A stretch of DNA of 64,000 bases from the IMG/VR virus record IMGVR_UViG_3300042936_000811, positions 19,669-83,668 of that record, one strand, 5' to 3'. Position 1 is the stretch's first letter, and each line of letters begins with the position of its first letter. Positions 1 to 64,000 of the stretch are shown piece by piece. The notes below the pieces were generated by a model. The model was not told the origin of the DNA. It ran no database searches and worked only from the letters and a program-made list of their open reading frames with translations. This DNA is from a virus. Both the position numbers and the translations under genes were made by a program.

Positions 1-3000
1 CGCTTGAACCTGAACTACCTGATGTACCTGAAGTTCCGCTAGTCCCCGAAGAACCTGATGAACCCGAACTTCCGCTTGTACCCGATGTTCCTGAAGAACC
101 ACTCGAGCCCGAACTTCCACTACTTCCTGATGTACCCGCAGTTCCTGAAGAACCACTACTACCACTTGAACCTGAACTACCTGAAGTTCCGCTTGTTCCC
201 GCACTTCCTGATGTGCCCGCAGTTCCTGAAGAACCACTTGACCCAGAAGAACCTGAACTACCACTACTACCTGATGTTCCGCTAGTACCTGAGGTTCCGC
301 TTATACCACTCGTACCACTTGACCCTGAAGAACCTGACGTTCCACTTGTTCCAGATGTACCACTTGAGCCCGAACTCCCTGACGTTCCGCTTGTTCCTGA
401 TGAACCTGACGTTCCGCTCGTACCTGAACTACCCGCAGTTCCTGATGAGCCTGATGAGCCTGAAGTTCCAGAAGAACCACTTGTACCTGAACTTCCACTA
501 CTTCCTGAAGAACCTGAAGAACCACTCGACCCTGATGTTCCTGAACTTCCACTAGAACCTGACGTTCCCGCAGTTCCTGATGTTCCGCTACTTCCACTCG
601 AACCCGAACTACCGCTTGAACCTGATGAACCGCTTGTACCTGACGAGCCACTTGAGCCTGAACTTCCACTCGTACCAGCAGTTCCTGATGAGCCACTACT
701 TCCGCTTGAACCCGATGAACCTGATGTACCACTCGTTCCTGATGTACCACTCGTTCCCGAAGAACCTGACGTACCTCTAGTTCCTGATGTTCCACTCGAA
801 CCTGATGTTCCTGAAGAACCACTTGAACCTGAACTACCTGAACTACCTGAAGAACCGCTAGTACCTGAAGACCCTGATGTTCCACTACTTCCACTTGAAC
901 CCGAAGAACCTGATGTACCATTAGTTCCATTAACACCACTAATTCCACTTGAACCTGAAGTTCCGCTAGTACCTGACGAACCTGATGTTCCGCTAGTCCC
1001 CGAAGAACCTGACGTACCTCTAGTTCCAGAAGTTCCTGAAGAACCGCTACTACCACTCGAACCCGAAGACCCACTTGACCCCGAACTACCGCTAGTACCT
1101 GCAGTCCCTGATGAGCCACTTGTACCCGCAGTCCCTGATGAACCACTACTTCCACTTGAACCTGACGTTCCACTTGTTCCTGATGTTCCTGAAGAACCTG
1201 AAGTACCTCTAGTTCCTGATGTACCCGAACTTCCTGAAGAACCACTTGTTCCTGATGACCCTGAAGTACCGCTAGTTCCTGAAGAACCACTCGAACCCGA
1301 ACTTCCACTACTTCCTGATGTACCCGCAGTTCCTGAAGAACCGCTTGTTCCTGATGTCCCACTTGTACCAGTACTACCTGAAGTACCTGAAGAACCACTT
1401 GAACCTGATGAACCACTACTTCCACTTGACCCTGAGGTACCTGATGAACCTGAAGTTCCTGATGAACCTGAAGTTCCTGATGTTCCACTACTTCCGCTTG
1501 TTCCACTACTTCCGCTTGAACCCGAACTACCTGAAGAACCACTTGTTCCGCTAGTTCCTGATGAACCTGAAGTACCTGATGTTCCGCTTGAACCCGAACT
1601 ACCTGAAGAACCACTTGAACCTGAACTTCCACTAGAACCTGACGTTCCCGCAGTTCCTGATGAACCTGACGTTCCCGAAGTTCCTGATGAACCTGATGTT
1701 CCGCTAGTTCCAGATGTTCCTGAAGAACCTGAACTACCACTTGAGCCTGACGTACCGCTTGTCCCCGAGGAACCTGACGAGCCACTACTACCACTTGAAC
1801 CTGAAGTTCCACTTGAACCTGAACTACCTGATGAGCCACTTGTTCCCGCAGTTCCACTTGAACCTGATGTTCCGCTAGTTCCTGAAGAACCACTTGAACC
1901 AGATGAACCTGATGTCCCACTTGTACCAGCACTACCTGAAGAACCACTTGAACCTGAGCTTCCTGAAGAACCTGAGGTTCCTGATGTACCACTTACACCT
2001 GAACTTCCGCTTGAACCTGAACTACCTGATGTTCCGCTAGTTCCTGAAGAACCACTTGTACCCGCAGTACCACTTGAACCTGAACTACCTGACGACCCAC
2101 TTGAACCTGAACTACCTGACGAACCACTTGTTCCGCTAGTCCCTGATGAACCGCTTGTTCCTGATGTTCCACTTGTACCAGCACTACCTGAAGTTCCTGA
2201 AGAACCGCTAGTACCGCTTGAACCTGAACTTCCTGATGAACCTGATGTTCCACTTGTACCAGCACTACCTGATGTACCCGCAGTTCCTGAAGACCCACTT
2301 GAACCTGAACTACCACTACTTCCACTTGAGCCTGATGTTCCACTTGTACCTGAACTACCTGACGTTCCACTAGTACCTGAAGAGCCCGAAGTTCCGCTTG
2401 TTCCCGAACTACCTGAAGTACCTGAAGAACCACTTGTTCCTGAAGAACCTGAACTACCTGAAGTACCCGCAGTTCCTGATGAACCCGAACTACCACTACT
2501 TCCACTTGAGCCTGATGTTCCACTTGAACCTGAAGTACCACCTGTTCCTGATGTACCTGAAGAACCACTAGACCCCGAAGAACCTGATGTTCCTGATGTA
2601 CCACTTACACCACTTGAGCCTGAAGTACCCGCAGTTCCTGAACTACCTGACGTACCACTTGTTCCGCTTGAACCTGAAGACCCTGATGTACCACTACTAC
2701 CAGATGACCCGCTAGAGCCTGAACTTCCACTTGTGCCCGCAGTCCCTGAAGAACCTGAACTTCCTGATGTACCTGAAGACCCACTAGACCCTGAACTTCC
2801 GCTTGTTCCCGCAGTTCCTGATGAACCACTACTTCCACTTGAACCTGATGTTCCTGAAGTTCCACTCAATCCTGATGAACCACTTGAACCTGAAGACCCT
2901 GATGTACCAGCAGTTCCTGATGAACCACTACTTCCACTTGAACCTGATGTTCCGCTTGTTCCTGATGAACCCGAAGACCCACTTGAACCTGATGAACCGC

Positions 3001-3140
3001 TACTACCACTTGAGCCAGACGTACCCGAAGTTCCTGATGAACCACTACTTCCACTTGAACCCGATGTTCCGCTTGTACCTGACGAACCACTTGTTCCCGA
3101 ACTACCTGATGTTCCACTTGTTCCTGATGTTCCGTTAATA
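1..3140 (-). repeat. Degenerate 9-base repeats encoding Gly-(T/S)-(S/D) triplets
   Basis: The minus strand is an almost unbroken series of GGN-(ACN/TCN/AGT)-(AGT/TCN/GAT) codons, read as GSS, GTS, GTD and GTA triplets. Synonymous codons vary from copy to copy, so the protein repeat is conserved while the DNA repeat is scrambled. Long antisense frames rich in Pro-Glu/Asp-Val/Leu are by-products of this pattern. Confidence 0.9.
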
Positions 3141-3460
3141 CCAATAATTAACCATCCAGTACCATTACTCTGTACATAAAGAGAATTATCTGTGGTTAAT
3201 GTTTTAGTAGTACTACCATCAATTGTTTGGCTTGACGTTGTATTTACCGTTATGGTCGCTGACCCTGTATTTTTAACAACGTATATTTTACCCGAAATAC
3301 CAACTGAGGTGGGTAATGTTACTGAAAATGGGGCATTCGAAGACCCCTCGATAAGATAATCATCAGTTGACACGCTATAAGCACTTGACACTGATTTATA
3401 AGGTACTGTTACGCCACCTAAAGATTTGACCCCATTGCGGGCTATGAATTCATTTGCCAT
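1..3460 (-). CDS. Giant Gly-X-Y (collagen-like) fibre protein, C-terminus beyond window
   Basis: The frame is open from an ATG at 3458-3460 to the left edge without a stop, so at least 1153 residues are encoded and the C-terminus is missing. Residues 1 to about 108 form a non-repetitive head starting MANEFIARNGVKSLGG, probably an attachment or trimerisation domain. From about residue 109 every third residue is Gly, with Thr/Ser/Asp/Asn in the other positions and no proline seen. This is the same repeat as the neighbouring 2553-residue protein, so the two are paralogous in architecture. A TATTTATA late-promoter motif lies about 54 bases upstream and the terminator of the neighbouring gene separates the two units. 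Family knowledge: Gly-X-Y or polyglycine-II segments occur in phage tail fibres. The role as a virion fibre is inferred. Confidence 0.8.
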   Translation of the reverse strand, partial: MANEFIARNGVKSLGGVTVPYKSVSSAYSVSTDDYLIEGSSNAPFSVTLPTSVGISGKIYVVKNTGSATITVNTTSSQTIDGSTTKTLTTDNSLYVQSNGTGWLIIGINGTSGTSGTSGSSGTSGSSGTSGTSGSSGSSGSSGTSGTSGSSGSSGSSGSSGSSGSSGTSGTSGSSGSSGSSGTAGTSGSSGSSGSSGLSGTSGTSGSSGSSGSSGTAGTSGSSGSSGSSGTSGSSGSSGTAGTSGSSGSSGSSGSSGTSGSSGSSGTSGTSGSSGTAGTSGSSGVSGTSGTSGSSGSSGSSGTSGTGGTSGSSGTSGSSGSSGSSGSSGTAGTSGSSGSSGTSGSSGTSGSSGTSGTSGSSGTSGTSGSSGTSGTSGSSGSSGSSGSSGSSGTAGTSGSAGTSGTSGSSGSSGSSGTSGSSGTSGSAGTSGTSGTSGSSGTSGTSGSSGSSGSSGSSGSSGSSGTAGTSGSSGTSGTSGSSGSSGSSGVSGTSGTSGSSGSSGSSGSSGSAGTSGTSGSSGSSGSSGTSGTSGSSGTAGTSGSSGSSGSSGTSGSSGSSGSSGSSGTSGTSGSSGSSGSSGTSGTSGTSGSSGTSGTSGSSGTAGTSGSSGSSGSSGSSGSSGSSGTSGTSGSSGTSGTSGSSGSSGSSGSSGTSGSSGTSGTSGSSGTSGSSGTSGSSGSSGSSGSSGSSGTSGSTGTSGTSGTSGSSGTAGTSGSSGSSGSSGSSGTSGTSGSSGTSGSSGSSGTSGTRGTSGSSGTSGTSGTSGSSGSSGSSGTAGTSGSSGTAGTSGSSGSSGSSGSSGSSGSSGTSGTRGTSGSSGTSGTSGSSGTSGTSGSSGISGVNGTNGTSGSSGSSGSSGTSGSSGTSGSSGSSGSSGSSGSSGTSGSSGTSGTRGTSGSSGTSGTSGTSGTSGSSGSSGSSGSSGTAGTSGSSGSSGSSGTSGSSGSSGSSGSSGSSGTSGTAGTSGSSGSSGTSGSSGSSGSSGSSGSSGTSGSSGTSGSSGSSGTAGSSGTSGTSGSSGTSGTSGSSGSSGTSGTSGTSGSSGSSGTSGISGTSGTSGTSGSSGSSGSSGSSGSSGTAGTSGSAGTSGTSGSSGSSGSSGSSGTAGTSGSSGSSGSSGSSGTSGTSGSSGSSGSSGTSGTSGTSGSSGSS

Positions 3461-3513
3461 TATATTTTTCTTTTTTCACTTTCCAAAAGAAAATTCTTCT
3501 ATGTTTATTAACT

Positions 3514-3521
3514 TATAAATA
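3514..3521 (-). promoter_or_regulatory. Putative late promoter motif TATTTATA
   Basis: Coding-strand TATTTATA about 54 bases before the ATG at 3460, the only motif copy in the short gap after the upstream gene's terminator. Confidence 0.5.
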
Positions 3522-3557
3522 TGTTATCATAACCTTTTCTCTTTTTAAAATAAAAAA

Positions 3558-3589
3558 AACCACCATATAATTTGAGTAATATGGTGGTT
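3558..3589 (-). terminator. Rho-independent terminator of the 2553-residue fibre gene
   Basis: An 11-base-pair stem (AACCACCATAT with ATATGGTGGTT) around a 10-base loop, followed on the minus strand by eight T. It lies 22 bases after the stop of the fibre gene. Confidence 0.9.
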
Positions 3590-3610
3590 ATTAATTAATA
3601 TGTTTTTATT

Positions 3611-6600
3611 TTAGAAGACAATCCTTGTTCCTACACTTATATCCCAAGTTCCGCCTCCAATTGCTGCGTACAACTCAAGATTTGAACCTATAATTACTGT
3701 GTAGAATTTAACCGCCACCGTTGAAGCGTTTAAATCAGGTGTTGAACTATCAGTAAATGCCGTATTAGTTCCGTCCCACACTGTCATAATAATACCACTT
3801 CTCATCGCGTTTGTTCCAGAATCGTATACGTAATAATCAAATGTTGCACTTGAACCTGATGCGAATGGAAAACGACAAATTAATGTTGTTGTTGTAACAC
3901 CTGTTTCTCTACATGATTGTAATGACTGATTACCTTGTTCAATAGTGTCACCTGTTATTCCTAAAGTAGTACCATCAAAGGTTAAATTAGGTTCTGATGT
4001 TATACCACCCGCACCATCTGAAGTTAATACTTCATTATCATTACCTGATACGACAGGAGATAAACCACTTGTACCTGAAGAACCTGATGTCCCACTTGTC
4101 CCTGATGTCCCACTAGTTCCTTGCAAACCACTTGTTCCGCTCGTACCCGTAGTTCCCGAAGAACCACTTGTACCCGATGTTCCTGAAGAACCGCTTGTTC
4201 CTGATGAACCAGAACTACCTGATGTTCCGCTTGAGCCCGAACTACCCGATGTTCCTGATGAGCCACTCGTACCTGAAGTTCCGCTCGTACCCGATGTTCC
4301 TGAACTACCTGACGTACCCGATGTTCCTGAACTACCTGACGTACCCGATGTTCCTGAAGAACCACTTGTTCCTGATGTTCCACTACTTCCTGATGTACCT
4401 GCAGTTCCACTTGAACCCGATGTTCCTGAAGAACCTGAAGACCCGCTTGTTCCTGAAGAACCTGACGTTCCACTTGTACCACTAGACCCTGAACTACCTG
4501 AGGAACCACTTGAACCTGATGTTCCACTTGTACCCGCAGTTCCTGAAGAACCCGAACTACCACTAGAACCTGATGTTCCCGATGTTCCACTACTTCCGCT
4601 TGTACCCGCGGTTCCTGATGAACCCGATGTTCCACTACTCCCTGAAGTTCCTGATGAACCTGAACTACCTGATGTTCCGCTTGTACCCGCAGTTCCTGAT
4701 GAACCACTTGTTCCTGAACTACCCGAAGAACCCGAAGTTCCACTACTTCCACTAGAACCTGATGAACCCGAAGAACCGCTTGACCCCGATGTTCCACTAC
4801 TTCCACTTGTACCCGCAGTTCCTGAAGAACCGCTACTTCCTGAAGAACCACTTGACCCCGATGAACCGCTTGTTCCTGAACTACCCGATGTTCCACTACT
4901 TCCGCTTGTGCCTGATGTACCTGCAGTTCCTGAAGAACCGCTTGTTCCTGATGTTCCTGAAGACCCCGAACTACCACTAGAACCTGAAGACCCCGAACTA
5001 CCACTTGAACCTGAAGTTCCGCTAGTTCCTGAAGAACCACTTGACCCCGACGAACCTGAACTTCCTGACGTTCCACTAGTACCCGCAGTTCCTGAAGAGC
5101 CGCTACTACCGCTTGAACCTGAACTACCTGAAGTTCCTGATGAACCACTTGAACCTGATGAACCGCTACTACCACTTGAGCCAGACGTACCTGAAGTTCC
5201 TGATGAACCTGATGTACCTGCAGTTCCTGAAGAACCACTTGTCCCACTAGACCCTGATGAACCTGATGAGCCACTTGAACCTGAACTACCGCTAGTGCCT
5301 GATGTACCCGAGCTACCACTTGTTCCTGACGAACCACTTGTTCCACTTGAGCCCGAACTACCTGATGAACCTGATGTTCCTGATGAGCCACTCGTACCTG
5401 AAGTTCCGCTAGTTCCTGAAGAACCTGATGAGCCACTCGTACCTGAAGAACCGCTAGTTCCTGAAGAACCTGAAGTTCCACTAGTTCCTGAAGAACCACT
5501 TGTCCCCGACGTTCCTGAACTACCCGATGTACCACTTGAACCTGAACTACCTGACGTTCCCGATGTTCCACTACTTCCACTAGAACCTGAACTACCACTA
5601 GAACCTGATGTTCCACTTGTACCTGAAGAACCGCTTGACCCTGATGTTCCACTACTTCCACTTGTACCTGCAGTACCTGAAGAACCGCTTGACCCCGATG
5701 AACCGCTTGTCCCACTAGACCCTGATGAACCTGAACTACCACTAGAACCTGAACTTCCTGATGTACCTGAACTTCCGCTAGTACCTGATGTTCCGCTAGT
5801 CCCACTTGTACCCGCAGAACCTGAAGTTCCTGATGACCCGTTAGTTCCTGATGAACCACTTGAACCTGAAGTTCCGCTAGTTCCTGAAGAACCACTTGTC
5901 CCTGACGTACCTGAACTTCCGCTAGTTCCTGATGAACCACTTGTACCTGATGTTCCGCTAGTACCTGATGTTCCTGAAGAACCACTTGTCCCTGACGTAC
6001 CTGAACTTCCGCTAGTTCCTGAAGAACCACTTGAACCTGATGACCCTGAACTTCCACTAGTTCCTGAAGTACCACTTGAACCTGAAGTTCCGCTAGTTCC
6101 TGAACTTCCGTTAGTTCCTGATGAACCACTTGTTCCTGATGAACCACTTGTTCCTGATGAACCACTTGTTCCTGATGAACCGCTTGTTCCTGAAGTACCC
6201 GAAGAACCTGACGTTCCACTTGTTCCCGATGAACCACTTGAACCCGATGTTCCTGATGAACCATTAGTTCCTGAAGTACCCGAAGAACCTGACGTTCCAC
6301 TTGTTCCCGATGAACCACTTGTACCTGAACTACCGCTAGTTCCTGATGAACCTGAACTTCCTGACGTTCCGCTTGTACCCGCAGTACCTGACGAACCACT
6401 AGACCCTGAACTTCCTGATGAACCTGAACTTCCTGATGTTCCACTTGTTCCGCTAGACCCTGAAGAACCGCTTGACCCCGATGTTCCGCTAGTTCCTGAT
6501 GAACCACTAGTTCCTGACGAACCTGAAGTACCACTTGAACCTGATGTTCCTGAAGAACCCGATGTTCCTGAAGAACCATCTGTTCCGCTAGTTCCTGACG

Positions 6601-9600
6601 AACCACTTGAACCTGATGTCCCCGATGAACCTGAACTACCGCTAGTGCCTGATGTACCCGAGCTACCACTTGTTCCTGACGAACCACTTGAACCTGATGA
6701 CCCGCTTGTACCTGAAGACCCACTTGTTCCACTAGAACCTGATGTCCCACTTGACCCTGAAGTTCCTGATGAGCCACTTGTTCCGCTTGAACCAGATGTA
6801 CCACTTGTTCCTGATGAACCATTTACACCACTAATACCACTTGAGCCTGAAGTTCCGCTACTACCATCCGTTCCTGATGAACCATCTGTTCCACTTGTAC
6901 CTGAACTACCGTCAGTTCCGCTTGTTCCTGAAGTTCCACTTGACCCATCTGTTCCTGATGAACCATCTGTTCCACTAGTACCTGATGTTCCTGATGAACC
7001 ATCTGTTCCACTAGTACCTGATGTTCCTGATGAGCCATCCGTACCTGAAGTACCACTAGTTCCTGAAGAACCATCTGTACCACTTGTTCCGCTAGTTCCT
7101 GAAGAACCATCAGTTCCGCTAGTTCCTGAAGAACCATCAGTTCCACTTGTACCTGAACTACCATCAACACCACTTAATCCACTTGAACCTGATGTTCCTG
7201 AAGTACCTGAACTACCGCTAGTTCCTGATGAACCTGAACTTCCACTTGTTCCCGATGAACCATCAGTACCTGAAGTACCACTAGTTCCCGAAGAACCATC
7301 TATTCCTGAAGTTCCTGAAGAACCATCAACACCACTTAATCCGCTTGAACCCGATGTTCCTGAAGAACCATCAGTTCCGCTTGTTCCTGATGAACCATCG
7401 GTTCCACTAGTACCTGATGTTCCTGAAGAGCCGTCTGTACCTGAAGTTCCTGAAGAACCGTCTGTTCCTGATGTTCCTGAAGAACCGTCTGTTCCTGAAG
7501 TTCCACTTGTTCCTGAAGAACCATCGGTTCCACTTGTTCCTGAAGAACCATCGGTTCCACTAGTACCTGATGTTCCTGAAGAGCCGTCTGTACCTGAAGT
7601 ACCACTACTTCCTGAAGAACCATCAGTTCCCGAACTTCCGCTAGTTCCTGAAGAGCCGTCTGTACCTGATGTACCGCTAGTTCCTGAAGAGCCGTCTGTA
7701 CCTGATGTACCACTAGTTCCTGAAGAACCATCAGTTCCTGAACTCCCACTAGTCCCTGAAGAACCATCTGTTCCGCTTGTTCCTGAAGAACCATCTGTTC
7801 CTGAAGTACCTGAACTTCCACTTGTTCCTGAAGAACCATCTGTTCCGCTTGTTCCTGAAGAACCGTCAACACCACTTAATCCACTTGAACCTGATGTTCC
7901 ACTACTCCCATTAGTTCCACTTGTTCCTGAACTACCATCTGTTCCTGAAGTTCCACTAGTACCTGAAGAGCCATCTGTTCCCGAAGTTCCTGAAGAACCA
8001 TCTGTTCCTGATGAACCATCTGTTCCGCTAGTTCCTGATGAACCATCTGTTCCACTAGTACCTGAAGTACCTGATGAACCATCTGTTCCGCTAGTGCCTG
8101 AAGAACCGTCAGTTCCGCTTGTTCCTGAACTACCATCCGTACCGCTTGTTCCTGAACTACCATCAGTCCCACTTGTTCCTGACGAACCACTTGTTCCTGA
8201 TGAACCATCTGTTCCTGAAGAACCACTGGTCCCCGATGAACCGTTAGTACCGCTTGTTCCTGATGAACCATTCACACCACTAATACCACTTGAACCTGAC
8301 GAACCTGACGAGCCATCTGTCCCGCTAGTTCCTGAAGAACCGTCAGTACCACTTGTTCCTGAACTTCCTGAAGAACCGCTAGTCCCTGAAGAACCATCCG
8401 TTCCACTTGTTCCTGAAGAACCATCTGTACCTGAACTTCCACTAGTTCCTGAACTTCCACTAGTTCCTGAAGAACCATCTGTTCCTGAACTACCGTCAGT
8501 TCCGCTAGTTCCTGAAGAACCATCAACACCACTTAATCCACTTGAACCCGAGGTTCCTGAACTACCATCTGTCCCACTTGTACCTGATGTACCGCTAGTT
8601 CCTGAAGAGCCGTCTGTACCTGATGTACCACTAGTTCCTGAAGAACCATCAGTTCCTGAACTCCCACTAGTCCCTGAAGAACCGTCAGTTCCGCTTGTAC
8701 CTGAAGAACCATCAACACCGCTTAATCCGCTTGACCCCGATGTTCCTGAAGAACCATCAGTTCCGCTAGTTCCTGAACTACCGTCAGTACCCGAACTTCC
8801 ACTTGTTCCCGATGACCCATCTGTTCCTGAAGTACCTGATGAACCATCTGTCCCTGAAGTACCTGAAGAACCATCTGTTCCACTAGTACCTGAACTACCA
8901 TCTGTTCCACTTGTTCCTGAGGAACCGCCTGAACCTGAAGAACCGCTTGTACCAGAACTTCCACTTGTACCTGAAGAACCATCAGTACCCGAACTTCCAC
9001 TTGTACCTGAAGAACCATCAGTTCCGCTTGTTCCTGAAGAACCATCAGTACCGCTAGTTCCTGAAGAACCACTTGACCCCGATGTTCCTGAAGTACCTGA
9101 ACTACCGTCAGTACCGCTAGTTCCTGATGAACCATCTGTTCCTGAAGTACCTGAACTTCCACTTGTTCCTGAAGAACCATCTGTTCCTGAAGTACCTGAA
9201 GAACCATCAACACCACTTAATCCACTTGAACCTGATGTTCCACTTGTTCCTGAAGAACCATCTGTTCCGCTTGTTCCACTAGTACCTGAAGAACCATCAG
9301 TTCCGCTTGTTCCTGAAGAACCATCAGTACCGCTAGTTCCTGAAGAACCGTCTGTTCCGCTTGTTCCTGAAGAACCGTCAACACCACTTAATCCACTTGA
9401 ACCTGATGTTCCACTTGTTCCCGATGACCCATCTGTTCCGCTAGTTCCACTTGTTCCTGATGAACCATCTGTTCCGCTAGTTCCTGAAGAACCGTTAGTA
9501 CCACTAGTTCCTGATGAACCATCTGTTCCTGAACTACCGCTTGTCCCTGATGAACCATCTGTTCCGCTTGTTCCTGAAGAACCTGACGTACCATTAGTTC

Positions 9601-11272
9601 CGTTAACACCACTAATTCCACTTGAACCCGAGGTACCACTTGAACCATCGGTACCACTTGTTCCTGAACTACCGTCAGTTCCACTTGTTCCTGAAGAACC
9701 ATCAGTTCCTGAAGTACCTGAACTCCCACTTGTTCCTGAAGAACCGCTAGTCCCTGAAGAACCATCCGTTCCACTTGTTCCTGAAGAACCATCTGTTCCT
9801 GAACTTCCGCTTGTTCCTGAACTACCGTCAGTTCCGCTAGTTCCTGATGAACCATCTGTTCCTGAACTACCGTCAGTTCCACTTGTTCCTGAAGAACCAT
9901 CAACACCACTTAATCCGCTTGAACCCGAAGTGCCTGAACTTCCGTCAGTTCCACTTGTTCCTGATGAACCATCTGTTCCTGAACTTCCGCTAGTTCCTGA
10001 TGAACCATCTGTTCCTGAAGTTCCTGAACTACCGTCAGTTCCGCTTGTACCTGAACTACCATCTGTACCACTTGAGCCCGATGTTCCTGAAGAACCATCT
10101 GTTCCACTAGTTCCTGATGAACCATCTGTTCCTGAACTACCGTCAGTACCGCTTGTTCCTGAAGAACCGTCAATACCACTAGTTCCTGAACTACCGTCAG
10201 TTCCACTTGTACCTGAACTACCGTCAGTTCCACTTGTACCTGAACTACCATTGGTACCACTTGTTCCGCTTGAGCCCGATGTTCCTGAAGAACCATCTGT
10301 TCCTGATGTTCCTGAAGACCCACTATTTCCTGACGTACCTGAACTACCATCGGTCCCACTAATACCTGAAGTCCCTGAAGAACCATTAACACCACTTATA
10401 CCACTAGACCCTGAAGTTCCCGAAGAACCATCAGCACCTGAAGTTCCCGAACTACCGTCAGTTCCTGAAGTTCCTGAAGAACCGTCAATCCCACTTGTTC
10501 CTGAAGAACCTGACGTTCCTGAAGAACCGTCAGTCCCACTTGTTCCTGAACTACCATCAGTACCTGAAGTACCTGATGAACCATCAGTACCCGAACTTCC
10601 ACTAGTCCCTGAAGAGCCGTTAGTCCCTGAAGAGCCGTTAGTCCCTGAAGAGCCGTTAGTTCCTGAAGAACCACTACTACCAGAAGAACCACTACTACCT
10701 GACGTACCCGATGTTCCTGATGAACCACTTTCACCCGAAGAACCCGATGAACCCGATGAACCGTTAGTTCCTGAAGAACCGTTAGTTCCTGAAGAACCGT
10801 TAGTTCCTGAAGAACCACTACTACCAGAAGAACCACTTGAACCTGAACTTCCTGATGAACCACTTGAACCTGAACTTCCTGATGAACCACTTGTTCCACT
10901 AGAACCTGATATTCCTGAAGTACCACTTGAACCTGATGTTCCTTTAGTTCCTGAACTACCCGAAGAACCGCTACTTCCTGATGTTCCACTACTTCCTGAA
11001 GAACCACTTAAACCTGAAGTACCATTTTGACCACTTGAACCTGACGAACCATTAACACCACTTGTTCCTGATGAACCATTAACACCACTTGTTCCTGCAG
11101 TACCTGAAGTACCAGCAAGGGATAGAGCATCCGCAATTTGTTGGATACTTGCTTTATATGATGAACCTGCGGGGTTTTGTGATGTATCACCCGTAATGAC
11201 AATGTGTACAATGTCATCTGGAGATACTATCGGAGCTTGGGTTCTGTCGGTCAGTCTTTGATAATTCGGCAT
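3611..11272 (-). CDS. Giant proline-free Gly-X-Y fibre protein (2553 aa)
   Basis: Residues 1-53 form a small N-terminal head. Residues 54 to about 2400 are roughly 780 consecutive Gly-X-Y triplets built from GTS, GSS, GTD, GTN and rare GLS, GVD, GIS, GVN; no proline is visible in this stretch. The section encoded at about 6850-10700 is rich in GTD and carries longer-range units with GLSGVDG or GISGVNG, whereas the section at about 4060-6850 is almost only GTS/GSS. The last 150 residues (from SPVVSGNDNEVL) form a globular tip. Family knowledge: regular Gly-X-Y gives collagen triple helices and Gly-rich segments can also form polyglycine-II bundles. A repeat without proline or charge pairs is unusual. 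Role as a tail or head fibre is inferred from the tail-fibre neighbourhood and the late-type promoter. If fully extended as a collagen helix it would be among the longest phage fibres. Confidence 0.85.
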   Translation of the reverse strand: MPNYQRLTDRTQAPIVSPDDIVHIVITGDTSQNPAGSSYKASIQQIADALSLAGTSGTAGTSGVNGSSGTSGVNGSSGSSGQNGTSGLSGSSGSSGTSGSSGSSGSSGTKGTSGSSGTSGISGSSGTSGSSGSSGSSGSSGSSGSSGSSGSSGSSGTNGSSGTNGSSGTNGSSGSSGSSGESGSSGTSGTSGSSGSSGSSGSSGTNGSSGTNGSSGTNGSSGTSGSSGTDGSSGTSGTDGSSGTSGTDGSSGTSGSSGTSGIDGSSGTSGTDGSSGTSGADGSSGTSGSSGISGVNGSSGTSGISGTDGSSGTSGNSGSSGTSGTDGSSGTSGSSGTSGTNGSSGTSGTDGSSGTSGTDGSSGTSGIDGSSGTSGTDGSSGTDGSSGTSGTDGSSGTSGSSGTDGSSGTSGTDGSSGTSGTDGSSGTSGSSGTDGSSGTSGTDGSSGTSGSSGLSGVDGSSGTSGTDGSSGTDGSSGTSGTDGSSGTSGSSGTDGSSGTSGTDGSSGTSGSSGTSGSSGTSGTDGSSGTSGTDGSSGTSGTDGSSGTSGSSGISGVNGTNGTSGSSGTSGTDGSSGTSGSSGTDGSSGTSGTNGSSGTSGTDGSSGTSGTSGTDGSSGTSGTSGSSGLSGVDGSSGTSGTDGSSGTSGTDGSSGTSGTDGSSGTSGTSGTDGSSGTSGTSGSSGLSGVDGSSGTSGTDGSSGTSGSSGTSGTDGSSGTSGTDGSSGTSGTSGSSGSSGTSGTDGSSGTSGTDGSSGTSGSSGTDGSSGTSGSSGTSGSSGSGGSSGTSGTDGSSGTSGTDGSSGTSGTDGSSGTSGTDGSSGTSGSSGTDGSSGTSGTDGSSGTSGSSGLSGVDGSSGTSGTDGSSGTSGSSGTDGSSGTSGTSGTDGSSGTSGTSGTSGTDGSSGTSGSSGLSGVDGSSGTSGTDGSSGTDGSSGTSGSSGTSGSSGTDGSSGTSGTDGSSGTSGSSGSSGTSGTDGSSGTSGTDGSSGSSGSSGISGVNGSSGTSGTNGSSGTSGSSGTDGSSGTSGSSGTSGTDGSSGTSGTDGSSGTSGTDGSSGTSGTDGSSGTSGTSGTDGSSGTSGTDGSSGTDGSSGTSGTDGSSGTSGTSGTDGSSGTSGTNGSSGTSGSSGLSGVDGSSGTSGTDGSSGTSGSSGTSGTDGSSGTSGTDGSSGTSGSSGTDGSSGTSGTSGTDGSSGTSGTSGTDGSSGTSGSSGTDGSSGSSGTSGTDGSSGTSGTSGTDGSSGTSGTDGSSGTSGTSGTDGSSGTSGTDGSSGTSGTDGSSGTSGTSGTDGSSGTSGTDGSSGTSGSSGLSGVDGSSGTSGIDGSSGTSGTSGTDGSSGTSGSSGSSGTSGSSGTSGTSGSSGLSGVDGSSGTSGTDGSSGTSGTDGSSGTSGTSGTDGSSGTSGTSGTDGSSGTSGTSGTDGSSGTSGTSGTDGSSGTDGSSGTSGTSGTDGSSGTSGTDGSSGTDGSSGTSGSSGISGVNGSSGTSGTSGSSGTSGSSGTSGSSGTSGSSGTSGSSGTSGSSGSSGSSGTSGSSGTSGTSGSSGSSGTSGSSGSSGTSGTDGSSGTSGSSGTSGSSGTSGSSGTSGSSGTSGTSGSSGSSGSSGTSGTSGSSGSSGSSGSSGSSGTAGTSGTSGSSGSSGTSGSSGTSGSSGTSGTSGSSGTSGTNGSSGTSGSSGSSGTSGTSGSSGTSGTSGSSGTSGSSGTSGSSGTSGSSGTNGSSGTSGTSGSSGTSGTSGSSGSSGSSGSSGTSGSSGTSGTSGSSGTSGTSGTSGTSGSSGTSGSSGTSGTSGSSGTSGTSGSSGSSGTNGSSGTSGSAGTSGTSGTSGTSGSSGTSGSSGSSGSSGSSGSSGTSGSSGSSGSSGTAGTSGSSGTSGSSGSSGTSGTSGSSGSSGSSGSSGTSGTSGSSGSSGTSGSSGTSGTSGSSGTSGTSGSSGTSGSSGTSGSSGSSGTSGTSGTSGSSGTSGSSGSSGSSGTSGSSGTSGSSGTSGTSGSSGSSGSSGSSGSSGTSGSSGTAGTSGSSGTSGTSGSSGSSGSSGSSGSSGTSGSSGSSGSSGSSGTAGTSGTSGSSGSSGSSGSSGTSGTSGSSGSSGSSGSSGSSGSSGTSGTSGSSGTAGTSGTSGSSGTSGSSGTSGSSGSSGSSGSSGSSGTAGTSGSSGTSGSSGSSGSSGSSGSSGTSGSSGSSGTSGSSGTAGTSGTSGSSGSSGTSGSSGTSGSSGTAGTSGSSGTSGTSGSSGSSGSSGTAGTSGTSGSSGSSGSSGSSGTSGTSGSSGTSGSSGSSGTSGSSGTAGTSGSSGTSGTSGSSGTSGTSGSSGTSGTSGSSGTSGTSGTSGTSGSSGTSGSSGSSGTSGSSGSSGTSGSSGTSGTSGSSGTTGTSGTSGLQGTSGTSGTSGTSGSSGTSGLSPVVSGNDNEVLTSDGAGGITSEPNLTFDGTTLGITGDTIEQGNQSLQSCRETGVTTTTLICRFPFASGSSATFDYYVYDSGTNAMRSGIIMTVWDGTNTAFTDSSTPDLNASTVAVKFYTVIIGSNLELYAAIGGGTWDISVGTRIVF
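4060..11110 (-). repeat. About 7 kb of Gly-X-Y coding repeats
   Basis: The minus strand consists of about 780 Gly-led triplet codon groups. Two zones differ: Asp-containing GTD triplets dominate roughly 6850-10700, while Thr/Ser-only triplets dominate roughly 4060-6850. The rare GLSGVDG and GISGVNG units recur at irregular intervals within the first zone, suggesting block duplication. Confidence 0.9.
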
Positions 11273-11288
11273 CTTTTTAGTCTATATG

Positions 11289-11296
11289 TATAAATA
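11289..11296 (-). promoter_or_regulatory. Putative late promoter motif TATTTATA
   Basis: Coding-strand TATTTATA 16 bases before the ATG of the giant fibre gene, in the 47-base gap after the neighbouring gene. Confidence 0.6.
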
Positions 11297-11319
11297 TGAA
11301 TCTTTTCATAATTTGGTTT

Positions 11320-11622
11320 TTATTGGTCTTCGAATATATAAATATTTGCATCCATGAAAATAAAGATTTCTCCGTCTTGATAAATCTTACCTTTCTCGTC
11401 ACAATAAATTATTCCGAACTTTTCGCACCCCAAAGAGTCTATGATTTTTATTCCAACGGCGGGGGCTGAATTGAATGTGGTTGGTAGTACAATAGATATT
11501 GATGGAGGTACTTGAGTGTTAATAGTTGAAATTAAAACACATTGATTCCCATACACATCACACGCATATAAATCATACGGTAATGTAACTCCAGAAACTC
11601 CAGTAATCTCAATTTGTGTCAT
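11320..11622 (-). CDS. Small probable virion protein of unknown function (100 aa)
   Basis: Not recognised. The protein is beta-rich in appearance with four Cys and ends in a hydrophobic/acidic stretch. A late-type motif sits 4 bases upstream of the ATG and a terminator of the preceding adhesin gene lies just upstream, so it has its own transcription start. Placement between two fibre genes suggests a tail-fibre accessory or attachment protein. That role is inferred from context only. Confidence 0.6.
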   Translation of the reverse strand: MTQIEITGVSGVTLPYDLYACDVYGNQCVLISTINTQVPPSISIVLPTTFNSAPAVGIKIIDSLGCEKFGIIYCDEKGKIYQDGEIFIFMDANIYIFEDQ

Positions 11623-11626
11623 ATTG

Positions 11627-11634
11627 AATAAATA
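11627..11634 (-). promoter_or_regulatory. Putative late promoter motif (TATTTATT)
   Basis: One mismatch from TATTTATA, 4 bases upstream of the ATG at 11622, giving a very short or absent leader. Confidence 0.45.
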
Positions 11635-11664
11635 GTTAGTATTTACTTTAACTCTTTTTTAAAA

Positions 11665-11692
11665 CAAAAAATCCCCCAAGGGTTGGAGGACT
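11665..11692 (-). terminator. Terminator after the LamG-like adhesin gene
   Basis: Minus-strand hairpin TCCTCC...GGGGGA with a 7-base loop followed by a T-rich tract, 22 bases after the stop at 11714. Confidence 0.75.
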
Positions 11693-11713
11693 TTATTTAT
11701 GTTTTTATAGTTA

Positions 11714-12748
11714 TTAATAAGGAGTGTCAGAACTACGTGTTATTGCCCCAACAATAACGGTACTACCTAAATTACTAAGGTCTTGTTGAAAAGAGGGTGA
11801 ATTTAATGAGTCAATTAAAAGAACACAGTCACCATCATTAATTTGATTAGTGGACGCACCTCCGTAAGGATTTGCACCTTGTATTGGTAATAATGAACTT
11901 TTGGGGGTTGTAAACCCACTTGTATATACAATATTTCTACATATCCTTATATCAGTAAGTTTCGCATCTAAAAAATTACTACTCGATAGTAAAGAGCCAA
12001 AATAAATTAAACCAATAGTGTTACTAATCAGAGTGTTAGGTATTCCAACGGCAGTTTTGTCATTACCATCAAAATAGACTTTAACTTGACCATTGTCACA
12101 TGTAATTGCAATGTGTTGCCAAACATTTGTTGACAATGGTAGAGATATCGCATTACCAGTGGATAATCCGTGAAGACAACTATCTGATGGGTCAATATAT
12201 AAATTTAAATCACCACCACCAAATGAAGCACTTTGACTAAATATGTATTGGTTACTACCTGTTGATACTGGATTTCCAAAATACCAAAATTCAATTGTAA
12301 AGAATTCATTAACTGTACCAATATGAGTAGGAATAATCCTTGCCGTATTAGAACTATTTGGAAATATTAACGAACCTGGATTTACTTCCCAAGAAGACCA
12401 ATGTCCAAAACCGTTCATCCAAATATACGCCTCGTCACCTGTTGTGTAAGTTTTACTACTAACAAATCCCGCCTTTTCAACAAATGAAATTTCATTTAAC
12501 GACAACGACCTCCAAAATCCTACATACGCAGAAATCCCTAACGGATTTGGTTGTGTTCCTGTTGGAACTGAGTGAGCGATTACATACCCAAGGTCTTCAT
12601 CGGGTCCGTTCCACCATTGAATTCCACCTGGTTGTAATGTGTAGTCTTGGTCGTCAACCCCAATAGTTAATGTACTATTAAATACTCGGATAGCCCCATT
12701 GATTAGTGATAATGTTGGATTATATGCAAATGGTCTTGATGTTGACAT
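11714..12748 (-). CDS. Tail adhesin with LamG/concanavalin-A-like domain
   Basis: Of 344 residues, about 145-290 look like a laminin-G-like (LamG) jelly-roll. Visible hallmarks are FTIEFWYFG near the start, NVWQHIAITCDNGQVKVYFDG in the middle and a closing strand with LTDIRICRNIVYTS. Residues 1-140 form a separate beta-rich N-terminal part. LamG-like domains are common in phage tail spikes and adhesins and bind glycans or proteins. The gene is preceded by a late-type motif and followed by a terminator, so it is a single-gene unit within the adhesin block. Ligand unknown; virion location inferred. Confidence 0.75.
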   Translation of the reverse strand: MSTSRPFAYNPTLSLINGAIRVFNSTLTIGVDDQDYTLQPGGIQWWNGPDEDLGYVIAHSVPTGTQPNPLGISAYVGFWRSLSLNEISFVEKAGFVSSKTYTTGDEAYIWMNGFGHWSSWEVNPGSLIFPNSSNTARIIPTHIGTVNEFFTIEFWYFGNPVSTGSNQYIFSQSASFGGGDLNLYIDPSDSCLHGLSTGNAISLPLSTNVWQHIAITCDNGQVKVYFDGNDKTAVGIPNTLISNTIGLIYFGSLLSSSNFLDAKLTDIRICRNIVYTSGFTTPKSSLLPIQGANPYGGASTNQINDGDCVLLIDSLNSPSFQQDLSNLGSTVIVGAITRSSDTPY

Positions 12749-12764
12749 AGTTTTTTTTTTATTT

Positions 12765-12772
12765 AATAAATA
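12765..12772 (-). promoter_or_regulatory. Putative late promoter motif (TATTTATT)
   Basis: One mismatch from TATTTATA on the coding strand, 16 bases before the ATG at 12748. Confidence 0.5.
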
Positions 12773-12805
12773 TCTTTTATTTTTATTTTATTCTTAAACT
12801 TAATA

Positions 12806-13303
12806 TTATAAACCAATTGTTGGTGTTACACAAGGGGTGCGAGTTAATGTTGGTGTTGGTCTTGGAGCACGAGTTGGTTTTGGGGTTGGTGTTGGGGTGG
12901 CGCAAGGGTCAAAAGTAGGGGTTGGTGTTGGGTGTAGTGTTGGAGTTGGTGTTTTGGTTGGTTTAGGCGTTTTAGTTGGTTGTGGGGGGCAAGGAGTGTC
13001 TGTTGGTGTTGGTGTTGGCGTACTTGTAGGAATAGGAGTTGGGGTACTTGTAGGTGTTGGTGTAGGTGTTGGTGATGGAATTGGTCTAACAACAGTTAAG
13101 AAGTTAGGGCAGTCAGAATTAATAACTAATATAGTATAAACACCATAAACCTCTCTTGGGGGAGTTAATAAGTTAGGTTCAAATAAAAAAGGTAATAATA
13201 CATCACCTAAATTAATAGCGTCCATACTGTTGTCAGGTTTAAAAACAACATTAGCAATTTGACCATTATAATTGATACTAGATATTACAATTGTTTCATT
13301 CAT
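12806..13303 (-). CDS. Protein with long Pro-Thr mucin-like tail (165 aa)
   Basis: Residues 1-75 are a compact beta-rich domain; residues 76-165 are nearly all Pro, Thr and Ser in PTPTPTP units, with Cys and Lys/Arg interspersed ([17 protein letters not shown]). The start codon overlaps the stop of the upstream 1001-residue gene by 4 bases (ATGA), so the two are translationally coupled and probably act together. Pro-Thr tails of this kind are extended, protease-resistant and commonly O-glycosylated in other systems; glycosylation here is only a possibility. No catalytic motif is seen. Likely a tail or fibre accessory protein. Confidence 0.7.
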
Positions 13304-16300
13304 ATACTTAAATTATTTGGGTCACAATCACAATTGATATCAACAACTGTTACAGTTCCTCCACCATTAAGTTTAATTACATTGATGGCACATTTATAAG
13401 TTATGGTAACATATAATGGTACATCAATAACTTCGACAGTATTATCACAATATAAAATTTGATACGTTGAACCAGTTCCAGGTCCAAATCCACTATATAA
13501 TTGGAATGTTTTGCAACAAGATGAACAATCTCCAATAACCGTATACGTCAGAAAATTTATATGCTGTATTCCTGCACCGCCTCCATATAGACAACTACCT
13601 ATAATATTTGGTAGTGGTACCCAATTATTCATTCCCCCAATTGGTGTAAGACTATTTATAGGAAGATATGCGAGTGGGTTAGGTAATGGATAATATGTGG
13701 ACATATCCTCTAAAATCCAATAATTATTTATATTATCCCAAGAAATCCTCATTAATACGGTGGGTGGGGCGATAGAGTAATAAGTGAAATAATATGATGA
13801 TTTACCATTAATCTGAGTTGAAGGACTTATATTTGATGGTAATGCAATTGTACCAGTACAATCCGTTAAATCATCAATAAAACGAATACACTCTCCAGGT
13901 GTATAAACCGTAGGTGTAGGTGTAGGTGTAGGTGTTGGTGTTGAAGTTGGTGTTGAAGTTGGTGTTGAAGTGTTAGTCGGTGTTGGTGTTGGGGTGTTAG
14001 TTGGTGTTGGGGTCGGTGAATATGTGGTTGTAGTTGTTGTTAAATTTGAGGTTGTAGTTGTTGTTGTTAAATTTGAGGTTGTAGTTGTTGTCGTTAAATT
14101 TGAGGTTGTTGTTGTCGTTGTGGTTAAATTTGTGGTGGTGGTTGTTGTTGTTTCTCCAGATATTTGGTATGTAAAGTCGTTAGGTAAACAAACCGATGTC
14201 GAGCAGTCAGGACAATCAGGGTTAAACATTCTGAAAGTATTTTTTAATAAATTAAAGTTGTGTTTTACCTCAGGAGCCGATAATGGGGTAACATACATTC
14301 TAAATTGTGAAATGGCACCATCAAAAGTTCCCGCAAAATTCTGTTCAATTAATATATTAGTTTTTAACCCATTAAATGTTGTCCCCGATAAATCATTAAT
14401 TGGGAAATTTTCAGGGTCTTGAATATAAGGTCCGTAAGGTTGCGTCATAGATGAAAAAGTTAAATTTTCTCTAAGTCCTTGGGTACCTCCACCCCACGAT
14501 ATATTAAATGGAACACCAACTTGTTTTTCTTTGTCGGTATCTAACCCTCTTGGGATAATCTCCTCAAAATTTTCAATTGTATGAAATAATTTACCATTAA
14601 CGTAAATCTTAAGTCTCCCATTTCGATATAATTTATCAATTAACCATTTTTCATTTAATCTAACCAACTCAATTTGTTCTGATGTTTTACCACCAATTTG
14701 AGTGTATGGTATTGTAATTAATGATGTTGCATTATTTGCTAATGATTCTAAATAAAGTTTTTCAGTTATATCACCAAGTCCTCCTCGATACCATAAATCA
14801 CACGTATCTAACCATGTATATCTTTCCCATACCGCATCTACTTGAAACCAATGTTCCTCCTCTAACCACGCGGGATTCTCTAATAAACATGTAGGGTAAA
14901 TTGGGGGTGTACAATAATCAACAATAGTGTGTCCTGTAGTGTACGTAATTCCACTTGTTTCACAAGAACCCGTAGTAACACAGTCTCCTGTGAATTTTAA
15001 CATTCTAACTCCGATACCAGGATTTTTTGGGTCACCACATAATCTAAAAGATAATGCGTTTGACATAGAATCATATATTGGATTTGTTTCACAAGTATTT
15101 TCGATTGATGTAAATCCTGTATTACAGTTATAACAAGTTGTGGTTGTTGTACAAACATCACATGATGGTGTGCAAACAGGTGGTAGTTCACAATCAGGTA
15201 TTGGCGTTGGAGGGGGTGTTGGTGTTGGTGTTGGGATAATTATAGTGTCGCATATGTGTGTTTGACATTCCCACCCACAAGTTTCACAAGGGTCTAAATT
15301 ACAATCACAACCACAAGTAATTTTCTTTTCTGGGTCTCCATTACAACTACTACACCCATAATTAACGTGAGGGTCATGAATATTATTTACTGACCTTGGC
15401 GGATAAACAAATACACATCTACTATCCGTAATTGTTCTATTACAACAAGCACATGTTTGTAGTTGAGTTAGACCTGATGTTACTCGATTGTACCCCGAAA
15501 AACACAATGGACTACCACTGGCGTGGTGATAAAATTTATTTTCAGCTCTAGTTCCAAAATAAAAAAAAGTATTCTTATTGTTTGGATAAATTTCATTAAG
15601 AGTTGTTTCATTAGGTAATGGAGAATACTCATTGATAAGTCTTGGTTTCAAAACCATTTCAACGGACCATCCTTTATTCATTCTTTCAGGAAAAATCTCA
15701 TAATCAAAACCAAATAATTTATAAAACCCTTGATAAAAACCACCATATAATTCGTGGTATCTACCCTCAAAAGGGCTTGATTTACTAACCACTTCGTATA
15801 AAACGGTTTTATTAAACCCCGAAAATCTTACGTTAGGTAAATTGGTGTGACCTGTAACTTGATGTAACTTTAATCTTCGGTCGTAATACATTCTATTGAA
15901 TTTTAAATAATCAGAATATAAACCTTTAGTGAATGTTATCGTTTCACCCGTCATTTGGTTGACTAATCCGTTGTCAACACCTGTTAACCCAATATCACAT
16001 GATGTTGATGATGAGTAACAAGTCAAATCATCATTATTTGGATTGTAATAATTTTGAGATACAAAAATATTATTATTATTGTATTGTTTATATGAAAGTG
16101 TTTGGTTTTGAACACTTAAAGGATTGTTAATGTCAAAATAAACAGGAAGTCGGTTTCCGTATGTTTGTGCAATCAAATATGGGGAGAAAACAACCTCTTG
16201 ATTGTAGTCTTGTTCATCTGAGGTCAAAGACATATCATTGGAATCTAAATTAAGTTTTAGAGACCAATTTGAGCGGACGTATTGATTTATATTTTGACTT

Positions 16301-16305
16301 GCCAT
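13300..16305 (-). CDS. Large multidomain adhesin with Cys-rich and Thr/Pro mucin-like segments (1001 aa)
   Basis: The first 250 residues form a structured domain. About 280-400 is Cys-rich with paired motifs (CACC, CSSC, CGCDC) and may bind metal or form disulphides. A second part (about 460-700) has jelly-roll-like features such as [15 protein letters not shown]. Residues about 715-760 are runs of six or seven Thr separated by Ser-Asn-Leu, followed by PTPTPTNT repeats to about 800. The final 200 residues are another globular domain with Cys. The arrangement of adhesive domains separated by mucin-like linkers fits a tail adhesin. It is transcribed divergently from 16356 and is coupled to the downstream Pro-Thr protein. 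Confidence 0.7.
13893..14160 (-). repeat. Thr-run and Pro-Thr coding repeats
   Basis: The minus strand encodes five Thr runs separated by SNL, then TPTPTNTP-like repeats. At DNA level these are imperfect repeats of about 36 bases (Thr runs) and 6 bases (Pro-Thr). Confidence 0.8.
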
Positions 16306-16314
16306 CTTTTTTAT

Positions 16315-16322
16315 GATAAATA
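16315..16322 (-). promoter_or_regulatory. Putative late promoter motif (TATTTATC), minus arm of a divergent pair
   Basis: Lies 9 bases before the ATG at 16305. Together with the plus-strand copy at 16336-16343 it forms an inverted repeat in the 50-base divergent spacer. Confidence 0.5.
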
Positions 16323-16335
16323 CTCTAAATCGAAG

Positions 16336-16343
16336 TATTTATT
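16336..16343 (+). promoter_or_regulatory. Putative late promoter motif (TATTTATT), plus arm of a divergent pair
   Basis: Lies 12 bases before the ATG at 16356 and mirrors the minus-strand copy at 16315-16322. Confidence 0.5.
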
Positions 16344-16355
16344 GGAAAATGTGTT

Positions 16356-17192
16356 ATGATAAATTTTAACAAAGAATACTACAGTAATAATTATTACTTC
16401 TTTTTAAAAGATAGAGGAGACCAAATCTCCTTATACTATTCTATTGCTGACACTTTAACCGAATCTAGAAAAAAAGACAAAAAAATGGACTTCGATAAAA
16501 AAGATTCGAAAAAAGTTAAAGATGTTGTAAATAATATTTTAAAATCAAAAGAAAAACAAACAACAATTGATATTGAGGATAAATTAAAAGGTGTAAAAAA
16601 ATCTTCGGGTGAGATTGGTGAGTTAGTTGATTCTGACGGAACTATGTTAAGTTCAAGAATTCCTTTGATAAATTTAACCCTTTCCCCAAGAAAAACAATG
16701 GACCAAACTGTTGTTATGGCTAGAACAACAAATGACCCTGTAACAAGAGGTTACCGTGTTTATTATGGTGAGAGTGAAGAAGAAAAAGAAAATATTGTGT
16801 CAGAAGTTGACTATTCAGAAGCCTTTGGATATGTTGAGACTGAAGGAAAAGATTTTAAAGAAACTATAAATATATTAAAAAAGATGGGTGTTGAGAATCC
16901 CGTACAAAGAGCAAAAGAATTTGGTAAATTACCCAAAGCTAAGAAAGTTGGTGGTAAATTAAAACAAAGACTTTCTGAAAAAGATAGTATTGAAGAACAA
17001 CAAAAAGAAAAAATGATTAAAATGGTTGAGGACATCTTAACTAAGAAATCTAAAGATAGTTCAGACGTTGTAAAACGTGATGAAAGCGTTAGTAAGATAT
17101 TAGTTAAAAATTTACAATCAATTAAAAAATTAGCAGATAAAGAAGGTATCAGTATTTCTAAATTAATTAACATATTAAAATCAAATGAATAA
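16356..17192 (+). CDS. Hypothetical Lys/Glu-rich protein (278 aa)
   Basis: Not recognised. The N-terminus is aromatic (NYYFFLKDRGDQISLYYSI), the middle is beta-like with VTRGYRVYYGESEEE, and the C-terminal half is Lys/Glu-rich helix that could form coiled coil. The gene overlaps the next by 8 bases and starts a five-gene run to the terminator at 18996, driven by a late-type motif. A structural or head/tail assembly role is inferred only from the promoter class and neighbours. Confidence 0.6.
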   Translation: MINFNKEYYSNNYYFFLKDRGDQISLYYSIADTLTESRKKDKKMDFDKKDSKKVKDVVNNILKSKEKQTTIDIEDKLKGVKKSSGEIGELVDSDGTMLSSRIPLINLTLSPRKTMDQTVVMARTTNDPVTRGYRVYYGESEEEKENIVSEVDYSEAFGYVETEGKDFKETINILKKMGVENPVQRAKEFGKLPKAKKVGGKLKQRLSEKDSIEEQQKEKMIKMVEDILTKKSKDSSDVVKRDESVSKILVKNLQSIKKLADKEGISISKLINILKSNE

Positions 17193-17655
17193 AGATTTAT
17201 ATGGAAATAAATTTTCTCTACCTGAGGAGGTTGTAAGTTATTTACAACAGTGTCATGATGCCGCGGGAGGTGCTGACGAAAGTGTTGAGGGTTATAAGAG
17301 AAACAAAGAACTAAGAGATAGTCGTGAAGTTACATATCAACAATTAAAACGAATGAAAAATTGGTTTGATAAGTTTGAGGGTGACGAAAATGATTTATCT
17401 TATATTTTAAATGGGGGTCATTATGTTAAAAATTGGGTTCACAACACCTTAACTTCAATGAGAGATAATGTACACAATACTAAAAAGAATAAATCTGAGG
17501 TTTTACCTAATCAATTTATTCAGCCACATGAGAAGAATGACATGACAACGATTAATAGACCTAGTAAAAGTCACAAATCAACCGTTGATAAATATGACAC
17601 TGCTATCATGGAAAATTTAACTAGAATAAACGATTTAATTAAAAAAATAATATAA
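17185..17655 (+). CDS. Hypothetical protein (156 aa), likely virion-associated
   Basis: Not recognised. A helical N-terminal half contains QCHDAAGGADESVEGY and LNGGHYVKNWVHNTL; the C-terminal part is polar. It overlaps the upstream gene by 8 bases and ends one base before the next gene, so it belongs to the late operon 16356-18976. Confidence 0.6.
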   Translation: MNKDLYGNKFSLPEEVVSYLQQCHDAAGGADESVEGYKRNKELRDSREVTYQQLKRMKNWFDKFEGDENDLSYILNGGHYVKNWVHNTLTSMRDNVHNTKKNKSEVLPNQFIQPHEKNDMTTINRPSKSHKSTVDKYDTAIMENLTRINDLIKKII

Positions 17656-17656
17656 T

Positions 17657-17950
17657 ATGCCAACAACAGAACCAATTAGTTTCGAGCAACCTAAAAATGA
17701 TTTATCATCAATTGCTGAGATGGAGAGAGCAAAATTATTCCCAAAGAATGATTATAAACCAACAAACCAATATTCTGCGGTTAATCCTGACGCTATTGCC
17801 GATGGAGATGCTCAAGGTAAAGGTACTGGAGGATTTTTAGATGTTTATAATCAAGGTGCGGGAGCAATCCAAGACATTTTAGAGAGAAAGGCCGAGGTAG
17901 TTATTAATGAATTTAAACCCAACTCACCGTATACTACACCAAGTGCATAA
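17657..17950 (+). CDS. Small hypothetical protein (97 aa)
   Basis: Not recognised. Polar and low in hydrophobic residues, with a Gly/Ala-rich centre (GDAQGKGTGGFLDVYNQGAGA). It shares one base with the start of the next gene. A structural or assembly role is suggested by the operon only. Confidence 0.55.
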   Translation: MPTTEPISFEQPKNDLSSIAEMERAKLFPKNDYKPTNQYSAVNPDAIADGDAQGKGTGGFLDVYNQGAGAIQDILERKAEVVINEFKPNSPYTTPSA

Positions 17951-18384
17951 TGAAACTTTACAACACAGTTAAATCTCTTATTTTAGAAGTAGCGTCGATT
18001 GACTCAATCGTTGATGCTATAAAAAAAAGAAATAAGATAGTAATTTACTATGATGGTGATGAGCCAGGTGGTAGAGGGTTAAGAGAAATCGAACCTGTTT
18101 GTCTTGGGTATAGTAAGTCAGATAATCCTGTTTTAAGAGCTTGGGATAATGAAGGGTCTTCTCATACCGCGTATAAAGGCGAACAACCTTTACCTGGGTG
18201 GAGATTATTCAGAGTTGATAAAATATTATCATTTAAACCAACGGGAGAAAATTTTGATTCATCTAAACCAGGATATAATCCATCAGGGGACAAAAGTATG
18301 AATAGAGTTATTATTAACGCAGTGTTTAATCAACAACCAACGGAACCAACGGAACCAACGGAACCAACGGAACCAATACAATAA
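17950..18384 (+). CDS. WYL-like domain protein with short N-terminal targeting-type peptide
   Basis: Residues about 22-100 resemble the WYL fold: a KIVIYYDG strand, REIEPVCLGYS, PVLRAWDNEG, then PGWRLFRVDKI as the closing strand pair. WYL domains are ligand- or nucleic-acid-sensing modules found in bacterial regulators and phage-related proteins; no DNA-binding helix-turn-helix is present here. The N-terminus MKLYNTVKSLILE resembles the early [hydrophobic]-x-E site shared by several presumed capsid-targeted proteins in this window. The C-terminus has four PTE repeats. Function unknown; an internal virion protein is one possibility. Confidence 0.6.
   Translation: MKLYNTVKSLILEVASIDSIVDAIKKRNKIVIYYDGDEPGGRGLREIEPVCLGYSKSDNPVLRAWDNEGSSHTAYKGEQPLPGWRLFRVDKILSFKPTGENFDSSKPGYNPSGDKSMNRVIINAVFNQQPTEPTEPTEPTEPIQ
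18337..18376 (+). repeat. 9-base tandem repeat (CCAACGGAA) encoding PTE
   Basis: Four exact copies of CCAACGGAA at the 3' end of the WYL-like gene, followed by a partial copy; prone to copy-number change by slippage. Confidence 0.85.
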
Positions 18385-18391
18385 TTAAGAT

Positions 18392-18976
18392 ATGACAAAC
18401 GAAAACGACTTAATACAAAAATTAATGGTATCTAAGGCTATTATGGATAAACATAATAATACCCCAAGAGCGGGTAATAATTTAAATATGACAAGTCCAA
18501 TGGTTCAGGATTACGAAGCCCCACAAGCCAAGTATAACTTACCACAAGAATTTATGCAGGAATCTGTAACTCAATCAGTTCCTTCAACACAACAACCAAT
18601 AACCAAAGATAGGGTTATGTCATCTAAATTACCTGATGAGATTAAAAGGTTAATGATAGAACATCCAATCAATCAACCAAACTCAATGGCAGGACCTTCA
18701 TTATCTAATGATTTGATTGATAAAGCCGCAAGATTGATGAATGTTGACGCTAAAGGAACTCCAAGAGGACCTCAACCAAAAAGAGTTACCGAACAATCAA
18801 TACCGACTCAAGATTTGTCAAGTTTAAAAGAATTGTTAAGAGAAGTTGTTGAAGAGGTTTTATTAGAAAATGGATTAATCGCCGAATCAACCCAAAAATC
18901 AAATGAAGTATTTTCTTTTAAGGTAGGTAAGCATATATTTGAAGGTAAGGTTACTAAGATAAAAAAAATATCTTAA
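18392..18976 (+). CDS. Hypothetical protein (194 aa)
   Basis: Not recognised. A largely polar, Pro/Gln/Met-containing protein with a helical acidic stretch (SSLKELLREVVEEVLLE) near residue 145 and a short beta-like tail ending KITKIKKIS-like. It is the last gene before the terminator at 18996-19028. The low-complexity N-terminal 130 residues suggest an extended assembly or scaffold-type protein. Confidence 0.55.
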   Translation: MTNENDLIQKLMVSKAIMDKHNNTPRAGNNLNMTSPMVQDYEAPQAKYNLPQEFMQESVTQSVPSTQQPITKDRVMSSKLPDEIKRLMIEHPINQPNSMAGPSLSNDLIDKAARLMNVDAKGTPRGPQPKRVTEQSIPTQDLSSLKELLREVVEEVLLENGLIAESTQKSNEVFSFKVGKHIFEGKVTKIKKIS

Positions 18977-18995
18977 AAACAAGTTTACTCTAAAG

Positions 18996-19028
18996 AAAAC
19001 CCCCCTCATAACTATGTGGGGGTTTTTT
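18996..19028 (+). terminator. Terminator ending the 16356-18976 operon
   Basis: Stem AAACCCCC with GGGGGTTT around a loop of about 12 bases, followed by six T. Confidence 0.85.
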
Positions 19029-19088
19029 ATTTTATAAGGTTGATATTCTATTATTTTCTTATTATATTTTCTAAGACAATTTTATATT

Positions 19089-20309
19089 ATGAAAGAAAAA
19101 ATTAATGTTTTAGTACTACCAAGTGATAAAAGTGGTGTTGGGAAATTTCGTTCTATCGACCCTCACGTACATTTACAAAATTTATATCCTGACGACTTCC
19201 ATTTAGACATTGACTACGAACCAAAAATCAATGACCCAAATTATTGGAAAAAATATCAAATCGTTCACGTACATAGAAATATTGGTAGTAATTACGACAA
19301 TACTCCACTAATCATTAGAAAGTTAAAATCACTAGGAATTATCGTTATTGTTGACATTGATGATTATTGGTTACCAACAAAAGAACATCCTATTCATCAA
19401 ATAATTGTTCAACAAAAAATTAACGAAAAAATTGTTGCAAACTTAAAAGAAGCTGATTATGTTACAACAACAACAGATATTTTTGCAAATGAAATTAGAA
19501 GGTTTAATAAAAATGTTGTTGTATTCCCCAATGCAATTAACCCAAAAGAACCTCAATTCAATCAACCAACCGTTGAATCAGATAGAATTAGAGTTGGGTG
19601 GTTAGGTGGCTCATCTCACTTACATGATTTAATGTTACTACAAGGGTTCACTCAAAGAAATGGTAAGGACATTAATGACAAAATTCAATATGTTATTTGT
19701 GGGTTTGATACTCGTGGTACTGTTACTGAGATTAATCCACAAACGGGGGAACAAAAACGTAGAGACATTTTACCTCACGAAACTGTGTGGGCAAAATATG
19801 AAGAGATTTTTACAAACAATTATAATTTAGTTGATGAGGATTATAAAAAATTCTTAATGGAATATAAAGAACAAGATTATGTTTCAAATAAAGAATTACC
19901 TTATCTTAGAGTTTGGACAAAACCTGTTACCACATATGCAATGAATTATTCTAAATTTGATATTTCATTAGCTCCAATCAAAAATCACGTCTTTAATAGA
20001 ATGAAATCTCAGTTAAAAGTTATTGAAGCAGGATTTTATAAGAAAGCGTTAATCGCGTCTGAAATAGGTCCATATACAATCGACTTGAAACATTGTATGA
20101 AGAATGGTAACTTTGTTGATGGTAATGCTTTATTAGTCGGTGAGCAAAGAAATCATAGTGATTGGTCGAAACACATCAAAAAGTTAGTTCAAAACCCTAA
20201 TTTGATTACAGATATGGGAGAAAGATTATATGAAACGGTTAAAGACAAATACGATTTAAATACCGTAACAAAAAATAGAGCAGAATTTTATAAATCATTA
20301 ATTAAATAA
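19089..20309 (+). CDS. GT-B type glycosyltransferase (group 1-like)
   Basis: 406 residues, typical for GT-B enzymes that transfer sugar from a nucleotide donor. The N-terminal half has Rossmann-like strands (INVLVLPSDKSGVGKFR, IVIVDIDDYW) and the ADYVTTTTDIFANEIRRFN / VVVFPNAINP segment typical of group-1 enzymes, followed by IRVGWLGGSSHLHDL at the second domain. The C-terminal half contains the usual KVIEAGFYKKALIASEIGPY region. First gene of a dense plus-strand accessory block after a terminator; no late-type motif precedes it. Donor and acceptor cannot be inferred. Candidates are the Ser/Thr-rich fibres, host glycans or DNA bases. Confidence 0.8.
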   Translation: MKEKINVLVLPSDKSGVGKFRSIDPHVHLQNLYPDDFHLDIDYEPKINDPNYWKKYQIVHVHRNIGSNYDNTPLIIRKLKSLGIIVIVDIDDYWLPTKEHPIHQIIVQQKINEKIVANLKEADYVTTTTDIFANEIRRFNKNVVVFPNAINPKEPQFNQPTVESDRIRVGWLGGSSHLHDLMLLQGFTQRNGKDINDKIQYVICGFDTRGTVTEINPQTGEQKRRDILPHETVWAKYEEIFTNNYNLVDEDYKKFLMEYKEQDYVSNKELPYLRVWTKPVTTYAMNYSKFDISLAPIKNHVFNRMKSQLKVIEAGFYKKALIASEIGPYTIDLKHCMKNGNFVDGNALLVGEQRNHSDWSKHIKKLVQNPNLITDMGERLYETVKDKYDLNTVTKNRAEFYKSLIK

Positions 20310-20310
20310 T

Positions 20311-20769
20311 ATGTATAATAAAAAAGGTAAAGTTGGGTTCACCGCAGGTAATTTTGATTTATTACACCCAGGTTATATTTACACTTTTGAAGCGGCAAAA
20401 GAAAAGTGTGATTACTTTATGGTCTTTTTACAAAGAGACCCGTCTGAGACAAGATTTACAAAGTATAAACCAGTCGTTCCATTATATGAAAGATATAAAA
20501 CTTTAATGTCAATAAAGTATGTTGATGAAGTTGTGACATATCAAACTGAAGAGGATTTAATAAAACTTATTGAGTTTTATAAACCTGATGTTAGAATTTT
20601 AGGTGACGATTATATTGGTAAGAGGTTTACTGGAGACCATCTACCAATTGAGGTAGTTTACACCACAAGGTCTCACAATTGGTCAACAACTAAAATCAAA
20701 GATTTAATCACAATACAAACATTGAAACAAAACCCTGAAATTTTAAAAAATTTAGAGACAAATGATTAA
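20311..20769 (+). CDS. Cytidylyltransferase-like nucleotidyltransferase (TagD-type)
   Basis: 152 residues with the nucleotidyltransferase signature GNFDLLHPGY near the N-terminus (HxGH variant) and the second motif WSTTKIKDL near the C-terminus. Enzymes of this family activate a polyol phosphate or similar with CTP, e.g. glycerol-3-phosphate to CDP-glycerol. The neighbours are glycosyltransferases, so it probably supplies an activated precursor to the same pathway. It begins one base after the upstream stop and overlaps the next gene by 8 bases. The last His of HxGH is Tyr here, which may affect activity. Confidence 0.8.
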   Translation: MYNKKGKVGFTAGNFDLLHPGYIYTFEAAKEKCDYFMVFLQRDPSETRFTKYKPVVPLYERYKTLMSIKYVDEVVTYQTEEDLIKLIEFYKPDVRILGDDYIGKRFTGDHLPIEVVYTTRSHNWSTTKIKDLITIQTLKQNPEILKNLETND

Positions 20770-21481
20770 AATACCTATTACTAAAATTTTGTTTCTTGAT
20801 ATAGAAACAGTTGGGATTGAAAAAGACTTCGATACTTGTGTTGAAAAACGTCCTGAAATTGCACATCAATTCGATAAGTATTTCGATTGGTTTTTAAAAC
20901 GATTCCCTGAAGACGCAATTAAAGGGGAAAACGAAGATGAAAGAAAAAATATTATATTCTCAACAAGAACCGCGCTGGTACCCGAATTTGCAAAGATTGT
21001 ATGTGTTAGTGTTGCCTTTGTTATGGATAATGGTGAAGTTAAAAAACAAACGTTTTCTGGTGATGATGAGGAACAATTATTACGTGATTGTCAGAAATTA
21101 TTGGACCGTTGTGGAAGATTGGATTTCTTTCTGTGTGGGCATAATCTAAAGAATTTTGATATTCCAATGATGGCTAAAAGAATGATTATTAATGGATTAC
21201 TTCCACCATCAATTTTACCGTCATACGATACAAAACCATGGGAAATTAAAGCCATCGACACTAAAGAAATTTGGCAATATGGTGCTTATACGGCGATTGG
21301 TTCATTAGATTTAATGTGTACCTCAATGGAGATTCCATCACCAAAAGAAGGTGAAATCACAGGAGATAAAGTACATAATTCATATTGGAACCATGGTAAA
21401 TTAAAAGAAATCTCAGAATACTGTGAACGAGACGTTAACGTATTAATTGAGGTGATAAAAAAATTAAAAGAACTTAAATAA
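20762..21481 (+). CDS. 3'-5' exonuclease, PolB-exonuclease-like (DEDD)
   Basis: 239 residues. Exo motif I is FLDIETVG near residue 10; motif II is CGHNLKNFDIPMMAKRM; motif III is YCERDVNVLIEV near the C-terminus. This order and the length match stand-alone exonucleases related to the proofreading domain of family B polymerases. Probable role is in phage DNA replication or repair. The start overlaps the previous gene by 8 bases and its end overlaps the dUTPase start by 1 base. Confidence 0.85.
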   Translation: MIKIPITKILFLDIETVGIEKDFDTCVEKRPEIAHQFDKYFDWFLKRFPEDAIKGENEDERKNIIFSTRTALVPEFAKIVCVSVAFVMDNGEVKKQTFSGDDEEQLLRDCQKLLDRCGRLDFFLCGHNLKNFDIPMMAKRMIINGLLPPSILPSYDTKPWEIKAIDTKEIWQYGAYTAIGSLDLMCTSMEIPSPKEGEITGDKVHNSYWNHGKLKEISEYCERDVNVLIEVIKKLKELK

Positions 21482-22083
21482 TGTCAGAAGAAATAGATTT
21501 AGATTTTTTAAAGAAAAAAGCCGAAGAGCTAAAATCAATACTATCAATGTCAGAAAACAATGATATTGATTATAATCAAATCCTTGAGGAGTTTGGTGTT
21601 GATGTTAAACAATTAGAAGTTGATATGAAAAACTATAAAGCTCAGTTAGAATTAGGTTTTAATAAACTACATCTTGATGCCGTAACCCCAAGTTATAACT
21701 ACCCAAGTGATTCTGGATTTGATTTATACTCAGTTGAAGATATTACAATTGAGGGACTTGGTAGAGGTTTAGTTCCGACAGGATTATCATTTGACATTAA
21801 AGATGGATATGAAATTCAAGTTAGGTCTAAAAGTGGGTTAGCCATTAATCAAGGTTTAATGTGTTTAAACTCTCCAGGAACGGTAGATAATGGATATACA
21901 GGTGAAGTAAAAGTAATTATATTTAATACAAATAAAGAACCTTTTACAATTACTAAAGGTATGAAAGTTGCTCAAGCAGTTTTATGTCCCGTAGTTAATG
22001 GTGGTTGGGTTTATTTGGATGAGAGAAATGAAGTAACAAAAAAAGACCGTAATAGTAACGGATTCGGTTCAACAGGAATTTAA
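21481..22083 (+). CDS. dut: dUTPase with N-terminal extension
   Basis: Trimeric dUTPase converting dUTP to dUMP and PPi. Motifs are visible in order: PSDSGFDLYS, VRSKSGLA, GTVDNGYTGEVKV, KVAQAVL, and RNSNGFGSTG at the C-terminus. The catalytic Asp sits in motif 3 (VDNGY). Compared with the usual 140-150 residues there is an extra acidic helical N-terminus of about 60 residues. The gene overlaps its neighbour by one base in the accessory operon. It lowers dUTP and supplies dUMP for thymidylate synthesis. Confidence 0.92.
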   Translation: MSEEIDLDFLKKKAEELKSILSMSENNDIDYNQILEEFGVDVKQLEVDMKNYKAQLELGFNKLHLDAVTPSYNYPSDSGFDLYSVEDITIEGLGRGLVPTGLSFDIKDGYEIQVRSKSGLAINQGLMCLNSPGTVDNGYTGEVKVIIFNTNKEPFTITKGMKVAQAVLCPVVNGGWVYLDERNEVTKKDRNSNGFGSTGI

Positions 22084-22084
22084 T

Positions 22085-23584
22085 ATGATAACAATAATTT
22101 ATTCAACCCATAAAGACGAAACTTATAATAACAAATTTAAACAACATTTGTTACAAACTGTTGGATTAAAACATGTTCAGATTTTAGAGTTTCAGAACAA
22201 TAATCAATACAGTTTGGCTGAGGTATATAACAAAGGTATATCACAATCAATTTATGATATTGTGGTTTGTTGTCATAACGACATCAAATTAGAAAATAAT
22301 TGGGGTAAGAAATTATTTAAAGATTTCGAAAATAACCCTGATTACGGAATCATTGGGAAGGCAGGGTCAACATATTTTCCTGAATCAGGAGTCTATTGGG
22401 AACGAATGGCTCAAACAATGGTTGGTCATGTATATCACCAACCTGAGGGTCGTAAAAAATGGGTTAATAAGTATTCCGCAAAATTAGATGAATTAACACC
22501 AGTAGTGACTATTGATGGTTTATTCATTTCATTCGATAAAACAAAAATAAAACATAATTTTAATGAGACTATTGGTAAGTTTCATTTTTATGACCACCCA
22601 TTCTGTTTAAGTAATTATTTAGACGGGGTAAAAATTGGGGTTACATTTTCTTTTGATATTACCCACCAATCAGTTGGACGACCAAATGAGGAATTTTTTG
22701 AAAGTAAAACTAAATTTTTAGAGAAGTTCTCGTCTAAATTGCCATTAGACTTAAAACCAAACAGTATTTACGTTCCTAAAATAAACGAAAAACCAACTAA
22801 AAATATTGGTAAAGTTTCGGTAATTATACCAACAAAAGATAAGTTCGAATTAATAAGTGAATGTATTCTATCTTTTTACGAACATTGTAACCCTAATTTA
22901 TTTGACATTTTTATCGCCGACACTGGGTCAACTGATGAAAATAAAGAAAAACTTAAATCATTTATTTCTGATTATAATAATATTAAATTAATTGAATATG
23001 ATTATTATAATTTTGCAAAAATTAATAATGATGTGGTTAAAAACCATCTAAATAACACTCACGAATATTTGTTATTTTGTAATAATGATATTAAATTATT
23101 AAACAACGTTATTTATGGTATGTTAAAAATATTCAAAACAACTCCAAAAGTTGGTACTGTCGGTTGTCGTCTACATTATTTAGATAATACCGTACAACAT
23201 GATGGTATGGTAATTTATATTCATAACAATATAATACAATTAACACATTCGGGATTAAAAGGATATTATACTTATACACCATCAATAAAAAAAGTATTGG
23301 GGTCTACTGCAGCTCTATTAATGATTAATAAAACCATATTTGAAAAGTGTGGTTATTTTAACGAAAATTATCAAACTTGTTTAGAGGATGCGGAATTAAA
23401 CATCAAATGTCTTTCATTAGGTCTAAATAATTATTATGACGGTAATTTAGTTGCTTATCACTATGAGAGTCAAACCAGAGGAGATAATGATGATAATTAC
23501 CGTCAAGATTACATTAACACTTTTTATCCTTTTATGATTAAAAACGAAAACAATATTAAACCTTTTATATTTAAATTAAACTAA
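22085..23584 (+). CDS. Two-domain family 2 glycosyltransferase
   Basis: 499 residues with two GT-A like parts. The first (1-220) begins ITIIYSTHKDETYNNKF and has an acidic metal-site-like CCHNDIKLE. The second (about 240-499) has the classical start VSVIIPTKDKFELISECILSF, FIADTGSTDE, and the donor/metal site FCNNDIKLL, then STAALLMINKTIF and EDAELNIKCLSLG (GT2 ED motif). Both domains retain DxD-like motifs, suggesting bifunctional transfer. The start lies one base after dut, and the stop overlaps the next ATG. Confidence 0.85.
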   Translation: MITIIYSTHKDETYNNKFKQHLLQTVGLKHVQILEFQNNNQYSLAEVYNKGISQSIYDIVVCCHNDIKLENNWGKKLFKDFENNPDYGIIGKAGSTYFPESGVYWERMAQTMVGHVYHQPEGRKKWVNKYSAKLDELTPVVTIDGLFISFDKTKIKHNFNETIGKFHFYDHPFCLSNYLDGVKIGVTFSFDITHQSVGRPNEEFFESKTKFLEKFSSKLPLDLKPNSIYVPKINEKPTKNIGKVSVIIPTKDKFELISECILSFYEHCNPNLFDIFIADTGSTDENKEKLKSFISDYNNIKLIEYDYYNFAKINNDVVKNHLNNTHEYLLFCNNDIKLLNNVIYGMLKIFKTTPKVGTVGCRLHYLDNTVQHDGMVIYIHNNIIQLTHSGLKGYYTYTPSIKKVLGSTAALLMINKTIFEKCGYFNENYQTCLEDAELNIKCLSLGLNNYYDGNLVAYHYESQTRGDNDDNYRQDYINTFYPFMIKNENNIKPFIFKLN

Positions 23585-24213
23585 TGGCACAAGGAATTTA
23601 CCAAATAACAGAAAATTTTGAAACTAAACTATCCGAATATACAGGTGCGAAGTACGTTGTAACAGTGGATAATCAAAGTAACGCATTATTCTTATCACTA
23701 ATGTATGAGAATATTAAAGGTATGGAAATTGAGATTCCATCCAGAACATACCCATCGGTACCATGTGAGATTATTCATGCGGGAGGTAAGGTTAAATTTA
23801 CCCCTGTTGAGGGTAAAACTATAAAAGGTGCGTACCAGTTGTCCCCAACAAAAGTTTGGGATTCGGCACTTAGGTTTACTAGTAATATGTACATACCTAA
23901 CACTCATATGTGTATCTCATTCACAGGACCATACAAACACTTTAAACTGTCTAAGGGTGGTGCAATTTTAACAGACGACTATGATGCGTATCTTTGGTTC
24001 AAACGAGCAAGATATAGTGGGAGAAGAGAATGTTCATACCATGACGACCATTTTGATATGTTAGGTTGGAATTTTTATATGATGCCCGAATTAGCCGCGA
24101 GAGGTTATTTATTAATGAATCAGTTCTATAATATGGATGGGACTCCAAAACATAATGAGGATTTAGAATTACCTTATCCAGATTTATCAAATTTTAAAAT
24201 ATATCAACAATGA
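23584..24213 (+). CDS. Short DegT/DnrJ/EryC1-like PLP aminotransferase
   Basis: 209 residues resemble the large domain of sugar aminotransferases that convert keto-sugar nucleotides to amino sugars. Visible features are the AKYVVTVDNQSNALFLSL cofactor region, the IPSRTYPSVPCEI motif and SFTGPYKHFKLSKGGAI, where the PLP-binding Lys would lie. The usual length is 360-400 residues, so the C-terminal half is missing, although the frame is intact with normal codon use and a coupled next gene. It may be a compact phage variant or act with a partner. Its neighbours support nucleotide-sugar modification. Confidence 0.7.
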   Translation: MAQGIYQITENFETKLSEYTGAKYVVTVDNQSNALFLSLMYENIKGMEIEIPSRTYPSVPCEIIHAGGKVKFTPVEGKTIKGAYQLSPTKVWDSALRFTSNMYIPNTHMCISFTGPYKHFKLSKGGAILTDDYDAYLWFKRARYSGRRECSYHDDHFDMLGWNFYMMPELAARGYLLMNQFYNMDGTPKHNEDLELPYPDLSNFKIYQQ

Positions 24214-24827
24214 AAAATTACAAATTTACAGAAGAATGGTTTACCAACGATGGGTTATCCGTATTAAATAATTTAGACCCAACAAAAGAAATTCATATCC
24301 TTGAGATAGGTTGTTTTGAGGGTAAATCCACTATTTGGTTTTTAGATAATATTTTACAAAACGACAAATCAACGATAACTTGTGTCGACCCATGGACTAA
24401 TTTTAGTCAAGATAATAATAGTTTAAATTCTTACTTTAAAGATAACGCTGAATGGTTATTAAGTGAAAGAAAAACTAAAGAAATGTTTTTACATAATATT
24501 AATGAAAGTACAAACGCCAATAAGGTAATCGTTAGGGAAGGTCTTTCAAATAAAGTCTTACCATTTTTAATTACTGAAGGAAAAATGTACGATATAATTT
24601 TTATTGACGGTAATCATACCGCACCATATGTTATGATGGATGCGATTATGTCATGGGAATTATTAAATGATAATGGTATTATTATTTTTGACGATTACTT
24701 ATGGGAAATGAGTCGGCCAACAAACTTAAGACCGAAAGAATCTGTAGACTATTTTATGTTAACCTTTTCTGACTATATTACCGAATTACATTCAAATTAC
24801 CGTAAAATAATTAAAAAAATAAAATAA
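24210..24827 (+). CDS. SAM-dependent methyltransferase (class I)
   Basis: 205 residues. SAM-binding motif I is ILEIGCFEGKST near residue 28; CVDPWTNF follows as motif II; IIFIDGNHTAPYVMMDAIMSW and GIIIFDDYLW match post-motif strands of the TylF/CmcI-like class. The ATG overlaps the upstream stop by 4 bases. A glycan- or sugar-methylating role fits the cluster, but the substrate is not predictable. Confidence 0.75.
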   Translation: MKNYKFTEEWFTNDGLSVLNNLDPTKEIHILEIGCFEGKSTIWFLDNILQNDKSTITCVDPWTNFSQDNNSLNSYFKDNAEWLLSERKTKEMFLHNINESTNANKVIVREGLSNKVLPFLITEGKMYDIIFIDGNHTAPYVMMDAIMSWELLNDNGIIIFDDYLWEMSRPTNLRPKESVDYFMLTFSDYITELHSNYRKIIKKIK

Positions 24828-24914
24828 AAAAATCGAGAATAGGTACAGGTGAGTTTGGAAGGAAAGTGAGTAATAATCTTTCTTTACTGTCTATAAAAAT
24901 TAATTAAAATAACT

Positions 24915-25472
24915 ATGTTTTATACTAAAGAAGAATTAAAATTAATTGGATTTAAATCAATTGGGGAAAATGTTTTGATTTCAAACAAATGTTCAATTTA
25001 CAATCCACGGAACATATCGATAGGTAACAATGTTAGAATTGATGATTTTTGTGTGATTAGCGCTGGTGAAGGTGGAATTAAAATAGGTAACTATGTTCAC
25101 ATTGCCGTTTTTTGTAGTTTAATCGGGAACGGTAAAATAACACTTGACGATTTTTCAGGATTATCATCAAGAGTATCAATATACAGTTCAACTGATGATT
25201 ATAGTGGTAATTTTTTAACAAATCCAACAGTAAGTAAAGAATACACTAATGTTATATCAGGTGATGTTAGGTTAGGTAAACACGTTATTGTTGGTGCGGG
25301 GAGTGTGATATTACCAAATGTTAATATTGATGACCATAGTTCTGTTGGTTCGTTATCATTAGTGACTAAAGATGTTGAAAAGTCTAAAATTGTTGTTGGT
25401 ATACCATCTAAGGTCATAAAAAATAGAGAAAATAATTTATACAGTTTAGAATGCGAGTTTCTGAAAAAATAA
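24915..25472 (+). CDS. Left-handed beta-helix O-acetyltransferase
   Basis: 185 residues with hexapeptide repeats (SIGNNVRIDDFCVIS, IKIGNYVHIAVFCSLIG, VRLGKHVIVGAGSVILPNV) ending VVGIPSKVIKNR, the typical signature of sugar O-acetyltransferases of the WbbJ/maltose-acetyltransferase type using acetyl-CoA. The acceptor is probably a sugar. The 3' end overlaps the MaoC-like gene by 22 bases. An 87-base gap precedes the gene, in which I see no clear promoter. Confidence 0.85.
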   Translation: MFYTKEELKLIGFKSIGENVLISNKCSIYNPRNISIGNNVRIDDFCVISAGEGGIKIGNYVHIAVFCSLIGNGKITLDDFSGLSSRVSIYSSTDDYSGNFLTNPTVSKEYTNVISGDVRLGKHVIVGAGSVILPNVNIDDHSSVGSLSLVTKDVEKSKIVVGIPSKVIKNRENNLYSLECEFLKK

Positions 25473-25819
25473 CTATAACAGATAAAATGGTGAGGGATTT
25501 TTCCGAACTGTCTGGAGATAAAAATCCAATCCACTTAGATGATGAGTATTCCAAAAATAGTATATTTGGAAAAAGAATTGCACATGGAATGTTATTATCT
25601 TCCTTTTTTTCTAAGATAATTGCAACCTATTACCCTGGTGAAGGTTCAATATATTTAAAACAAGATTTAAATTTTAAAAACCCTTGTTACATTAATGATG
25701 AGATTGAAATTGTGATTGAGTTAGACAAAAAAGAAAATAATAAGTATTTTTTAAAAACAAAAATAATAAGAGACGATGTAGAAATTATTGATGGTAATGC
25801 GATAGTTTTAAAAAAATAA
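25451..25819 (+). CDS. MaoC-like (R)-hydratase, single hotdog domain
   Basis: 122 residues with the MaoC/PhaJ signature SGDKNPIHLDDEY followed by FGKRIAHGML, carrying the catalytic Asp and His of the hydratase 2 motif. Members hydrate enoyl-CoA thioesters or act on related acyl chains. In sugar-biosynthetic clusters, MaoC-like proteins sometimes accompany acyl transfer. The gene overlaps the acetyltransferase gene by 22 bases, so it is probably functionally linked. Finding it in a phage is unusual. Substrate unknown. Confidence 0.8.
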   Translation: MRVSEKITITDKMVRDFSELSGDKNPIHLDDEYSKNSIFGKRIAHGMLLSSFFSKIIATYYPGEGSIYLKQDLNFKNPCYINDEIEIVIELDKKENNKYFLKTKIIRDDVEIIDGNAIVLKK

Positions 25820-25837
25820 AGTAAAAACTAAATAATC

Positions 25838-26548
25838 ATGAAACTATCAATTATAATATCAACATACCAAAGAACAGATAACTCAACACCTTTTTACTTA
25901 AAAAGAGCGTTAGATTGTGTTTTTAATCAAACTCATGAAGATTTTAAAGTTTACGTTATTGGAGACAAGTACGAAGATAATGAAGAGTTTATTAACATAT
26001 GTAAAAGTTACGATAAAGATAAACTCTATTTTGAAAACCTCCCGTTTGCTAAAGAAAGGGACCGTTATGGTAAAGGGTATGCTCTTTGGTCTTACGGTGG
26101 TGTTAACGCGGTTAACTACGGAATTGATAAATCATTAGACGATGGAAACTATTATATTTGTCATTTGGACCATGACGACGTATGGGAACCAAATCATTTA
26201 GAAGTAATTAATAAATGTCTATTAAATACAAACGCCGATTGGGTTTGTACTAAGTCAACTTACTTGTCACCAGAAAAAACTATGCCAAAAATAATTGGTA
26301 TCGAAAATCATTATATTAATTTTCTACCAAGTTATGCGACATTAATCCATTCTTCAGTATGTATGAATTTTAATACAATACCATTTAAATATCGTGATTT
26401 ATTTGATGAAACAGGGGTTGTTGGGTTACCCTCTGATGGTGAATTATGGAATAGATGTAGAGAACATATATTAAAAAATAACTTAAAAAGTTATTTAATT
26501 AACTCAATAACCTGTCACCATGATGAAGAAGGATTTGAAAGAAATTGA
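25838..26548 (+). CDS. Family 2 glycosyltransferase
   Basis: 236 residues. The N-terminus LSIIISTYQRTDN and the repeated ALDCVFNQTHEDFKVYVIGD segment are typical GT-A. The metal-binding DxD-like motif is CHLDHDDVW near residue 105, and a C-terminal HHDEEGF follows. A sugar transferase of the same cluster, ending it before PhoH. Confidence 0.85.
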   Translation: MKLSIIISTYQRTDNSTPFYLKRALDCVFNQTHEDFKVYVIGDKYEDNEEFINICKSYDKDKLYFENLPFAKERDRYGKGYALWSYGGVNAVNYGIDKSLDDGNYYICHLDHDDVWEPNHLEVINKCLLNTNADWVCTKSTYLSPEKTMPKIIGIENHYINFLPSYATLIHSSVCMNFNTIPFKYRDLFDETGVVGLPSDGELWNRCREHILKNNLKSYLINSITCHHDEEGFERN

Positions 26549-26607
26549 TTTACATAAACAGTAACTAAAGTATATTTTAAAAAACAATTAACATTTAAGT
26601 TTTTAAC

Positions 26608-27345
26608 ATGACAGAAAGAAAAAAAAGAAGTACAGTACCACCAAAACCAGTTGATGAGTACAAACCAAGACTAACAAAAAAAGAATTAATATCACAAATC
26701 ATAAAGAAAAAATCTAAAGAGAAGTTTCTTTCGGAAAGTCAAAGAAAGTATTATGACATTTTAACTAATAGTCAAATTACCATTTGTTCAGGACCTGCAG
26801 GTGTTGGTAAAAGTTACATAGCGATGAAAGCGGCGGTAGATTTACTCGCAGACCCTACAACACCTTATGAAAAAATCATTATTGTAAGACCCGCAGTTGA
26901 GGCCGAAGAAAAATTAGGTTCACTCCCTGGTAATGTTGAAGAGAAATTAGACCCTTACATTTTCCCATCGTATTATTTATTAAATAAGATTATTGGTAAA
27001 GAAGCGAGAGAAAAATTAAAAGAGATTGAAGCTATCGAAGTTTTTGCATTGGCCTACATGAGAGGTATGAACATCGACAATTCAATTCTACTATTCGAGG
27101 AGGCTCAGAACTCAACACCAAGTCAAATGAAATTATTATTAACAAGGATTGGGTTTAATTCTAAATTCTTCCTTTCAGGTGACTTAGAACAATTTGACCG
27201 ACATAAAGATAAAACTCAGACAGGGTTGTGGGACGCACTACAAAAGTTTCAAAATATGGATGATATTGGAACATTCGAATTCAAACCTGAAGATGTGGTT
27301 AGAAACCCATTAATTAGTAAAATCCTAAAAAGATACGAAAACTAA
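26608..27345 (+). CDS. phoH: PhoH-like ATPase
   Basis: 245 residues. Walker A is GPAGVGKSY near residue 60, LGSLPGNVEEKLDPY is the family-specific segment, Walker B is ILLFEEAQN, and sensor FFLSGDLEQFD follows. PhoH-like proteins are common in marine and freshwater phages and are probably RNA/DNA-related ATPases; their exact role is not settled. A 59-base gap separates it from the upstream gene and a strong terminator follows. Confidence 0.9.
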   Translation: MTERKKRSTVPPKPVDEYKPRLTKKELISQIIKKKSKEKFLSESQRKYYDILTNSQITICSGPAGVGKSYIAMKAAVDLLADPTTPYEKIIIVRPAVEAEEKLGSLPGNVEEKLDPYIFPSYYLLNKIIGKEAREKLKEIEAIEVFALAYMRGMNIDNSILLFEEAQNSTPSQMKLLLTRIGFNSKFFLSGDLEQFDRHKDKTQTGLWDALQKFQNMDDIGTFEFKPEDVVRNPLISKILKRYEN

Positions 27346-27355
27346 AATAATTACG

Positions 27356-27400
27356 AACCCAATAAGTATAAATTCAATTTAATTTACTTATTGGGTTTTT
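27356..27400 (+). terminator. Terminator after phoH
   Basis: Perfect 13-base-pair stem (AACCCAATAAGTA with TACTTATTGGGTT) with a long A/T loop, followed by a T run. Confidence 0.9.
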
Positions 27401-27419
27401 TACATATTTTTTTACGTAT

Positions 27420-28016
27420 ATGAGAATAGGTATAGAAATTAATGGTGTTCTACGAAACACTTTAGACAAAATAGAACAAACTTATCAAAAATTCATGATT
27501 GATAAGACTGACGGTATTGAGGAAGAAAACACCTTCAATTACGAGATAACAACACCTGTTGATAGTCTTGATTTAAAAAAACATTTTAGTTTTGAAAATG
27601 ATGAGGAGTTATACTCATTCTTGTATGAAGAATTTCCTATGGAAATTTTTGGACATGCTCAATCAGCAGAATACTCAACATTTAACGATTTAAATGAAAT
27701 CTACTTAAAATTAAGAAATGAACATGATTTAATTATTATTTCTGACGAAATTAATAAATCAAAACCCGCTTCATTATTTTTCTTATCTAAATTTGGATGC
27801 GAATTTGAAAAGGTAAAATTCTATAGTAATTTAACAATTAACTCTATGTGGGATGAAATTGATGTTTTACTTACCGCAAATCCCGCACTATTATTAGACC
27901 ATCCATCAGATAAAACATTAATTAAATATGAAACAATTTATAACAATAATGTTGAATCGGAATACACAATAAACACAATCAAAGAATTGGAAGATAAATT
28001 AAAAATTATTTTATAA
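27420..28016 (+). CDS. HAD-like phosphatase fold with degenerate active site
   Basis: 198 residues. The start MRIGIEINGVLRNT aligns with the HAD motif I form IDxDGVLRxT, but the nucleophile and acid Asp are replaced by Glu and Asn. Motif II region is LIIISDEINKSK, and the expected motif IV DNP is ANP in LLTANPALL. The fold is therefore supported, but catalysis is doubtful, suggesting a pseudoenzyme or a binding role. It starts 20 bases after the phoH terminator and abuts the next gene by 1 base. Confidence 0.65.
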   Translation: MRIGIEINGVLRNTLDKIEQTYQKFMIDKTDGIEEENTFNYEITTPVDSLDLKKHFSFENDEELYSFLYEEFPMEIFGHAQSAEYSTFNDLNEIYLKLRNEHDLIIISDEINKSKPASLFFLSKFGCEFEKVKFYSNLTINSMWDEIDVLLTANPALLLDHPSDKTLIKYETIYNNNVESEYTINTIKELEDKLKIIL

Positions 28017-28291
28017 TGTTAAAAATATTAGGAGAACATTACTATTTGGATTTAGATAAGATTGACGAATATATCCAAATAAAACAAGAGCCGTCATCTT
28101 CTTCGGGTGAAACCGATAGTACACAAATTAATATCGTAAAATACGAAACGATTAAACTCATGTTAGATGTTATTATGGATGATGGAGATGAAGTCGACGA
28201 AACTTTAGCAGGTAAAGGGTCAGAGATTACAATTCCATTTAAATTAGCCTTTAACACACTTTTAAATAAAAAATTACTAAATAAATACTAA
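28016..28291 (+). CDS. Hypothetical acidic protein (91 aa)
   Basis: Not recognised. Short, acidic, with a Ser run (SSSSGE) near residue 32 and a helical C-terminus rich in Leu and Lys. Overlaps the upstream HAD-like gene by one base; possibly its partner. Confidence 0.5.
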   Translation: MLKILGEHYYLDLDKIDEYIQIKQEPSSSSGETDSTQINIVKYETIKLMLDVIMDDGDEVDETLAGKGSEITIPFKLAFNTLLNKKLLNKY

Positions 28292-28295
28292 TACA

Positions 28296-29360
28296 ATGAA
28301 TAAAGAACAAATTTCAAAATTAGAACAGTCAGTTCAAAACATGAAAGATAAGAAATCAAGAATCTATCTTTTAGTTCAGGATACTAAGGGTAATGCCAAA
28401 GCATCAATCGCCTACATTTATAATTTAGGAATGGCATTATTAAACGAAGGATATAACCCAATCATTTTACATGAGAAACCTGATTATACAGGAGTATCAG
28501 GATGGTTAGGTGAATCATACATGACATCATTACCTCATAAATCTATCGAAGGTCAAAACTTAGAGGTTTCACCTGAAGATTTTATTGTTATCCCTGAATT
28601 ATACGGATTTGTAATGAGTCAAATCGCTAAATTACCTTGTGGTAAAATTGTGTTATGTCAAGCTTATGACCACGTATTGGAAACATTACAACCAGGTCAA
28701 TCTTGGTCACAATTAGGGTTTTACAAATGTATTACTACATCAGAAACCCAAATGGAGTTTTTAGAAAACTTAATGAAAGGTATTTCTTATGATGTTTTAA
28801 AACCATTCATTTCGGAATCATTCACCAAACAAACATTACCACCAAAACCAATTGTTGCAGTCCATTCAAGAGACCAAAGAGATTCGGTTAATTTAATTAA
28901 ATCTTTCTACATAAAATTCCCTCAATATAGATGGGTCACTTTTAGAGATATGAGAGGTTTATCCGAAGAAGAATTTTCTAAATCATTAAAAGAAAGTTTC
29001 TTATCTGTATGGATTGATGAAACAAGTGCTTATGGTACATTCCCATTAGAATCAATGACTTGCGGGGTACCTGTTTTAGGTTTAACACCAAACTTACTAC
29101 CATCTTGGATGTCAGAGGATAATGGTATATGGATTAACAATAAAAATCAAATGGTTGATTTTGTTGCTGACTTCTTACAAAATTGGTTGGAGGACAATGT
29201 TAACCCTAATTTATATGAGGAAATGATTAAAACAGTTGAGAATTTACCAACAAAAAAAGAATTCAATGAGGTTTCGGTAAAATTATTTACTGATTATATT
29301 AACACAAGATTTGCCTCATTTCAAGAACAATTAACTAAACTAGAAACTATCGAAGAGTAA
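28296..29360 (+). CDS. GT-B-like glycosyltransferase
   Basis: 354 residues with GT-B features: an N-terminal Rossmann domain (RIYLLVQDTKGNAKASI), a linker near QLGFYKCITTSETQMEFLENL, and a C-terminal domain with VAVHSRDQRD and the nucleotide-binding TSAYGTFPLESMTCGVPVLG, where the acidic residue of the EX7E-like motif lies. It is followed immediately by another GT2-like gene. Sugar specificity unknown. Confidence 0.75.
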   Translation: MNKEQISKLEQSVQNMKDKKSRIYLLVQDTKGNAKASIAYIYNLGMALLNEGYNPIILHEKPDYTGVSGWLGESYMTSLPHKSIEGQNLEVSPEDFIVIPELYGFVMSQIAKLPCGKIVLCQAYDHVLETLQPGQSWSQLGFYKCITTSETQMEFLENLMKGISYDVLKPFISESFTKQTLPPKPIVAVHSRDQRDSVNLIKSFYIKFPQYRWVTFRDMRGLSEEEFSKSLKESFLSVWIDETSAYGTFPLESMTCGVPVLGLTPNLLPSWMSEDNGIWINNKNQMVDFVADFLQNWLEDNVNPNLYEEMIKTVENLPTKKEFNEVSVKLFTDYINTRFASFQEQLTKLETIEE

Positions 29361-29361
29361 T

Positions 29362-30174
29362 ATGGAAAACACACAAAAATTTGACGTATCGGTTATTTTA
29401 CCAATTAAGTCAGGAAAAGCAAACGGATTTACTGAATATTTTGAAAAATGTATTGAGTCATTAAAAAATCAAAAAGTTGGTATCAATGAATTAATTATAG
29501 TTCACACTAACGAAACACATATTGTAGATTACTTAAATCAATTTGATTTTGGTACTTTAAATGTAGTTAAAGTTGCGTGGACAAAAGACGCTAACTACGC
29601 ATCACAAATAAATCATGGTGTGAGGTCGGCAAAATCTAAATGGGTTTCTCTATTTGAGTTTGACGATGAGTATTCAAGTATTTGGTTTAAAAACGTTGAG
29701 GTCTACGCTAACTCATATCCTGATGTTGACGCATTCTTACCTATCGTTGTTGATACAGACCAAACAGGTAAATTTGCAGGATTTACAAATGAGGCAACAT
29801 TCGCAGCAAACTTCACACCAGAAATGGGTATTTTAACTCATGAAACTTTATTAGAATATCAGAATTTTCAAACTTCAGGTATGGTTATTAAAACATCATC
29901 TTTTATTGATTTTGGTTTAATTAAACCATCATTCAAATTAACATTTGGATATGAATTTTTCTTAAGAATGACACATAACTCAGTTAAGATTATGTCAATA
30001 CCTAAGATTGGGTATAAACATGTTAACTTGAGAGACGGGTCTATTTTTTGGAATTATAAAAATGGTGACGATAGATTAACGGAAGGTGAAGTAAGATTTT
30101 GGATTGACTCGGCCAAAAAAGAATACTTTTTTATTAACGACAGGGCCATAAAGTATGAACCCCAAACAGTTTAA
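29362..30174 (+). CDS. Family 2-like glycosyltransferase
   Basis: 270 residues. Begins VSVILPIKSGKANGFTEYFEKC, contains NHGVRSAKSKWVSLFEFDDEY with an FDDE metal site, and ends with an aromatic basic tail. This GT-A domain appears shorter than typical and has a divergent first motif. It ends one base into the start of the sigma-like gene. Confidence 0.7.
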   Translation: MENTQKFDVSVILPIKSGKANGFTEYFEKCIESLKNQKVGINELIIVHTNETHIVDYLNQFDFGTLNVVKVAWTKDANYASQINHGVRSAKSKWVSLFEFDDEYSSIWFKNVEVYANSYPDVDAFLPIVVDTDQTGKFAGFTNEATFAANFTPEMGILTHETLLEYQNFQTSGMVIKTSSFIDFGLIKPSFKLTFGYEFFLRMTHNSVKIMSIPKIGYKHVNLRDGSIFWNYKNGDDRLTEGEVRFWIDSAKKEYFFINDRAIKYEPQTV

Positions 30175-30923
30175 TGACAGAAATTATTAATTTAACAGGA
30201 AACACCAATGTTGAGTTAAAAAAGAAAGGTAGAAAACCAACACAATTAAATTATTTTGATGTTCCCGAAGAGCAGGCCGTTGTTAGATTTTTAGAATCAA
30301 CCTCCTACGAAGAACGAAATAAAATTTATAATGATTTTTTAAAAAAACCTTTAGATAAGATGATATCTTCGATAATTCGAAGATACAAATTATATAGAAA
30401 AGACATGGACTTTACGGAGATACATGTAGACACTCACTCATTCTTAATGACAAAAATTGAAAAGTTTAAACCCTCTAGAGAGAAAAAAGCTTATTCATAT
30501 TTTGGTACAATCTGTAAGAATTATCTTATGGGTCAAATTATTAAGGACCAAAAAGAAACTAACCGAAAAATATCATATGAAGATATCTCAACGAGTATAG
30601 AAAATAACCCTAACTTTTCTTACAGTATAGAAAAAGAAGGTATTGATTCAGAAAAAGTAATTAAAAACTTTTTACTTGAGTTAGATAATTTGCTAGAAAA
30701 TGAGAGTTTATCGGAAAACGAAATCAAACTAGGTCATGCGTTACATGACCTTTTTGAGAATTATGAATCTATTTTTATCGGTAACGATAATAATAAATTT
30801 AATAAAAATATTATACTACTCTCATTAAGGGAAATGACTAATTTGTCAACCAAAGAAATTAGGGGGTCAATGAAGAAATACAAAACAATGTATTATACTT
30901 TAGTGGAGAATATGGTTAAATAA
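30174..30923 (+). CDS. T4 gp55-like late sigma factor
   Basis: 249 residues with a sigma-70 region 2-like helical core: DKMISSIIRRYKLYRKDMDF, followed by KAYSYFGTICKNYLMGQIIKDQKE, the segment that in sigma region 2 and gp55 contacts polymerase and melts the -10 element. Family knowledge: T4 gp55 directs polymerase to late promoters with only a -10-like element. The matching late motif TATTTATA is abundant in this window, and it is absent as a promoter in front of the accessory block. The gene sits between that block and the baseplate genes. Confidence 0.8.
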   Translation: MTEIINLTGNTNVELKKKGRKPTQLNYFDVPEEQAVVRFLESTSYEERNKIYNDFLKKPLDKMISSIIRRYKLYRKDMDFTEIHVDTHSFLMTKIEKFKPSREKKAYSYFGTICKNYLMGQIIKDQKETNRKISYEDISTSIENNPNFSYSIEKEGIDSEKVIKNFLLELDNLLENESLSENEIKLGHALHDLFENYESIFIGNDNNKFNKNIILLSLREMTNLSTKEIRGSMKKYKTMYYTLVENMVK

Positions 30924-30937
30924 AATTTTATAGTTAA

Positions 30938-30945
30938 TATTTATT
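30938..30945 (+). promoter_or_regulatory. Putative late promoter motif (TATTTATT)
   Basis: One mismatch from TATTTATA and only 3 bases upstream of the ATG at 30949, implying an almost leaderless transcript or an internal start. Confidence 0.5.
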
Positions 30946-30948
30946 GTA

Positions 30949-31326
30949 ATGGGAAGACCACAAAAAAAAGAAATTAATTTAACTAAAGAGTCGATGTTAT
31001 CTTTGATGCAAGAAATCTATAATGAACTTGTTGAACAAAGAAACACTGCGATTAGAATACAAAATAAAATGTTGACAATGATGAAAGAACCTGAAGATAT
31101 GACTCTAATAGGTCCTGTTATTGAAAAGCAACAAAAAATCATTAACGATTGTGTTGAAAAGAAATTAACATTATCTAAACTGCAATCTACTATGTGGGAA
31201 AAATCTAATACCGCAGGAAGTGGTAGTTTCTCAATTACTGATTTAGGTGTGGATGATGATTTATTAGAAAATTTAATACTAAAAGACGCGTCTAAACCTG
31301 ACGGGTCTTACAAAATGAAAAACTAA
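30949..31326 (+). CDS. Hypothetical helical protein (125 aa)
   Basis: Not recognised. Mostly helical, Lys/Glu-rich, with a Gly/Ser-rich patch (AGSGSFSITDLG) and an acidic DDDLLENLIL tail-proximal helix. It sits between the late sigma factor and the baseplate genes; the position would suit a small transcription coactivator or an assembly protein, but no motif decides. Confidence 0.5.
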   Translation: MGRPQKKEINLTKESMLSLMQEIYNELVEQRNTAIRIQNKMLTMMKEPEDMTLIGPVIEKQQKIINDCVEKKLTLSKLQSTMWEKSNTAGSGSFSITDLGVDDDLLENLILKDASKPDGSYKMKN

Positions 31327-31331
31327 CTAAA

Positions 31332-33239
31332 ATGGCATCATTAGATTTAGGTCTTGATTATAAAGACGCACAAAAAAAGATTGCGGCGACCACCACATAT
31401 AAGGATTTAAAAACTCAATATGATGACACTTCTAAAAAAGCTGGAGAGTCTTTTGATACTGCCAAACAAAACGTTACTGAGTCTATAGATAAAGTCAAAG
31501 AACAGACTAAAAGATTTCAAAGGGAAATCAAAAATCAATTTGAACAATTACTAGATATTAATAATCTTACTGGTGGTAAGGGAGGTAGTTCAATTAGTTA
31601 CGTTAAAAAAACATTAATTAGGGTTATTAAGAATATTGAACCTAAAATTATTGAGCTTCTTATGGAAGAAGCAATAAATGCGGTTGGTTGTGACCAACAA
31701 CAAACATATGCGGCTCAGGTGGTGTATGTTAAAGTAAGTTCAATAGACTTGATTAACCTATTAAAAAAAGACCCGTCAAGTAAAGAAGGTAAAGTCTTAT
31801 ACGAAAGAAATCCTGTTAACGTACAACTTTATCCATTCTCAATGAACAAAGAGTTGTATCAAAGAATTCAAAGTGGTCAACCTTACTCAACTGACAACGG
31901 TCAACAATATATTGGTCAATCAGGACAAGCGTTATTTGATATTCAATACGTTGACACAAATAACTTAGGAGAAACTGGTCCGTGGTTTAAGGTAACTCTA
32001 CCTAATAGAGCAAACAATATTAATAAAGTTGGTACTTTTTTAGCCGATTATTATAGAACAACTAAAGTTGTTGAGTTCACAAATATTATGGCAAATATTA
32101 TGGAGTCATTAAGTGGAGCCATATCTATTAGTGCAAATGTTGGAGTAGCTCAAGCCGAAGACACTAATAAACTTATGTTAATCATCCAAAGGGTTTTAGG
32201 TTTATGTTTTGATAATAAAAAAGAAATCGATGTTAGTGGTATTGCAAAATTAGCCGAACTCGATGATATTGATGAGTCGTTTTTTGAATTCACAGATATT
32301 GATTTACGTAATATTGACCAAAGAGTAACTAACATTAAAAATGGTGTGATTGAATTTGAGGATTGTGGTAATGTTAAATTACCCGTTAATTATGATGACA
32401 TTCTAAATGATTTAGGTACATTAAATTTTATTGAGGATAAGGATTTAGTCGATGCTGCTGACGCATTAACTCAAACATTAATTAACAATCCTGAATGGCA
32501 AGGTTTTGCTATTGAGGGGAATATTAAAGCCACGGTAGATTTAAACTTCCTTAAATTAATCGTTCAAGGAATTGCCGCGTCGTTACTATCTCCAAAAGTA
32601 TTATTACCAATATTTGTAATGTTAAAATCATTAGGTCAAACATTTGTTGATGGTGTTAACTCATTCGTCGCTTTCATGAAAACATTTAAAAAGTTTTTTA
32701 TAAACTTAATGTCAAAAATAGGAGCTTTATTTGTTAAGGAACTTTTTGAAATAATTAAAAAAGATATTTTAAATTTAATCCAATCAGTAATTCAAGATGT
32801 TGCTAGAGAAAAAATGGATAAAAGAATTATTATGATTTTAAAGTTAATCCAACTTATAATTGTTGTGGCTCAGTTTATATCGGATTGGCGTAAATGTAAG
32901 AGTGTTATTGATGAAATTCTATCATTGTTAAAGATTGCGACTTCTGGATGGGGTGGTGAAATACCATTACCTCTATTATTTGCATCTCAATTTATGGATG
33001 GATATTCTGAATCTCGTGCGTTTATTGGAGCTATTGAGGAAATGCAAAAACTTGGTATCCCAACAGGTACAATGCCAGATGGAAGTCCTAATTTAGATGT
33101 TCTAAAAATGTTAGGGCAAATGAAATCTATGTCATCGGAAGAGGCTGAAAATGGTAAGGTACAAATTGCAATACCACCATTAACAATGACACCAGCAGGT
33201 CTGACAGTTCCTTCGAGTGCTTTCGGTAAAAAAATGTAA
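31332..33239 (+). CDS. Large hypothetical structural protein with hydrophobic helical core (635 aa)
   Basis: Not recognised. The first 60 residues are helical and polar; residues about 400-560 form a long hydrophobic helical section (GIAASLLSPKVLLPIFV, FINLMSKIGALFVKEL, IILKLIQLIIVV) with membrane-like stretches. A late-type motif lies a gene upstream, and the gene precedes the gp5-like spike, so a tail, baseplate or tape-measure-related role is probable from position. No homologous domain is identified. Confidence 0.6.
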   Translation: MASLDLGLDYKDAQKKIAATTTYKDLKTQYDDTSKKAGESFDTAKQNVTESIDKVKEQTKRFQREIKNQFEQLLDINNLTGGKGGSSISYVKKTLIRVIKNIEPKIIELLMEEAINAVGCDQQQTYAAQVVYVKVSSIDLINLLKKDPSSKEGKVLYERNPVNVQLYPFSMNKELYQRIQSGQPYSTDNGQQYIGQSGQALFDIQYVDTNNLGETGPWFKVTLPNRANNINKVGTFLADYYRTTKVVEFTNIMANIMESLSGAISISANVGVAQAEDTNKLMLIIQRVLGLCFDNKKEIDVSGIAKLAELDDIDESFFEFTDIDLRNIDQRVTNIKNGVIEFEDCGNVKLPVNYDDILNDLGTLNFIEDKDLVDAADALTQTLINNPEWQGFAIEGNIKATVDLNFLKLIVQGIAASLLSPKVLLPIFVMLKSLGQTFVDGVNSFVAFMKTFKKFFINLMSKIGALFVKELFEIIKKDILNLIQSVIQDVAREKMDKRIIMILKLIQLIIVVAQFISDWRKCKSVIDEILSLLKIATSGWGGEIPLPLLFASQFMDGYSESRAFIGAIEEMQKLGIPTGTMPDGSPNLDVLKMLGQMKSMSSEEAENGKVQIAIPPLTMTPAGLTVPSSAFGKKM

Positions 33240-33241
33240 TT

Positions 33242-33454
33242 ATGACAAAAAAAGAACAATCGGAAAAAGCCGTAAAAATAATAAAAGACTACAAATCACA
33301 CTCAAATAAAGATTTGACTTTTGTTATGGATTTTATTCAGGAAGATTTTAAATTTACCAAAGATGCGGTCATTAAAATGACCGAACATTTAGATAAATTA
33401 GAATTAACTTACAATACTATTCTTAAAGAATATCAAAACAGAACTATTAAATAA
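33242..33454 (+). CDS. Small helical protein (70 aa)
   Basis: Not recognised. Lys/Glu-rich, two helices, no cysteines. Wedged between two virion genes with 2-base and 1-base junctions, which supports a real, coupled gene. Confidence 0.55.
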
Positions 33455-35034
33455 TGAAAATAGACCAATCTAATAAGTATCAAATTATATTTCCTGGTAT
33501 CGTTTACGATAACCAAGACCCGATGATGTTAGGTAGACTTAGAGTAATACCTGAAACACAAACATATAGTGATATTTTAGCTTCAGTTCCTGATTGGAAT
33601 GAGGAAATAGATAAATGGACTTCTAAAGACCCGTTAATTTTTTTACCATTACTACCTTTTTATTTTAGCCAAGTACCGAAAAAAGACGAGTACGTACATA
33701 TTATATATCAAAATAAAAAATTTAATTTCCAAAGTCAATTTTATATTCAAGGACCGTTTTCGTCACCAATGACAACACCTTTTGAGTATTATCAAGGCGC
33801 TAAGAAATTTTTAGCTGCGGGAGATAGAATTAAACAAGGTATTTCGATTAAAAATAGTGATGGGCAATATCGTAACAAAGATAGTTATGGTGTATTTCCC
33901 GAACCTGGTGATAACGCATTGTTAGGACGTGGTTCCGCCGATGTAGTTGTTAAAGAAAATGAGGTTTTAATTAGAGCGGGTAAAACAAAAGTATTAAGTA
34001 CAACACAATTACCTGTTGGAAATGCGATGAGGTCATTCTTACAACTTTCAAATTTTACCCAACAAAAAGTTTTATTACCCCAAGAAAGTCAAGCTAGATT
34101 AGTTGAAAATGTAAAGGTAGTTAAAAAAATAATAATCTGGGATATTGAAAATTTAGAAAACACTCAAAATGTTTTTAATGGGTCTGTTGGATTATACAAT
34201 GTAATACCAAGTCAGAAAGTTAACAGTAAAAATTTTAAGTCCGACACTATCCTTAACTTAAGTGTTGGTACCGATTATAGTGGCCCTATTGAGGAAGTAA
34301 AATTTACCGCCAAAAGTTTTAACGAATCATTAACTTTAATTAATAAATTTAGTGATGGAGTTTTTAAAAAATTTATTGATTTACCTAATTATGTTGTTAA
34401 CAACCAATTACGTAATATACCTCAAGACCAAATATTTCCATTTGTTGTTACCCCATCAAAATTAACTTATGAAAAAGGTGTTAAATTCTCACCATCACAA
34501 GTTGTAAATGATGTTGCGGAACTAACTAATTATGTTAATTTTTATAGTAAAATTAAATTAAATATGGGGTTAGTTAATAGTGGGTGGTTTTTAGTTTGGG
34601 AAAACAAAAATGGAACTGCACTTATTGGACCTCAAGGGGATATTAAAACTGAAACAGTTACTCCATCCGAGTTTGTACCTTCAGATGTCACTTATGGTGT
34701 CTTAGGAGCTCAAAAAATTTATTTACTATCTCAAGACTCTACAGGACCTAAAGGTAAGATTAGTTTAAGTCAAACTTTATATGGTATACCACAAGATAAA
34801 TTTATTGGTGACGAAAGTAGTATTTTTAATAAGACATACCCAACAACAAGAGGTGATGAGTTAATGAAACTACTTAGAAAAATATTTTCATTTGTTACTG
34901 GTCACGTACATCCTGTGGCTACGGCACCACCTATTCCTGTTGCCGCAGGTAACGGACAAACCTCCGCAGAAATTAATGCAATTCTTGCTGACGCAGAAAA
35001 TACCATCCTAAATCAAAATATCCGAATTAATTGA
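33454..35034 (+). CDS. Baseplate hub/spike protein with OB-like N-terminus (gp5/V-like)
   Basis: 526 residues. The N-terminal section [20 protein letters not shown] is followed by LRVIPE, resembling the OB-fold start of baseplate protein V/gp5 (GRVKV). Near the C-terminus [17 protein letters not shown] matches the histidine-rich HTHP region characteristic of these spike proteins. A central lysozyme domain as in T4 gp5 is not recognisable. Likely the central spike complex piercing the outer membrane. Confidence 0.75.
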
Positions 35035-35042
35035 TATTTATA
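35035..35042 (+). promoter_or_regulatory. Putative late promoter motif TATTTATA
   Basis: Exact motif 14 bases upstream of the ATG at 35057, straddling the end of the spike gene. Confidence 0.6.
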
Positions 35043-35056
35043 AGTAAAACACTTAA

Positions 35057-36532
35057 ATGTCAATTAATAACTCCTACTTTAGTAAGAACAATACTATCAT
35101 ATCCAACAGTTTCACCAATACTGGTAGAAACCCAGTTACGGAATTGTTTTATGGTTCTACCGCAGTGTCTCAATATCCTAGTGGGTATAGTAGATTCATA
35201 TTCGATTTAGACCTTTCATTACTATTTCAGAAGATAAATGACGGTACAATTTCTACAACTTGTAACGACACAATTGTTCACACTTTAAGAATGGTGAATA
35301 CCTCAACCTTTGATATTGAGTTATTAAACACCTCAACATCTCAAGGTAGAAAAAGAGCCACGTCATTTGATTTAATTTTATTCAGAATCCCATACATTAA
35401 TAACAACCCACTAAACCCACAGATTTGGGATGAAGGTGTTGGTTATGATTTTGCTGATTTAGTTTATGAATATAGTGATACGGACAAATCTTTTTCTGAT
35501 AGACCCTCGAATTGGTTTCAAACAACGACAATTGGTGTTTGGACTGAGCCTGGTGTCTACAATAACTTAAACAGTGGGGTTGTTCCTTTTAGCTCATTAA
35601 CTATCGTTGACACACAACATTTTGAATTTGGTAATGAGAACGTTAGTTTTGACATGACTAGTGAAATTAATTCAATTATTGATGGTTCATTAACTAATGT
35701 CACAGGATGGGGAATTGCTTACAAACCTCAGGTCGAAAACTTATCAGGTCTTACTGATACCTATGAAACTCAATTTTTTACAAGACATACTCAAACATTT
35801 TACGAACCATTTTTAGAAACAAACTATAATGACCTTATTGAAGATGATAGAAACTTATTTTCTTTAGGTAGAACAAACAAACTTTATTTGTACTTGTTTG
35901 ATAACGGTAACCCAATCAATTTAGACAATAATCCAAGTGTTACTATTATGGATTCATCGGGAAATGACATTCCTGGATTAACAGGGTTAACCGCTTGTCA
36001 AAGAACTAAAGGTGTTTATGAAATTGTTATACCACCAATAATTGGTTATAAAACACCATGTATGTTTACTGATAAATGGTACAACTTAAATTACAATGGT
36101 TTCCCATTACCCCAATCGTTTAATGAGTTTACAATACAACCATTAAAAAATTCAATTCAGATTGGTACTAATTCAGTCGACCCTAAATTATATGGGTTTG
36201 ACTTTTATGGTATTAAACAAGATGAAAAAATATACAATACTGATATTAGAAAAGTTGGTGTTGTCATTAAACAAGCTTACACAACTCAAAAACTTTTACA
36301 AAATGTTGACGCTCACTACAGAGTATATGTTAGAGAAGGCCAGACTGAGGTTGAGGTTCAAGGTTGGACCAAAATCAACAGGACGCCAAACGAATATTAT
36401 TTTATGTTTGACACTAGGGATAAAATACCTAACGAGTATTATATAGATATTAAGGTGGATAGTAGTGGAGAGATAAATACATACAAACGACAAGTTAAAT
36501 TTCAAATCGTTAATATGAAGTATTTAGATTAA
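35057..36532 (+). CDS. Structural protein, beta-rich (491 aa)
   Basis: Not recognised by family. Sequence is beta-rich with many Asn/Thr. The N-terminal 230 residues look like a jelly-roll-like domain (SRFIFDLDLSLLF, NVSFDMTSEINSII), as in proteins of the DNRLRE/TGF-like structural type. The C-terminal half contains repeated beta-sandwich-like modules. Driven by an exact late motif, so a tail or baseplate virion protein is likely. Confidence 0.65.
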   Translation: MSINNSYFSKNNTIISNSFTNTGRNPVTELFYGSTAVSQYPSGYSRFIFDLDLSLLFQKINDGTISTTCNDTIVHTLRMVNTSTFDIELLNTSTSQGRKRATSFDLILFRIPYINNNPLNPQIWDEGVGYDFADLVYEYSDTDKSFSDRPSNWFQTTTIGVWTEPGVYNNLNSGVVPFSSLTIVDTQHFEFGNENVSFDMTSEINSIIDGSLTNVTGWGIAYKPQVENLSGLTDTYETQFFTRHTQTFYEPFLETNYNDLIEDDRNLFSLGRTNKLYLYLFDNGNPINLDNNPSVTIMDSSGNDIPGLTGLTACQRTKGVYEIVIPPIIGYKTPCMFTDKWYNLNYNGFPLPQSFNEFTIQPLKNSIQIGTNSVDPKLYGFDFYGIKQDEKIYNTDIRKVGVVIKQAYTTQKLLQNVDAHYRVYVREGQTEVEVQGWTKINRTPNEYYFMFDTRDKIPNEYYIDIKVDSSGEINTYKRQVKFQIVNMKYLD

Positions 36533-36537
36533 TAAGA

Positions 36538-36545
36538 TATTTATA
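36538..36545 (+). promoter_or_regulatory. Putative late promoter motif TATTTATA
   Basis: Exact motif directly after the upstream stop. The next gene begins at 36631, leaving an 85-base AT-rich leader. Confidence 0.55.
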
Positions 36546-36630
36546 ATAAAAACAAAATGTTAAATAATATAAAATTATTAAATTTTACATTATAACCTAT
36601 AAAAATTAAAAAAAAAATAACACAAAAGAT

Positions 36631-37233
36631 ATGGCAAATTATATTATAAATGAATGTTTAACTAATGATGTATACATTCTTTCTGCAGCAACGTTAACTT
36701 TGGGGGCCACAGTAGAGTTCGATATTAGCGAGGCTCGATTTTGTGGTACTGTTGGGGCAGTAACAGAAAGCGCGGAAACTCTAAATATATCCTTTGTTCA
36801 ATTACACGACGATTGTTGTACGTGTTTAAGTGGTCTTACAGAGTCTTTAAATTTTAAATTTATAGGATGTAATGACTTAGAAGTGTTTAATATTGAAGCA
36901 ACTAATTTTTGTCGTGAATATGGTACTCCTACAACAGGTATTACTTATGAAATACAATTTGGTTCTGAAACACCATTTTGTGCTACTTTTGATGAGTTAT
37001 CACTAACGGGTGAAACAAATTATCATTACAGTTCAGGGCCATTTTTAGATTGTGAAGATTGTAAAAATCTACCACCATTATCGTCTAACACTGAAACCAC
37101 CATATGCCAGGAAATATGCGACAATTCGGTAATTACAATAATTCCTCCACATCCAACCTATACAAATAGTGCTGGTAGAGAAGTTGTTCAAATGAACGCG
37201 GTTCTTATTGGTGGTAACGGATTAAACGGGTAA
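36631..37233 (+). CDS. Cys-rich hypothetical protein (200 aa)
   Basis: Not recognised. Beta-type sequence with 14 or so Cys, among them DCCTCLSGL and CEDCKNLPPL, plus CQEICDN near the C-terminus, suggesting disulphide or metal-binding clusters in an extracellular or virion protein. An AT-rich leader of about 85 bases follows the late motif. Confidence 0.6.
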   Translation: MANYIINECLTNDVYILSAATLTLGATVEFDISEARFCGTVGAVTESAETLNISFVQLHDDCCTCLSGLTESLNFKFIGCNDLEVFNIEATNFCREYGTPTTGITYEIQFGSETPFCATFDELSLTGETNYHYSSGPFLDCEDCKNLPPLSSNTETTICQEICDNSVITIIPPHPTYTNSAGREVVQMNAVLIGGNGLNG

Positions 37234-37262
37234 TTAGTAAGACTAATAATAAAAAATACAAG

Positions 37263-37298
37263 AAATAACCTTAATTATTTTAAGGTTATTTTTTTTTG
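37263..37298 (+). terminator. Terminator ending the tail/baseplate operon
   Basis: Perfect 12-base-pair stem (AAATAACCTTAA with TTAAGGTTATTT) with a 5-base loop and an extended T run. Confidence 0.9.
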
Positions 37299-37311
37299 TC
37301 AATATTTTTAC

Positions 37312-37319
37312 TATCTTTG
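37312..37319 (+). promoter_or_regulatory. Bacteroidota-type -7 box TATCTTTG
   Basis: Matches TAnnTTTG exactly and lies 35 bases before the ATG at 37355. A TTTG lies at 37295-37298 but is 13 bases away, shorter than the usual 19-21, so the -33 box is uncertain. Confidence 0.55.
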
Positions 37320-37354
37320 TACTTAAGATAATGTAATCAACATACAACAAAAAA

Positions 37355-37765
37355 ATGAAAATATATTTAAAGAGGGTTCTAAAGAGATGGTACACTAAAT
37401 TTACTCTTTGGCACAAGTATCGATTTTTCACAGAAAAAAGTCGACTATCGGAAAATGAAAAGATTTGTACCGCAATTTGTCGTAGACTTATTAATCATCC
37501 TGATTCTAAATTTTTAATTGCTCCACTATCAGGTAAGAAATATATCAAGAATGTTACGTTAGGTTTATTTATCCTTATGGACGATAGAAAAATTAGTATT
37601 ACCAATCACGTATACCATTATGATATAGTTTTGTCTCAGAGAGATTGGGAAAAATTAAATGTTTTGTATGATAACAAAACAGAGATTATGAGACAAGGGT
37701 ACGAAGATGAAATAAAATCACAAATAGTTCATTCTTTATCATCAATATTAGAAAAAATTGCTTAA
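37355..37765 (+). CDS. Hypothetical basic protein (136 aa)
   Basis: Not recognised. Starts with a strongly basic, aromatic N-terminus (KIYLKRVLKRWYTKF), followed by a mixed alpha/beta domain. It is controlled by a host-type promoter rather than a late motif, so likely expressed early. The gene ends just before the -7 box of the next gene. Confidence 0.55.
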   Translation: MKIYLKRVLKRWYTKFTLWHKYRFFTEKSRLSENEKICTAICRRLINHPDSKFLIAPLSGKKYIKNVTLGLFILMDDRKISITNHVYHYDIVLSQRDWEKLNVLYDNKTEIMRQGYEDEIKSQIVHSLSSILEKIA

Positions 37766-37770
37766 CTTTG
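37763..37770 (+). promoter_or_regulatory. Possible -7 box TAACTTTG immediately before an ATG
   Basis: Matches TAnnTTTG and ends 4 bases before the ATG of the exported protein gene, so the transcript would be leaderless or nearly so. A -33 element is not clear. Confidence 0.4.
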
Positions 37771-37774
37771 TAAT

Positions 37775-38170
37775 ATGAAAAAATTAATCACACTCATCGT
37801 TTTAGTCTTAACCACATGTGTTGGTTTCGCTCAGGTTGAATCCTCTATTAAGAAGGCGGGGAACTTCTATGAGTTAAGTGATTTATGGGTTAAAGATTCC
37901 GTATCCGTTAAGTTGTTACTTAACACATACAAGATTGATATCACTAATCTTGATTCAGTTAGATTTTTCAAGGACTTCAAACTTAATCAAACGTTACATA
38001 ATGAATTCACATACGATTCATACGTATATATCCAAGATAAGAAAACAGGGGTTGTCACATTAGATAGTATTCCACATACTAATACTCATCCTAAGTTAGG
38101 TAAGTATGTTTTAATCTACTGCTTTGATGACTACACTGATAAGAAAATTATCAACATCAAAGTGTTCTAA
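37775..38170 (+). CDS. Small exported protein with signal peptide
   Basis: 131 residues. The N-terminus KKLITLIVLVLTTCVGFA is a classic signal peptide with cleavage expected after FA (AFA-like) and then QVESS. The mature part has a helix and a beta-rich tail without Cys or obvious catalytic motif. A host-type TAACTTTG box sits 4 bases upstream of the ATG. A function in the host periplasm or envelope, for example superinfection exclusion, is plausible but unproven. Confidence 0.7.
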   Translation: MKKLITLIVLVLTTCVGFAQVESSIKKAGNFYELSDLWVKDSVSVKLLLNTYKIDITNLDSVRFFKDFKLNQTLHNEFTYDSYVYIQDKKTGVVTLDSIPHTNTHPKLGKYVLIYCFDDYTDKKIINIKVF

Positions 38171-38171
38171 A

Positions 38172-38202
38172 TAAAAAAGAGGTCTAATGACCTCTTTTTT
38201 TT
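38172..38202. terminator. Bidirectional terminator between convergent genes
   Basis: Stem AGAGGTC-TAAT-GACCTCT flanked by A tract on the left and T tract on the right, so it serves both 37775-38170 and 38203-39648. Confidence 0.9.
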
Positions 38203-39648
38203 TTATTCTGTATAATCTTTAATTTTAATTACAAACCTTCTATTAGGTTGTGTTTGGTCAGTAGTAGTTGATTTTTCTTTTGTCCATCCTGGCCCGAACT
38301 CAGTCGTTTCACCTTTACCAATAGGGGTCATAACAATACCCGTTTTCTCTTTAATCATATTAGCGATTGTATTTGCTCTTTGTTGTGATAAACATTGATT
38401 ATACTCACCAATAGTTTTAGATGATTGACATGCAGGTAATTTACCAATTATTCTATCGTTAGGGTCTTTATCTCTTGATGAATATCCGATAATTAATGGG
38501 ACGTTTTGTAATAAGAATTTACCATACTTAGGATATGTTTTCAAGTAACCATTTAAATTAGAAATAAATTTATCAATCTTATCTTGAGCTTCAGGTTTTA
38601 ATTCTGTTTTGTCAAATACGAACGGTTCTGTAATATCCAAACTAATATTAGTCGGTGTTGGTGTTGTTTTTTTTGATGACCCACCAATTGTAACTTCAGT
38701 ACCAGGTCTTGCGCCAGGATATAACATCACATAATACCCTTTTCCACCCTTCTTATAATACATCATAGGTGAAATGGTAGTATCTTTAGATTCGGTCATT
38801 CCGATTGATTTTAAGACACTTATGTCCTCTGCAACAATATTACCCGTGTAAACAACTGGTTTACCGATTGAGGCCTTATTAGGAACACCTTCAGGTGCCA
38901 CGGCAATAAATTTGTATCTTACATTATTATATTGTCCAGGTTGTATATCAGAACGAACTATATCATTCCAATAAAACTCTGTGAATTCGATATTTGTTCT
39001 ATAGTCCTCGTCAAGTACTTCACCTGTTTTAACATCTACTTTGAAGTCGTATAACTCCCCGTTTAATGCGTAGTCTGGTTTTACTTCACCTGTTGATTTA
39101 TTAAATAATACCGTGTATAATTTTCCATCAATAATTTTAAATCCTAAACCTGTTGCACCTAACTTATAATAAGTTTTTTCATCATCTTGTTCAGATAAAA
39201 TTCTTTTTACCATTCGAATAATATCACCTTCGTTAAGTTTAATTACTTTCTTTTCACCAACAACTACAGTGTCTTTTTTTATTTCAATCCACTCTTTTAG
39301 AGTTGTGATTGGTACAATACTTTTTTTACCTCCAGGTGTTTGGTTTATATTATTACCTTCATCATCACCAGATGTTAAAGTAGGGTGATTCTTAATATAA
39401 TTGGAGATGTTTTTTGCTTTATTTTCCATCTTTTTAATTTTCTTTTTAGGGGTACTCATTTTACCGTCATAACTGTCGTATCCCAACTCAGTATTGACAT
39501 ACTTTGATACGGGTGTTATAAATGGTTGTAACGACTCTTTACTAAATTCTCTAACACCAGGTTGTAAAGGAGAAACATAGGACCCTCTACCCCCATTACT
39601 GTCAGAAGTTGCCTCGAGTAATACTTTCTTTATTAATTGATTTAGCAT
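38203..39648 (-). CDS. OmpA-like C-terminal domain protein with prohead-protease-type N-terminus (481 aa)
   Basis: The C-terminal 140 residues form an OmpA-like domain: FVFDKTELKPEAQDKI, the motif NQCLSQQRANTIANMI, and RRFVIKI at the end. Such domains bind peptidoglycan. The N-terminus LIKKVLLE-ATSDS resembles the LINE-ATSDG of the major capsid protein of this phage (residues about 56-63) and the [hydrophobic]-x-E rule for T4 gp21 cleavage. An internal protein delivered with the DNA is therefore a good guess, with the OmpA-like domain anchoring it at the wall. A late motif lies 18 bases upstream. Confidence 0.75.
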   Translation of the reverse strand: MLNQLIKKVLLEATSDSNGGRGSYVSPLQPGVREFSKESLQPFITPVSKYVNTELGYDSYDGKMSTPKKKIKKMENKAKNISNYIKNHPTLTSGDDEGNNINQTPGGKKSIVPITTLKEWIEIKKDTVVVGEKKVIKLNEGDIIRMVKRILSEQDDEKTYYKLGATGLGFKIIDGKLYTVLFNKSTGEVKPDYALNGELYDFKVDVKTGEVLDEDYRTNIEFTEFYWNDIVRSDIQPGQYNNVRYKFIAVAPEGVPNKASIGKPVVYTGNIVAEDISVLKSIGMTESKDTTISPMMYYKKGGKGYYVMLYPGARPGTEVTIGGSSKKTTPTPTNISLDITEPFVFDKTELKPEAQDKIDKFISNLNGYLKTYPKYGKFLLQNVPLIIGYSSRDKDPNDRIIGKLPACQSSKTIGEYNQCLSQQRANTIANMIKEKTGIVMTPIGKGETTEFGPGWTKEKSTTTDQTQPNRRFVIKIKDYTE

Positions 39649-39665
39649 AGATATTTTAGTATACT

Positions 39666-39673
39666 TATAAATA
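39666..39673 (-). promoter_or_regulatory. Putative late promoter motif TATTTATA
   Basis: Exact coding-strand motif 17 bases before the ATG at 39648. Confidence 0.6.
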
Positions 39674-39696
39674 TATCAAAAAAAGATATTTTCACA

Positions 39697-39930
39697 ATGG
39701 AAGAACAACAATTATTTGGAAAACTATTCGACACAATACCTCTACTAACTGAGGACCATTTAGACGTGCTACTACAATCTATGGATAAAGACAATGCTTC
39801 ATACCTATTAATACAAGCGGTTAAGAAGGCATACCACGAGGGGGTTTATTCTTTAGGTGAGGCAGAGGTTGTATCAAGAGCAATTAGAGTTATGTCAAAA
39901 CAGGAAATTAAAAATGAAACAGAAGATTAA
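39697..39930 (+). CDS. Small helical hypothetical protein (77 aa)
   Basis: Not recognised. Fully helical with Glu/Leu-rich pattern (LTEDHLDVLLQSM, KKAYHEGVYSLGEAE). Overlaps the start of the methylglyoxal synthase gene by 17 bases, so the pair is transcriptionally and translationally coupled. The two genes form a plus-strand island inside a minus-strand virion block, which suggests later acquisition. Confidence 0.55.
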   Translation: MEEQQLFGKLFDTIPLLTEDHLDVLLQSMDKDNASYLLIQAVKKAYHEGVYSLGEAEVVSRAIRVMSKQEIKNETED

Positions 39931-40297
39931 ATTAGCGTTAATCGCTCACGACGGTAAGAAGGCCGATATGGTATCATTCGTAATGAAACGACTACCTTTC
40001 TTCACTTCAGATAATGTTGAAGTAGTTGCCACAGGTACAACAGGAAAACATTTAAAACATGCTGGATTAACTAAGGTTGAGACGATGTTAAGTGGTCCTA
40101 TGGGTGGTGACGCTCAGATTGCGTCAATGATTGTAAACAAAGAAGTCGATATAGTTATATTCTTTATCGACCCCTTAGAAGTTCATCCACATCAAGTAGA
40201 TGTTAGTATGTTATTAAGAATTTGTAATGTCCATGACATTGCAATCGCTACGAATTATTCTACCGCTAGTAGATTAATCAGTCCCTTAGAAGATTAA
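39914..40297 (+). CDS. mgsA: Methylglyoxal synthase
   Basis: 127 residues when started at the internal ATG 39914, which gives MKQKIKLALIAHD and matches the family start; the upstream extension in the same frame has no family match. Conserved features: AHDGKK (His12), ATGTTG, LSGPMGGDAQI (Asp66), FFIDPLEVHPHQVD (Asp86, His93, Asp96) and ATNYSTASR. By comparison with the E. coli enzyme, its catalytic Asp71, Asp91, His98 and Asp101 are all present at an offset of 5. The reaction converts dihydroxyacetone phosphate to methylglyoxal and phosphate. In a phage this is highly unusual; a role in sugar-phosphate stress relief or host metabolic diversion is possible. Confidence 0.9.
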   Translation: MKQKIKLALIAHDGKKADMVSFVMKRLPFFTSDNVEVVATGTTGKHLKHAGLTKVETMLSGPMGGDAQIASMIVNKEVDIVIFFIDPLEVHPHQVDVSMLLRICNVHDIAIATNYSTASRLISPLED

Positions 40298-40776
40298 ACC
40301 GTTAAGCTATCAACAGGTTCATCTGTTGCTGACGCAACTGTAGTTCCAGCGGGTGTTTGTACTCCTGCGGGTGTTTGTACTCCTGCAGGTGTTTGTACTC
40401 CTGCGGGTGTTTGAGTTCCCGAACTTTTACTCAAATCAATACCCGTACAAGCATTAATTGCGTTCATAGTATTAGTACCGTATATACCATCCTCAACTAA
40501 TTTTTTAGATATCTTAGTACATTTATCGTTAATTTTAACTTGTACATCTAAAACTTTTTGTTTACATCTTGTAGGATTTTTAGTTGTTGTACAATCTACT
40601 TTTCTATCTTGGGATGCAGGAGCTGCGGTTGCAGGAGCTGCGGTTGCAGGAGTTGCGGTTGCAGGAGCTGCAGTTACAGGAGCTGGTGTTTGTTCCATTA
40701 ATCTATTTTTATACGTGTTATGTAAATTTAAAATAGACTCTTTTTCAGATTCAGTTATTTTTATAATTTTCTTCAT
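40294..40776 (-). CDS. Peptidoglycan-binding-like protein with Ala/Pro and PAGVQT repeats (160 aa)
   Basis: Residues about 70-115 resemble PG_binding_1: VQVKINDKCTKI and LVEDGIYGTNTMNAI, matching the DGxxGxxT pattern. Low-complexity repeats lie on both sides (TPATAAPATAAPA, and PAGVQT x4). The N-terminus KIIKITESEKESILNLHN shares ES(E/K)xxILNLH with the adjacent annexin-like protein and ends LME-Q, a plausible gp21 site. Likely an internal or wall-active virion protein. The stop overlaps mgsA by 4 bases on the opposite strand. Confidence 0.65.
   Translation of the reverse strand: MKKIIKITESEKESILNLHNTYKNRLMEQTPAPVTAAPATATPATAAPATAAPASQDRKVDCTTTKNPTRCKQKVLDVQVKINDKCTKISKKLVEDGIYGTNTMNAINACTGIDLSKSSGTQTPAGVQTPAGVQTPAGVQTPAGTTVASATDEPVDSLTV
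40349..40420 (-). repeat. 18-base tandem repeat encoding PAGVQT
   Basis: About four copies of an 18-base unit (reading GCGGGTGTTTGTACTCCT on plus) with one or two changes. Confidence 0.8.
40616..40690 (-). repeat. Imperfect repeats encoding Ala-Pro-Ala-Thr
   Basis: Tandem GCAGGAGCTGCGGTT-like units of 15 bases giving ATAAPATAAPA-type low-complexity sequence. Confidence 0.75.
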
Positions 40777-40792
40777 TTTAATAATTAATAAT

Positions 40793-41668
40793 TTAAAGTT
40801 TAGTCAATACCATATCTAAATCTGTATCTGAAGGTATTGTTGGTTGTTTAACTTTTGTCTTAGTATTTGTCTTAGTATTAGACGATTCTTTACCACAAGA
40901 ATAACTGGCCATAGTTCCGTCGACCAATTTTTTTCTACCATTCCCGTAATAAACCACCCCATCAATTATGTAAGCAATACTACCGTCACTCAATTTTGAT
41001 GATTTCGCTTTTGGGTTACTTGGAATACAAGGAAATTTTTCAAATCCCTTTACGACACTTGATTCCTTTTGTGCCGCCAATTTTTTACCAAGGTCAACAC
41101 TGTTTTCATATGCGTCTAATAATGGTAAAAAAACATATTGTTTCCATTCACCCTCAGAATCGATGTCCCCATCAATTGCTGCGAATAAACTTTCACCATG
41201 TCTTGTATTATATATGTTTGACATCGCACATAAATCAGGAATTGTTGTGATTTTTTGTAGATTACTTTTAATTGCATCCTCATCAGTACCCATACCATCA
41301 ACCGCTGCGTTAATACCATCGGCAATACCATTTAATGTGGCTCTACTCAGTGTTGATTTACCAACTTCTTTTAAATTTCCACAAGCTTGTAAAATTTTTT
41401 CGGCACCTTTGTAAGAATAATTCCCACCATTAATTAATCCGTTAATTAATCCAATCGCTCCACCGATAATTGCTCCTGGAACTAAACCAACGGCTCCACC
41501 AATTGCAGCACCTGTTGCCATTGACGCCATTACACCATCTTCGGCTAACTCATTTTCAGATGACATCATAGTGTCGTCTTCTTTAAGATATTGTTTTTTA
41601 GTTGCTTCTTTATGAAGATTTAGAATTCTTTTAGATTCTTCTTCATTTAAAAAATATAATTTTTTCAT
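40793..41668 (-). CDS. Annexin-like domain protein with glycine-zipper segment (291 aa)
   Basis: The N-terminus (FLNEEESKRILNLHKE, then YLKE-DD) resembles that of the neighbouring protein. Residues about 48-82 form a glycine-zipper membrane-insertion-like stretch (GAAIGGAVGLVPGAIIGGAIGL). Residues about 105-165 resemble an annexin repeat: GMGTDEDAIKSNL followed by MSNIYNTRHGESLFAAIDGD, with GxGT and the distal Asp (39 residues later) matching the calcium-binding pattern. Family knowledge: annexins bind membranes with calcium; a phage annexin-like protein is rare. I infer an internal protein inserted into the host membrane during DNA entry. Confidence 0.65.
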   Translation of the reverse strand: MKKLYFLNEEESKRILNLHKEATKKQYLKEDDTMMSSENELAEDGVMASMATGAAIGGAVGLVPGAIIGGAIGLINGLINGGNYSYKGAEKILQACGNLKEVGKSTLSRATLNGIADGINAAVDGMGTDEDAIKSNLQKITTIPDLCAMSNIYNTRHGESLFAAIDGDIDSEGEWKQYVFLPLLDAYENSVDLGKKLAAQKESSVVKGFEKFPCIPSNPKAKSSKLSDGSIAYIIDGVVYYGNGRKKLVDGTMASYSCGKESSNTKTNTKTKVKQPTIPSDTDLDMVLTKL

Positions 41669-41686
41669 ACCTATTTCTGTTTAATA

Positions 41687-41694
41687 TATAAATA
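41687..41694 (-). promoter_or_regulatory. Putative late promoter motif TATTTATA
   Basis: Exact coding-strand motif 18 bases before the ATG at 41668. Confidence 0.6.
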
Positions 41695-41714
41695 TCTGTT
41701 TTTTCGAAAAAAAA

Positions 41715-41745
41715 GTTGTGGATTCAGTATATTTACTTATCTTTG
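41715..41745 (+). promoter_or_regulatory. Bacteroidota-type promoter for a small RNA
   Basis: GTTG at 41715-41718, a 19-base spacer and TATCTTTG at 41738-41745, matching TTG-N19-TAnnTTTG. No ORF follows; the transcript ends at the hairpin near 41819-41862. Confidence 0.75.
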
Positions 41746-41749
41746 TAAT

Positions 41750-41862
41750 GTGGTTGAGGGAAACGATTCAGATACAACTAAATCAATCATAATGGTTAGG
41801 ACGAAAACCTCCTAATTTGAACGGGATAGAAACGATTTAGATACTAAGTCCCGTTCTTTTTT
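41750..41862 (+). ncRNA. Putative ~110-nt small RNA with repeated loop motif
   Basis: A promoter at 41715-41745 and a terminator hairpin at 41819-41856 delimit a transcript that has no ORF. Three stem-loops can be drawn: GGTTG...CAAC around a loop containing AAACGATTCAGATA; TTAGGA...TCCTAA; and a perfect 8-bp GAACGGGA...TCCCGTTC terminator stem whose loop contains AAACGATTTAGATAC. The loop sequence AAACGATTYAGATA therefore occurs twice, 60 bases apart. The loop duplicate suggests a shared target or protein. Function unknown; start and end positions are approximate. Confidence 0.6.
41819..41862 (+). terminator. Terminator of the small RNA
   Basis: Perfect 8-base-pair stem with a 22-base loop followed by six T. 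Confidence 0.75.
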
Positions 41863-42274
41863 AAATCCAAATAACAAATTGGTCTTTACCAACTCTAAAA
41901 GATAAATCATACGATTCTCTAAAAACGGTAATTATAAGTAATTTCCAATAGGAGCCACCACCATGTTTTGGTACTATGACCATAGCGATTTCTTTTTCTT
42001 TTGATTTAATAACAAATGCTACATCATCTTTAATCTCTCCTGTGGTAATTCCTTCCGCAATTTCTCGTCTACAACTCTCAATTATATATTTTAATTCACC
42101 GTTAGATATTTCTCTATCATTATAATCAGGAATATCAGTTCTGTTTTTTCTTTCATATGCGTGGGTAGTTCTATCAATCTCAAAACCAAAGGCAATTTCT
42201 ATTTTGGCCATAATATGCCCAATTTTCTTTTCTAATAATAAATGTTCTTTGATTAATCTACGTAATTCGCTCAT
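41861..42274 (-). CDS. Hypothetical protein with HAxxR motif (137 aa)
   Basis: The ATG at 42274 is preferred over the upstream TTG. This gives SELRRLIKEHLLLEKK, another hydrophobic-x-E N-terminus. The rest has THAYERKNRTD, DDVAFVIKSKEKEIAMVIVP and VIWI strands, vaguely like small DUF4258/BECR-type RNase-like folds (HAxxR), but the assignment is weak. A late motif sits 4 bases upstream of the ATG. The product may be an internal virion protein. Confidence 0.5.
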   Translation of the reverse strand: MSELRRLIKEHLLLEKKIGHIMAKIEIAFGFEIDRTTHAYERKNRTDIPDYNDREISNGELKYIIESCRREIAEGITTGEIKDDVAFVIKSKEKEIAMVIVPKHGGGSYWKLLIITVFRESYDLSFRVGKDQFVIWI

Positions 42275-42278
42275 ATAA

Positions 42279-42286
42279 TATAAATA
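42279..42286 (-). promoter_or_regulatory. Putative late promoter motif TATTTATA
   Basis: Exact motif ending 4 bases before the ATG at 42274; also supports that start over the upstream TTG. Confidence 0.55.
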
Positions 42287-42294
42287 CTTGTAAA

Positions 42295-42325
42295 ACAAAA
42301 AAAGGGACGATTACTCGTCCCTTTT
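42295..42325 (-). terminator. Terminator after the capsid gene
   Basis: Stem GGGACGA-GTAA-TCGTCCC on the minus strand followed by TTTTTTTG, 20 bases after the stop of the major capsid gene. Confidence 0.9.
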
Positions 42326-42345
42326 CATATTATTTAAGATGTTGA

Positions 42346-44217
42346 TTATCTCAATTCTCTTAAGTCGAATGTTCTAACTCCATCAACTGTGATACGTCCG
42401 TAGAAACGGTTGTTAACCATTTTCTTAGCGTAACGTGTCATAATACCTTTAATAGGTGTGAAGTTGAATGGGTTATACATTGTAGGTGTTAATTGTAATG
42501 GTACATACGGTGCGTAGATGTAACCTGTGTCTAACAATGACGTTCCTTTATGTCCTACTAACACTGTGTTAGCTGGGAAGTAAGGGTCACGGTAAACTTG
42601 GTAACGACCTGCTAATGTTCCAACTCTTTCAATACCCATGTTGTATTGGTCTTGCTCTGGAGACGCGTTAGATACGTGGAAGTACTCTAAATCATCAAAA
42701 ATAGCCGAAATCTCAGAAGAAACTACAATCCAGTTAGCTCCACCTCTTAATGTAGATTTGTGGATTTGTGCTGACAATTGGTTAATTGCAGTAATTAATG
42801 TTTGATTCCAATCTTTTTGAGTATAAGATGTAGTTTGAGAAATTCTTCTCCATCCGTTGTAATCCCAACGTAAGTTCCATGCCGCACCTTTACGTAAATC
42901 TCTTAAGATTTCACGGTCGATTTCAGCAGCAACTTGTTCAGATAATAAAGCCGTTAATTCAGCTTCAGCATCGATGTTGTGGAATGCAGCAACGTCTTGA
43001 GCTAACTCAGGAGACCATTGTGCTCTTAATTTTCTTTCTGTAACAGATACAGTAACTGAATCTAAGTCGAAAGAAACCTCACCGATTTTATCTTCAAATT
43101 CTAATTGTTCGTAACGTCTGAACGCTGCGTAGAATGATGTTCCTGAAGACGCTTCAGTAATAGTAGTACCTGTGTAACCATCTAAAGATGTAGAATCACA
43201 ATCAGCACATACTGGACAAGATAAATCAACTTCTAAGTAGATACATCCGTTAGCGTCACATACGGTTTTAAACGAACCACCGTTACCTGCAGGGTTATTA
43301 CCTGATGCCGCTGGCCAATTAGTTTGAACTGTATTACCGTAAGAAACGATTCCTTTACCATATTGTTGAGTAACAACTCTGAACAATAATGCTCCTGTTG
43401 AAACTGTACATGGAGAACCTTCAGCAACTGTTAAACCAGCACCTGTAAAGATAACTAAATCAGATAAGAAAGATTCTGTATCCATTTCATTACCGTCAGG
43501 TCCGATTAATTTACCAGCTCCTGTATCAGCGAAACCACACATTTTAACAATAACTTTTCTTGTGTTACCTGAAGCAATTTCAATACCATTTGCTGGTGCA
43601 CCATCATTAATAGTTGCATCAACTAATGACCCATTTGACCATGCTTGAATCAACGTACTTGCAGTGATTGCTGACCAACGACCTTTTGAATAATCGAATA
43701 AACCTGCTGGGTCTAAACCTGGTTCAGTTCCTTCGTAGAATAAGTCATAAAGGTTTTTAGCAACCGCTCCAGTTCCTGTGTAACCTGCATTTTGAGATGT
43801 TGGTCCGTTTGGTGCTCCTAGTGGTGCGTAGTGGTCTCCTGAAGATACATCACTCCATGGAGTGTTAGTACCACCTGAATACCCTTGAATTTTAGGTACA
43901 AAGAAGAATAATTTACCGATTGGTAAATTCATCGCTTGTACTGATACGATGTCATTCGCTAATAATTTAGAGAATACACGTCTTACGATAGGGAATACAA
44001 CAGTTTCAAATGAACCTGAAGACCCGTCAGACGTTGCTTCGTTAATTAAGAAAGACGCTTGGTTCTCATATAACTGAGCTACGTTTTCTTTTAGGTGACC
44101 TTTAAGGCCTTCTAGGAATCCTAATTTATCCCATTTGTTGATAGTATCTTCTTTGATAACTTTAAGGTGTTTTAACCCGATGTTACCAACAAGACCTGAT
44201 TCTAATAATGCTCCCAT
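42346..44217 (-). CDS. Major capsid protein (T4 gp23-like)
   Basis: 623 residues. The N-terminal propeptide of about 60 residues ends in QASFLINE-ATSDGSSGSF, and cleavage after the Glu by the gp21-like protease would give the mature protein. RRVFSKLLANDIVSVQAMNLPIGKLFFF is the gp23-like HK97-fold core start, and the DREILRDLRKGAAWNL and GRYQVYRDPYFPANTVLVGHKG segments follow later. It lies downstream of scaffold and protease genes in the same order as T4. Bases and codons match neighbouring genes. Confidence 0.95.
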   Translation of the reverse strand: MGALLESGLVGNIGLKHLKVIKEDTINKWDKLGFLEGLKGHLKENVAQLYENQASFLINEATSDGSSGSFETVVFPIVRRVFSKLLANDIVSVQAMNLPIGKLFFFVPKIQGYSGGTNTPWSDVSSGDHYAPLGAPNGPTSQNAGYTGTGAVAKNLYDLFYEGTEPGLDPAGLFDYSKGRWSAITASTLIQAWSNGSLVDATINDGAPANGIEIASGNTRKVIVKMCGFADTGAGKLIGPDGNEMDTESFLSDLVIFTGAGLTVAEGSPCTVSTGALLFRVVTQQYGKGIVSYGNTVQTNWPAASGNNPAGNGGSFKTVCDANGCIYLEVDLSCPVCADCDSTSLDGYTGTTITEASSGTSFYAAFRRYEQLEFEDKIGEVSFDLDSVTVSVTERKLRAQWSPELAQDVAAFHNIDAEAELTALLSEQVAAEIDREILRDLRKGAAWNLRWDYNGWRRISQTTSYTQKDWNQTLITAINQLSAQIHKSTLRGGANWIVVSSEISAIFDDLEYFHVSNASPEQDQYNMGIERVGTLAGRYQVYRDPYFPANTVLVGHKGTSLLDTGYIYAPYVPLQLTPTMYNPFNFTPIKGIMTRYAKKMVNNRFYGRITVDGVRTFDLRELR

Positions 44218-44249
44218 TTTTTTGGTTTTTATTAATTTTTTAGTTTATT

Positions 44250-45749
44250 TTATTTTAATTTTGACATTAAATCTTTCATTCTTAAGAACTGAGGATTTTC
44301 GTATGTTTTAGACTCAATCAAGTTAGCCGAAGAACCTGTTGATGGAGAACTTTGAATGGTTCTTTCCATTGATTCATTCATTGGTTGACTTGTCGTAGCC
44401 GAAAGGTCATCTTTTAATGTCTTATACAAGTTTTTAGATTCTTTAATAGTTTCAACACTATCAAAACGTCTTAAGATATTAATCTTCTCTTGTTTTGATG
44501 TCGAATGTTCTGTAAACAAACGTGTAGCATAAGCTAAGTTTGAATTAAACACTGCAACTTCGTTTAATTTATTTCTGAAAACGTTAAGTGCTTTTCTGTA
44601 CTCTTCATTTTTTTCTCTAAGAACTTGTAATTCTTTGTTATCAACACTCTCTTTTTGGATTGCGGTATTAAATTTAGAGTGAGCTCTTGGTTTTGATAAA
44701 CCACCCTTTCTAAAGTTAGAACCGTTTCCTAAAGTTCTTGATGCTTCTTTGGTTTCAACCTTTTTAACAGTTTTCATATCACCGTCAAGATTTTCACCGT
44801 CTTTGTATTCAAATTTCGCTTTACCAGTACCCATAGTTTTATTAACTGTTTTTTTCACAGTTTTGAAACCACCTTCTTGGTTAGGTTTGTTTGAGTATAC
44901 TTTTTTCTTATTTGGATTTCCCATGCCAACACCCTTAGGTTTGATTGACATCTTTTTAGATTCCATAACAGGTTCTTCTTCCATATCCTCGTCTTCTTCT
45001 TCGTAAGATTCGTACATTTCTTCTTCTACTTCATCTTCTTCAGATAGACCCATATCTTCTTCACCTTCTTCTTCGTTGAATTCAATTTCATAAACAATTT
45101 CTTCACTGTCCATTCCTTCTTCTTCTCCGAACTCTAATTCATCTTTTTCAAAATCCATTTCTTCTAATTCGTCGTTATCTTTTTTAAATACTCTATCAAT
45201 GATGCTATTGATGTCTTCGTCTTCATCGTCTTCCATACCAAAATCTGACATATCATCCATTTCAAACATTTCTTCAGAATCATCCATAAATTCTTCACCT
45301 TCACCAACAATCATATATTCTTTTTCAGAATCTTTAAGATTGATATTACCTGAATTATCTTTGGTAACCACGATATTATCTTCAGGTCCCATTAAACTAA
45401 ATACACGTAAGATTTCATCTTCGTCGTCAACGTCGGTAAGGTCAATAGTTTCATCGTCATCCATAAAGTCATCCTCCATAGAATCTTCATCATCCATATC
45501 CATATCTAAATTATCAGTATCCATTTCCATTCCTTCGTCGTCAGACATATCGTCTTCCATTTCAGGCTCGTCCATTTCAACATCCGTTTCAATCTCGTCT
45601 TCTTGTTCAGTTAGAGATTCTTTTACTAGTTCTTTGATTTCTTCCTTCATAGTTGAAGCAAGTATTCCTTTTGCATTTTCCGCAACCGCTTCTTCCAAAT
45701 TTTTCATTTGGATGATTGCTTCTTCCACTAAAGATTTTTCTTTCGCCAT
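44250..45749 (-). CDS. Prohead scaffolding core protein (gp22-like)
   Basis: 499 residues, extremely acidic from about 55 to 270 (DEPEMEDDMSDDEG; EEEDEDMEEEP) with Met-rich stretches, then a Lys-rich central part and a helical C-terminal 130 residues. It sits immediately upstream of the capsid gene, the usual T4 place for gp22. Two late motifs lie upstream (45771 and 45837). Acidic scaffold character and gene order, not sequence identity, support the call. Confidence 0.75.
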   Translation of the reverse strand: MAKEKSLVEEAIIQMKNLEEAVAENAKGILASTMKEEIKELVKESLTEQEDEIETDVEMDEPEMEDDMSDDEGMEMDTDNLDMDMDDEDSMEDDFMDDDETIDLTDVDDEDEILRVFSLMGPEDNIVVTKDNSGNINLKDSEKEYMIVGEGEEFMDDSEEMFEMDDMSDFGMEDDEDEDINSIIDRVFKKDNDELEEMDFEKDELEFGEEEGMDSEEIVYEIEFNEEEGEEDMGLSEEDEVEEEMYESYEEEDEDMEEEPVMESKKMSIKPKGVGMGNPNKKKVYSNKPNQEGGFKTVKKTVNKTMGTGKAKFEYKDGENLDGDMKTVKKVETKEASRTLGNGSNFRKGGLSKPRAHSKFNTAIQKESVDNKELQVLREKNEEYRKALNVFRNKLNEVAVFNSNLAYATRLFTEHSTSKQEKINILRRFDSVETIKESKNLYKTLKDDLSATTSQPMNESMERTIQSSPSTGSSANLIESKTYENPQFLRMKDLMSKLK

Positions 45750-45770
45750 TTGTATGTTTTTAATTTACTA

Positions 45771-45778
45771 TATAAATA
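45771..45778 (-). promoter_or_regulatory. Putative late promoter motif TATTTATA (proximal)
   Basis: Exact motif 21 bases before the ATG at 45749. Confidence 0.6.
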
Positions 45779-45836
45779 TCTCCCAATATCAAAAAAGTTT
45801 TAATTAAACTAATTTGATAATTGGTTTTTTATTTAT

Positions 45837-45844
45837 TATAAATA
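45837..45844 (-). promoter_or_regulatory. Putative late promoter motif TATTTATA (distal)
   Basis: A second exact copy about 66 bases upstream of the first, after the terminator of the gp21 operon; tandem promoters for scaffold and capsid would fit their high demand. Confidence 0.5.
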
Positions 45845-45861
45845 TTACCATTTTGATAAAA

Positions 45862-45890
45862 AACAAAAAAGGGGACAAATGTCCCCCTTT
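45862..45890 (-). terminator. Terminator of the protease operon
   Basis: Stem GGGGAC-aaat-GTCCCC on plus, followed on the minus strand by TTTTTTGTTTTTT. Confidence 0.85.
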
Positions 45891-45914
45891 TATTATTATT
45901 GAAATGTAAAGATT

Positions 45915-46124
45915 TTATTCTATCACTTCATCTATTTTACTTTCAACAATTGCAGTTAGTCTCCAATCCTGTGTGTAGTTCTCAAAAACTTTCGTTACTT
46001 TGGCCTCAACATCAGTAGGGTTATAACCTTTTACTAATTTTTCTTCTCTTAATTTTTTAAGTTTTCCCGATTTTTCATCAATCATATCGGTTGTGATTTT
46101 TGCAATAAAATACTTTTCGTCCAT
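45915..46124 (-). CDS. DUF4494-like small protein (69 aa)
   Basis: The sequence YFIAKITTDMIDEKSGKLKKLREEKLVKGYNPTD resembles the DUF4494 family, short proteins frequent in Bacteroidota and their phages. No function is established. It sits 14 bases downstream of the protease gene in the same operon. Confidence 0.6.
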   Translation of the reverse strand: MDEKYFIAKITTDMIDEKSGKLKKLREEKLVKGYNPTDVEAKVTKVFENYTQDWRLTAIVESKIDEVIE

Positions 46125-46138
46125 GTTATAATTTTTTT

Positions 46139-46867
46139 TTAATATCCTAAATAATCGTTCAATTTTTTCATTAAGTCAAGTGATTTATTTCCACTTTCCC
46201 CAACTTGTCTTTCGACTTTCATTTTTTTCTCCTCTTCCAAGTTCTCCTCAAAGTTAAATCTATCTTCAGGATTTTGGAATAAATACGCTCCTGGTGTTGA
46301 TGGTGAGGATACTAAGTCAAAACAGATTAATTCAAAATCTTCTTGGACCTCATTCTGTTCACCAACTTTTTTAAGGGAACCAACTCCTCTTGAAGAGATT
46401 CCTAACGTAACTCCTTGTCTTAGGTAATTAGCGGCTAAATCTCCTTTAGTTGATACAATACCTCTTTCGTGGAATCCTGGTGATGTAAGTAATTGTATCT
46501 TACCCATTAGTACAGGACCTTCCCACCATATTTCAGTTATTGCATGAGAAACTCTATCTAAATCAATTAATGACGATTCAGGGTGATTTAACTCTGAAAG
46601 AGCGGTGCCCTTTTCTATCATTTTTTTATAGTTTTCTGATTCTCTTTTTAAAATACGTTCAGGGTATATTCTACCATTTCTGTTTGGGGTATTATATTTC
46701 TGTAATACCGCATAAAATTCAAATGGTTTAGAGTGGTCTAACATATTACCTTTAGATTCTTTAATAACCTTAGCATTATGTGTATCTGTTGGTGATACGT
46801 AACCCGCATCGTATTCTATTAATATACCTTTACCTATTTCAGTTGGTTGTAAAATTCTTAAATTCAT
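46139..46867 (-). CDS. Prohead protease (T4 gp21-like, S80)
   Basis: Serine protease that matures capsid and internal proteins. ELNHPESS carries the catalytic His and GISSRGVGS the catalytic Ser. The start at 46867 (MNLRILQPTEIGKG) is chosen because the exact late motif lies between it and the upstream in-frame ATG (46897), which would place the motif inside the coding region. Length after this choice is 242 residues. Cleavage targets in this phage may follow the [hydrophobic]-x-E rule, see the linked finding. Confidence 0.92.
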   Translation of the reverse strand: MNLRILQPTEIGKGILIEYDAGYVSPTDTHNAKVIKESKGNMLDHSKPFEFYAVLQKYNTPNRNGRIYPERILKRESENYKKMIEKGTALSELNHPESSLIDLDRVSHAITEIWWEGPVLMGKIQLLTSPGFHERGIVSTKGDLAANYLRQGVTLGISSRGVGSLKKVGEQNEVQEDFELICFDLVSSPSTPGAYLFQNPEDRFNFEENLEEEKKMKVERQVGESGNKSLDLMKKLNDYLGY

Positions 46868-46881
46868 CTCAAATGTTTTAT

Positions 46882-46889
46882 TATAAATA
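46882..46889 (-). promoter_or_regulatory. Putative late promoter motif TATTTATA
   Basis: Exact motif 14 bases before the ATG at 46867; decides the start of the protease gene. Confidence 0.65.
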
Positions 46890-47360
46890 TTAAACATTCT
46901 CTAATTGTAGCGTATCATCGTTTGTTTTGATTTTTTTAGTTAGATAAAAGTTGAAGTAATCGTTACCGATAAAGTTTTCGTAAAAAATTCTATTAGTAAT
47001 ATCTTTAAGTGAATCTTTAATTTCTTTTGATTTAAAGTCATGTCCTTCATGATTTAAAAAGAAATTAATCTCTAAGTTCATAAAAGATTTTTTACCTTGA
47101 TTTAATCCGCTGGACCTTAAATCTAAATCTACTATAAATTTATCATCAAATAACTCTTTATCTAAGGATTCGTAGACCGAATGTTTTATGGCTCTGCTCA
47201 TATTGAGAACTGTCCTTGTCCAATTTTCGCACTCTGTAGTTGGTTCTACCCATGTTTGGATGTTAAGATAGAGTGACTTTAAATTCATCGAATCAACTGT
47301 TCCATATACTACCTTGGCAGTGTTGAATCCGTGAATGTGTGAGGTTTTACCCTTTTTCAT
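46890..47360 (-). CDS. Hypothetical protein (156 aa), upstream of protease
   Basis: Not recognised. Mixed alpha/beta with a basic N-terminus (KKGKTSHIHGF) and NLEINFFLNHEG near the middle. Adjacent to the protease gene on the minus strand, suggesting a role in head assembly, but there is no motif to decide. Confidence 0.55.
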   Translation of the reverse strand: MKKGKTSHIHGFNTAKVVYGTVDSMNLKSLYLNIQTWVEPTTECENWTRTVLNMSRAIKHSVYESLDKELFDDKFIVDLDLRSSGLNQGKKSFMNLEINFFLNHEGHDFKSKEIKDSLKDITNRIFYENFIGNDYFNFYLTKKIKTNDDTLQLENV

Positions 47361-47447
47361 TAAATTTCATAATTTCTAAGTTTATTGTTTTAATAAAAAT
47401 AGGTATATTTACTGCAATAGTCAAAATAAATATAAACTCACAAAAAC

Positions 47448-47642
47448 ATGTTAATCATAAAGGTAGAAAAAAATGTAACTCTTGAAAAAGCGTTAAAAAT
47501 TTACAAAAGCAAAGTCATAAAGACAAGGCAAAGTAAGGAATTAAATGAACGAAAAGAATTCCAAAAAAAATCTGTTAAAAATAGGAATATGATTTCAAAA
47601 GCGAAATACGTTCAGAAAAAATATAAATCAAATAACGATTAA
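47448..47642 (+). CDS. rpsU: Ribosomal protein bS21
   Basis: 64 residues beginning LIIKVEKNVTLEKALKIYK and ending KAKYVQKKYKSNND, which match Bacteroidota bS21 in length and layout (conserved N-terminal strand, basic middle, C-terminal helix). The gene is a lone plus-strand insertion in a minus-strand virion block, with TATATTTA at 47404-47411 upstream. The A-rich leader lacks a Shine-Dalgarno sequence. In Flavobacteriia bS21 participates in hiding the anti-Shine-Dalgarno of 16S rRNA, so a phage copy could retune initiation on host ribosomes. See finding. Confidence 0.88.
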   Translation: MLIIKVEKNVTLEKALKIYKSKVIKTRQSKELNERKEFQKKSVKNRNMISKAKYVQKKYKSNND

Positions 47643-48358
47643 AGATTCTCATTCAAACTTTTAAGTTTGAAATAAGTTAACTTGTCGTATTTTTCTGAAA
47701 TTACTTTATCAAGAGTTTCATCAATTCTTGTTTGAGTTGAGTTATCTTCATTATTATTTTTCATTTCAGTTAATTTAGTTACAACACTTTTTTTAACATC
47801 ATCAAATTTTTGGTTTAAAGTAACGTCATCTTCAGATAAAAGTTTTGTTAATTCTTTTTTATCTGACTCAGTTAATGAATCAATAAAATTTGTGATTGTT
47901 TTATTTGCAACATTAACCATAGAAGTTAGCGATATTTGAACAGTATCTGCTTTCTTGATAGGTAATTTCTTAAGAGATTCTGAAATGTATTTTTTACTAG
48001 TTATTCTTGATTCGATTGTTAGGACATCTCTCGAGAATAAATTATCAATATTATTATACTGATTGTCAACCTTAGAATTTTTAATCCAAGACTTTAATGG
48101 TGTAATATCCGACTCTTGTATTTTATTAATGGTATTTTCATAAATGGTTATACATTCATTCACATATTCATTAACGATAGATTCCGATAATCCTTTATTA
48201 GAAGATAAATCATCATATAAATAAAAAAGTTTGCATATTTTTTTATTTTCTAAAACTAACTTTTTAAAGTTTTTGAATTCTTGTTTAAATGTGTTGTTTT
48301 TATATGATTCTAATAACACATCTTCTATCTTCGATTTAATTATTCCAAAATTTGTCAT
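47639..48358 (-). CDS. Hypothetical helical protein, possible internal virion protein (239 aa)
   Basis: Not recognised. N-terminus GIIKSKIEDVLLE-SYKNN contains a hydrophobic-x-E site like other presumed capsid-targeted proteins. The remainder is helical and Lys/Ser-rich, with no catalytic motif. A late motif lies 12 bases upstream and the gene follows the portal gene. Confidence 0.55.
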   Translation of the reverse strand: MTNFGIIKSKIEDVLLESYKNNTFKQEFKNFKKLVLENKKICKLFYLYDDLSSNKGLSESIVNEYVNECITIYENTINKIQESDITPLKSWIKNSKVDNQYNNIDNLFSRDVLTIESRITSKKYISESLKKLPIKKADTVQISLTSMVNVANKTITNFIDSLTESDKKELTKLLSEDDVTLNQKFDDVKKSVVTKLTEMKNNNEDNSTQTRIDETLDKVISEKYDKLTYFKLKSLNENL

Positions 48359-48370
48359 CTCTTTTTTATT

Positions 48371-48378
48371 TATAAATA
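48371..48378 (-). promoter_or_regulatory. Putative late promoter motif TATTTATA
   Basis: Exact motif 12 bases before the ATG at 48358, overlapping the end of the portal gene. Confidence 0.6.
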
Positions 48379-50223
48379 TCAGTCTTTTAGAAGTTTGTTT
48401 AACTCTTTTTCCATTTCACCTAAAGAATTTCTTGCTTTAGACAAATCAATAAATGAATCCGAATCTGTTAAGTTATCACTTTCTAATAAAATTGTTAAGT
48501 TATCACGTTTATATGATTCAGGTGTTATCTCCGCTTCACCTCCTGGTTCAGGTCCTGGTGGTGGTGGTATTGGAGCCCCTCCACCCATATCTTCAGGTGC
48601 TCCTAATCCTCCACCACTTGATTCACCTCCTGGAGGTGGTGGGGTTGCTCCCACAGTTTGAGTTGCGCCTGATTTAACACCATATAGTTTATCAATATTG
48701 TCAAATACACCTGTATGACTGATAATAGTCGCCGTGTTAGTTAATTCAGCACCAACCGCTTTTTCAATACGTTGTTGTTGTAAATCTAATTTAATTTCTT
48801 CATCAGAGAATCCTAATACGTGTTTCTTAGCCCAAGTTACAGAAACTGGTGCAATACCTTCGATTGCCGTTACTGCATCTTTATATAATAAAACTTTTTC
48901 TTTCCAAACATCAATTTTTAATAAATCGGCCTGTGTTGATGGGTTAGTTAAACCTAATGTAAAGTTTGACAATTCATCTTCAAACCCTAATAAGAATAAA
49001 TGGATGATAGCTATTTTATTCATTTCCGCAATCATAGATTTTTGAATTCTATTAATTGTTCTTGCGAAACGGATATCTTGTAATGATAAATTCTTACCAT
49101 CACCAACAACTTCCTCAAACCCTAAAAACGCTTTAGGAACTCTAAGGGCGGTTAATAATTTCTTTTGGATGTATTCAATATCGGCAATCTCCGCTAAATT
49201 CTGTGCACCTGGTAGAGTCTCAATTGGAGATGCTTGAGCAGGGTCACGTACAGGAATAAAATAATCTTGGTCAACCGCCATTTGATTAAATCTCATATCA
49301 ACATTACCTGATTGACTATCAACAACCTGACTACGTTTGAATTTGTTCGCAACACGTTGTACATACGACTCAACATCTTTATCGTCCATATTACCTACAA
49401 AGACTTTAAAGACACGTCTTTCAGGGGCTCTTGAGGTACGATAGATTAACATTGCGTCTTCCGATAATAATAATTGTTTCCAAATACGTCTCGCTTTTTC
49501 TAACATAGAAGTACCATAAGGTAATTTTCTATCATCACCTAATAATCTAAAGTGGGCAATTTCCCATGAATTAAATTCCATGTCTTTAGCCTTCCACTTA
49601 AATCTTAAACCTTTATTTTCTGCGGGTTCCTCGACGTTTGCCGATTTTGCCGCCATACCTCTTTCAAGTCGTTCAATCTCAATATTTGGTAATTGCATAC
49701 ATCCAACAATACCTTTTTCAGCATCTAATTTTAAATAAACAAAATTATCACCGTATTTTGCGGTATTTCTTGTCCACATCGGTAAATTAGTATTGATATC
49801 TAAAACATTATTAAACAAGTCAATTAAGATTGATTTAATACGTTTAGATTCTGAATATATTTGTAACATGTAACCATTTTGGTCAACAGTTGTTGATTCT
49901 TCACCGTAGATATCTAAAGCCGCCGAAATTTCAGGAGTATATTCCATTGATTCATAATCATAGAATGATGCTAATCTTGTTGGTTCATAATAAACCGCTT
50001 GAGTGTATAAGTTACTCTCAATTTTAGTCCATTGATTGGCTAAGTAATACGTTTGTTGAGCTTGTAATTTTTCTTTATCGTATTCCTGTTTTGATGTCGT
50101 TTTTAATAACTCAGTCTTGTCTAACTTATATGTTGGATAATCTTGATTTAACAGGGCGTTAGGACCGAAGGCTTGAGATAGCCTCTGCCAAACTGTAAAT
50201 TGATTATTTTGATTGTTTTCCAT
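48379..50223 (-). CDS. Portal protein (T4 gp20-like)
   Basis: 614 residues with gp20 features: RTSRAPERRVFKVFVGNMDD and a preceding MLEKARRIWKQLLLSEDAMLI, and the DYFIPVRDPAQASPIETLPGAQN region, followed by YIQKKLLTALRVPKAFLGFEE. The C-terminus has a Gly/Pro-rich linker (GGGAPIPPPPGPEPGGE) and an acidic tail. The portal forms the dodecameric ring through which DNA is packaged. Adjacent to the terminase as in T4-like phages. Confidence 0.92.
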   Translation of the reverse strand: MENNQNNQFTVWQRLSQAFGPNALLNQDYPTYKLDKTELLKTTSKQEYDKEKLQAQQTYYLANQWTKIESNLYTQAVYYEPTRLASFYDYESMEYTPEISAALDIYGEESTTVDQNGYMLQIYSESKRIKSILIDLFNNVLDINTNLPMWTRNTAKYGDNFVYLKLDAEKGIVGCMQLPNIEIERLERGMAAKSANVEEPAENKGLRFKWKAKDMEFNSWEIAHFRLLGDDRKLPYGTSMLEKARRIWKQLLLSEDAMLIYRTSRAPERRVFKVFVGNMDDKDVESYVQRVANKFKRSQVVDSQSGNVDMRFNQMAVDQDYFIPVRDPAQASPIETLPGAQNLAEIADIEYIQKKLLTALRVPKAFLGFEEVVGDGKNLSLQDIRFARTINRIQKSMIAEMNKIAIIHLFLLGFEDELSNFTLGLTNPSTQADLLKIDVWKEKVLLYKDAVTAIEGIAPVSVTWAKKHVLGFSDEEIKLDLQQQRIEKAVGAELTNTATIISHTGVFDNIDKLYGVKSGATQTVGATPPPPGGESSGGGLGAPEDMGGGAPIPPPPGPEPGGEAEITPESYKRDNLTILLESDNLTDSDSFIDLSKARNSLGEMEKELNKLLKD

Positions 50224-50260
50224 GTAATAAATTTAATTCTAATTATCTATAATTAAATAG

Positions 50261-50416
50261 TTAATTTTGTTTACCTTTCTTTCCATTAGGGTCACCCTTT
50301 TGTTGGTTTATTTTATTATCACCACCAGGTCTAACATTACTAATACCCTGACCAGGTACGTTTAATTTACTACCATTAAGTTTGTTCCCCGATTTTTTTC
50401 TAGAAGTTAGTCCCAT
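50261..50416 (-). CDS. Small basic Gly/Asn/Lys-rich protein (51 aa)
   Basis: ATG at 50414-50416, stop at 50261-50263. The sequence is basic and Gly/Asn-rich (GLTSRKKSGNKLNGSKL, QQKGDPNGKKGKQN) with no hydrophobic core, so likely unstructured or nucleic-acid binding. A TATTTATT motif lies 13 bases upstream. Being in the packaging operon between portal and terminase, a packaging or small assembly role is possible. Confidence 0.6.
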   Translation of the reverse strand: MGLTSRKKSGNKLNGSKLNVPGQGISNVRPGGDNKINQQKGDPNGKKGKQN

Positions 50417-50429
50417 GTGATATTTTATT

Positions 50430-50437
50430 AATAAATA
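50430..50437 (-). promoter_or_regulatory. Putative late promoter motif (TATTTATT)
   Basis: One mismatch from TATTTATA, 13 bases before the ATG at 50416, touching the terminase stop. Confidence 0.5.
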
Positions 50438-52207
50438 TTATCTAATACCAAATAACCAACCGTACTTTTGATAATCTTCTTTAGACATGTTCTGATTATT
50501 ATATTGACCTATTCTTTCTGACATGTGTGGTATAACAGGATTAAATTCTAAATTTTTCGCAACTTGGTCATTATTGCTAACCGCCCAAGACTCAATCATT
50601 GCCTTAGTATGTTCGACAACTTTAGTTAAATTACTAAATGACGACTCAGCAACATAAGTTGCCATGGCGACTGACATAATTAAGTCATCATGATGTCCTT
50701 TTTGGTGGTCAGGACGACCATTAATGTAAATGAAAGTATTCATTTCATTGAAAAGTCTTGAACTGTAGATTTTAAACCCATGTCTCATCCCTTCTTCAAA
50801 TGAAGCAATAATTTGAACTCTTTTATTATTAAAATTAATTCCTGGTATTTTTTCATGGGACTTAGAATCGTATTTCCACTTATTAGCGGTGTCAACACCA
50901 TCAACATATAAGTCTTTATAACCCATTTCCTGTAATTTTCTTGAGGTGGAAACTCCCATTCCACCTGTGATATCAATCACAATAAAACATGAATACATGT
51001 TGGCCCATTTATAACAAATTTCCGCCATAGTATCAGGAGGTAATTTACCAACATATTCCGCAACTTGTTCTCTTTCGTCAAAATCAATGATTTGGAACGA
51101 ACTAAAGTCTTCACTATCCCCACGAGAAACGTCGACCCCCATAATGTATTTATGTCCAACGACAGGTTCTTTCCAAATCCACAAAGCATTACCCATCATT
51201 TTATTCTTGGGTTCTACAATAGAATTTTCTCTAATTGTTTGTAACATTTTAGAATCAAATACGTTATCACCTGAACCTAAGAAGTTACATTCCAACTCCT
51301 GAGATACTTTACGTTTATCATATTTTAATTTCTTAACCATCGCTTCAAACCAAGACGAGCAAGGTTTATAACCTTGATTCATTAATTCTCTCAGTTCTTT
51401 ATAATCTCTTTCGTGTGCGGGTATATGGGACCAACTGAGTATATCTTTTTCACTGTATTCTTCTTTATTTAAAAGATAGTGAATCATATCGTCGGTTTTA
51501 ACCAAATATAAATCTTTTGTGTAACGAGGGTCACGGTACCAATACATTTCAGAAATCCTGAAGTCATTCATATTCCTTAACGCTTGGTCGTATATCTCAT
51601 AATAAATTCGGTCATAACCATTTGGTGTTGAGACTACGATTACTTTACCACCTGTAGATAAGGACGCCATACAAGCTGCCCAAAAATCACTGTCGGCCTC
51701 GATAAATGCCGCCTCATCAAATACAAGTATTGTTGGTGTAAATCCACGTAAGGCATCTTTAGATGTTGCAACGGCTTTAACCTCACTACCGTTATTTAGT
51801 TTATAATGTTTTTGTGAGTTTTTTTCTACCGCAAAATCAATACCGACCCAACTTGGCCATTGACTGATAAAAGCTCTAATCTTGTTAGCCATCTCTAATG
51901 ACGTATCAAGTTTATTGGCTATTATAAGGATTTTTTCGGGTTTGTTTTTCTTAGCAAAAGAAAGTTTCATCGAAGCCCAAGCTGCGGTAACCGTAGATAC
52001 ACCCGCTTGTCGATATTTTAAGGCAATATTTTCGTTGTAATTTTCGTAATCCTCAAGTAATGATACTTGGTCAGGAAATAATTCTAACGGTACGTATTTA
52101 GAAACTGTGTTATCGTATGTTTGTAGATATGTTTTTAACGCATATTGTACGTCCTTATGACATTTTACGTACTCTATTAGTACCTGTTCTCTGGTTAAAT
52201 TTGACAT
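50438..52207 (-). CDS. Large terminase subunit (T4 gp17-like)
   Basis: 589 residues. The ATPase half has the Walker-A-like KYRQAGVST, a Walker B ILVFDEAAFIE and the coupling motif VVVSTPNGYD. The nuclease half has MGVDVSRGDSEDFSSF and the late DD motif HHDDLIMSVAM, which bind metal in the RNase H-like fold. Together these identify the packaging motor/nuclease. It is the best gene for placing the phage in the T4-related group. Overlap-free junctions of 6-7 bases with neighbours. Confidence 0.95.
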   Translation of the reverse strand: MSNLTREQVLIEYVKCHKDVQYALKTYLQTYDNTVSKYVPLELFPDQVSLLEDYENYNENIALKYRQAGVSTVTAAWASMKLSFAKKNKPEKILIIANKLDTSLEMANKIRAFISQWPSWVGIDFAVEKNSQKHYKLNNGSEVKAVATSKDALRGFTPTILVFDEAAFIEADSDFWAACMASLSTGGKVIVVSTPNGYDRIYYEIYDQALRNMNDFRISEMYWYRDPRYTKDLYLVKTDDMIHYLLNKEEYSEKDILSWSHIPAHERDYKELRELMNQGYKPCSSWFEAMVKKLKYDKRKVSQELECNFLGSGDNVFDSKMLQTIRENSIVEPKNKMMGNALWIWKEPVVGHKYIMGVDVSRGDSEDFSSFQIIDFDEREQVAEYVGKLPPDTMAEICYKWANMYSCFIVIDITGGMGVSTSRKLQEMGYKDLYVDGVDTANKWKYDSKSHEKIPGINFNNKRVQIIASFEEGMRHGFKIYSSRLFNEMNTFIYINGRPDHQKGHHDDLIMSVAMATYVAESSFSNLTKVVEHTKAMIESWAVSNNDQVAKNLEFNPVIPHMSERIGQYNNQNMSKEDYQKYGWLFGIR

Positions 52208-52213
52208 GTTTCA

Positions 52214-53539
52214 TTATTTTGGTCTTGATATACCTAAACCACTTAAGAAATCATCTAATCCATCATCGTCATCTTCTTCATCATCACCACCACTTAACGC
52301 TTCTTCAGCATCATATTGTTTCAGTTCAGTAACGATTTCATTAACCATTCTCTGAATAAATTGAGTTCCTTGTGGGTTACCTGAAAGTATAAGTTTAGCA
52401 ACTCTGAAAAATTCTTCAGCATTTAATTTAGAAAATCTCATAAATAAGTAGTGTTGGATATGTTTCATATCCTCATCAAACAATTCCATCGGGTAAGCCT
52501 CTAAGAATTTTTCCCAAAAAATTGGTCCTAAACGAGAATCCCAAATCTCAGCTGGTAAAGTATCCTCAGCCTTCATAATCATTTCTTGTTGTCTTGGGTC
52601 ATCAGGTAAACCGTGAGTACCAAATATTTCATAAACACCTTTAACCAATTCATGAACTAAAAGTGGGAACGTCATTGCCCTCGCTTTTACTGTTGGTGGG
52701 TCTGTTTCGGTATCAACTTCTGATTGTCCCATTTGACCACCGCCACCGCCAGCCATTCCTTCCATATCAGGGAATAACCAATATGCGTGTTCCATTAAAG
52801 ATTGCGACACGGTGTATAAATTCATTAATCTAGGGTCAACGTCATTAAGTTCTCTTGAAACTAAATTAAACATATGTCCCCCTTTGAAGGCGGCCCCTTG
52901 AATAAGTGAGTTAATAAATCTTCTTTTCGCTCTCTCCAAATCAAATGTTTCGGCATCACCCATAAACTCTTCGATTTCTTCTTCACTTGGCATTTCAGGT
53001 TCTTCTTGCATTCCTTGAGACGCTCCCATTGGTTGCATAACCAATTTAGCATCAAACTGCATCGCTCCTTCAGGAATACCCATTTCTTTAATAACTAAAT
53101 CAACCGCAAGTTGTTCTAAAACTTCTTTGTTTTGCATTTGAATCGACACAACTGTTTGTAGCGATTGCATTGCGGTCATCATTAATGAATTTAATGGATT
53201 CGCTCCTTGGATTGCTCTGGTATCACCCATGGCTCTTCTAACTTTATCTACAGAATCTTTAAATCTTTTTGAGGAGATTAATTCAATATAATCCTTATCC
53301 ATATCCATATTAGGGATTGCTGGAAAGTTATTATAAGGAGTCCCTTTGGATGTAATTTTTCTTTCAATACCAGGTTCCATTCTTTCAGGGCCTTCATAAT
53401 CAATAGGAGCTTCTTTTAAGTTATTTTTTAACTCACTTAAAAGACTACGTTCACTATTAGTTAAACCTTCACTAACTAATTTTTTTTCTAAAAATTTTTT
53501 AACTTTTAGATTTTTTTCTGTATTTGGATTTAGACTCAT
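52214..53539 (-). CDS. Hypothetical virion/assembly protein (441 aa), before terminase
   Basis: Not recognised by family. Helical with Met- and Gln-rich regions (MMTAMQSLQTVVSIQMQNKEV), a Gly run (GGGGGQMGQ) in the middle, and an acidic C-terminal tail (DDEEDDDDGL). Located immediately upstream of the terminase gene, it could be a neck or packaging component. Confidence 0.55.
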   Translation of the reverse strand: MSLNPNTEKNLKVKKFLEKKLVSEGLTNSERSLLSELKNNLKEAPIDYEGPERMEPGIERKITSKGTPYNNFPAIPNMDMDKDYIELISSKRFKDSVDKVRRAMGDTRAIQGANPLNSLMMTAMQSLQTVVSIQMQNKEVLEQLAVDLVIKEMGIPEGAMQFDAKLVMQPMGASQGMQEEPEMPSEEEIEEFMGDAETFDLERAKRRFINSLIQGAAFKGGHMFNLVSRELNDVDPRLMNLYTVSQSLMEHAYWLFPDMEGMAGGGGGQMGQSEVDTETDPPTVKARAMTFPLLVHELVKGVYEIFGTHGLPDDPRQQEMIMKAEDTLPAEIWDSRLGPIFWEKFLEAYPMELFDEDMKHIQHYLFMRFSKLNAEEFFRVAKLILSGNPQGTQFIQRMVNEIVTELKQYDAEEALSGGDDEEDDDDGLDDFLSGLGISRPK

Positions 53540-53543
53540 TTTC

Positions 53544-54473
53544 TTACTTTAATTTAATTCCTAATGATTTAAATGATAACCAACTTGGTACCTTTGTTTT
53601 CGCTTTAGGGGCTGGTTTAACTCCTGGCTTAGGTTGGTACGGTGTTGCAGGTTTTGAGGGTCTTGTTGGGGTATCAACATCAGGTTTAACCCCTGGTCTT
53701 GATGGCGCCGTTTTAGTACCTTGTTCTTTAACTAAATTAAGGAATTCCTGCTTAGTCATTTTTGGTGTGATATGTTTTTCCACTAACTTCATAATTTTTT
53801 TCTCTATTTCGTTCTCACCAAATGTAACGCTTGGGGAGATGGAATTCAACTTATTTTTTACTCCACCAGCATATGCCGCAGAAACTTTATTAACTAAATT
53901 ATTTAAACCGCTTTCTTTAGCTTCAGTTTTTTTCTTTTCAGGTAACTTTTTAAAGTTTGTTTTATCGGCAAATTCTTCAGCCATTTTACACCATTTTTTT
54001 TGTTCTTTTGTTTTACCATCACCGCATTTGGCGAAGAAATATTTTTGTTGTTTTTTAGACTCAAATTTTTCCGCAAGATTTTTATACTCTTGTAATGAAT
54101 CAGGGTCACCGTCACCTGTAGGTCCTTTTTGAACTGGGTCTTGTGTATCACCTTTCATTAACCAATTCATTTCAGAATCAGTGTCTTCGGTCATTTCAGT
54201 CTCCATAGGTGTTGCTTTCATAGTACCATCAGGTTTTTTCTCAACCTTATATCCCTTTCCTGTTGGGTTATTTGGTAATTCACCTCCTTGAGTTCCTATA
54301 TTAACAATTTCTTTAGCGGGCTCAGTAGTTTTGGTAACTTGTTCTTTATTTTCTTTTTTAGACTCATTCAGTCTGTTAAACAAAATATCCACTTGTGATT
54401 CACTTAATTTAGTGACAGTGGAAGCCTTCAACCCGTGTTGTATTAATTTTAATTGTTTTTGGTTAGTTTTCAT
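53544..54473 (-). CDS. Hypothetical Lys/Pro-rich protein (309 aa)
   Basis: The ATG at 54473 (KTNQKQLKLIQHGLK) is preferred over the upstream TTG, giving an 11-base overlap with the upstream gene. The N-terminus has SESQVDILFNRLNE, resembling the ES-x-x-ILxxL pattern of the presumed targeted proteins. The rest is Lys/Glu-rich helix and a Pro-rich C-terminus (PSRPGVKPDVDTPTRPSKPATPYQPKP). Unknown role in the packaging region. Confidence 0.5.
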   Translation of the reverse strand: MKTNQKQLKLIQHGLKASTVTKLSESQVDILFNRLNESKKENKEQVTKTTEPAKEIVNIGTQGGELPNNPTGKGYKVEKKPDGTMKATPMETEMTEDTDSEMNWLMKGDTQDPVQKGPTGDGDPDSLQEYKNLAEKFESKKQQKYFFAKCGDGKTKEQKKWCKMAEEFADKTNFKKLPEKKKTEAKESGLNNLVNKVSAAYAGGVKNKLNSISPSVTFGENEIEKKIMKLVEKHITPKMTKQEFLNLVKEQGTKTAPSRPGVKPDVDTPTRPSKPATPYQPKPGVKPAPKAKTKVPSWLSFKSLGIKLK

Positions 54474-54873
54474 AGACAACCTTTTTTTCAAATTCTAAAA
54501 CGATATCACGTTCATATAATTTATCTTTGACTGTGGTTTCTTCGTCACCGAATCTAAACACTAATCTTTTTTGATGGTCAAAATCGACATCATCACTTTC
54601 GTTCTCCCAAGCCATCGCAATTACTCCATCCATAGAATCCATCATTGAGAAGTAATCAGAATTTTGGATAACTGATAATGTAACTTGGTCATCTTTTAGA
54701 GTTCCTACTTTTCGTATAAATTCTAAATCAGGTGGTAGTGGGTAACCATTTGATGGTTTTGACTCCCAATTATCCCCCCATATTTTTTCTAAAGTATCAG
54801 AAAATATGAATTCATATATGTTATCTCCCTTATAATTAGGGCCTAATTCATTAACATATATTAAATAACTCAT
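54463..54873 (-). CDS. Hypothetical protein (136 aa)
   Basis: Not recognised. Compact alpha/beta protein with an aromatic N-terminus (SYLIYVNELGPNYKGDNIYEFIF), a C-terminal VKDKLYERDIVLEFEKKV helix and no catalytic motif. The start overlaps the stop of the upstream gene (TAATG), so it is translationally coupled. Confidence 0.6.
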   Translation of the reverse strand: MSYLIYVNELGPNYKGDNIYEFIFSDTLEKIWGDNWESKPSNGYPLPPDLEFIRKVGTLKDDQVTLSVIQNSDYFSMMDSMDGVIAMAWENESDDVDFDHQKRLVFRFGDEETTVKDKLYERDIVLEFEKKVVYEN

Positions 54874-56213
54874 TATAGTATCTGACCTTTAACCGTAACT
54901 CTAAGTTGTTTATTATTCATTTCAAAAACTAAATTTTTGTGATTTGTTTTACCCACTAATTTAGCGTTAGGGTATTTGGAAACCAATTTAGTTGATGCAA
55001 CTTCTTGAGAAATACTTTCAGAAACAATCTTAATTTTACTAATCGTTTTTGATTTGTTTTCTTTAATTAAATTAAGTTTTTGTTTTTTAGCTTCGATTAA
55101 ATTACGTTCGTTTTCCTCAACCTTGAAGTATTTTTTTAATATGTCATCAACTTTAGATTCGGTAAAAAGTCCTTCGATAACATCTTCCATGTGTTTACCA
55201 TGTTTTGGGTTAACACCTTTAATTTTTGAACGATATTCTTCACCATCTTCTTCATCATGACCTTCACCAAAAATATTATCTGCTAATTTTTTACCCGCAG
55301 AAAGTGCTTCGTCTTCATCATCAAACATGCCAGAATCACCCTCAGCCATTTCACCTTCAGGTTCTTCCATACCCATTTCGTCACCCTCAGGTTCTTCCAT
55401 ATCCATTTCTTCACCACCAAATTCTTCCTCAGATTCAATACCCTCAAGTTTATTTAAAATATCTTCTTTATCTTCTTCATCCAATGATTCTAAATTCAAT
55501 GCTGATAAGATAGAATTAATAACATATTTAATGTCTTTAGATGTCATTGGTTCCTCATCTTCTTGAGTGTCTTGGAAAGCTCTTAATTTCTGAGCTAATT
55601 TACCTGTTAATTTTTGAATAACTTTTAATGTAATAACTTCATCTTCTTCAGGTTGTTCCATTTCTTCACCTTCAGGTTCTTCCATACTCATATCATCTTC
55701 CATACCTAAATCGTCTGTCGGTGCAGGAGCGGGTGAGGGTGCAGGAGCGGGAGCGGGTGCAGGAGCGGGAGCGGGTGCAGGAGCGGGTGCCGCTTGTTCC
55801 TTAGTTTCCCCCATTTTCAAAATGTATTTTGTCGCCGCTTTTTCATCAATATCGCTCTCACCAAATAATGAAACATTTGATTCATATCCTTCATTAATAT
55901 TAACCTCTTTAGCAATTAAGTTAAGACGTTTGAACGCTTGCGAATAAGAAGAATAGTATTTTCTATTTTTCATTGGTTCTAAGTAATCATTTTCACCAAC
56001 AGATTCAGTTAGTGATTTTTTAATTACGTACCCATTTTTTTCTTTAACAATTTGATAATTGTTTCCGTCAGATAAAGTCTTTCTATATTCGATTGATTTA
56101 TCTTCATTTATAGGCGTCGGAGTATTTTCATTATATCTAGAAATTTCAATGATACGGTTGATTTTATCCATACCTTGTAATTTTTCACTTCCAATTGGTT
56201 TTAAGTTTCCCAT
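54873..56213 (-). CDS. Acidic protein with Ala-Pro repeats (446 aa)
   Basis: Residues about 140-160 are Ala-Pro repeats, followed by acidic Met-rich stretches (DLGMEDDMSMEEPEGEE; GDEMGMEEPEGE) and a helical Lys-rich C-terminus. The composition resembles the gp22-like scaffold at 44250, so it may be a second scaffold or internal protein. No specific homologue is identified. A late motif lies 31 bases upstream. Confidence 0.6.
   Translation of the reverse strand: MGNLKPIGSEKLQGMDKINRIIEISRYNENTPTPINEDKSIEYRKTLSDGNNYQIVKEKNGYVIKKSLTESVGENDYLEPMKNRKYYSSYSQAFKRLNLIAKEVNINEGYESNVSLFGESDIDEKAATKYILKMGETKEQAAPAPAPAPAPAPAPAPAPSPAPAPTDDLGMEDDMSMEEPEGEEMEQPEEDEVITLKVIQKLTGKLAQKLRAFQDTQEDEEPMTSKDIKYVINSILSALNLESLDEEDKEDILNKLEGIESEEEFGGEEMDMEEPEGDEMGMEEPEGEMAEGDSGMFDDEDEALSAGKKLADNIFGEGHDEEDGEEYRSKIKGVNPKHGKHMEDVIEGLFTESKVDDILKKYFKVEENERNLIEAKKQKLNLIKENKSKTISKIKIVSESISQEVASTKLVSKYPNAKLVGKTNHKNLVFEMNNKQLRVTVKGQIL
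55720..55793 (-). repeat. GC-rich Ala-Pro coding repeat
   Basis: Tandem units such as GCAGGAGCGGGAGCGGGT (plus strand) giving alternating Ala-Pro; a local GC-rich island in AT-rich DNA. Confidence 0.85.
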
Positions 56214-56244
56214 TATTTTGTTTTTTTTTTAAAATTATTTTATA

Positions 56245-56252
56245 TATAAATA
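56245..56252 (-). promoter_or_regulatory. Putative late promoter motif TATTTATA
   Basis: Exact motif 31 bases before the ATG at 56213. Confidence 0.6.
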
Positions 56253-56296
56253 TATTCAGAATCAAAAATGTTATCGTTCTAACGTAATTGAATCAT

Positions 56297-57592
56297 TTAT
56301 TTAAATCCTAATGTCGATAATAATGGTTCTAACCAATTACTAACTTCTTTATTACTTCCTTCGATACCTTTGGTGATAACAGTCTCGTCGTAATCAGTTT
56401 CGTCATTATTACTATCATCTTTATAATCAGTACCCAATTTATTAGTGAAAATTTTTCCAGAATTTTTTAACAATTCTCTAATATGTTCCCCATAAGGTAA
56501 TCCTATGTGCACATGAGTCATTGTGTCATGTCCAACCCATTCAGAAACAACTCCAATGTAATCACCAACTTTAATTGTATCTCCGTTCTTTAATTTTACA
56601 TTTTTAACGTGAGTGTAAAAAATATCAGGAAATCCGTCAGACCCTTTAATCGATACTTGTGTTCCATAAATTTTTCCAGAATTTTTACCAGTATCTCTTA
56701 TTTTAGTTACAGTACCGTTAGTATATGAATTAACAACTGTATTCGGAGGGGCAAAAATATCCCAAGCATTATCTGATTGCCAATTACCTAATTTTCTACT
56801 ACCATGATTTTTTGGACCGTTCTCTAAATCAGTTTTAAAATTACCACCAATAGTTGTTGTAGATTCTTTCAAGGATAATTCTTTATCAATACGATTATCT
56901 TGATATTGATATAATTTTTCAATATATCCATTTCTTCTCAATACTTTAAATACTAAGTTTTCATCAGAATATTCTCCACCTTCTTCTAATCCGCAAGTTC
57001 TATATTTTTTAAGTTTTTTCTTATACTTGTCGATAATTTTTTTAGTGTCATCAATAGATTCATCCTTAACACTTTCAATAACACCGTCAATAATGTCCAT
57101 CCATTGTTTTGATTTGTTTTTAATCAGTTCAAGGTCAATTTTAACATTTTCTTTTTTAGGTTCATTTTCCCATGTATCAAATAAAACAGAATACACTCCA
57201 CTACTAAAGTGAGACTCAATTTCATTTTGAACATATAACTCAACTTCATATCCGTAGATGGTGATATCGTGTTTGTCGTTATATATGGTTTTTTTTAATT
57301 GGAATAATTCTTCGTATAAAGGTAATTCAGTTTTTGAGAATTGATTAAAGTCAACTAAGATGTGTAAATCAATGTCTGAAAATTTTGACCAGTTATAATT
57401 GGCTAATGAACCTGTCATTATAACGTCTGACACAAAAATATCAACGTTTAAAAATTCTATAAACTCATAAGCAATCTCAAGTAGACGTGACCTAACTTTA
57501 GGTGACATCTTTTCCATTGACCCATCCCAAATCTTAGGATTTAATTCGTCTTGTACGTGAAAACTAGTTAATATACTTTTTAAATCACTCAT
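56297..57592 (-). CDS. Nucleotidyltransferase fused to degenerate M23-like peptidase domain (431 aa)
   Basis: Residues about 50-105 form a minimal nucleotidyltransferase: MTGSLANYNWSKFSDIDLHILV shows the GS(x9)SDxD motif, and VELYV may supply the third acidic position. Residues about 280-400 resemble M23/LytM metallopeptidase: DNAWDIFAPPNTVV, IFYTHVKNV and MTHVHIGL, the last carrying the HxH zinc motif. The first His of the family is replaced by Asn (NAWD). M23 domains cut peptidoglycan cross-links; nucleotidyltransferases of this type modify nucleotides or RNA. The fusion is unusual. Late promoter motif 4 bases upstream. Confidence 0.7.
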   Translation of the reverse strand: MSDLKSILTSFHVQDELNPKIWDGSMEKMSPKVRSRLLEIAYEFIEFLNVDIFVSDVIMTGSLANYNWSKFSDIDLHILVDFNQFSKTELPLYEELFQLKKTIYNDKHDITIYGYEVELYVQNEIESHFSSGVYSVLFDTWENEPKKENVKIDLELIKNKSKQWMDIIDGVIESVKDESIDDTKKIIDKYKKKLKKYRTCGLEEGGEYSDENLVFKVLRRNGYIEKLYQYQDNRIDKELSLKESTTTIGGNFKTDLENGPKNHGSRKLGNWQSDNAWDIFAPPNTVVNSYTNGTVTKIRDTGKNSGKIYGTQVSIKGSDGFPDIFYTHVKNVKLKNGDTIKVGDYIGVVSEWVGHDTMTHVHIGLPYGEHIRELLKNSGKIFTNKLGTDYKDDSNNDETDYDETVITKGIEGSNKEVSNWLEPLLSTLGFK

Positions 57593-57596
57593 TACT

Positions 57597-57604
57597 AATA
57601 AATA
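57597..57604 (-). promoter_or_regulatory. Putative late promoter motif (TATTTATT)
   Basis: One mismatch, 4 bases before the ATG at 57592. Confidence 0.5.
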
Positions 57605-57622
57605 GTCGAGTATTGATAATAA

Positions 57623-57865
57623 TTAAAGTTTAGTATATTTGAATTTTTTAGAGATTTCTGTGTTAAAGAATTTACCTTGAGACTCATTCATTCTAAATCT
57701 AGTGTAAACCTCATGAGGAACCGCGTCATATTGGTATTTCATACCGTTTTTAAATTCCACCACCATTAATTTGGTTTCGGTATCATACTCAGTTTTTACT
57801 AAGTTACTTGAATCTATCTCGTTAATAATCTTCGTCCCGATTATCTCTTCTTTTTTTACTGCCAT
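57623..57865 (-). CDS. KTSC-domain protein (80 aa)
   Basis: The KTSC signature is visible: VEFKNGMKYQYDAVPHEVYTRFRMNESQGKFFN. KTSC is a short domain found alone or fused in phage and bacterial proteins; its biochemical role is not established. Overlaps the upstream gene by 44 bases. Confidence 0.7.
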   Translation of the reverse strand: MAVKKEEIIGTKIINEIDSSNLVKTEYDTETKLMVVEFKNGMKYQYDAVPHEVYTRFRMNESQGKFFNTEISKKFKYTKL

Positions 57866-58163
57866 TTTGTAAAGGTGTTTCTGAATCTATTATTTGTAAT
57901 TTACCTTTAAGATAATCAACAAACTCATTGTGGTCAACATCAGGGAAAAAACTTTTTAGTTCTTGGAATAATTTTGAATGTAAACTACTAAACCTTTGGA
58001 AGTTTCTCATAATATCTTGGGGATAATATGGTGGTTTCTCCAAATCCTTTTCGGACCAACCTTCTCTTTGGAATGATTGTCTAAGATTTCTATATGTTTC
58101 TAAGATATCTTTATCAGCACCTAAGGTCTCAATATATTTGGTGTAGTGTTTTATCATATTCAT
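57822..58163 (-). CDS. Hypothetical helical protein (113 aa)
   Basis: The ATG at 58163 is preferred over the upstream TTG at 58175. Predominantly helical with Tyr/Gln content (YRNLRQSFQREGW) and the PPYYPQDIMRNFQRFSSL segment. Overlaps the KTSC gene by 44 bases. Unknown function. A degenerate late motif covers the start. Confidence 0.5.
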   Translation of the reverse strand: MNMIKHYTKYIETLGADKDILETYRNLRQSFQREGWSEKDLEKPPYYPQDIMRNFQRFSSLHSKLFQELKSFFPDVDHNEFVDYLKGKLQIIDSETPLQNGSKKRRDNRDEDY

Positions 58164-58168
58164 AAATA
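58161..58168 (-). promoter_or_regulatory. Putative late promoter motif (TATTTATG)
   Basis: One mismatch from TATTTATA. It overlaps the ATG at 58163, so translation may begin at the next ATG, 6 bases downstream. Confidence 0.35.
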
Positions 58169-58206
58169 TAACCAAAAATTAAATTTTTTAATTTAGATAT
58201 TTTACT

Positions 58207-58214
58207 TACCTTTG
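58207..58214 (+). promoter_or_regulatory. Bacteroidota-type -7 box TACCTTTG
   Basis: Matches TAnnTTTG, 54 bases upstream of the ClpC-like ATG at 58269. The -33 element is not clear. Confidence 0.5.
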
Positions 58215-58268
58215 TACCTGTTGTTGAAAATACAAAATTAATCCTTATAATTAACTAAAAAACAAAAT

Positions 58269-60311
58269 ATGATAGAATCCATGGATAATGGGGGAAAGAA
58301 TAACCCACCTAAATCAACATCTGACTCATCAACACCTGTGTTGGATAACTTCAGCCGAGATTTAATCAAATTGGCCGAACAAGGTAAATTAGACCCTGTT
58401 GTTGGTAGAGAAAGAGAAATTACAAGGATTGCTCAAATCCTTTCTCGTAGAAAGAAAAATAACCCTATTATTATTGGTGAACCTGGTTGTGGTAAAACCG
58501 CAATCGTAGAAGGATTAGCAATTAAAATTTTTAACGGTGAATGTCCAAGAAATTTAATGGATAAAAGAATTGTTTCGTTAGACATGACATCGATTGTTGC
58601 GGGTACAAAATACCGTGGTCAGTTTGAGGAACGTATGAAAGTAATTATCGAGGAGTTACAAAACGCACCAAATATCATTGTCTTTATTGACGAAATTCAC
58701 ACAATAGTTGGTGCAGGTAATTCATCAGGTTCGTTAGACGCATCAAACATCTTCAAACCAGCACTTGCCCGTGGAGAAATTCAATGTGTTGGTGCAACAA
58801 CTCTTGATGAGTATCGTAAGAACTTTGAGAAAGACGGAGCATTAGAAAGACGTTTTCAAAAGGTAATTGTTGACGCGGCGACTAAAGAAGAGACTTTGGA
58901 GATTCTTAAGAATGTTAAAGATAAATACGAATCATTCCACAAGGTATCTTATACTGATGAAATACTTTCAGTATGTGTTGATTTGGCGGCAAGATATATC
59001 ACCGACAGAGAGTTTCCTGATAAGGCATTCGACATTATTGATGAGGTAGGTGCGAGATGTCAAGTTGAGATTAAAATGCCTGACATTATTGAAAAATTAA
59101 AACAAGAAGCTGCCGACGTTAAAATTGAAAAACTTGAGGTTGTTAAAAAACAAAATTACGAAGAGGCGGCAAATCTACGTGACAAGGAAAAACGTATTCT
59201 CAATAAATTAGATATTGAGAAGAAAAAATTTGAGGAGGAACTTCAGATTAAGAAAAAAGAAGTTTCTATCGAATTGGTTTATGAGGTCGTTTCAAACATG
59301 ACTAAAATTCCTATTAGTAAATTGAATGCTAATGAGACGATGTTACTATCTCAATTAGAGGGTAGTTTATCTGACAAAGTAATTGGCCAATCTGAAGCGG
59401 TTATGAAAATTGCTAAGTCAATCAGACGAAACAGATTAGGTATTAAAGACCCTAATAAACCAATTGGTTCATTTATTTTCCTTGGTTCAACAGGTGTAGG
59501 TAAAACTTACTTAGCAAAACAATTGGCAAAACAAATGTTTGGTAGTGAGGAGAATATGATTCGTGTGGACATGTCTGAATACCAAGAAAAACATAGTATC
59601 TCAAGATTAATTGGAGCCCCTCCAGGATATGTAGGTTATGACGAAGGTGGTCAATTAACTGAACAAGTTAAAAACAAACCTTACTCAGTAATTTTATTTG
59701 ATGAGATTGAAAAGGCAAACAAAGACATATTTTCAACATTATTACAAGTGTTGGATGACGGTCACCTTACAGATGGTATGGGAAGAAAAATTAACTTCAA
59801 AAACTGTGTCATTATCATGACATCAAACGTTGGAGTTAAAAAACTACAGGAGTTTGGTGCGGGTGTAGGATTTAAAACTAACTCGAGTTCTTACGTTGAA
59901 GAAGAACAAAAAAGAGAAGTTTTGAAGAAGGAACTTAAGAAGTTTTTCGCCCCTGAATTTTTAAACCGTATTGATGAGGTTATTATTTTTAATTCACTAG
60001 TGAAAGAAGATGTTAAAAAAATTGTTAAGCTTGAGTTGAGTATTTTATCTGAAAGATTGACAGGTCTTAAATATAATATTAAATTTGACGATTCTATTTT
60101 AGATATGATTTCTGAGGTTGGGTTTGATGAAATGTATGGTGCTCGTCCATTGAAAAGAGCTATTCAGGATAAAGTTGAAGATTTTATATCTGAAGAGGTT
60201 CTTAAGAGTAACATTCAAGAGAATACTGAGTACACGTTAATAAGTGAAAATGGTGATGTTAAGTTTAAAGAGGAAAAGAAAGTCACAAGAAAAAGAAAAG
60301 GGGTTGAATAA
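58269..60311 (+). CDS. clpC-like: ClpC-like AAA+ unfoldase without N-domain
   Basis: 680 residues, two AAA+ modules. D1 Walker A is GEPGCGKT (residues about 70-77), Walker B VFIDEIHTI. A short middle part contains a UVR-type helix (NYEEAANLRDKEKR) as in ClpC and unlike the long coiled coil of ClpB. D2 Walker A is GSTGVGKT, Walker B ILFDEIEKA. After the D2 sensor region lies GAGVGFKT, at the position of the ClpP-docking (V/I)GF loop. The usual N-terminal Clp-N domain is absent. Host ClpP could therefore be the partner. Preceded by a host-type -7 box and followed by terminators. Confidence 0.9.
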   Translation: MIESMDNGGKNNPPKSTSDSSTPVLDNFSRDLIKLAEQGKLDPVVGREREITRIAQILSRRKKNNPIIIGEPGCGKTAIVEGLAIKIFNGECPRNLMDKRIVSLDMTSIVAGTKYRGQFEERMKVIIEELQNAPNIIVFIDEIHTIVGAGNSSGSLDASNIFKPALARGEIQCVGATTLDEYRKNFEKDGALERRFQKVIVDAATKEETLEILKNVKDKYESFHKVSYTDEILSVCVDLAARYITDREFPDKAFDIIDEVGARCQVEIKMPDIIEKLKQEAADVKIEKLEVVKKQNYEEAANLRDKEKRILNKLDIEKKKFEEELQIKKKEVSIELVYEVVSNMTKIPISKLNANETMLLSQLEGSLSDKVIGQSEAVMKIAKSIRRNRLGIKDPNKPIGSFIFLGSTGVGKTYLAKQLAKQMFGSEENMIRVDMSEYQEKHSISRLIGAPPGYVGYDEGGQLTEQVKNKPYSVILFDEIEKANKDIFSTLLQVLDDGHLTDGMGRKINFKNCVIIMTSNVGVKKLQEFGAGVGFKTNSSSYVEEEQKREVLKKELKKFFAPEFLNRIDEVIIFNSLVKEDVKKIVKLELSILSERLTGLKYNIKFDDSILDMISEVGFDEMYGARPLKRAIQDKVEDFISEEVLKSNIQENTEYTLISENGDVKFKEEKKVTRKRKGVE

Positions 60312-60323
60312 CCCCCTTTTTTT
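60296..60323 (+). terminator. Terminator overlapping the end of clpC-like gene
   Basis: GGGGTT-gaat-AACCCC stem including the stop codon, then a C and a T run. Confidence 0.8.
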
Positions 60324-60342
60324 ATGTTCATTAATAAGCAAA

Positions 60343-60374
60343 AAATAACCCCACCTTACGGAGGGGTTTTTTAT
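60343..60374. terminator. Bidirectional terminator
   Basis: AACCCC-A-CC-ttac-GG-A-GGGGTT stem flanked by A and T tracts, between the convergent clpC-like and peptidase genes. Confidence 0.85.
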
Positions 60375-61204
60375 TAGTCAAATAAATAACTGTATCGTGG
60401 TTTCGATTTGAATGGGTATTTCACATTACCCAATTTCTCAATTAATTCTTTACCCGTTTTGATTCCATTATAAACATCTTCGATTACAACGTATTCTTCT
60501 CTAGTGTGGTAGTCGTAGTACCCAATCGAGAAGTTAATACATGAGAAGTCAAATGTGTTCTTCAAAGCGTACACGTCTGTGTATGGGTGAGATTGATATT
60601 TTCTATCAGGATTGAATGTTTCTGTTAAAACCTCATCACATGATTTAAAGAACTCGGTTTCTCTACCAAATAATTGAACTCCCATACAGAACTCACTAAC
60701 CATCCAGTTTTCAGGAGCATCAAATTGAATTCCGTATCCAACATTCTCGAAGAAATTTTTATCCGCTTGTTTTGAACCGTGGCAACCTGTTTCTTCTGAA
60801 ACAAAGAATGCGGCTTTAAGATTTGGTAATTCTTTTAATAATTCTAAACATGCGTAAACACCGCATTTATCATCACCACCAATTCCTGTTGGTTCACCAA
60901 AATCGTTGAATGCTTTTAATGATGGTTTAATTACTCCCTGAGCGTTAGGTAATTCCATTTCTCTAACGTTAATTACGTCTAATTGATGTACGGTATCAGT
61001 ATGAGCAATAACACACGGGAAATAGAAATCTTCAGTAATATCCTGAGATGTCTTAGTAGCATAAATGTTTCGATGTTCGTCTACCTGAAATGGTATTTGG
61101 TTTTCGGTTAACCAATTAACTAAAAACTCAATCATTCGGTCTTCCTTATATGTCTTTGTTGGGACCGACAAAACGTCCTTTAGTAATTGATAGTTTCTTT
61201 CCAT
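60374..61204 (-). CDS. M20-family metallopeptidase
   Basis: 276 residues with the two-zinc M20 arrangement: CVIAHTDTVH (first His/Asp), TGIGGDDKCGVYACL (bridging Asp), FFVSEETGCHGS (catalytic Glu), QFDAP and a C-terminal YYDYHTREEYV His. M20 enzymes cut short peptides. Since it accompanies a tmRNA and an unfoldase, it may complete peptide turnover. A perfect TTTG-N20-TATCTTTG promoter lies directly upstream, the -7 box ending only 4 bases before the ATG. Confidence 0.88.
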   Translation of the reverse strand: MERNYQLLKDVLSVPTKTYKEDRMIEFLVNWLTENQIPFQVDEHRNIYATKTSQDITEDFYFPCVIAHTDTVHQLDVINVREMELPNAQGVIKPSLKAFNDFGEPTGIGGDDKCGVYACLELLKELPNLKAAFFVSEETGCHGSKQADKNFFENVGYGIQFDAPENWMVSEFCMGVQLFGRETEFFKSCDEVLTETFNPDRKYQSHPYTDVYALKNTFDFSCINFSIGYYDYHTREEYVVIEDVYNGIKTGKELIEKLGNVKYPFKSKPRYSYLFD

Positions 61205-61208
61205 AGGC

Positions 61209-61240
61209 CAAAGATAAGTAAATTACTTTACTTTGACAAA
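61209..61240 (-). promoter_or_regulatory. Bacteroidota promoter TTTG-N20-TATCTTTG, leaderless-type
   Basis: Minus strand: TTTG (61237-61240), 20-base spacer, TATCTTTG (61209-61216). Four bases separate the -7 box from the ATG at 61204, so the message would start at or very near the start codon. Confidence 0.85.
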
Positions 61241-62587
61241 TCTATTTTCAAATAATTCGGGATGATGTAAAAATTGGTCAAAATCTTCAAAATCATAACT
61301 TCTTTGTTCGCCTTGATATGAATTCTTAACTGAAACAACAACATGGACTTTATTAGTTTTTGGGTCCATTTTAATTATACTAAATGTTTTTGTTTCGTCT
61401 TTGGGTAATTTGTAATTAGTTTCCATGTCGTACTTACTTAAAATTTTCGAAGCATTATCTGAGAATTTTTTAATATCCTCAAATTCGTCAGAATCCTCAA
61501 GTTTAGTAAACATCTTATCTAATTGCCAACCACAACTACGATTGAACGATTCATCATCAAAATCAATACAATCCTGTTCATAAGAATATTCTTCCCATCC
61601 ACCAAGATTTCCTGATTTATGACCAATATCACTTAAAACCTCACTAACCGTGAAATGTCTTTCATCAACCATTTTATATAAAGATAATAATACCGACACT
61701 GTTGTCACATAACTATAAAAACAATTACCCATATTGAATATTCCATAATTTTGGAAGAAATTACAACAGTCGTCTTCAATCATCTTACGGGCACCTCGTT
61801 CTTTACAGTTATTTTTTTCTGACAACCATTCAGATTTAATTCCCTCACATTCACGTTCAAATGTTGATAATAGTAAATTAGACGCTTTTTCCCATTCTTC
61901 ATCATTTCGTAACTGAGATAGTTCTGGCGATAATAATTTTAAAATTTCTTTTAGTTTAATTTGGTTTTCGTCATTTAATTCCCGTAACAAATAACCCTGT
62001 TTCCAATCCTCATCAGCGAAATCTTCACTTTCAAATTGGTAGGAATCATAATTAGAATATACGTAATTTCCAAACCAAATATCTCCTTCAGTTAACTCAA
62101 ATAATTTCCAATAATCCTCATAATCATCAAACTTTAATTTAACTCTACTTTTACCAGGTGTTTGTTCATTAAACTTAATATCATATACAATTGGGTCAAA
62201 TCTATTAGCATCCCAGTTATTAACCTTTTGACCGTTTTTAATTTTTAATAATAAATCGTATATCTCACTATTCCCCATAATATCTTGGACGTAGGGTTTT
62301 AGGTACGGATACTTAAATGTGATGTTGTCGTAACTTTCAAGTTTTAATTCGATACCTGAATAATATTCAAGCTCACCATCGGTAGGTTTGTATAGTGTGT
62401 ATATATACTCAGGGCCAGGATTGTATTTACTCACGGCAAAATATAAATCACCATGACTAAAATCTCGGTCATACAATTCAGTAACCTTGGGGGGTCCGTA
62501 ATAGGTCGCTGCGTTCTTATTGAACACCTGTACCAATACGACATACTCGTTCTCAAATATTATCTTAGCGTTTTTTGATTCCTCCAC
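61223..62587 (-). CDS. Hypothetical protein (454 aa), GTG start
   Basis: Not recognised. A GTG at 62585-62587 is the start: an in-frame TAA lies 9 bases upstream and no in-frame ATG follows for about 100 residues. The N-terminal half is acidic beta-type; the central part has Cys clusters (NNCKER, EDDCCNFF). Overlaps the M20 promoter at its 3' end. A late motif lies 15 bases upstream. Function unknown. Confidence 0.6.
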   Translation of the reverse strand: MEESKNAKIIFENEYVVLVQVFNKNAATYYGPPKVTELYDRDFSHGDLYFAVSKYNPGPEYIYTLYKPTDGELEYYSGIELKLESYDNITFKYPYLKPYVQDIMGNSEIYDLLLKIKNGQKVNNWDANRFDPIVYDIKFNEQTPGKSRVKLKFDDYEDYWKLFELTEGDIWFGNYVYSNYDSYQFESEDFADEDWKQGYLLRELNDENQIKLKEILKLLSPELSQLRNDEEWEKASNLLLSTFERECEGIKSEWLSEKNNCKERGARKMIEDDCCNFFQNYGIFNMGNCFYSYVTTVSVLLSLYKMVDERHFTVSEVLSDIGHKSGNLGGWEEYSYEQDCIDFDDESFNRSCGWQLDKMFTKLEDSDEFEDIKKFSDNASKILSKYDMETNYKLPKDETKTFSIIKMDPKTNKVHVVVSVKNSYQGEQRSYDFEDFDQFLHHPELFENRFVKVK

Positions 62588-62602
62588 AAATATTTATTTA
62601 CA

Positions 62603-62610
62603 TATAAATA
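62603..62610 (-). promoter_or_regulatory. Putative late promoter motif TATTTATA
   Basis: Exact coding-strand motif 15 bases before the GTG at 62587. It faces away from the tmRNA promoter, giving a divergent arrangement. Confidence 0.6.
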
Positions 62611-62618
62611 TAAAATAG

Positions 62619-62649
62619 TTTGGTAATTGGTAAAACTTTACTATCTTTG
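62619..62649 (+). promoter_or_regulatory. Bacteroidota promoter of the tmRNA
   Basis: TTTG at 62619-62622, 19-base spacer, TATCTTTG at 62642-62649; the tmRNA 5' end is 26 bases downstream of the -7 box, leaving a short leader. Confidence 0.88.
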
Positions 62650-62675
62650 TAAAAGAAATAAGTTCTTTAACATAT

Positions 62676-63061
62676 GGGGGTAACTTGGAATTGACTGGCA
62701 TTGTTAGTTATTCGGGGCACGCAGTGAGATGTATCCTATCACTTAAATCTACGGATGTAAACTGTAAACGGAAACGTTTTAGACAAAATGGCGACCATCG
62801 GATTAATCCGTGAAGAAGCTGCGGTTGTTGCCTAACATATAGGAAACACCATACGGGTCGGTGGACATACAACCTAGGAACAGAAGTCTATACAAAGGTG
62901 GAAAAATGACTGAACCCAAAATCGAGTCATCCATTGGTTGTTAGTTTACGATGGTGAAGAACGAACTAACTATTTTTGGAACATTAGAAAATGTTATCCT
63001 AAGCGTGTAGTCCTTAATAGGTAAGGTGTACAACACGAGGGTTCGAACCCCTCTACCTCCA
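62676..63061 (+). tRNA. ssrA: tmRNA (ssrA), 386 nt
   Basis: The 5' end GGGGGTA pairs with TACCTCC near the 3' end (7 bp with one G-U), giving the tRNA-like acceptor. The conserved 5' block (TAACTTGGAATTGAC with GGGCACGCAG downstream) and 3' block (CTAAGCGTGTAGT and the T-arm GAGGGTTCGAACCCCTC) match tmRNA. The discriminator A is followed by CTC, so CCA is not encoded. The tag reading frame ends at TAA 62833-62835 with ...REEAAVVA; its start is uncertain (GGA at 62770 would give 21 residues). Hydrophobic small-residue ending suits a Clp-type degron. The gene rescues stalled ribosomes and tags nascent peptides; a complete phage-encoded copy implies autonomous rescue during infection. Followed by its own terminator. 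Confidence 0.92.
62770..62835 (+). other. tmRNA tag reading frame (start uncertain)
   Basis: The frame ending with codons for REEAAVVA and TAA is open upstream of GGA 62770; alternatives for the resume codon lie between 62770 and 62803. Only the C-terminal end and the stop are certain. Confidence 0.6.
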
Positions 63062-63067
63062 CTCATT

Positions 63068-63095
63068 AAACCTCATCTTCGGATGGGGTTTTTTT
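63068..63095 (+). terminator. tmRNA terminator
   Basis: Ten-base-pair stem with a UUCG tetraloop (AAACCTCATC-TTCG-GATGGGGTTT, one T-G pair) and a T run. Confidence 0.95.
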
Positions 63096-63146
63096 ATGCG
63101 TTAAAATTATAGATTAGTGTTGTATGATTATTATATTTTAGTGCAT

Positions 63147-63179
63147 AAAAAAAGGGAATAACATCGTCATGTTATTCCC
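63147..63179 (-). terminator. Strong terminator of a minus-strand transcript
   Basis: Perfect 10-base-pair stem GGGAATAACA-TGACGA-TGTTATTCCC followed by seven T on the minus strand. Confidence 0.92.
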
Positions 63180-64000
63180 GTTGGGCTTTTTACTCAGTGG
63201 TACAACCTTAACCACTCCATCAGTTTGTGACACCGAATGGGACCTTCTATCGTGAGGTGAATATCCGCGACCTAAACGTCTATGTTTTTTGGTTTTTTAC
63301 TTATTTAGACACCTATAAAAAACCTGTGGTTATCACAAAAATCCACAACCTAAGAATATCGGTGTTGACGTTTTTTATCTTTTAGCGAAGATGTCTTGTC
63401 TTGACACAAACACACTAGTTTTTTGTATTTATCAATCAGAGCAGATAAAGGTTGTAACATAGTATAAAACCAAAAACACACACTCTATGGGACTTTTTTA
63501 AGGGAAAGTTTAAACTCATTACCTTGAGGAATATACCGTAATTACCTCTTTTCTCTGTATTGGAGTCACTGTTTTCATAGTTTTGGTTGGCTAAAGGCTG
63601 AGAATACACCGTTTTGTGAGAATCTTTAGAAGGATTATTTGGTTCCCTTCATTTCCACCATCTTTTGAATGGTAACTCTCATCGCCGATTGGTTAGACCA
63701 ATCACTCCTTAAGGTTTTAACTACTCTATTACTACTCTACTCTCTTCAATCTTGCGAACTGACTCAGGATTCGACTCCTTGGAGGTTTTTGGTAACAATA
63801 TACATCGACTTGCGGTCTCAGTATGCCATGAACAACTCATGACTATGTAGGCGACTTTCATCAAAACCTGACGAACACTTTTGCTTATATGTCTTTTAGT
63901 TTTACTTAAATTTAGTATAAGTTTTGTGTTGTGGATGATTCCAAGTAGAGGTCCGTCTTAAGCCTCGTTATCTTTTGAACAACAAGATACTTGTCTACTC
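63147..64000 (-). ncRNA. Candidate large structured non-coding RNA, 5' end beyond the window
   Basis: No ORF of meaningful length exists in any frame over 850 bases, in a genome that is otherwise almost fully coding, and the minus strand ends in a strong terminator (63147-63179). Many local stems occur on the minus strand: 7 bp with a 3-base loop at 63687-63703, 5 bp at 63657-63673, AGTGGT/ACCACT at 63196-63216, TGTGG/CCACA at 63325-63347 and TTTATC/GATAAA at 63428-63449. Size, richness in stems and position beside a tmRNA recall the giant ornate RNAs of phages such as GOLLD and ROOL, but I cannot match a conserved motif, so identity is open. See finding. Confidence 0.55.

Follow-up and report, generated by a model that had tools for sequence, protein, structure and literature searches.

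The window, by which we mean the whole 64,000-nucleotide stretch of viral DNA analyzed here, closes with a segment that encodes a ClpC-type unfoldase, an M20-like metallopeptidase, a conserved protein without an assigned function (orf454), a tmRNA and a GOLLD RNA. Its features are:

58207-58214, plus strand: TACCTTTG, candidate Bacteroidota-type -7 box of the clpC-like gene (a single match, weak alone)
58269-60311, plus strand: ClpC-type double-AAA+ unfoldase without an N-domain, with a GVGF ClpP-docking loop, 680 aa
60300-60315, plus strand: terminator-like hairpin, 3' end of the clpC-like gene (consensus match)
60349-60363, minus strand: terminator-like hairpin 3' of the M20 gene (consensus match)
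60374-61204, minus strand: M20-like (peptidase T-like) metallopeptidase, 276 aa
61223-62587, minus strand: orf454, GTG start, 454 aa, between the M20 and tmRNA genes
62619-62622, plus strand: TTTG, candidate -33 element, 19 nt 5' of the -7 box
62642-62649, plus strand: TATCTTTG, candidate -7 box of the tmRNA gene, 34 nt upstream of it
62676-63061, plus strand: tmRNA (ssrA); acceptor stem 62676-62682/63054-63060 with G3-U, CCA not encoded
62770-62835, plus strand: tag reading frame, GNVLDKMATIGLIREEAAVVA plus stop
63068-63091, plus strand: terminator-like hairpin immediately 3' of the tmRNA (consensus match)
63154-63179, minus strand: terminator-like hairpin 3' of GOLLD, same strand (consensus match)
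63595-64000, minus strand: conserved 3' region of GOLLD RNA, whose 5' part would fall past the record end

This arrangement recurs in 61 clusters of relatives, all of a single clade. Co-conservation of ssrA, clpC and M20, set beforehand as a check on the initial annotation, holds among them: clpC is present in 61, M20 in 60, orf454 in 59 (between M20 and tmRNA in each representative, the remaining two ending earlier) and tmRNA in 55, the six without it ending before its place. Gene order is kept in 55/55 clusters that reach the tmRNA, and order and orientation in all 179 loci having at least two of the features. From 218 ClpC and 288 M20 stretches 80 each were sampled, and from 22 orf454 stretches 20 loci; the alignments took in 25/27 ClpC, 19/25 M20 and 34/39 orf454 representatives.

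The tmRNA proved complete, as first claimed, matching Rfam RF00023 at 62676-63064 with 65.9 bits (gathering score 47; E 1.9e-23). Its tRNA-like domain has a 7-bp acceptor stem (7/7 paired) with G3-U and a 5-bp T stem, GAGGG/CCCTC, enclosing the 7-nt loop TTCGAAC. ARAGORN called no tmRNA in the whole window, a miss that may reflect the atypical D-arm sequence GGAAUUGAC, and returned nothing at 6/7 phage tmRNA loci from the searched records. Over 77 distinct tmRNAs, 538/539 acceptor-stem cells are paired, compared with a mean of 476 and a maximum of 491 when partners were shuffled between sequences; the 5' offset of 0-2 bases, fitted per sequence, was left unchanged for the shuffles. G3-U is present in 76/77, T stems taken at fixed distances are completely paired in 54/77 and less so in 23, and compensatory change occurs in 25/36 predicted pairs (30 sequences). 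TAAAC precedes the resume codon, likewise in 3/8 host tmRNAs compared. By these comparative measures the phage tmRNA is structurally constrained, and it is likely functional as a tmRNA.

With GGA at 62770 as resume codon, the tag is 21 residues long, GNVLDKMATIGLIREEAAVVA, and has the REEAAVVA end read in the initial annotation. Tags of 21-22 residues occur in 54/54 relative clusters with a full tmRNA; they end in VA, TA or AA, and LAA is found in 0/54. The motif [VIL]GL[IVLT]R is present in all 54 cluster tags and K[ML]..[VIL]GL[IVLT]R in 53 (27 distinct tags), the frame search itself having demanded G or D at position 1 and G[LIV] at 11-12; R14, which it did not demand, is invariant. Over the first 14 codons, heterozygosities for codon positions 1/2/3 are 0.30/0.05/0.41 (site permutation 0.0005; 31 distinct versions from 62/64 distinct tmRNAs, the two starting GAC excluded), a pattern that shows a frame that ends in a stop and is under selection as a peptide. 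By comparison, 26/26 Bacteroidota genomes, hand-picked from 80 loci, have tags of 9-10 residues (19 ALAA, 6 AMAA, 1 NLAA). That the tag is off the host pattern yet conserved in itself suggests a reader. Two unrelated phage tmRNA tags also lack LAA, those of Cellulophaga phi40:1/Calle_1 (...EVAVGV) and Bacillus phage G (...LQVA), so that the comparison between phages spans three lineages, the tags of LR756504 and LR756508 not being reliably readable. An amphipathic helix in the tag was rejected, its hydrophobic moment being no higher than in shuffles, and a six-frame search of the record (the window plus L002) for the tag core found the tag itself as the sole occurrence.

The clpC-like reading frame matches PHROG 4871 (E 1.6e-237) and exceeds the Pfam cut-offs for AAA, AAA_lid_9, AAA_2 and ClpB_D2-small, the UVR match falling slightly under its own (20.7 vs 21.5). 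The two AAA+ modules, UVR-like middle region and D2 ClpP loop that mark ClpC are all present, and GVGF aligns to the loop region of S. aureus ClpC, which bears out the earlier reading of a ClpC-like unfoldase with GVGF at the ClpP-docking position; GxGF is invariant in 25/25 aligned sequences, window included. Both AAA modules, the middle region and the loop align with S. aureus ClpC (6em8) only from its residue 150, and in contrast to that protein the 25 aligned phage sequences (639-708 aa) start just ahead of D1, without an N-terminal domain. Because Clp_N is missing, we label the protein ClpC-type and N-domain-less rather than canonical ClpC.

The peptidase frame matches PHROG 4191 'peptidase' (E 3e-36) and scores under the cut-off for Pfam M20 (PF01546; 21.0 vs 24.6 bits), and we therefore keep the claimed M20 peptidase as M20-like. 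H68, D70, D111, E137, E138, D162 and H233 are invariant in 19/19 aligned M20 sequences, window included; we take these seven, from the family pattern, to be metal ligands or catalytic residues, and an intact M20-type active site is supported at the level of sequence. A PDB sequence search found no relative of the phage M20. Relatives do occur in the Klebsiella VLC1, Vibrio DE10, Brevibacillus Jenst and Bacillus 136 phages, which have no ClpC and no tmRNA above cut-off. Cultured Cellulophaga phages, unrelated to the clade, have tmRNA and M20 and lack ClpC, the M20 gene lying ~1.3 kb from the tmRNA, which could be chance in a 73-kb genome; a scan with the phi40:1 M20 as query returned two loci.

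The predicted fold of orf454 is a good model (pLDDT 90.6). Against the PDB its best match has E 0.17, and a second comparison gave at best Z 4.9 across 76 residues. Two BFVD matches have E < 0.001 (best 2.8e-4) with TM <= 0.20, and BFVD rows with probability 0.94-1.00 over ~100-180 columns are uncharacterised phage and giant-virus proteins (TM <= 0.30); these matches of the whole-length model make a shared domain possible. A Pfam search gave six families with one member each, none above cut-off for the window protein, and NCBIfam and the phage collection gave nothing usable. GOLLD (RF02032), convergent to the tmRNA, matches model positions 1-416 with 321.9 bits against a gathering score of 150. 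As a general partner of tmRNA it was rejected: among 15 GOLLD-scan loci without the clade tmRNA, Rfam found GOLLD in 14 and tmRNA in none, and no GOLLD occurs in five tmRNA clusters for which 6.7 kb or more past the tmRNA was available, nor in two whole records (G009, G010).

A host-type -7 box had been assigned to every gene, and this is borne out in part. For the tmRNA, TAnnTTTG lies at most 90 nt upstream in 58/63 distinct relative upstream regions, compared with a mean of 7 and a maximum of 16/63 in mononucleotide shuffles. The clpC box, examined in the window alone, is a single match 62 nt ahead of the start codon, and the M20 candidates lie 12 and 40 nt ahead of theirs, the farther one within orf454 coding sequence. 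Across the window TAnnTTTG is not clearly enriched (106 vs 91 expected, matched by 8/100 shuffles). Terminator-like sites number seven within 6.5 kb, where shuffles give 3.2 (sd 2.3).

SmpB and ClpP were sought in the 83.7-kb record, itself a fragment, and neither was found there. In the searched records as a whole ClpP is present in 9/16 and SmpB in 10/16; among eight relative contigs >150 kb (five clusters, the L036 contig left out) ClpP occurs in six, SmpB in six and both in four. The two are found together in G002, G003, G006, G008 and three phages of 635-642 kb; two of these three, with ClpC 55-57% identical, have SmpB, ClpP and GOLLD and no tmRNA above cut-off. ClpP was not found in G001 (322 kb) and G007 (166 kb), which belong to one cluster, nor SmpB in G005 (196 kb). 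The smpB gene lies 0.5-0.9 kb past the tmRNA in G002, G003, G006, G008 and G011, and adjoins it in 17/55 clusters.

With its own tmRNA and a tag longer than and different from that of Bacteroidota, the bacteria it infects, beside unfoldase and peptidase genes, this large phage may therefore conduct its own protein clean-up during infection. The reading we tentatively favor, at somewhat short of an even chance, is that the phage's own trans-translation feeds the phage ClpC, with the M20-like peptidase possibly finishing peptides. The phage tmRNA would be charged with alanine through its G3-U pair and, assisted by host SmpB (by phage SmpB in many relatives), would enter ribosomes stalled on broken mRNAs, adding the phage-specific 21-22 residue tag in place of the host's short ...LAA degron before the ribosome is released. 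Tagged fragments would most likely be unfolded by the N-domain-less ClpC, docked via GVGF on ClpP (the phage's in many relatives, else the host's). Expression of these genes, tagging in infection, reading of the tag by ClpC and any part that M20 and GOLLD may play here are inferred.

A quite possible alternative, which we hold at well under even, is that these are unlinked neighbors: the tmRNA rescues ribosomes, ClpC serves virion assembly or host takeover, M20 supplies amino acids, and the order is merely ancestral. Clp proteins have indeed been proposed to act in virion assembly (PMC6102473; PMC7824862), and the M20 relatives in four phages without ClpC or detectable tmRNA fit this account, as do clpC-M20 gaps of 2.7-4.9 kb in four loci (L026, L028, L029, L155). 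Portal and terminase genes are found at a distance of 6-10 kb, and upstream of clpC seven genes are equally conserved (36-37/37 clusters); by presence alone, six of nine upstream genes occur in 37/37, terminase in 36, g57822 in 28 and portal, partly beyond the reach of the compared stretch, in 27. Conserved order was accordingly rejected as proof of function, and a single operon was rejected too, since M20 and orf454 lie on the strand opposite to clpC and tmRNA, and terminator-like sites intervene. Because the upstream genes are equally conserved and both strands are used, the coordinated tagging-and-degradation system is not supported in the form given in the initial annotation. Against mere neighborhood stand the tag, whose conservation off the host pattern suggests a reader, the ClpP loop retained in ClpC, and loci recovered by the GOLLD motif alone, which also have the gene set with M20 identity down to 46% (L282); the tmRNA-M20 proximity in the Cellulophaga phages points the same way, subject to chance at 73 kb.

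A stronger form of the favored reading, in which the tag is a private code, seems doubtful to us: the clade's 21-22 residue signal, with the core K[ML]..[VIL]GL[IVL]R, would be read only by phage ClpC and phage ClpP, forming a line orthogonal to host SsrA-ClpXP, with GOLLD perhaps holding ribosomes or tRNAs nearby. It is unlikely that the tag instead serves escape, host ClpXP reading it poorly so that ribosomes are freed and fragments are spared by the host or left to another host protease. The absence of LAA from all 54 phage clusters, compared with LAA or MAA in 26/26 hosts, and from the two unrelated phage tmRNAs would suit such a tag; however, drift alone could remove LAA, the conserved core indicates a positive reader, the comparison spans three phage lineages, and E. 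coli still degrades engineered ssrA tags ending LVA. Least probable by far is a decoy that chiefly titrates host SmpB or alanyl-tRNA synthetase and so weakens host rescue, for although a molecule resembling the tag-less tmRNA of phage DS6A is described as strongly inhibiting tmRNA, perhaps via SmpB titration (PMC4131195), and SmpB was not found in the 83.7-kb record, a decoy could dispense with the tag, whose frame is under protein-level selection, and many relatives supply their own SmpB.

If the phage unfoldase reads the tag, this virus has built a degradation signal and a reader independent of the host's, which would offer a clean test of tag-protease co-evolution and an orthogonal degron for biotechnology. 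Even if it does not, a tag conserved over 54 clusters and unlike all 26 sampled host tags makes the question of why phages carry tmRNA directly testable, and by gene neighborhood the GOLLD nanocage RNA, itself unexplained, becomes linked with ribosome rescue.

Several components have precedents. Phage tmRNA with SmpB, as in many of our relatives, was proposed for ribosome rescue and degradation triggering in huge phages (Al-Shayeb et al., 2020; PMC7162821), which include five genomes >634 kb predicted in Bacteroidetes; unlike our account, the main text of that study contains no word starting Clp or GOLLD, and its tmRNAs were called by ARAGORN, which misses the window tmRNA. Seven putative Clp proteins are described in one jumbo phage (PMC6102473). 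The earlier statement that such a system departs from standard phage features suits the set as a whole, but these parts of it are already in print. Moraphages, large aquatic phages of 200-307 kb mostly predicted in Bacteroidota, resemble the clade by description, their core list including T4-type structural genes and, each in 24 genomes, a Clp ATP-binding subunit and a putative peptidase, whereas tmRNA does not occur in the main text (PMC12619734). GOLLD is likewise described as phage-borne, often close to tRNA islands (PMC12286853), and ours matches the Rfam model; here, in contrast, it is convergent to a tmRNA, a word absent from that account, with an unfoldase gene nearby. A tmRNA was counted in 402/18,146 phage genomes (PMC9004378) and is known in Bacillus phage G and mycobacteriophages (PMC4131195); that of Melnitz is two-piece, whereas the clade's is one-piece and its tag, of 21-22 residues, is specific to the clade. 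Bacteroidota host tmRNAs (GENNYALAA type) are also one-piece, with a tag from a GGN codon and a similar preceding sequence, but encode 9-10 residues ending LAA/MAA where the phages encode 21-22 ending VA/TA/AA. Phage tmRNA, SmpB, Clp and GOLLD have thus each been published already, and what is new is the clade-specific long tag together with the gene set.

The strongest new fact from our analysis is the peptide tag encoded by the phage tmRNA, which lies among the following features.

62676-63064, plus strand: tmRNA, by Rfam match
62770-62835, plus strand: tag reading frame, GNVLDKMATIGLIREEAAVVA, in a TAAAC|GG context
63595-64000, minus strand: GOLLD RNA, by Rfam match, reaching the record end

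Since TAAAC|GG is common to the window and three of eight host tmRNAs compared, the remaining five having a similar A-rich context at that position, we read the window tag as GNVLDKMATIGLIREEAAVVA. Relatives comprised 180 loci found via ClpC, M20 or orf454 (the conserved protein encoded between M20 and the tmRNA), clustered at 97% nucleotide identity (61 clusters). A frame search that demanded G or D at position 1 and G[LIV] at positions 11-12 yielded, in each of the 54 clusters whose tmRNA is complete, a tag of 21 (27 clusters) or 22 residues (27), with the core [VIL]GL[IVLT]R in 54 of 54 and the wider K[ML]..[VIL]GL[IVLT]R in 53. These tags comprise 27 distinct peptides ending in VA (50 clusters), AA (two) or TA (two), and two clusters have D in place of G as first residue. 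ARAGORN gives the tag of one relative, L200, as GNVINKLSAVGLIRAEEAVVA, and distant loci encode GDVLSKMETLGLLRESEVTVA or a tag close to it. Across 64 sequences minus two with a GAC start, mean heterozygosity at tag codon positions 1, 2 and 3 is 0.30, 0.05 and 0.41, the change being mostly synonymous.

Judged from sequence, the tmRNA looks like a gene of its own. ARAGORN reported no tRNA and no tmRNA in the window; the acceptor stem there (GGGGGTA/TACCTCC) pairs fully, contains the G3-U pair that is an alanine identity element, and is accompanied by an intact T arm. Among 77 distinct relatives, 538 of 539 acceptor-stem cells are paired versus at most 491 in shuffles, with the 5' offset fitted sequence by sequence and not refitted for the shuffles; G3-U is found in 76, and 54 show a complete T stem when it is cut at constant distances. 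RNAalifold on 30 sequences gave 36 pairs, with compensatory change at 25. Of 63 distinct upstream regions, 58 carry TAnnTTTG within 90 nt of the tmRNA (at most 16 in shuffles), at a variable distance, most commonly 22 or 34 nt, and a terminator-like hairpin stands 3' of the window tmRNA.

The initial annotation proposed that the tmRNA, a ClpC-like unfoldase and an M20 peptidase form a coordinated phage module; its observation of the three is borne out by the Rfam match, the ClpC alignment and the M20-like active-site residues, and they do co-occur in relatives. Present in the 61 clusters are clpC (61), M20 (60), orf454 (59) and tmRNA (55), and the six clusters without tmRNA (L039, L047, L057, L068, L077, L165) stop short of its place. 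A single order and orientation holds in 179 of 179 loci with at least two of these genes, and 17 of 55 clusters have smpB past the tmRNA. However, conservation extends upstream of clpC, where seven of nine genes recur in 36-37 of the 37 clusters whose sequence reaches 9.9 kb or more in that direction; this counts against a special meaning of gene order. Coordination is no more than plausible, and the window is richer in features than was first described.

The orf454 product (61223-62587, minus strand) has a well-folded model (pLDDT 90.6), evolves fast and lacks a confident fold match; its family, fixed between M20 and tmRNA, falls into two size classes of ~355 and ~455 residues, with some longer members. 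In one protein (56297-57592, minus strand), a nucleotidyltransferase-like domain is fused to an M23 peptidase domain. A 2553-codon ORF (3611-11272, minus strand) faces one of 2361 codons (3945-11030, plus strand), an opposition that suggests repetitive coding sequence; 2-3460 and 3-3179 are likewise opposed.

The ClpC-like protein aligns to S. aureus ClpC over residues 150-803 of the latter; the N-domain is missing from 25 of 25 aligned sequences, in all of which the pore-loop tyrosines, the P-loop glycines and lysines, and GxGF are invariant. Against NCBIfam it scored under each cut-off shown. Peptidase T-like models come closest to the M20-like protein, with scores far under cut-offs, and its presumed active-site residues are unchanged in 19 of 19 sequences.

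Neither ClpP nor SmpB was found in the 83,668-base virus record, of which the window is the final 64 kb. Sixteen searched records yielded ClpP in nine, SmpB in ten and a tmRNA above cut-off in 13, the exceptions being G004 (a contig ending near the place), LR745206 (635 kb) and LR756502 (642 kb); the last two carry SmpB, clpC, GOLLD and, respectively, two and three ClpP matches, and may have a diverged tmRNA or rely on the host's. Eight searched IMG/VR contigs of more than 150 kb contain ClpP in six, SmpB in six and both in four (as five clusters: four, four and three). In one relative, ClpP residues 28-221 of 224 align with solved ClpP structures, presumed triad included. LR756504 (636 kb) has clpC, M20, ClpP, SmpB and tmRNA, dispersed, with smpB and clpC 3.7 kb apart. 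LR756508 has a full-length tmRNA match (92434-92880) and a short one of 112 bases (414804-414915, 58 bits), perhaps a tag-less form.

In 42 of 55 clusters a GOLLD on the opposite strand follows the tmRNA at 142-5,627 bases; five of the 13 without it have at least 6.7 kb of sequence beyond the tmRNA, and whole records G009 and G010 contain none. Sampling by GOLLD motif alone returned 91 stretches, 90 of them under new locus identifiers. The clade tmRNA occurs in 37 of the 90, 19 of these being identical there to a tmRNA from the other sampling and others distant (M20 identity down to 46%, ClpC ~71%); some of the remaining 53 are short and stop before the tmRNA place, and Rfam on 15 of these 53 found GOLLD in 14 and tmRNA in none. 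Reported ribosome binding by GOLLD in pull-downs and its reported increase at lysis (PMC12286853, citing others) make its position beside a ribosome-rescue RNA suggestive of a connection, no more. The window copy is cut off by the record end, and near-identical longer contigs extend past it. The interval 63180-63594, bounded by GOLLD and by a terminator-like hairpin of that same strand, has no called gene and may hold another RNA.

The capsid protein in the window matches Pfam Gp23, and the portal and terminase match PHROG families so named, together a T4-type set. In the phage collection the closest terminase belongs to a 484-kb uncultured phage (28.5%), followed by Microcystis phage Mel-JY01 (28.1%) and Flavobacterium phage immuto (27.1%). 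Bacterial ClpC relatives, 80 of at least 592 stretches, show 56-60% identity and are every one Bacteroidota by record title, pointing to a host or gene donor probably in that phylum.

Phage tmRNA, SmpB, Clp proteins and GOLLD are each already published; within the portions of the open-licence PMC literature covered, we found no description of a clade-specific phage tag or of this gene set. Six M20-bearing records outside the clade were compared: cultured Cellulophaga phages phi40:1 and Calle_1 have a tmRNA ~1.3 kb from their M20 relative and lack ClpC, and Klebsiella VLC1, Vibrio DE10, Brevibacillus Jenst and Bacillus 136 have no tmRNA above cut-off and no ClpC. Annotated CDS gp041 of phi40:1 (L419, KC821612 26909-27082) overlaps the tmRNA and is probably not a real gene. 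The LR756504 tmRNA offered no tag candidate, and we do not trust the ARAGORN reading GRRKPLSW for LR756508. Tags of 9-10 residues occur in 26 of 26 Bacteroidota tmRNAs, hand-picked from the 80 ClpC-relative loci of the probable host phylum, and end in ALAA (19), AMAA (six) or NLAA (one); a tmRNA database account gives 10 as the most frequent length (PMC11915505). The LAA ending is absent also from two unrelated phage tag types, that of Cellulophaga phi40:1 and Calle_1 (22 residues by ARAGORN, AQIEANMEAVNAILNLEVAVGV, or 30 if read from an upstream TAAAC|GG) and that of Bacillus phage G (AKLNITNNELQVA).
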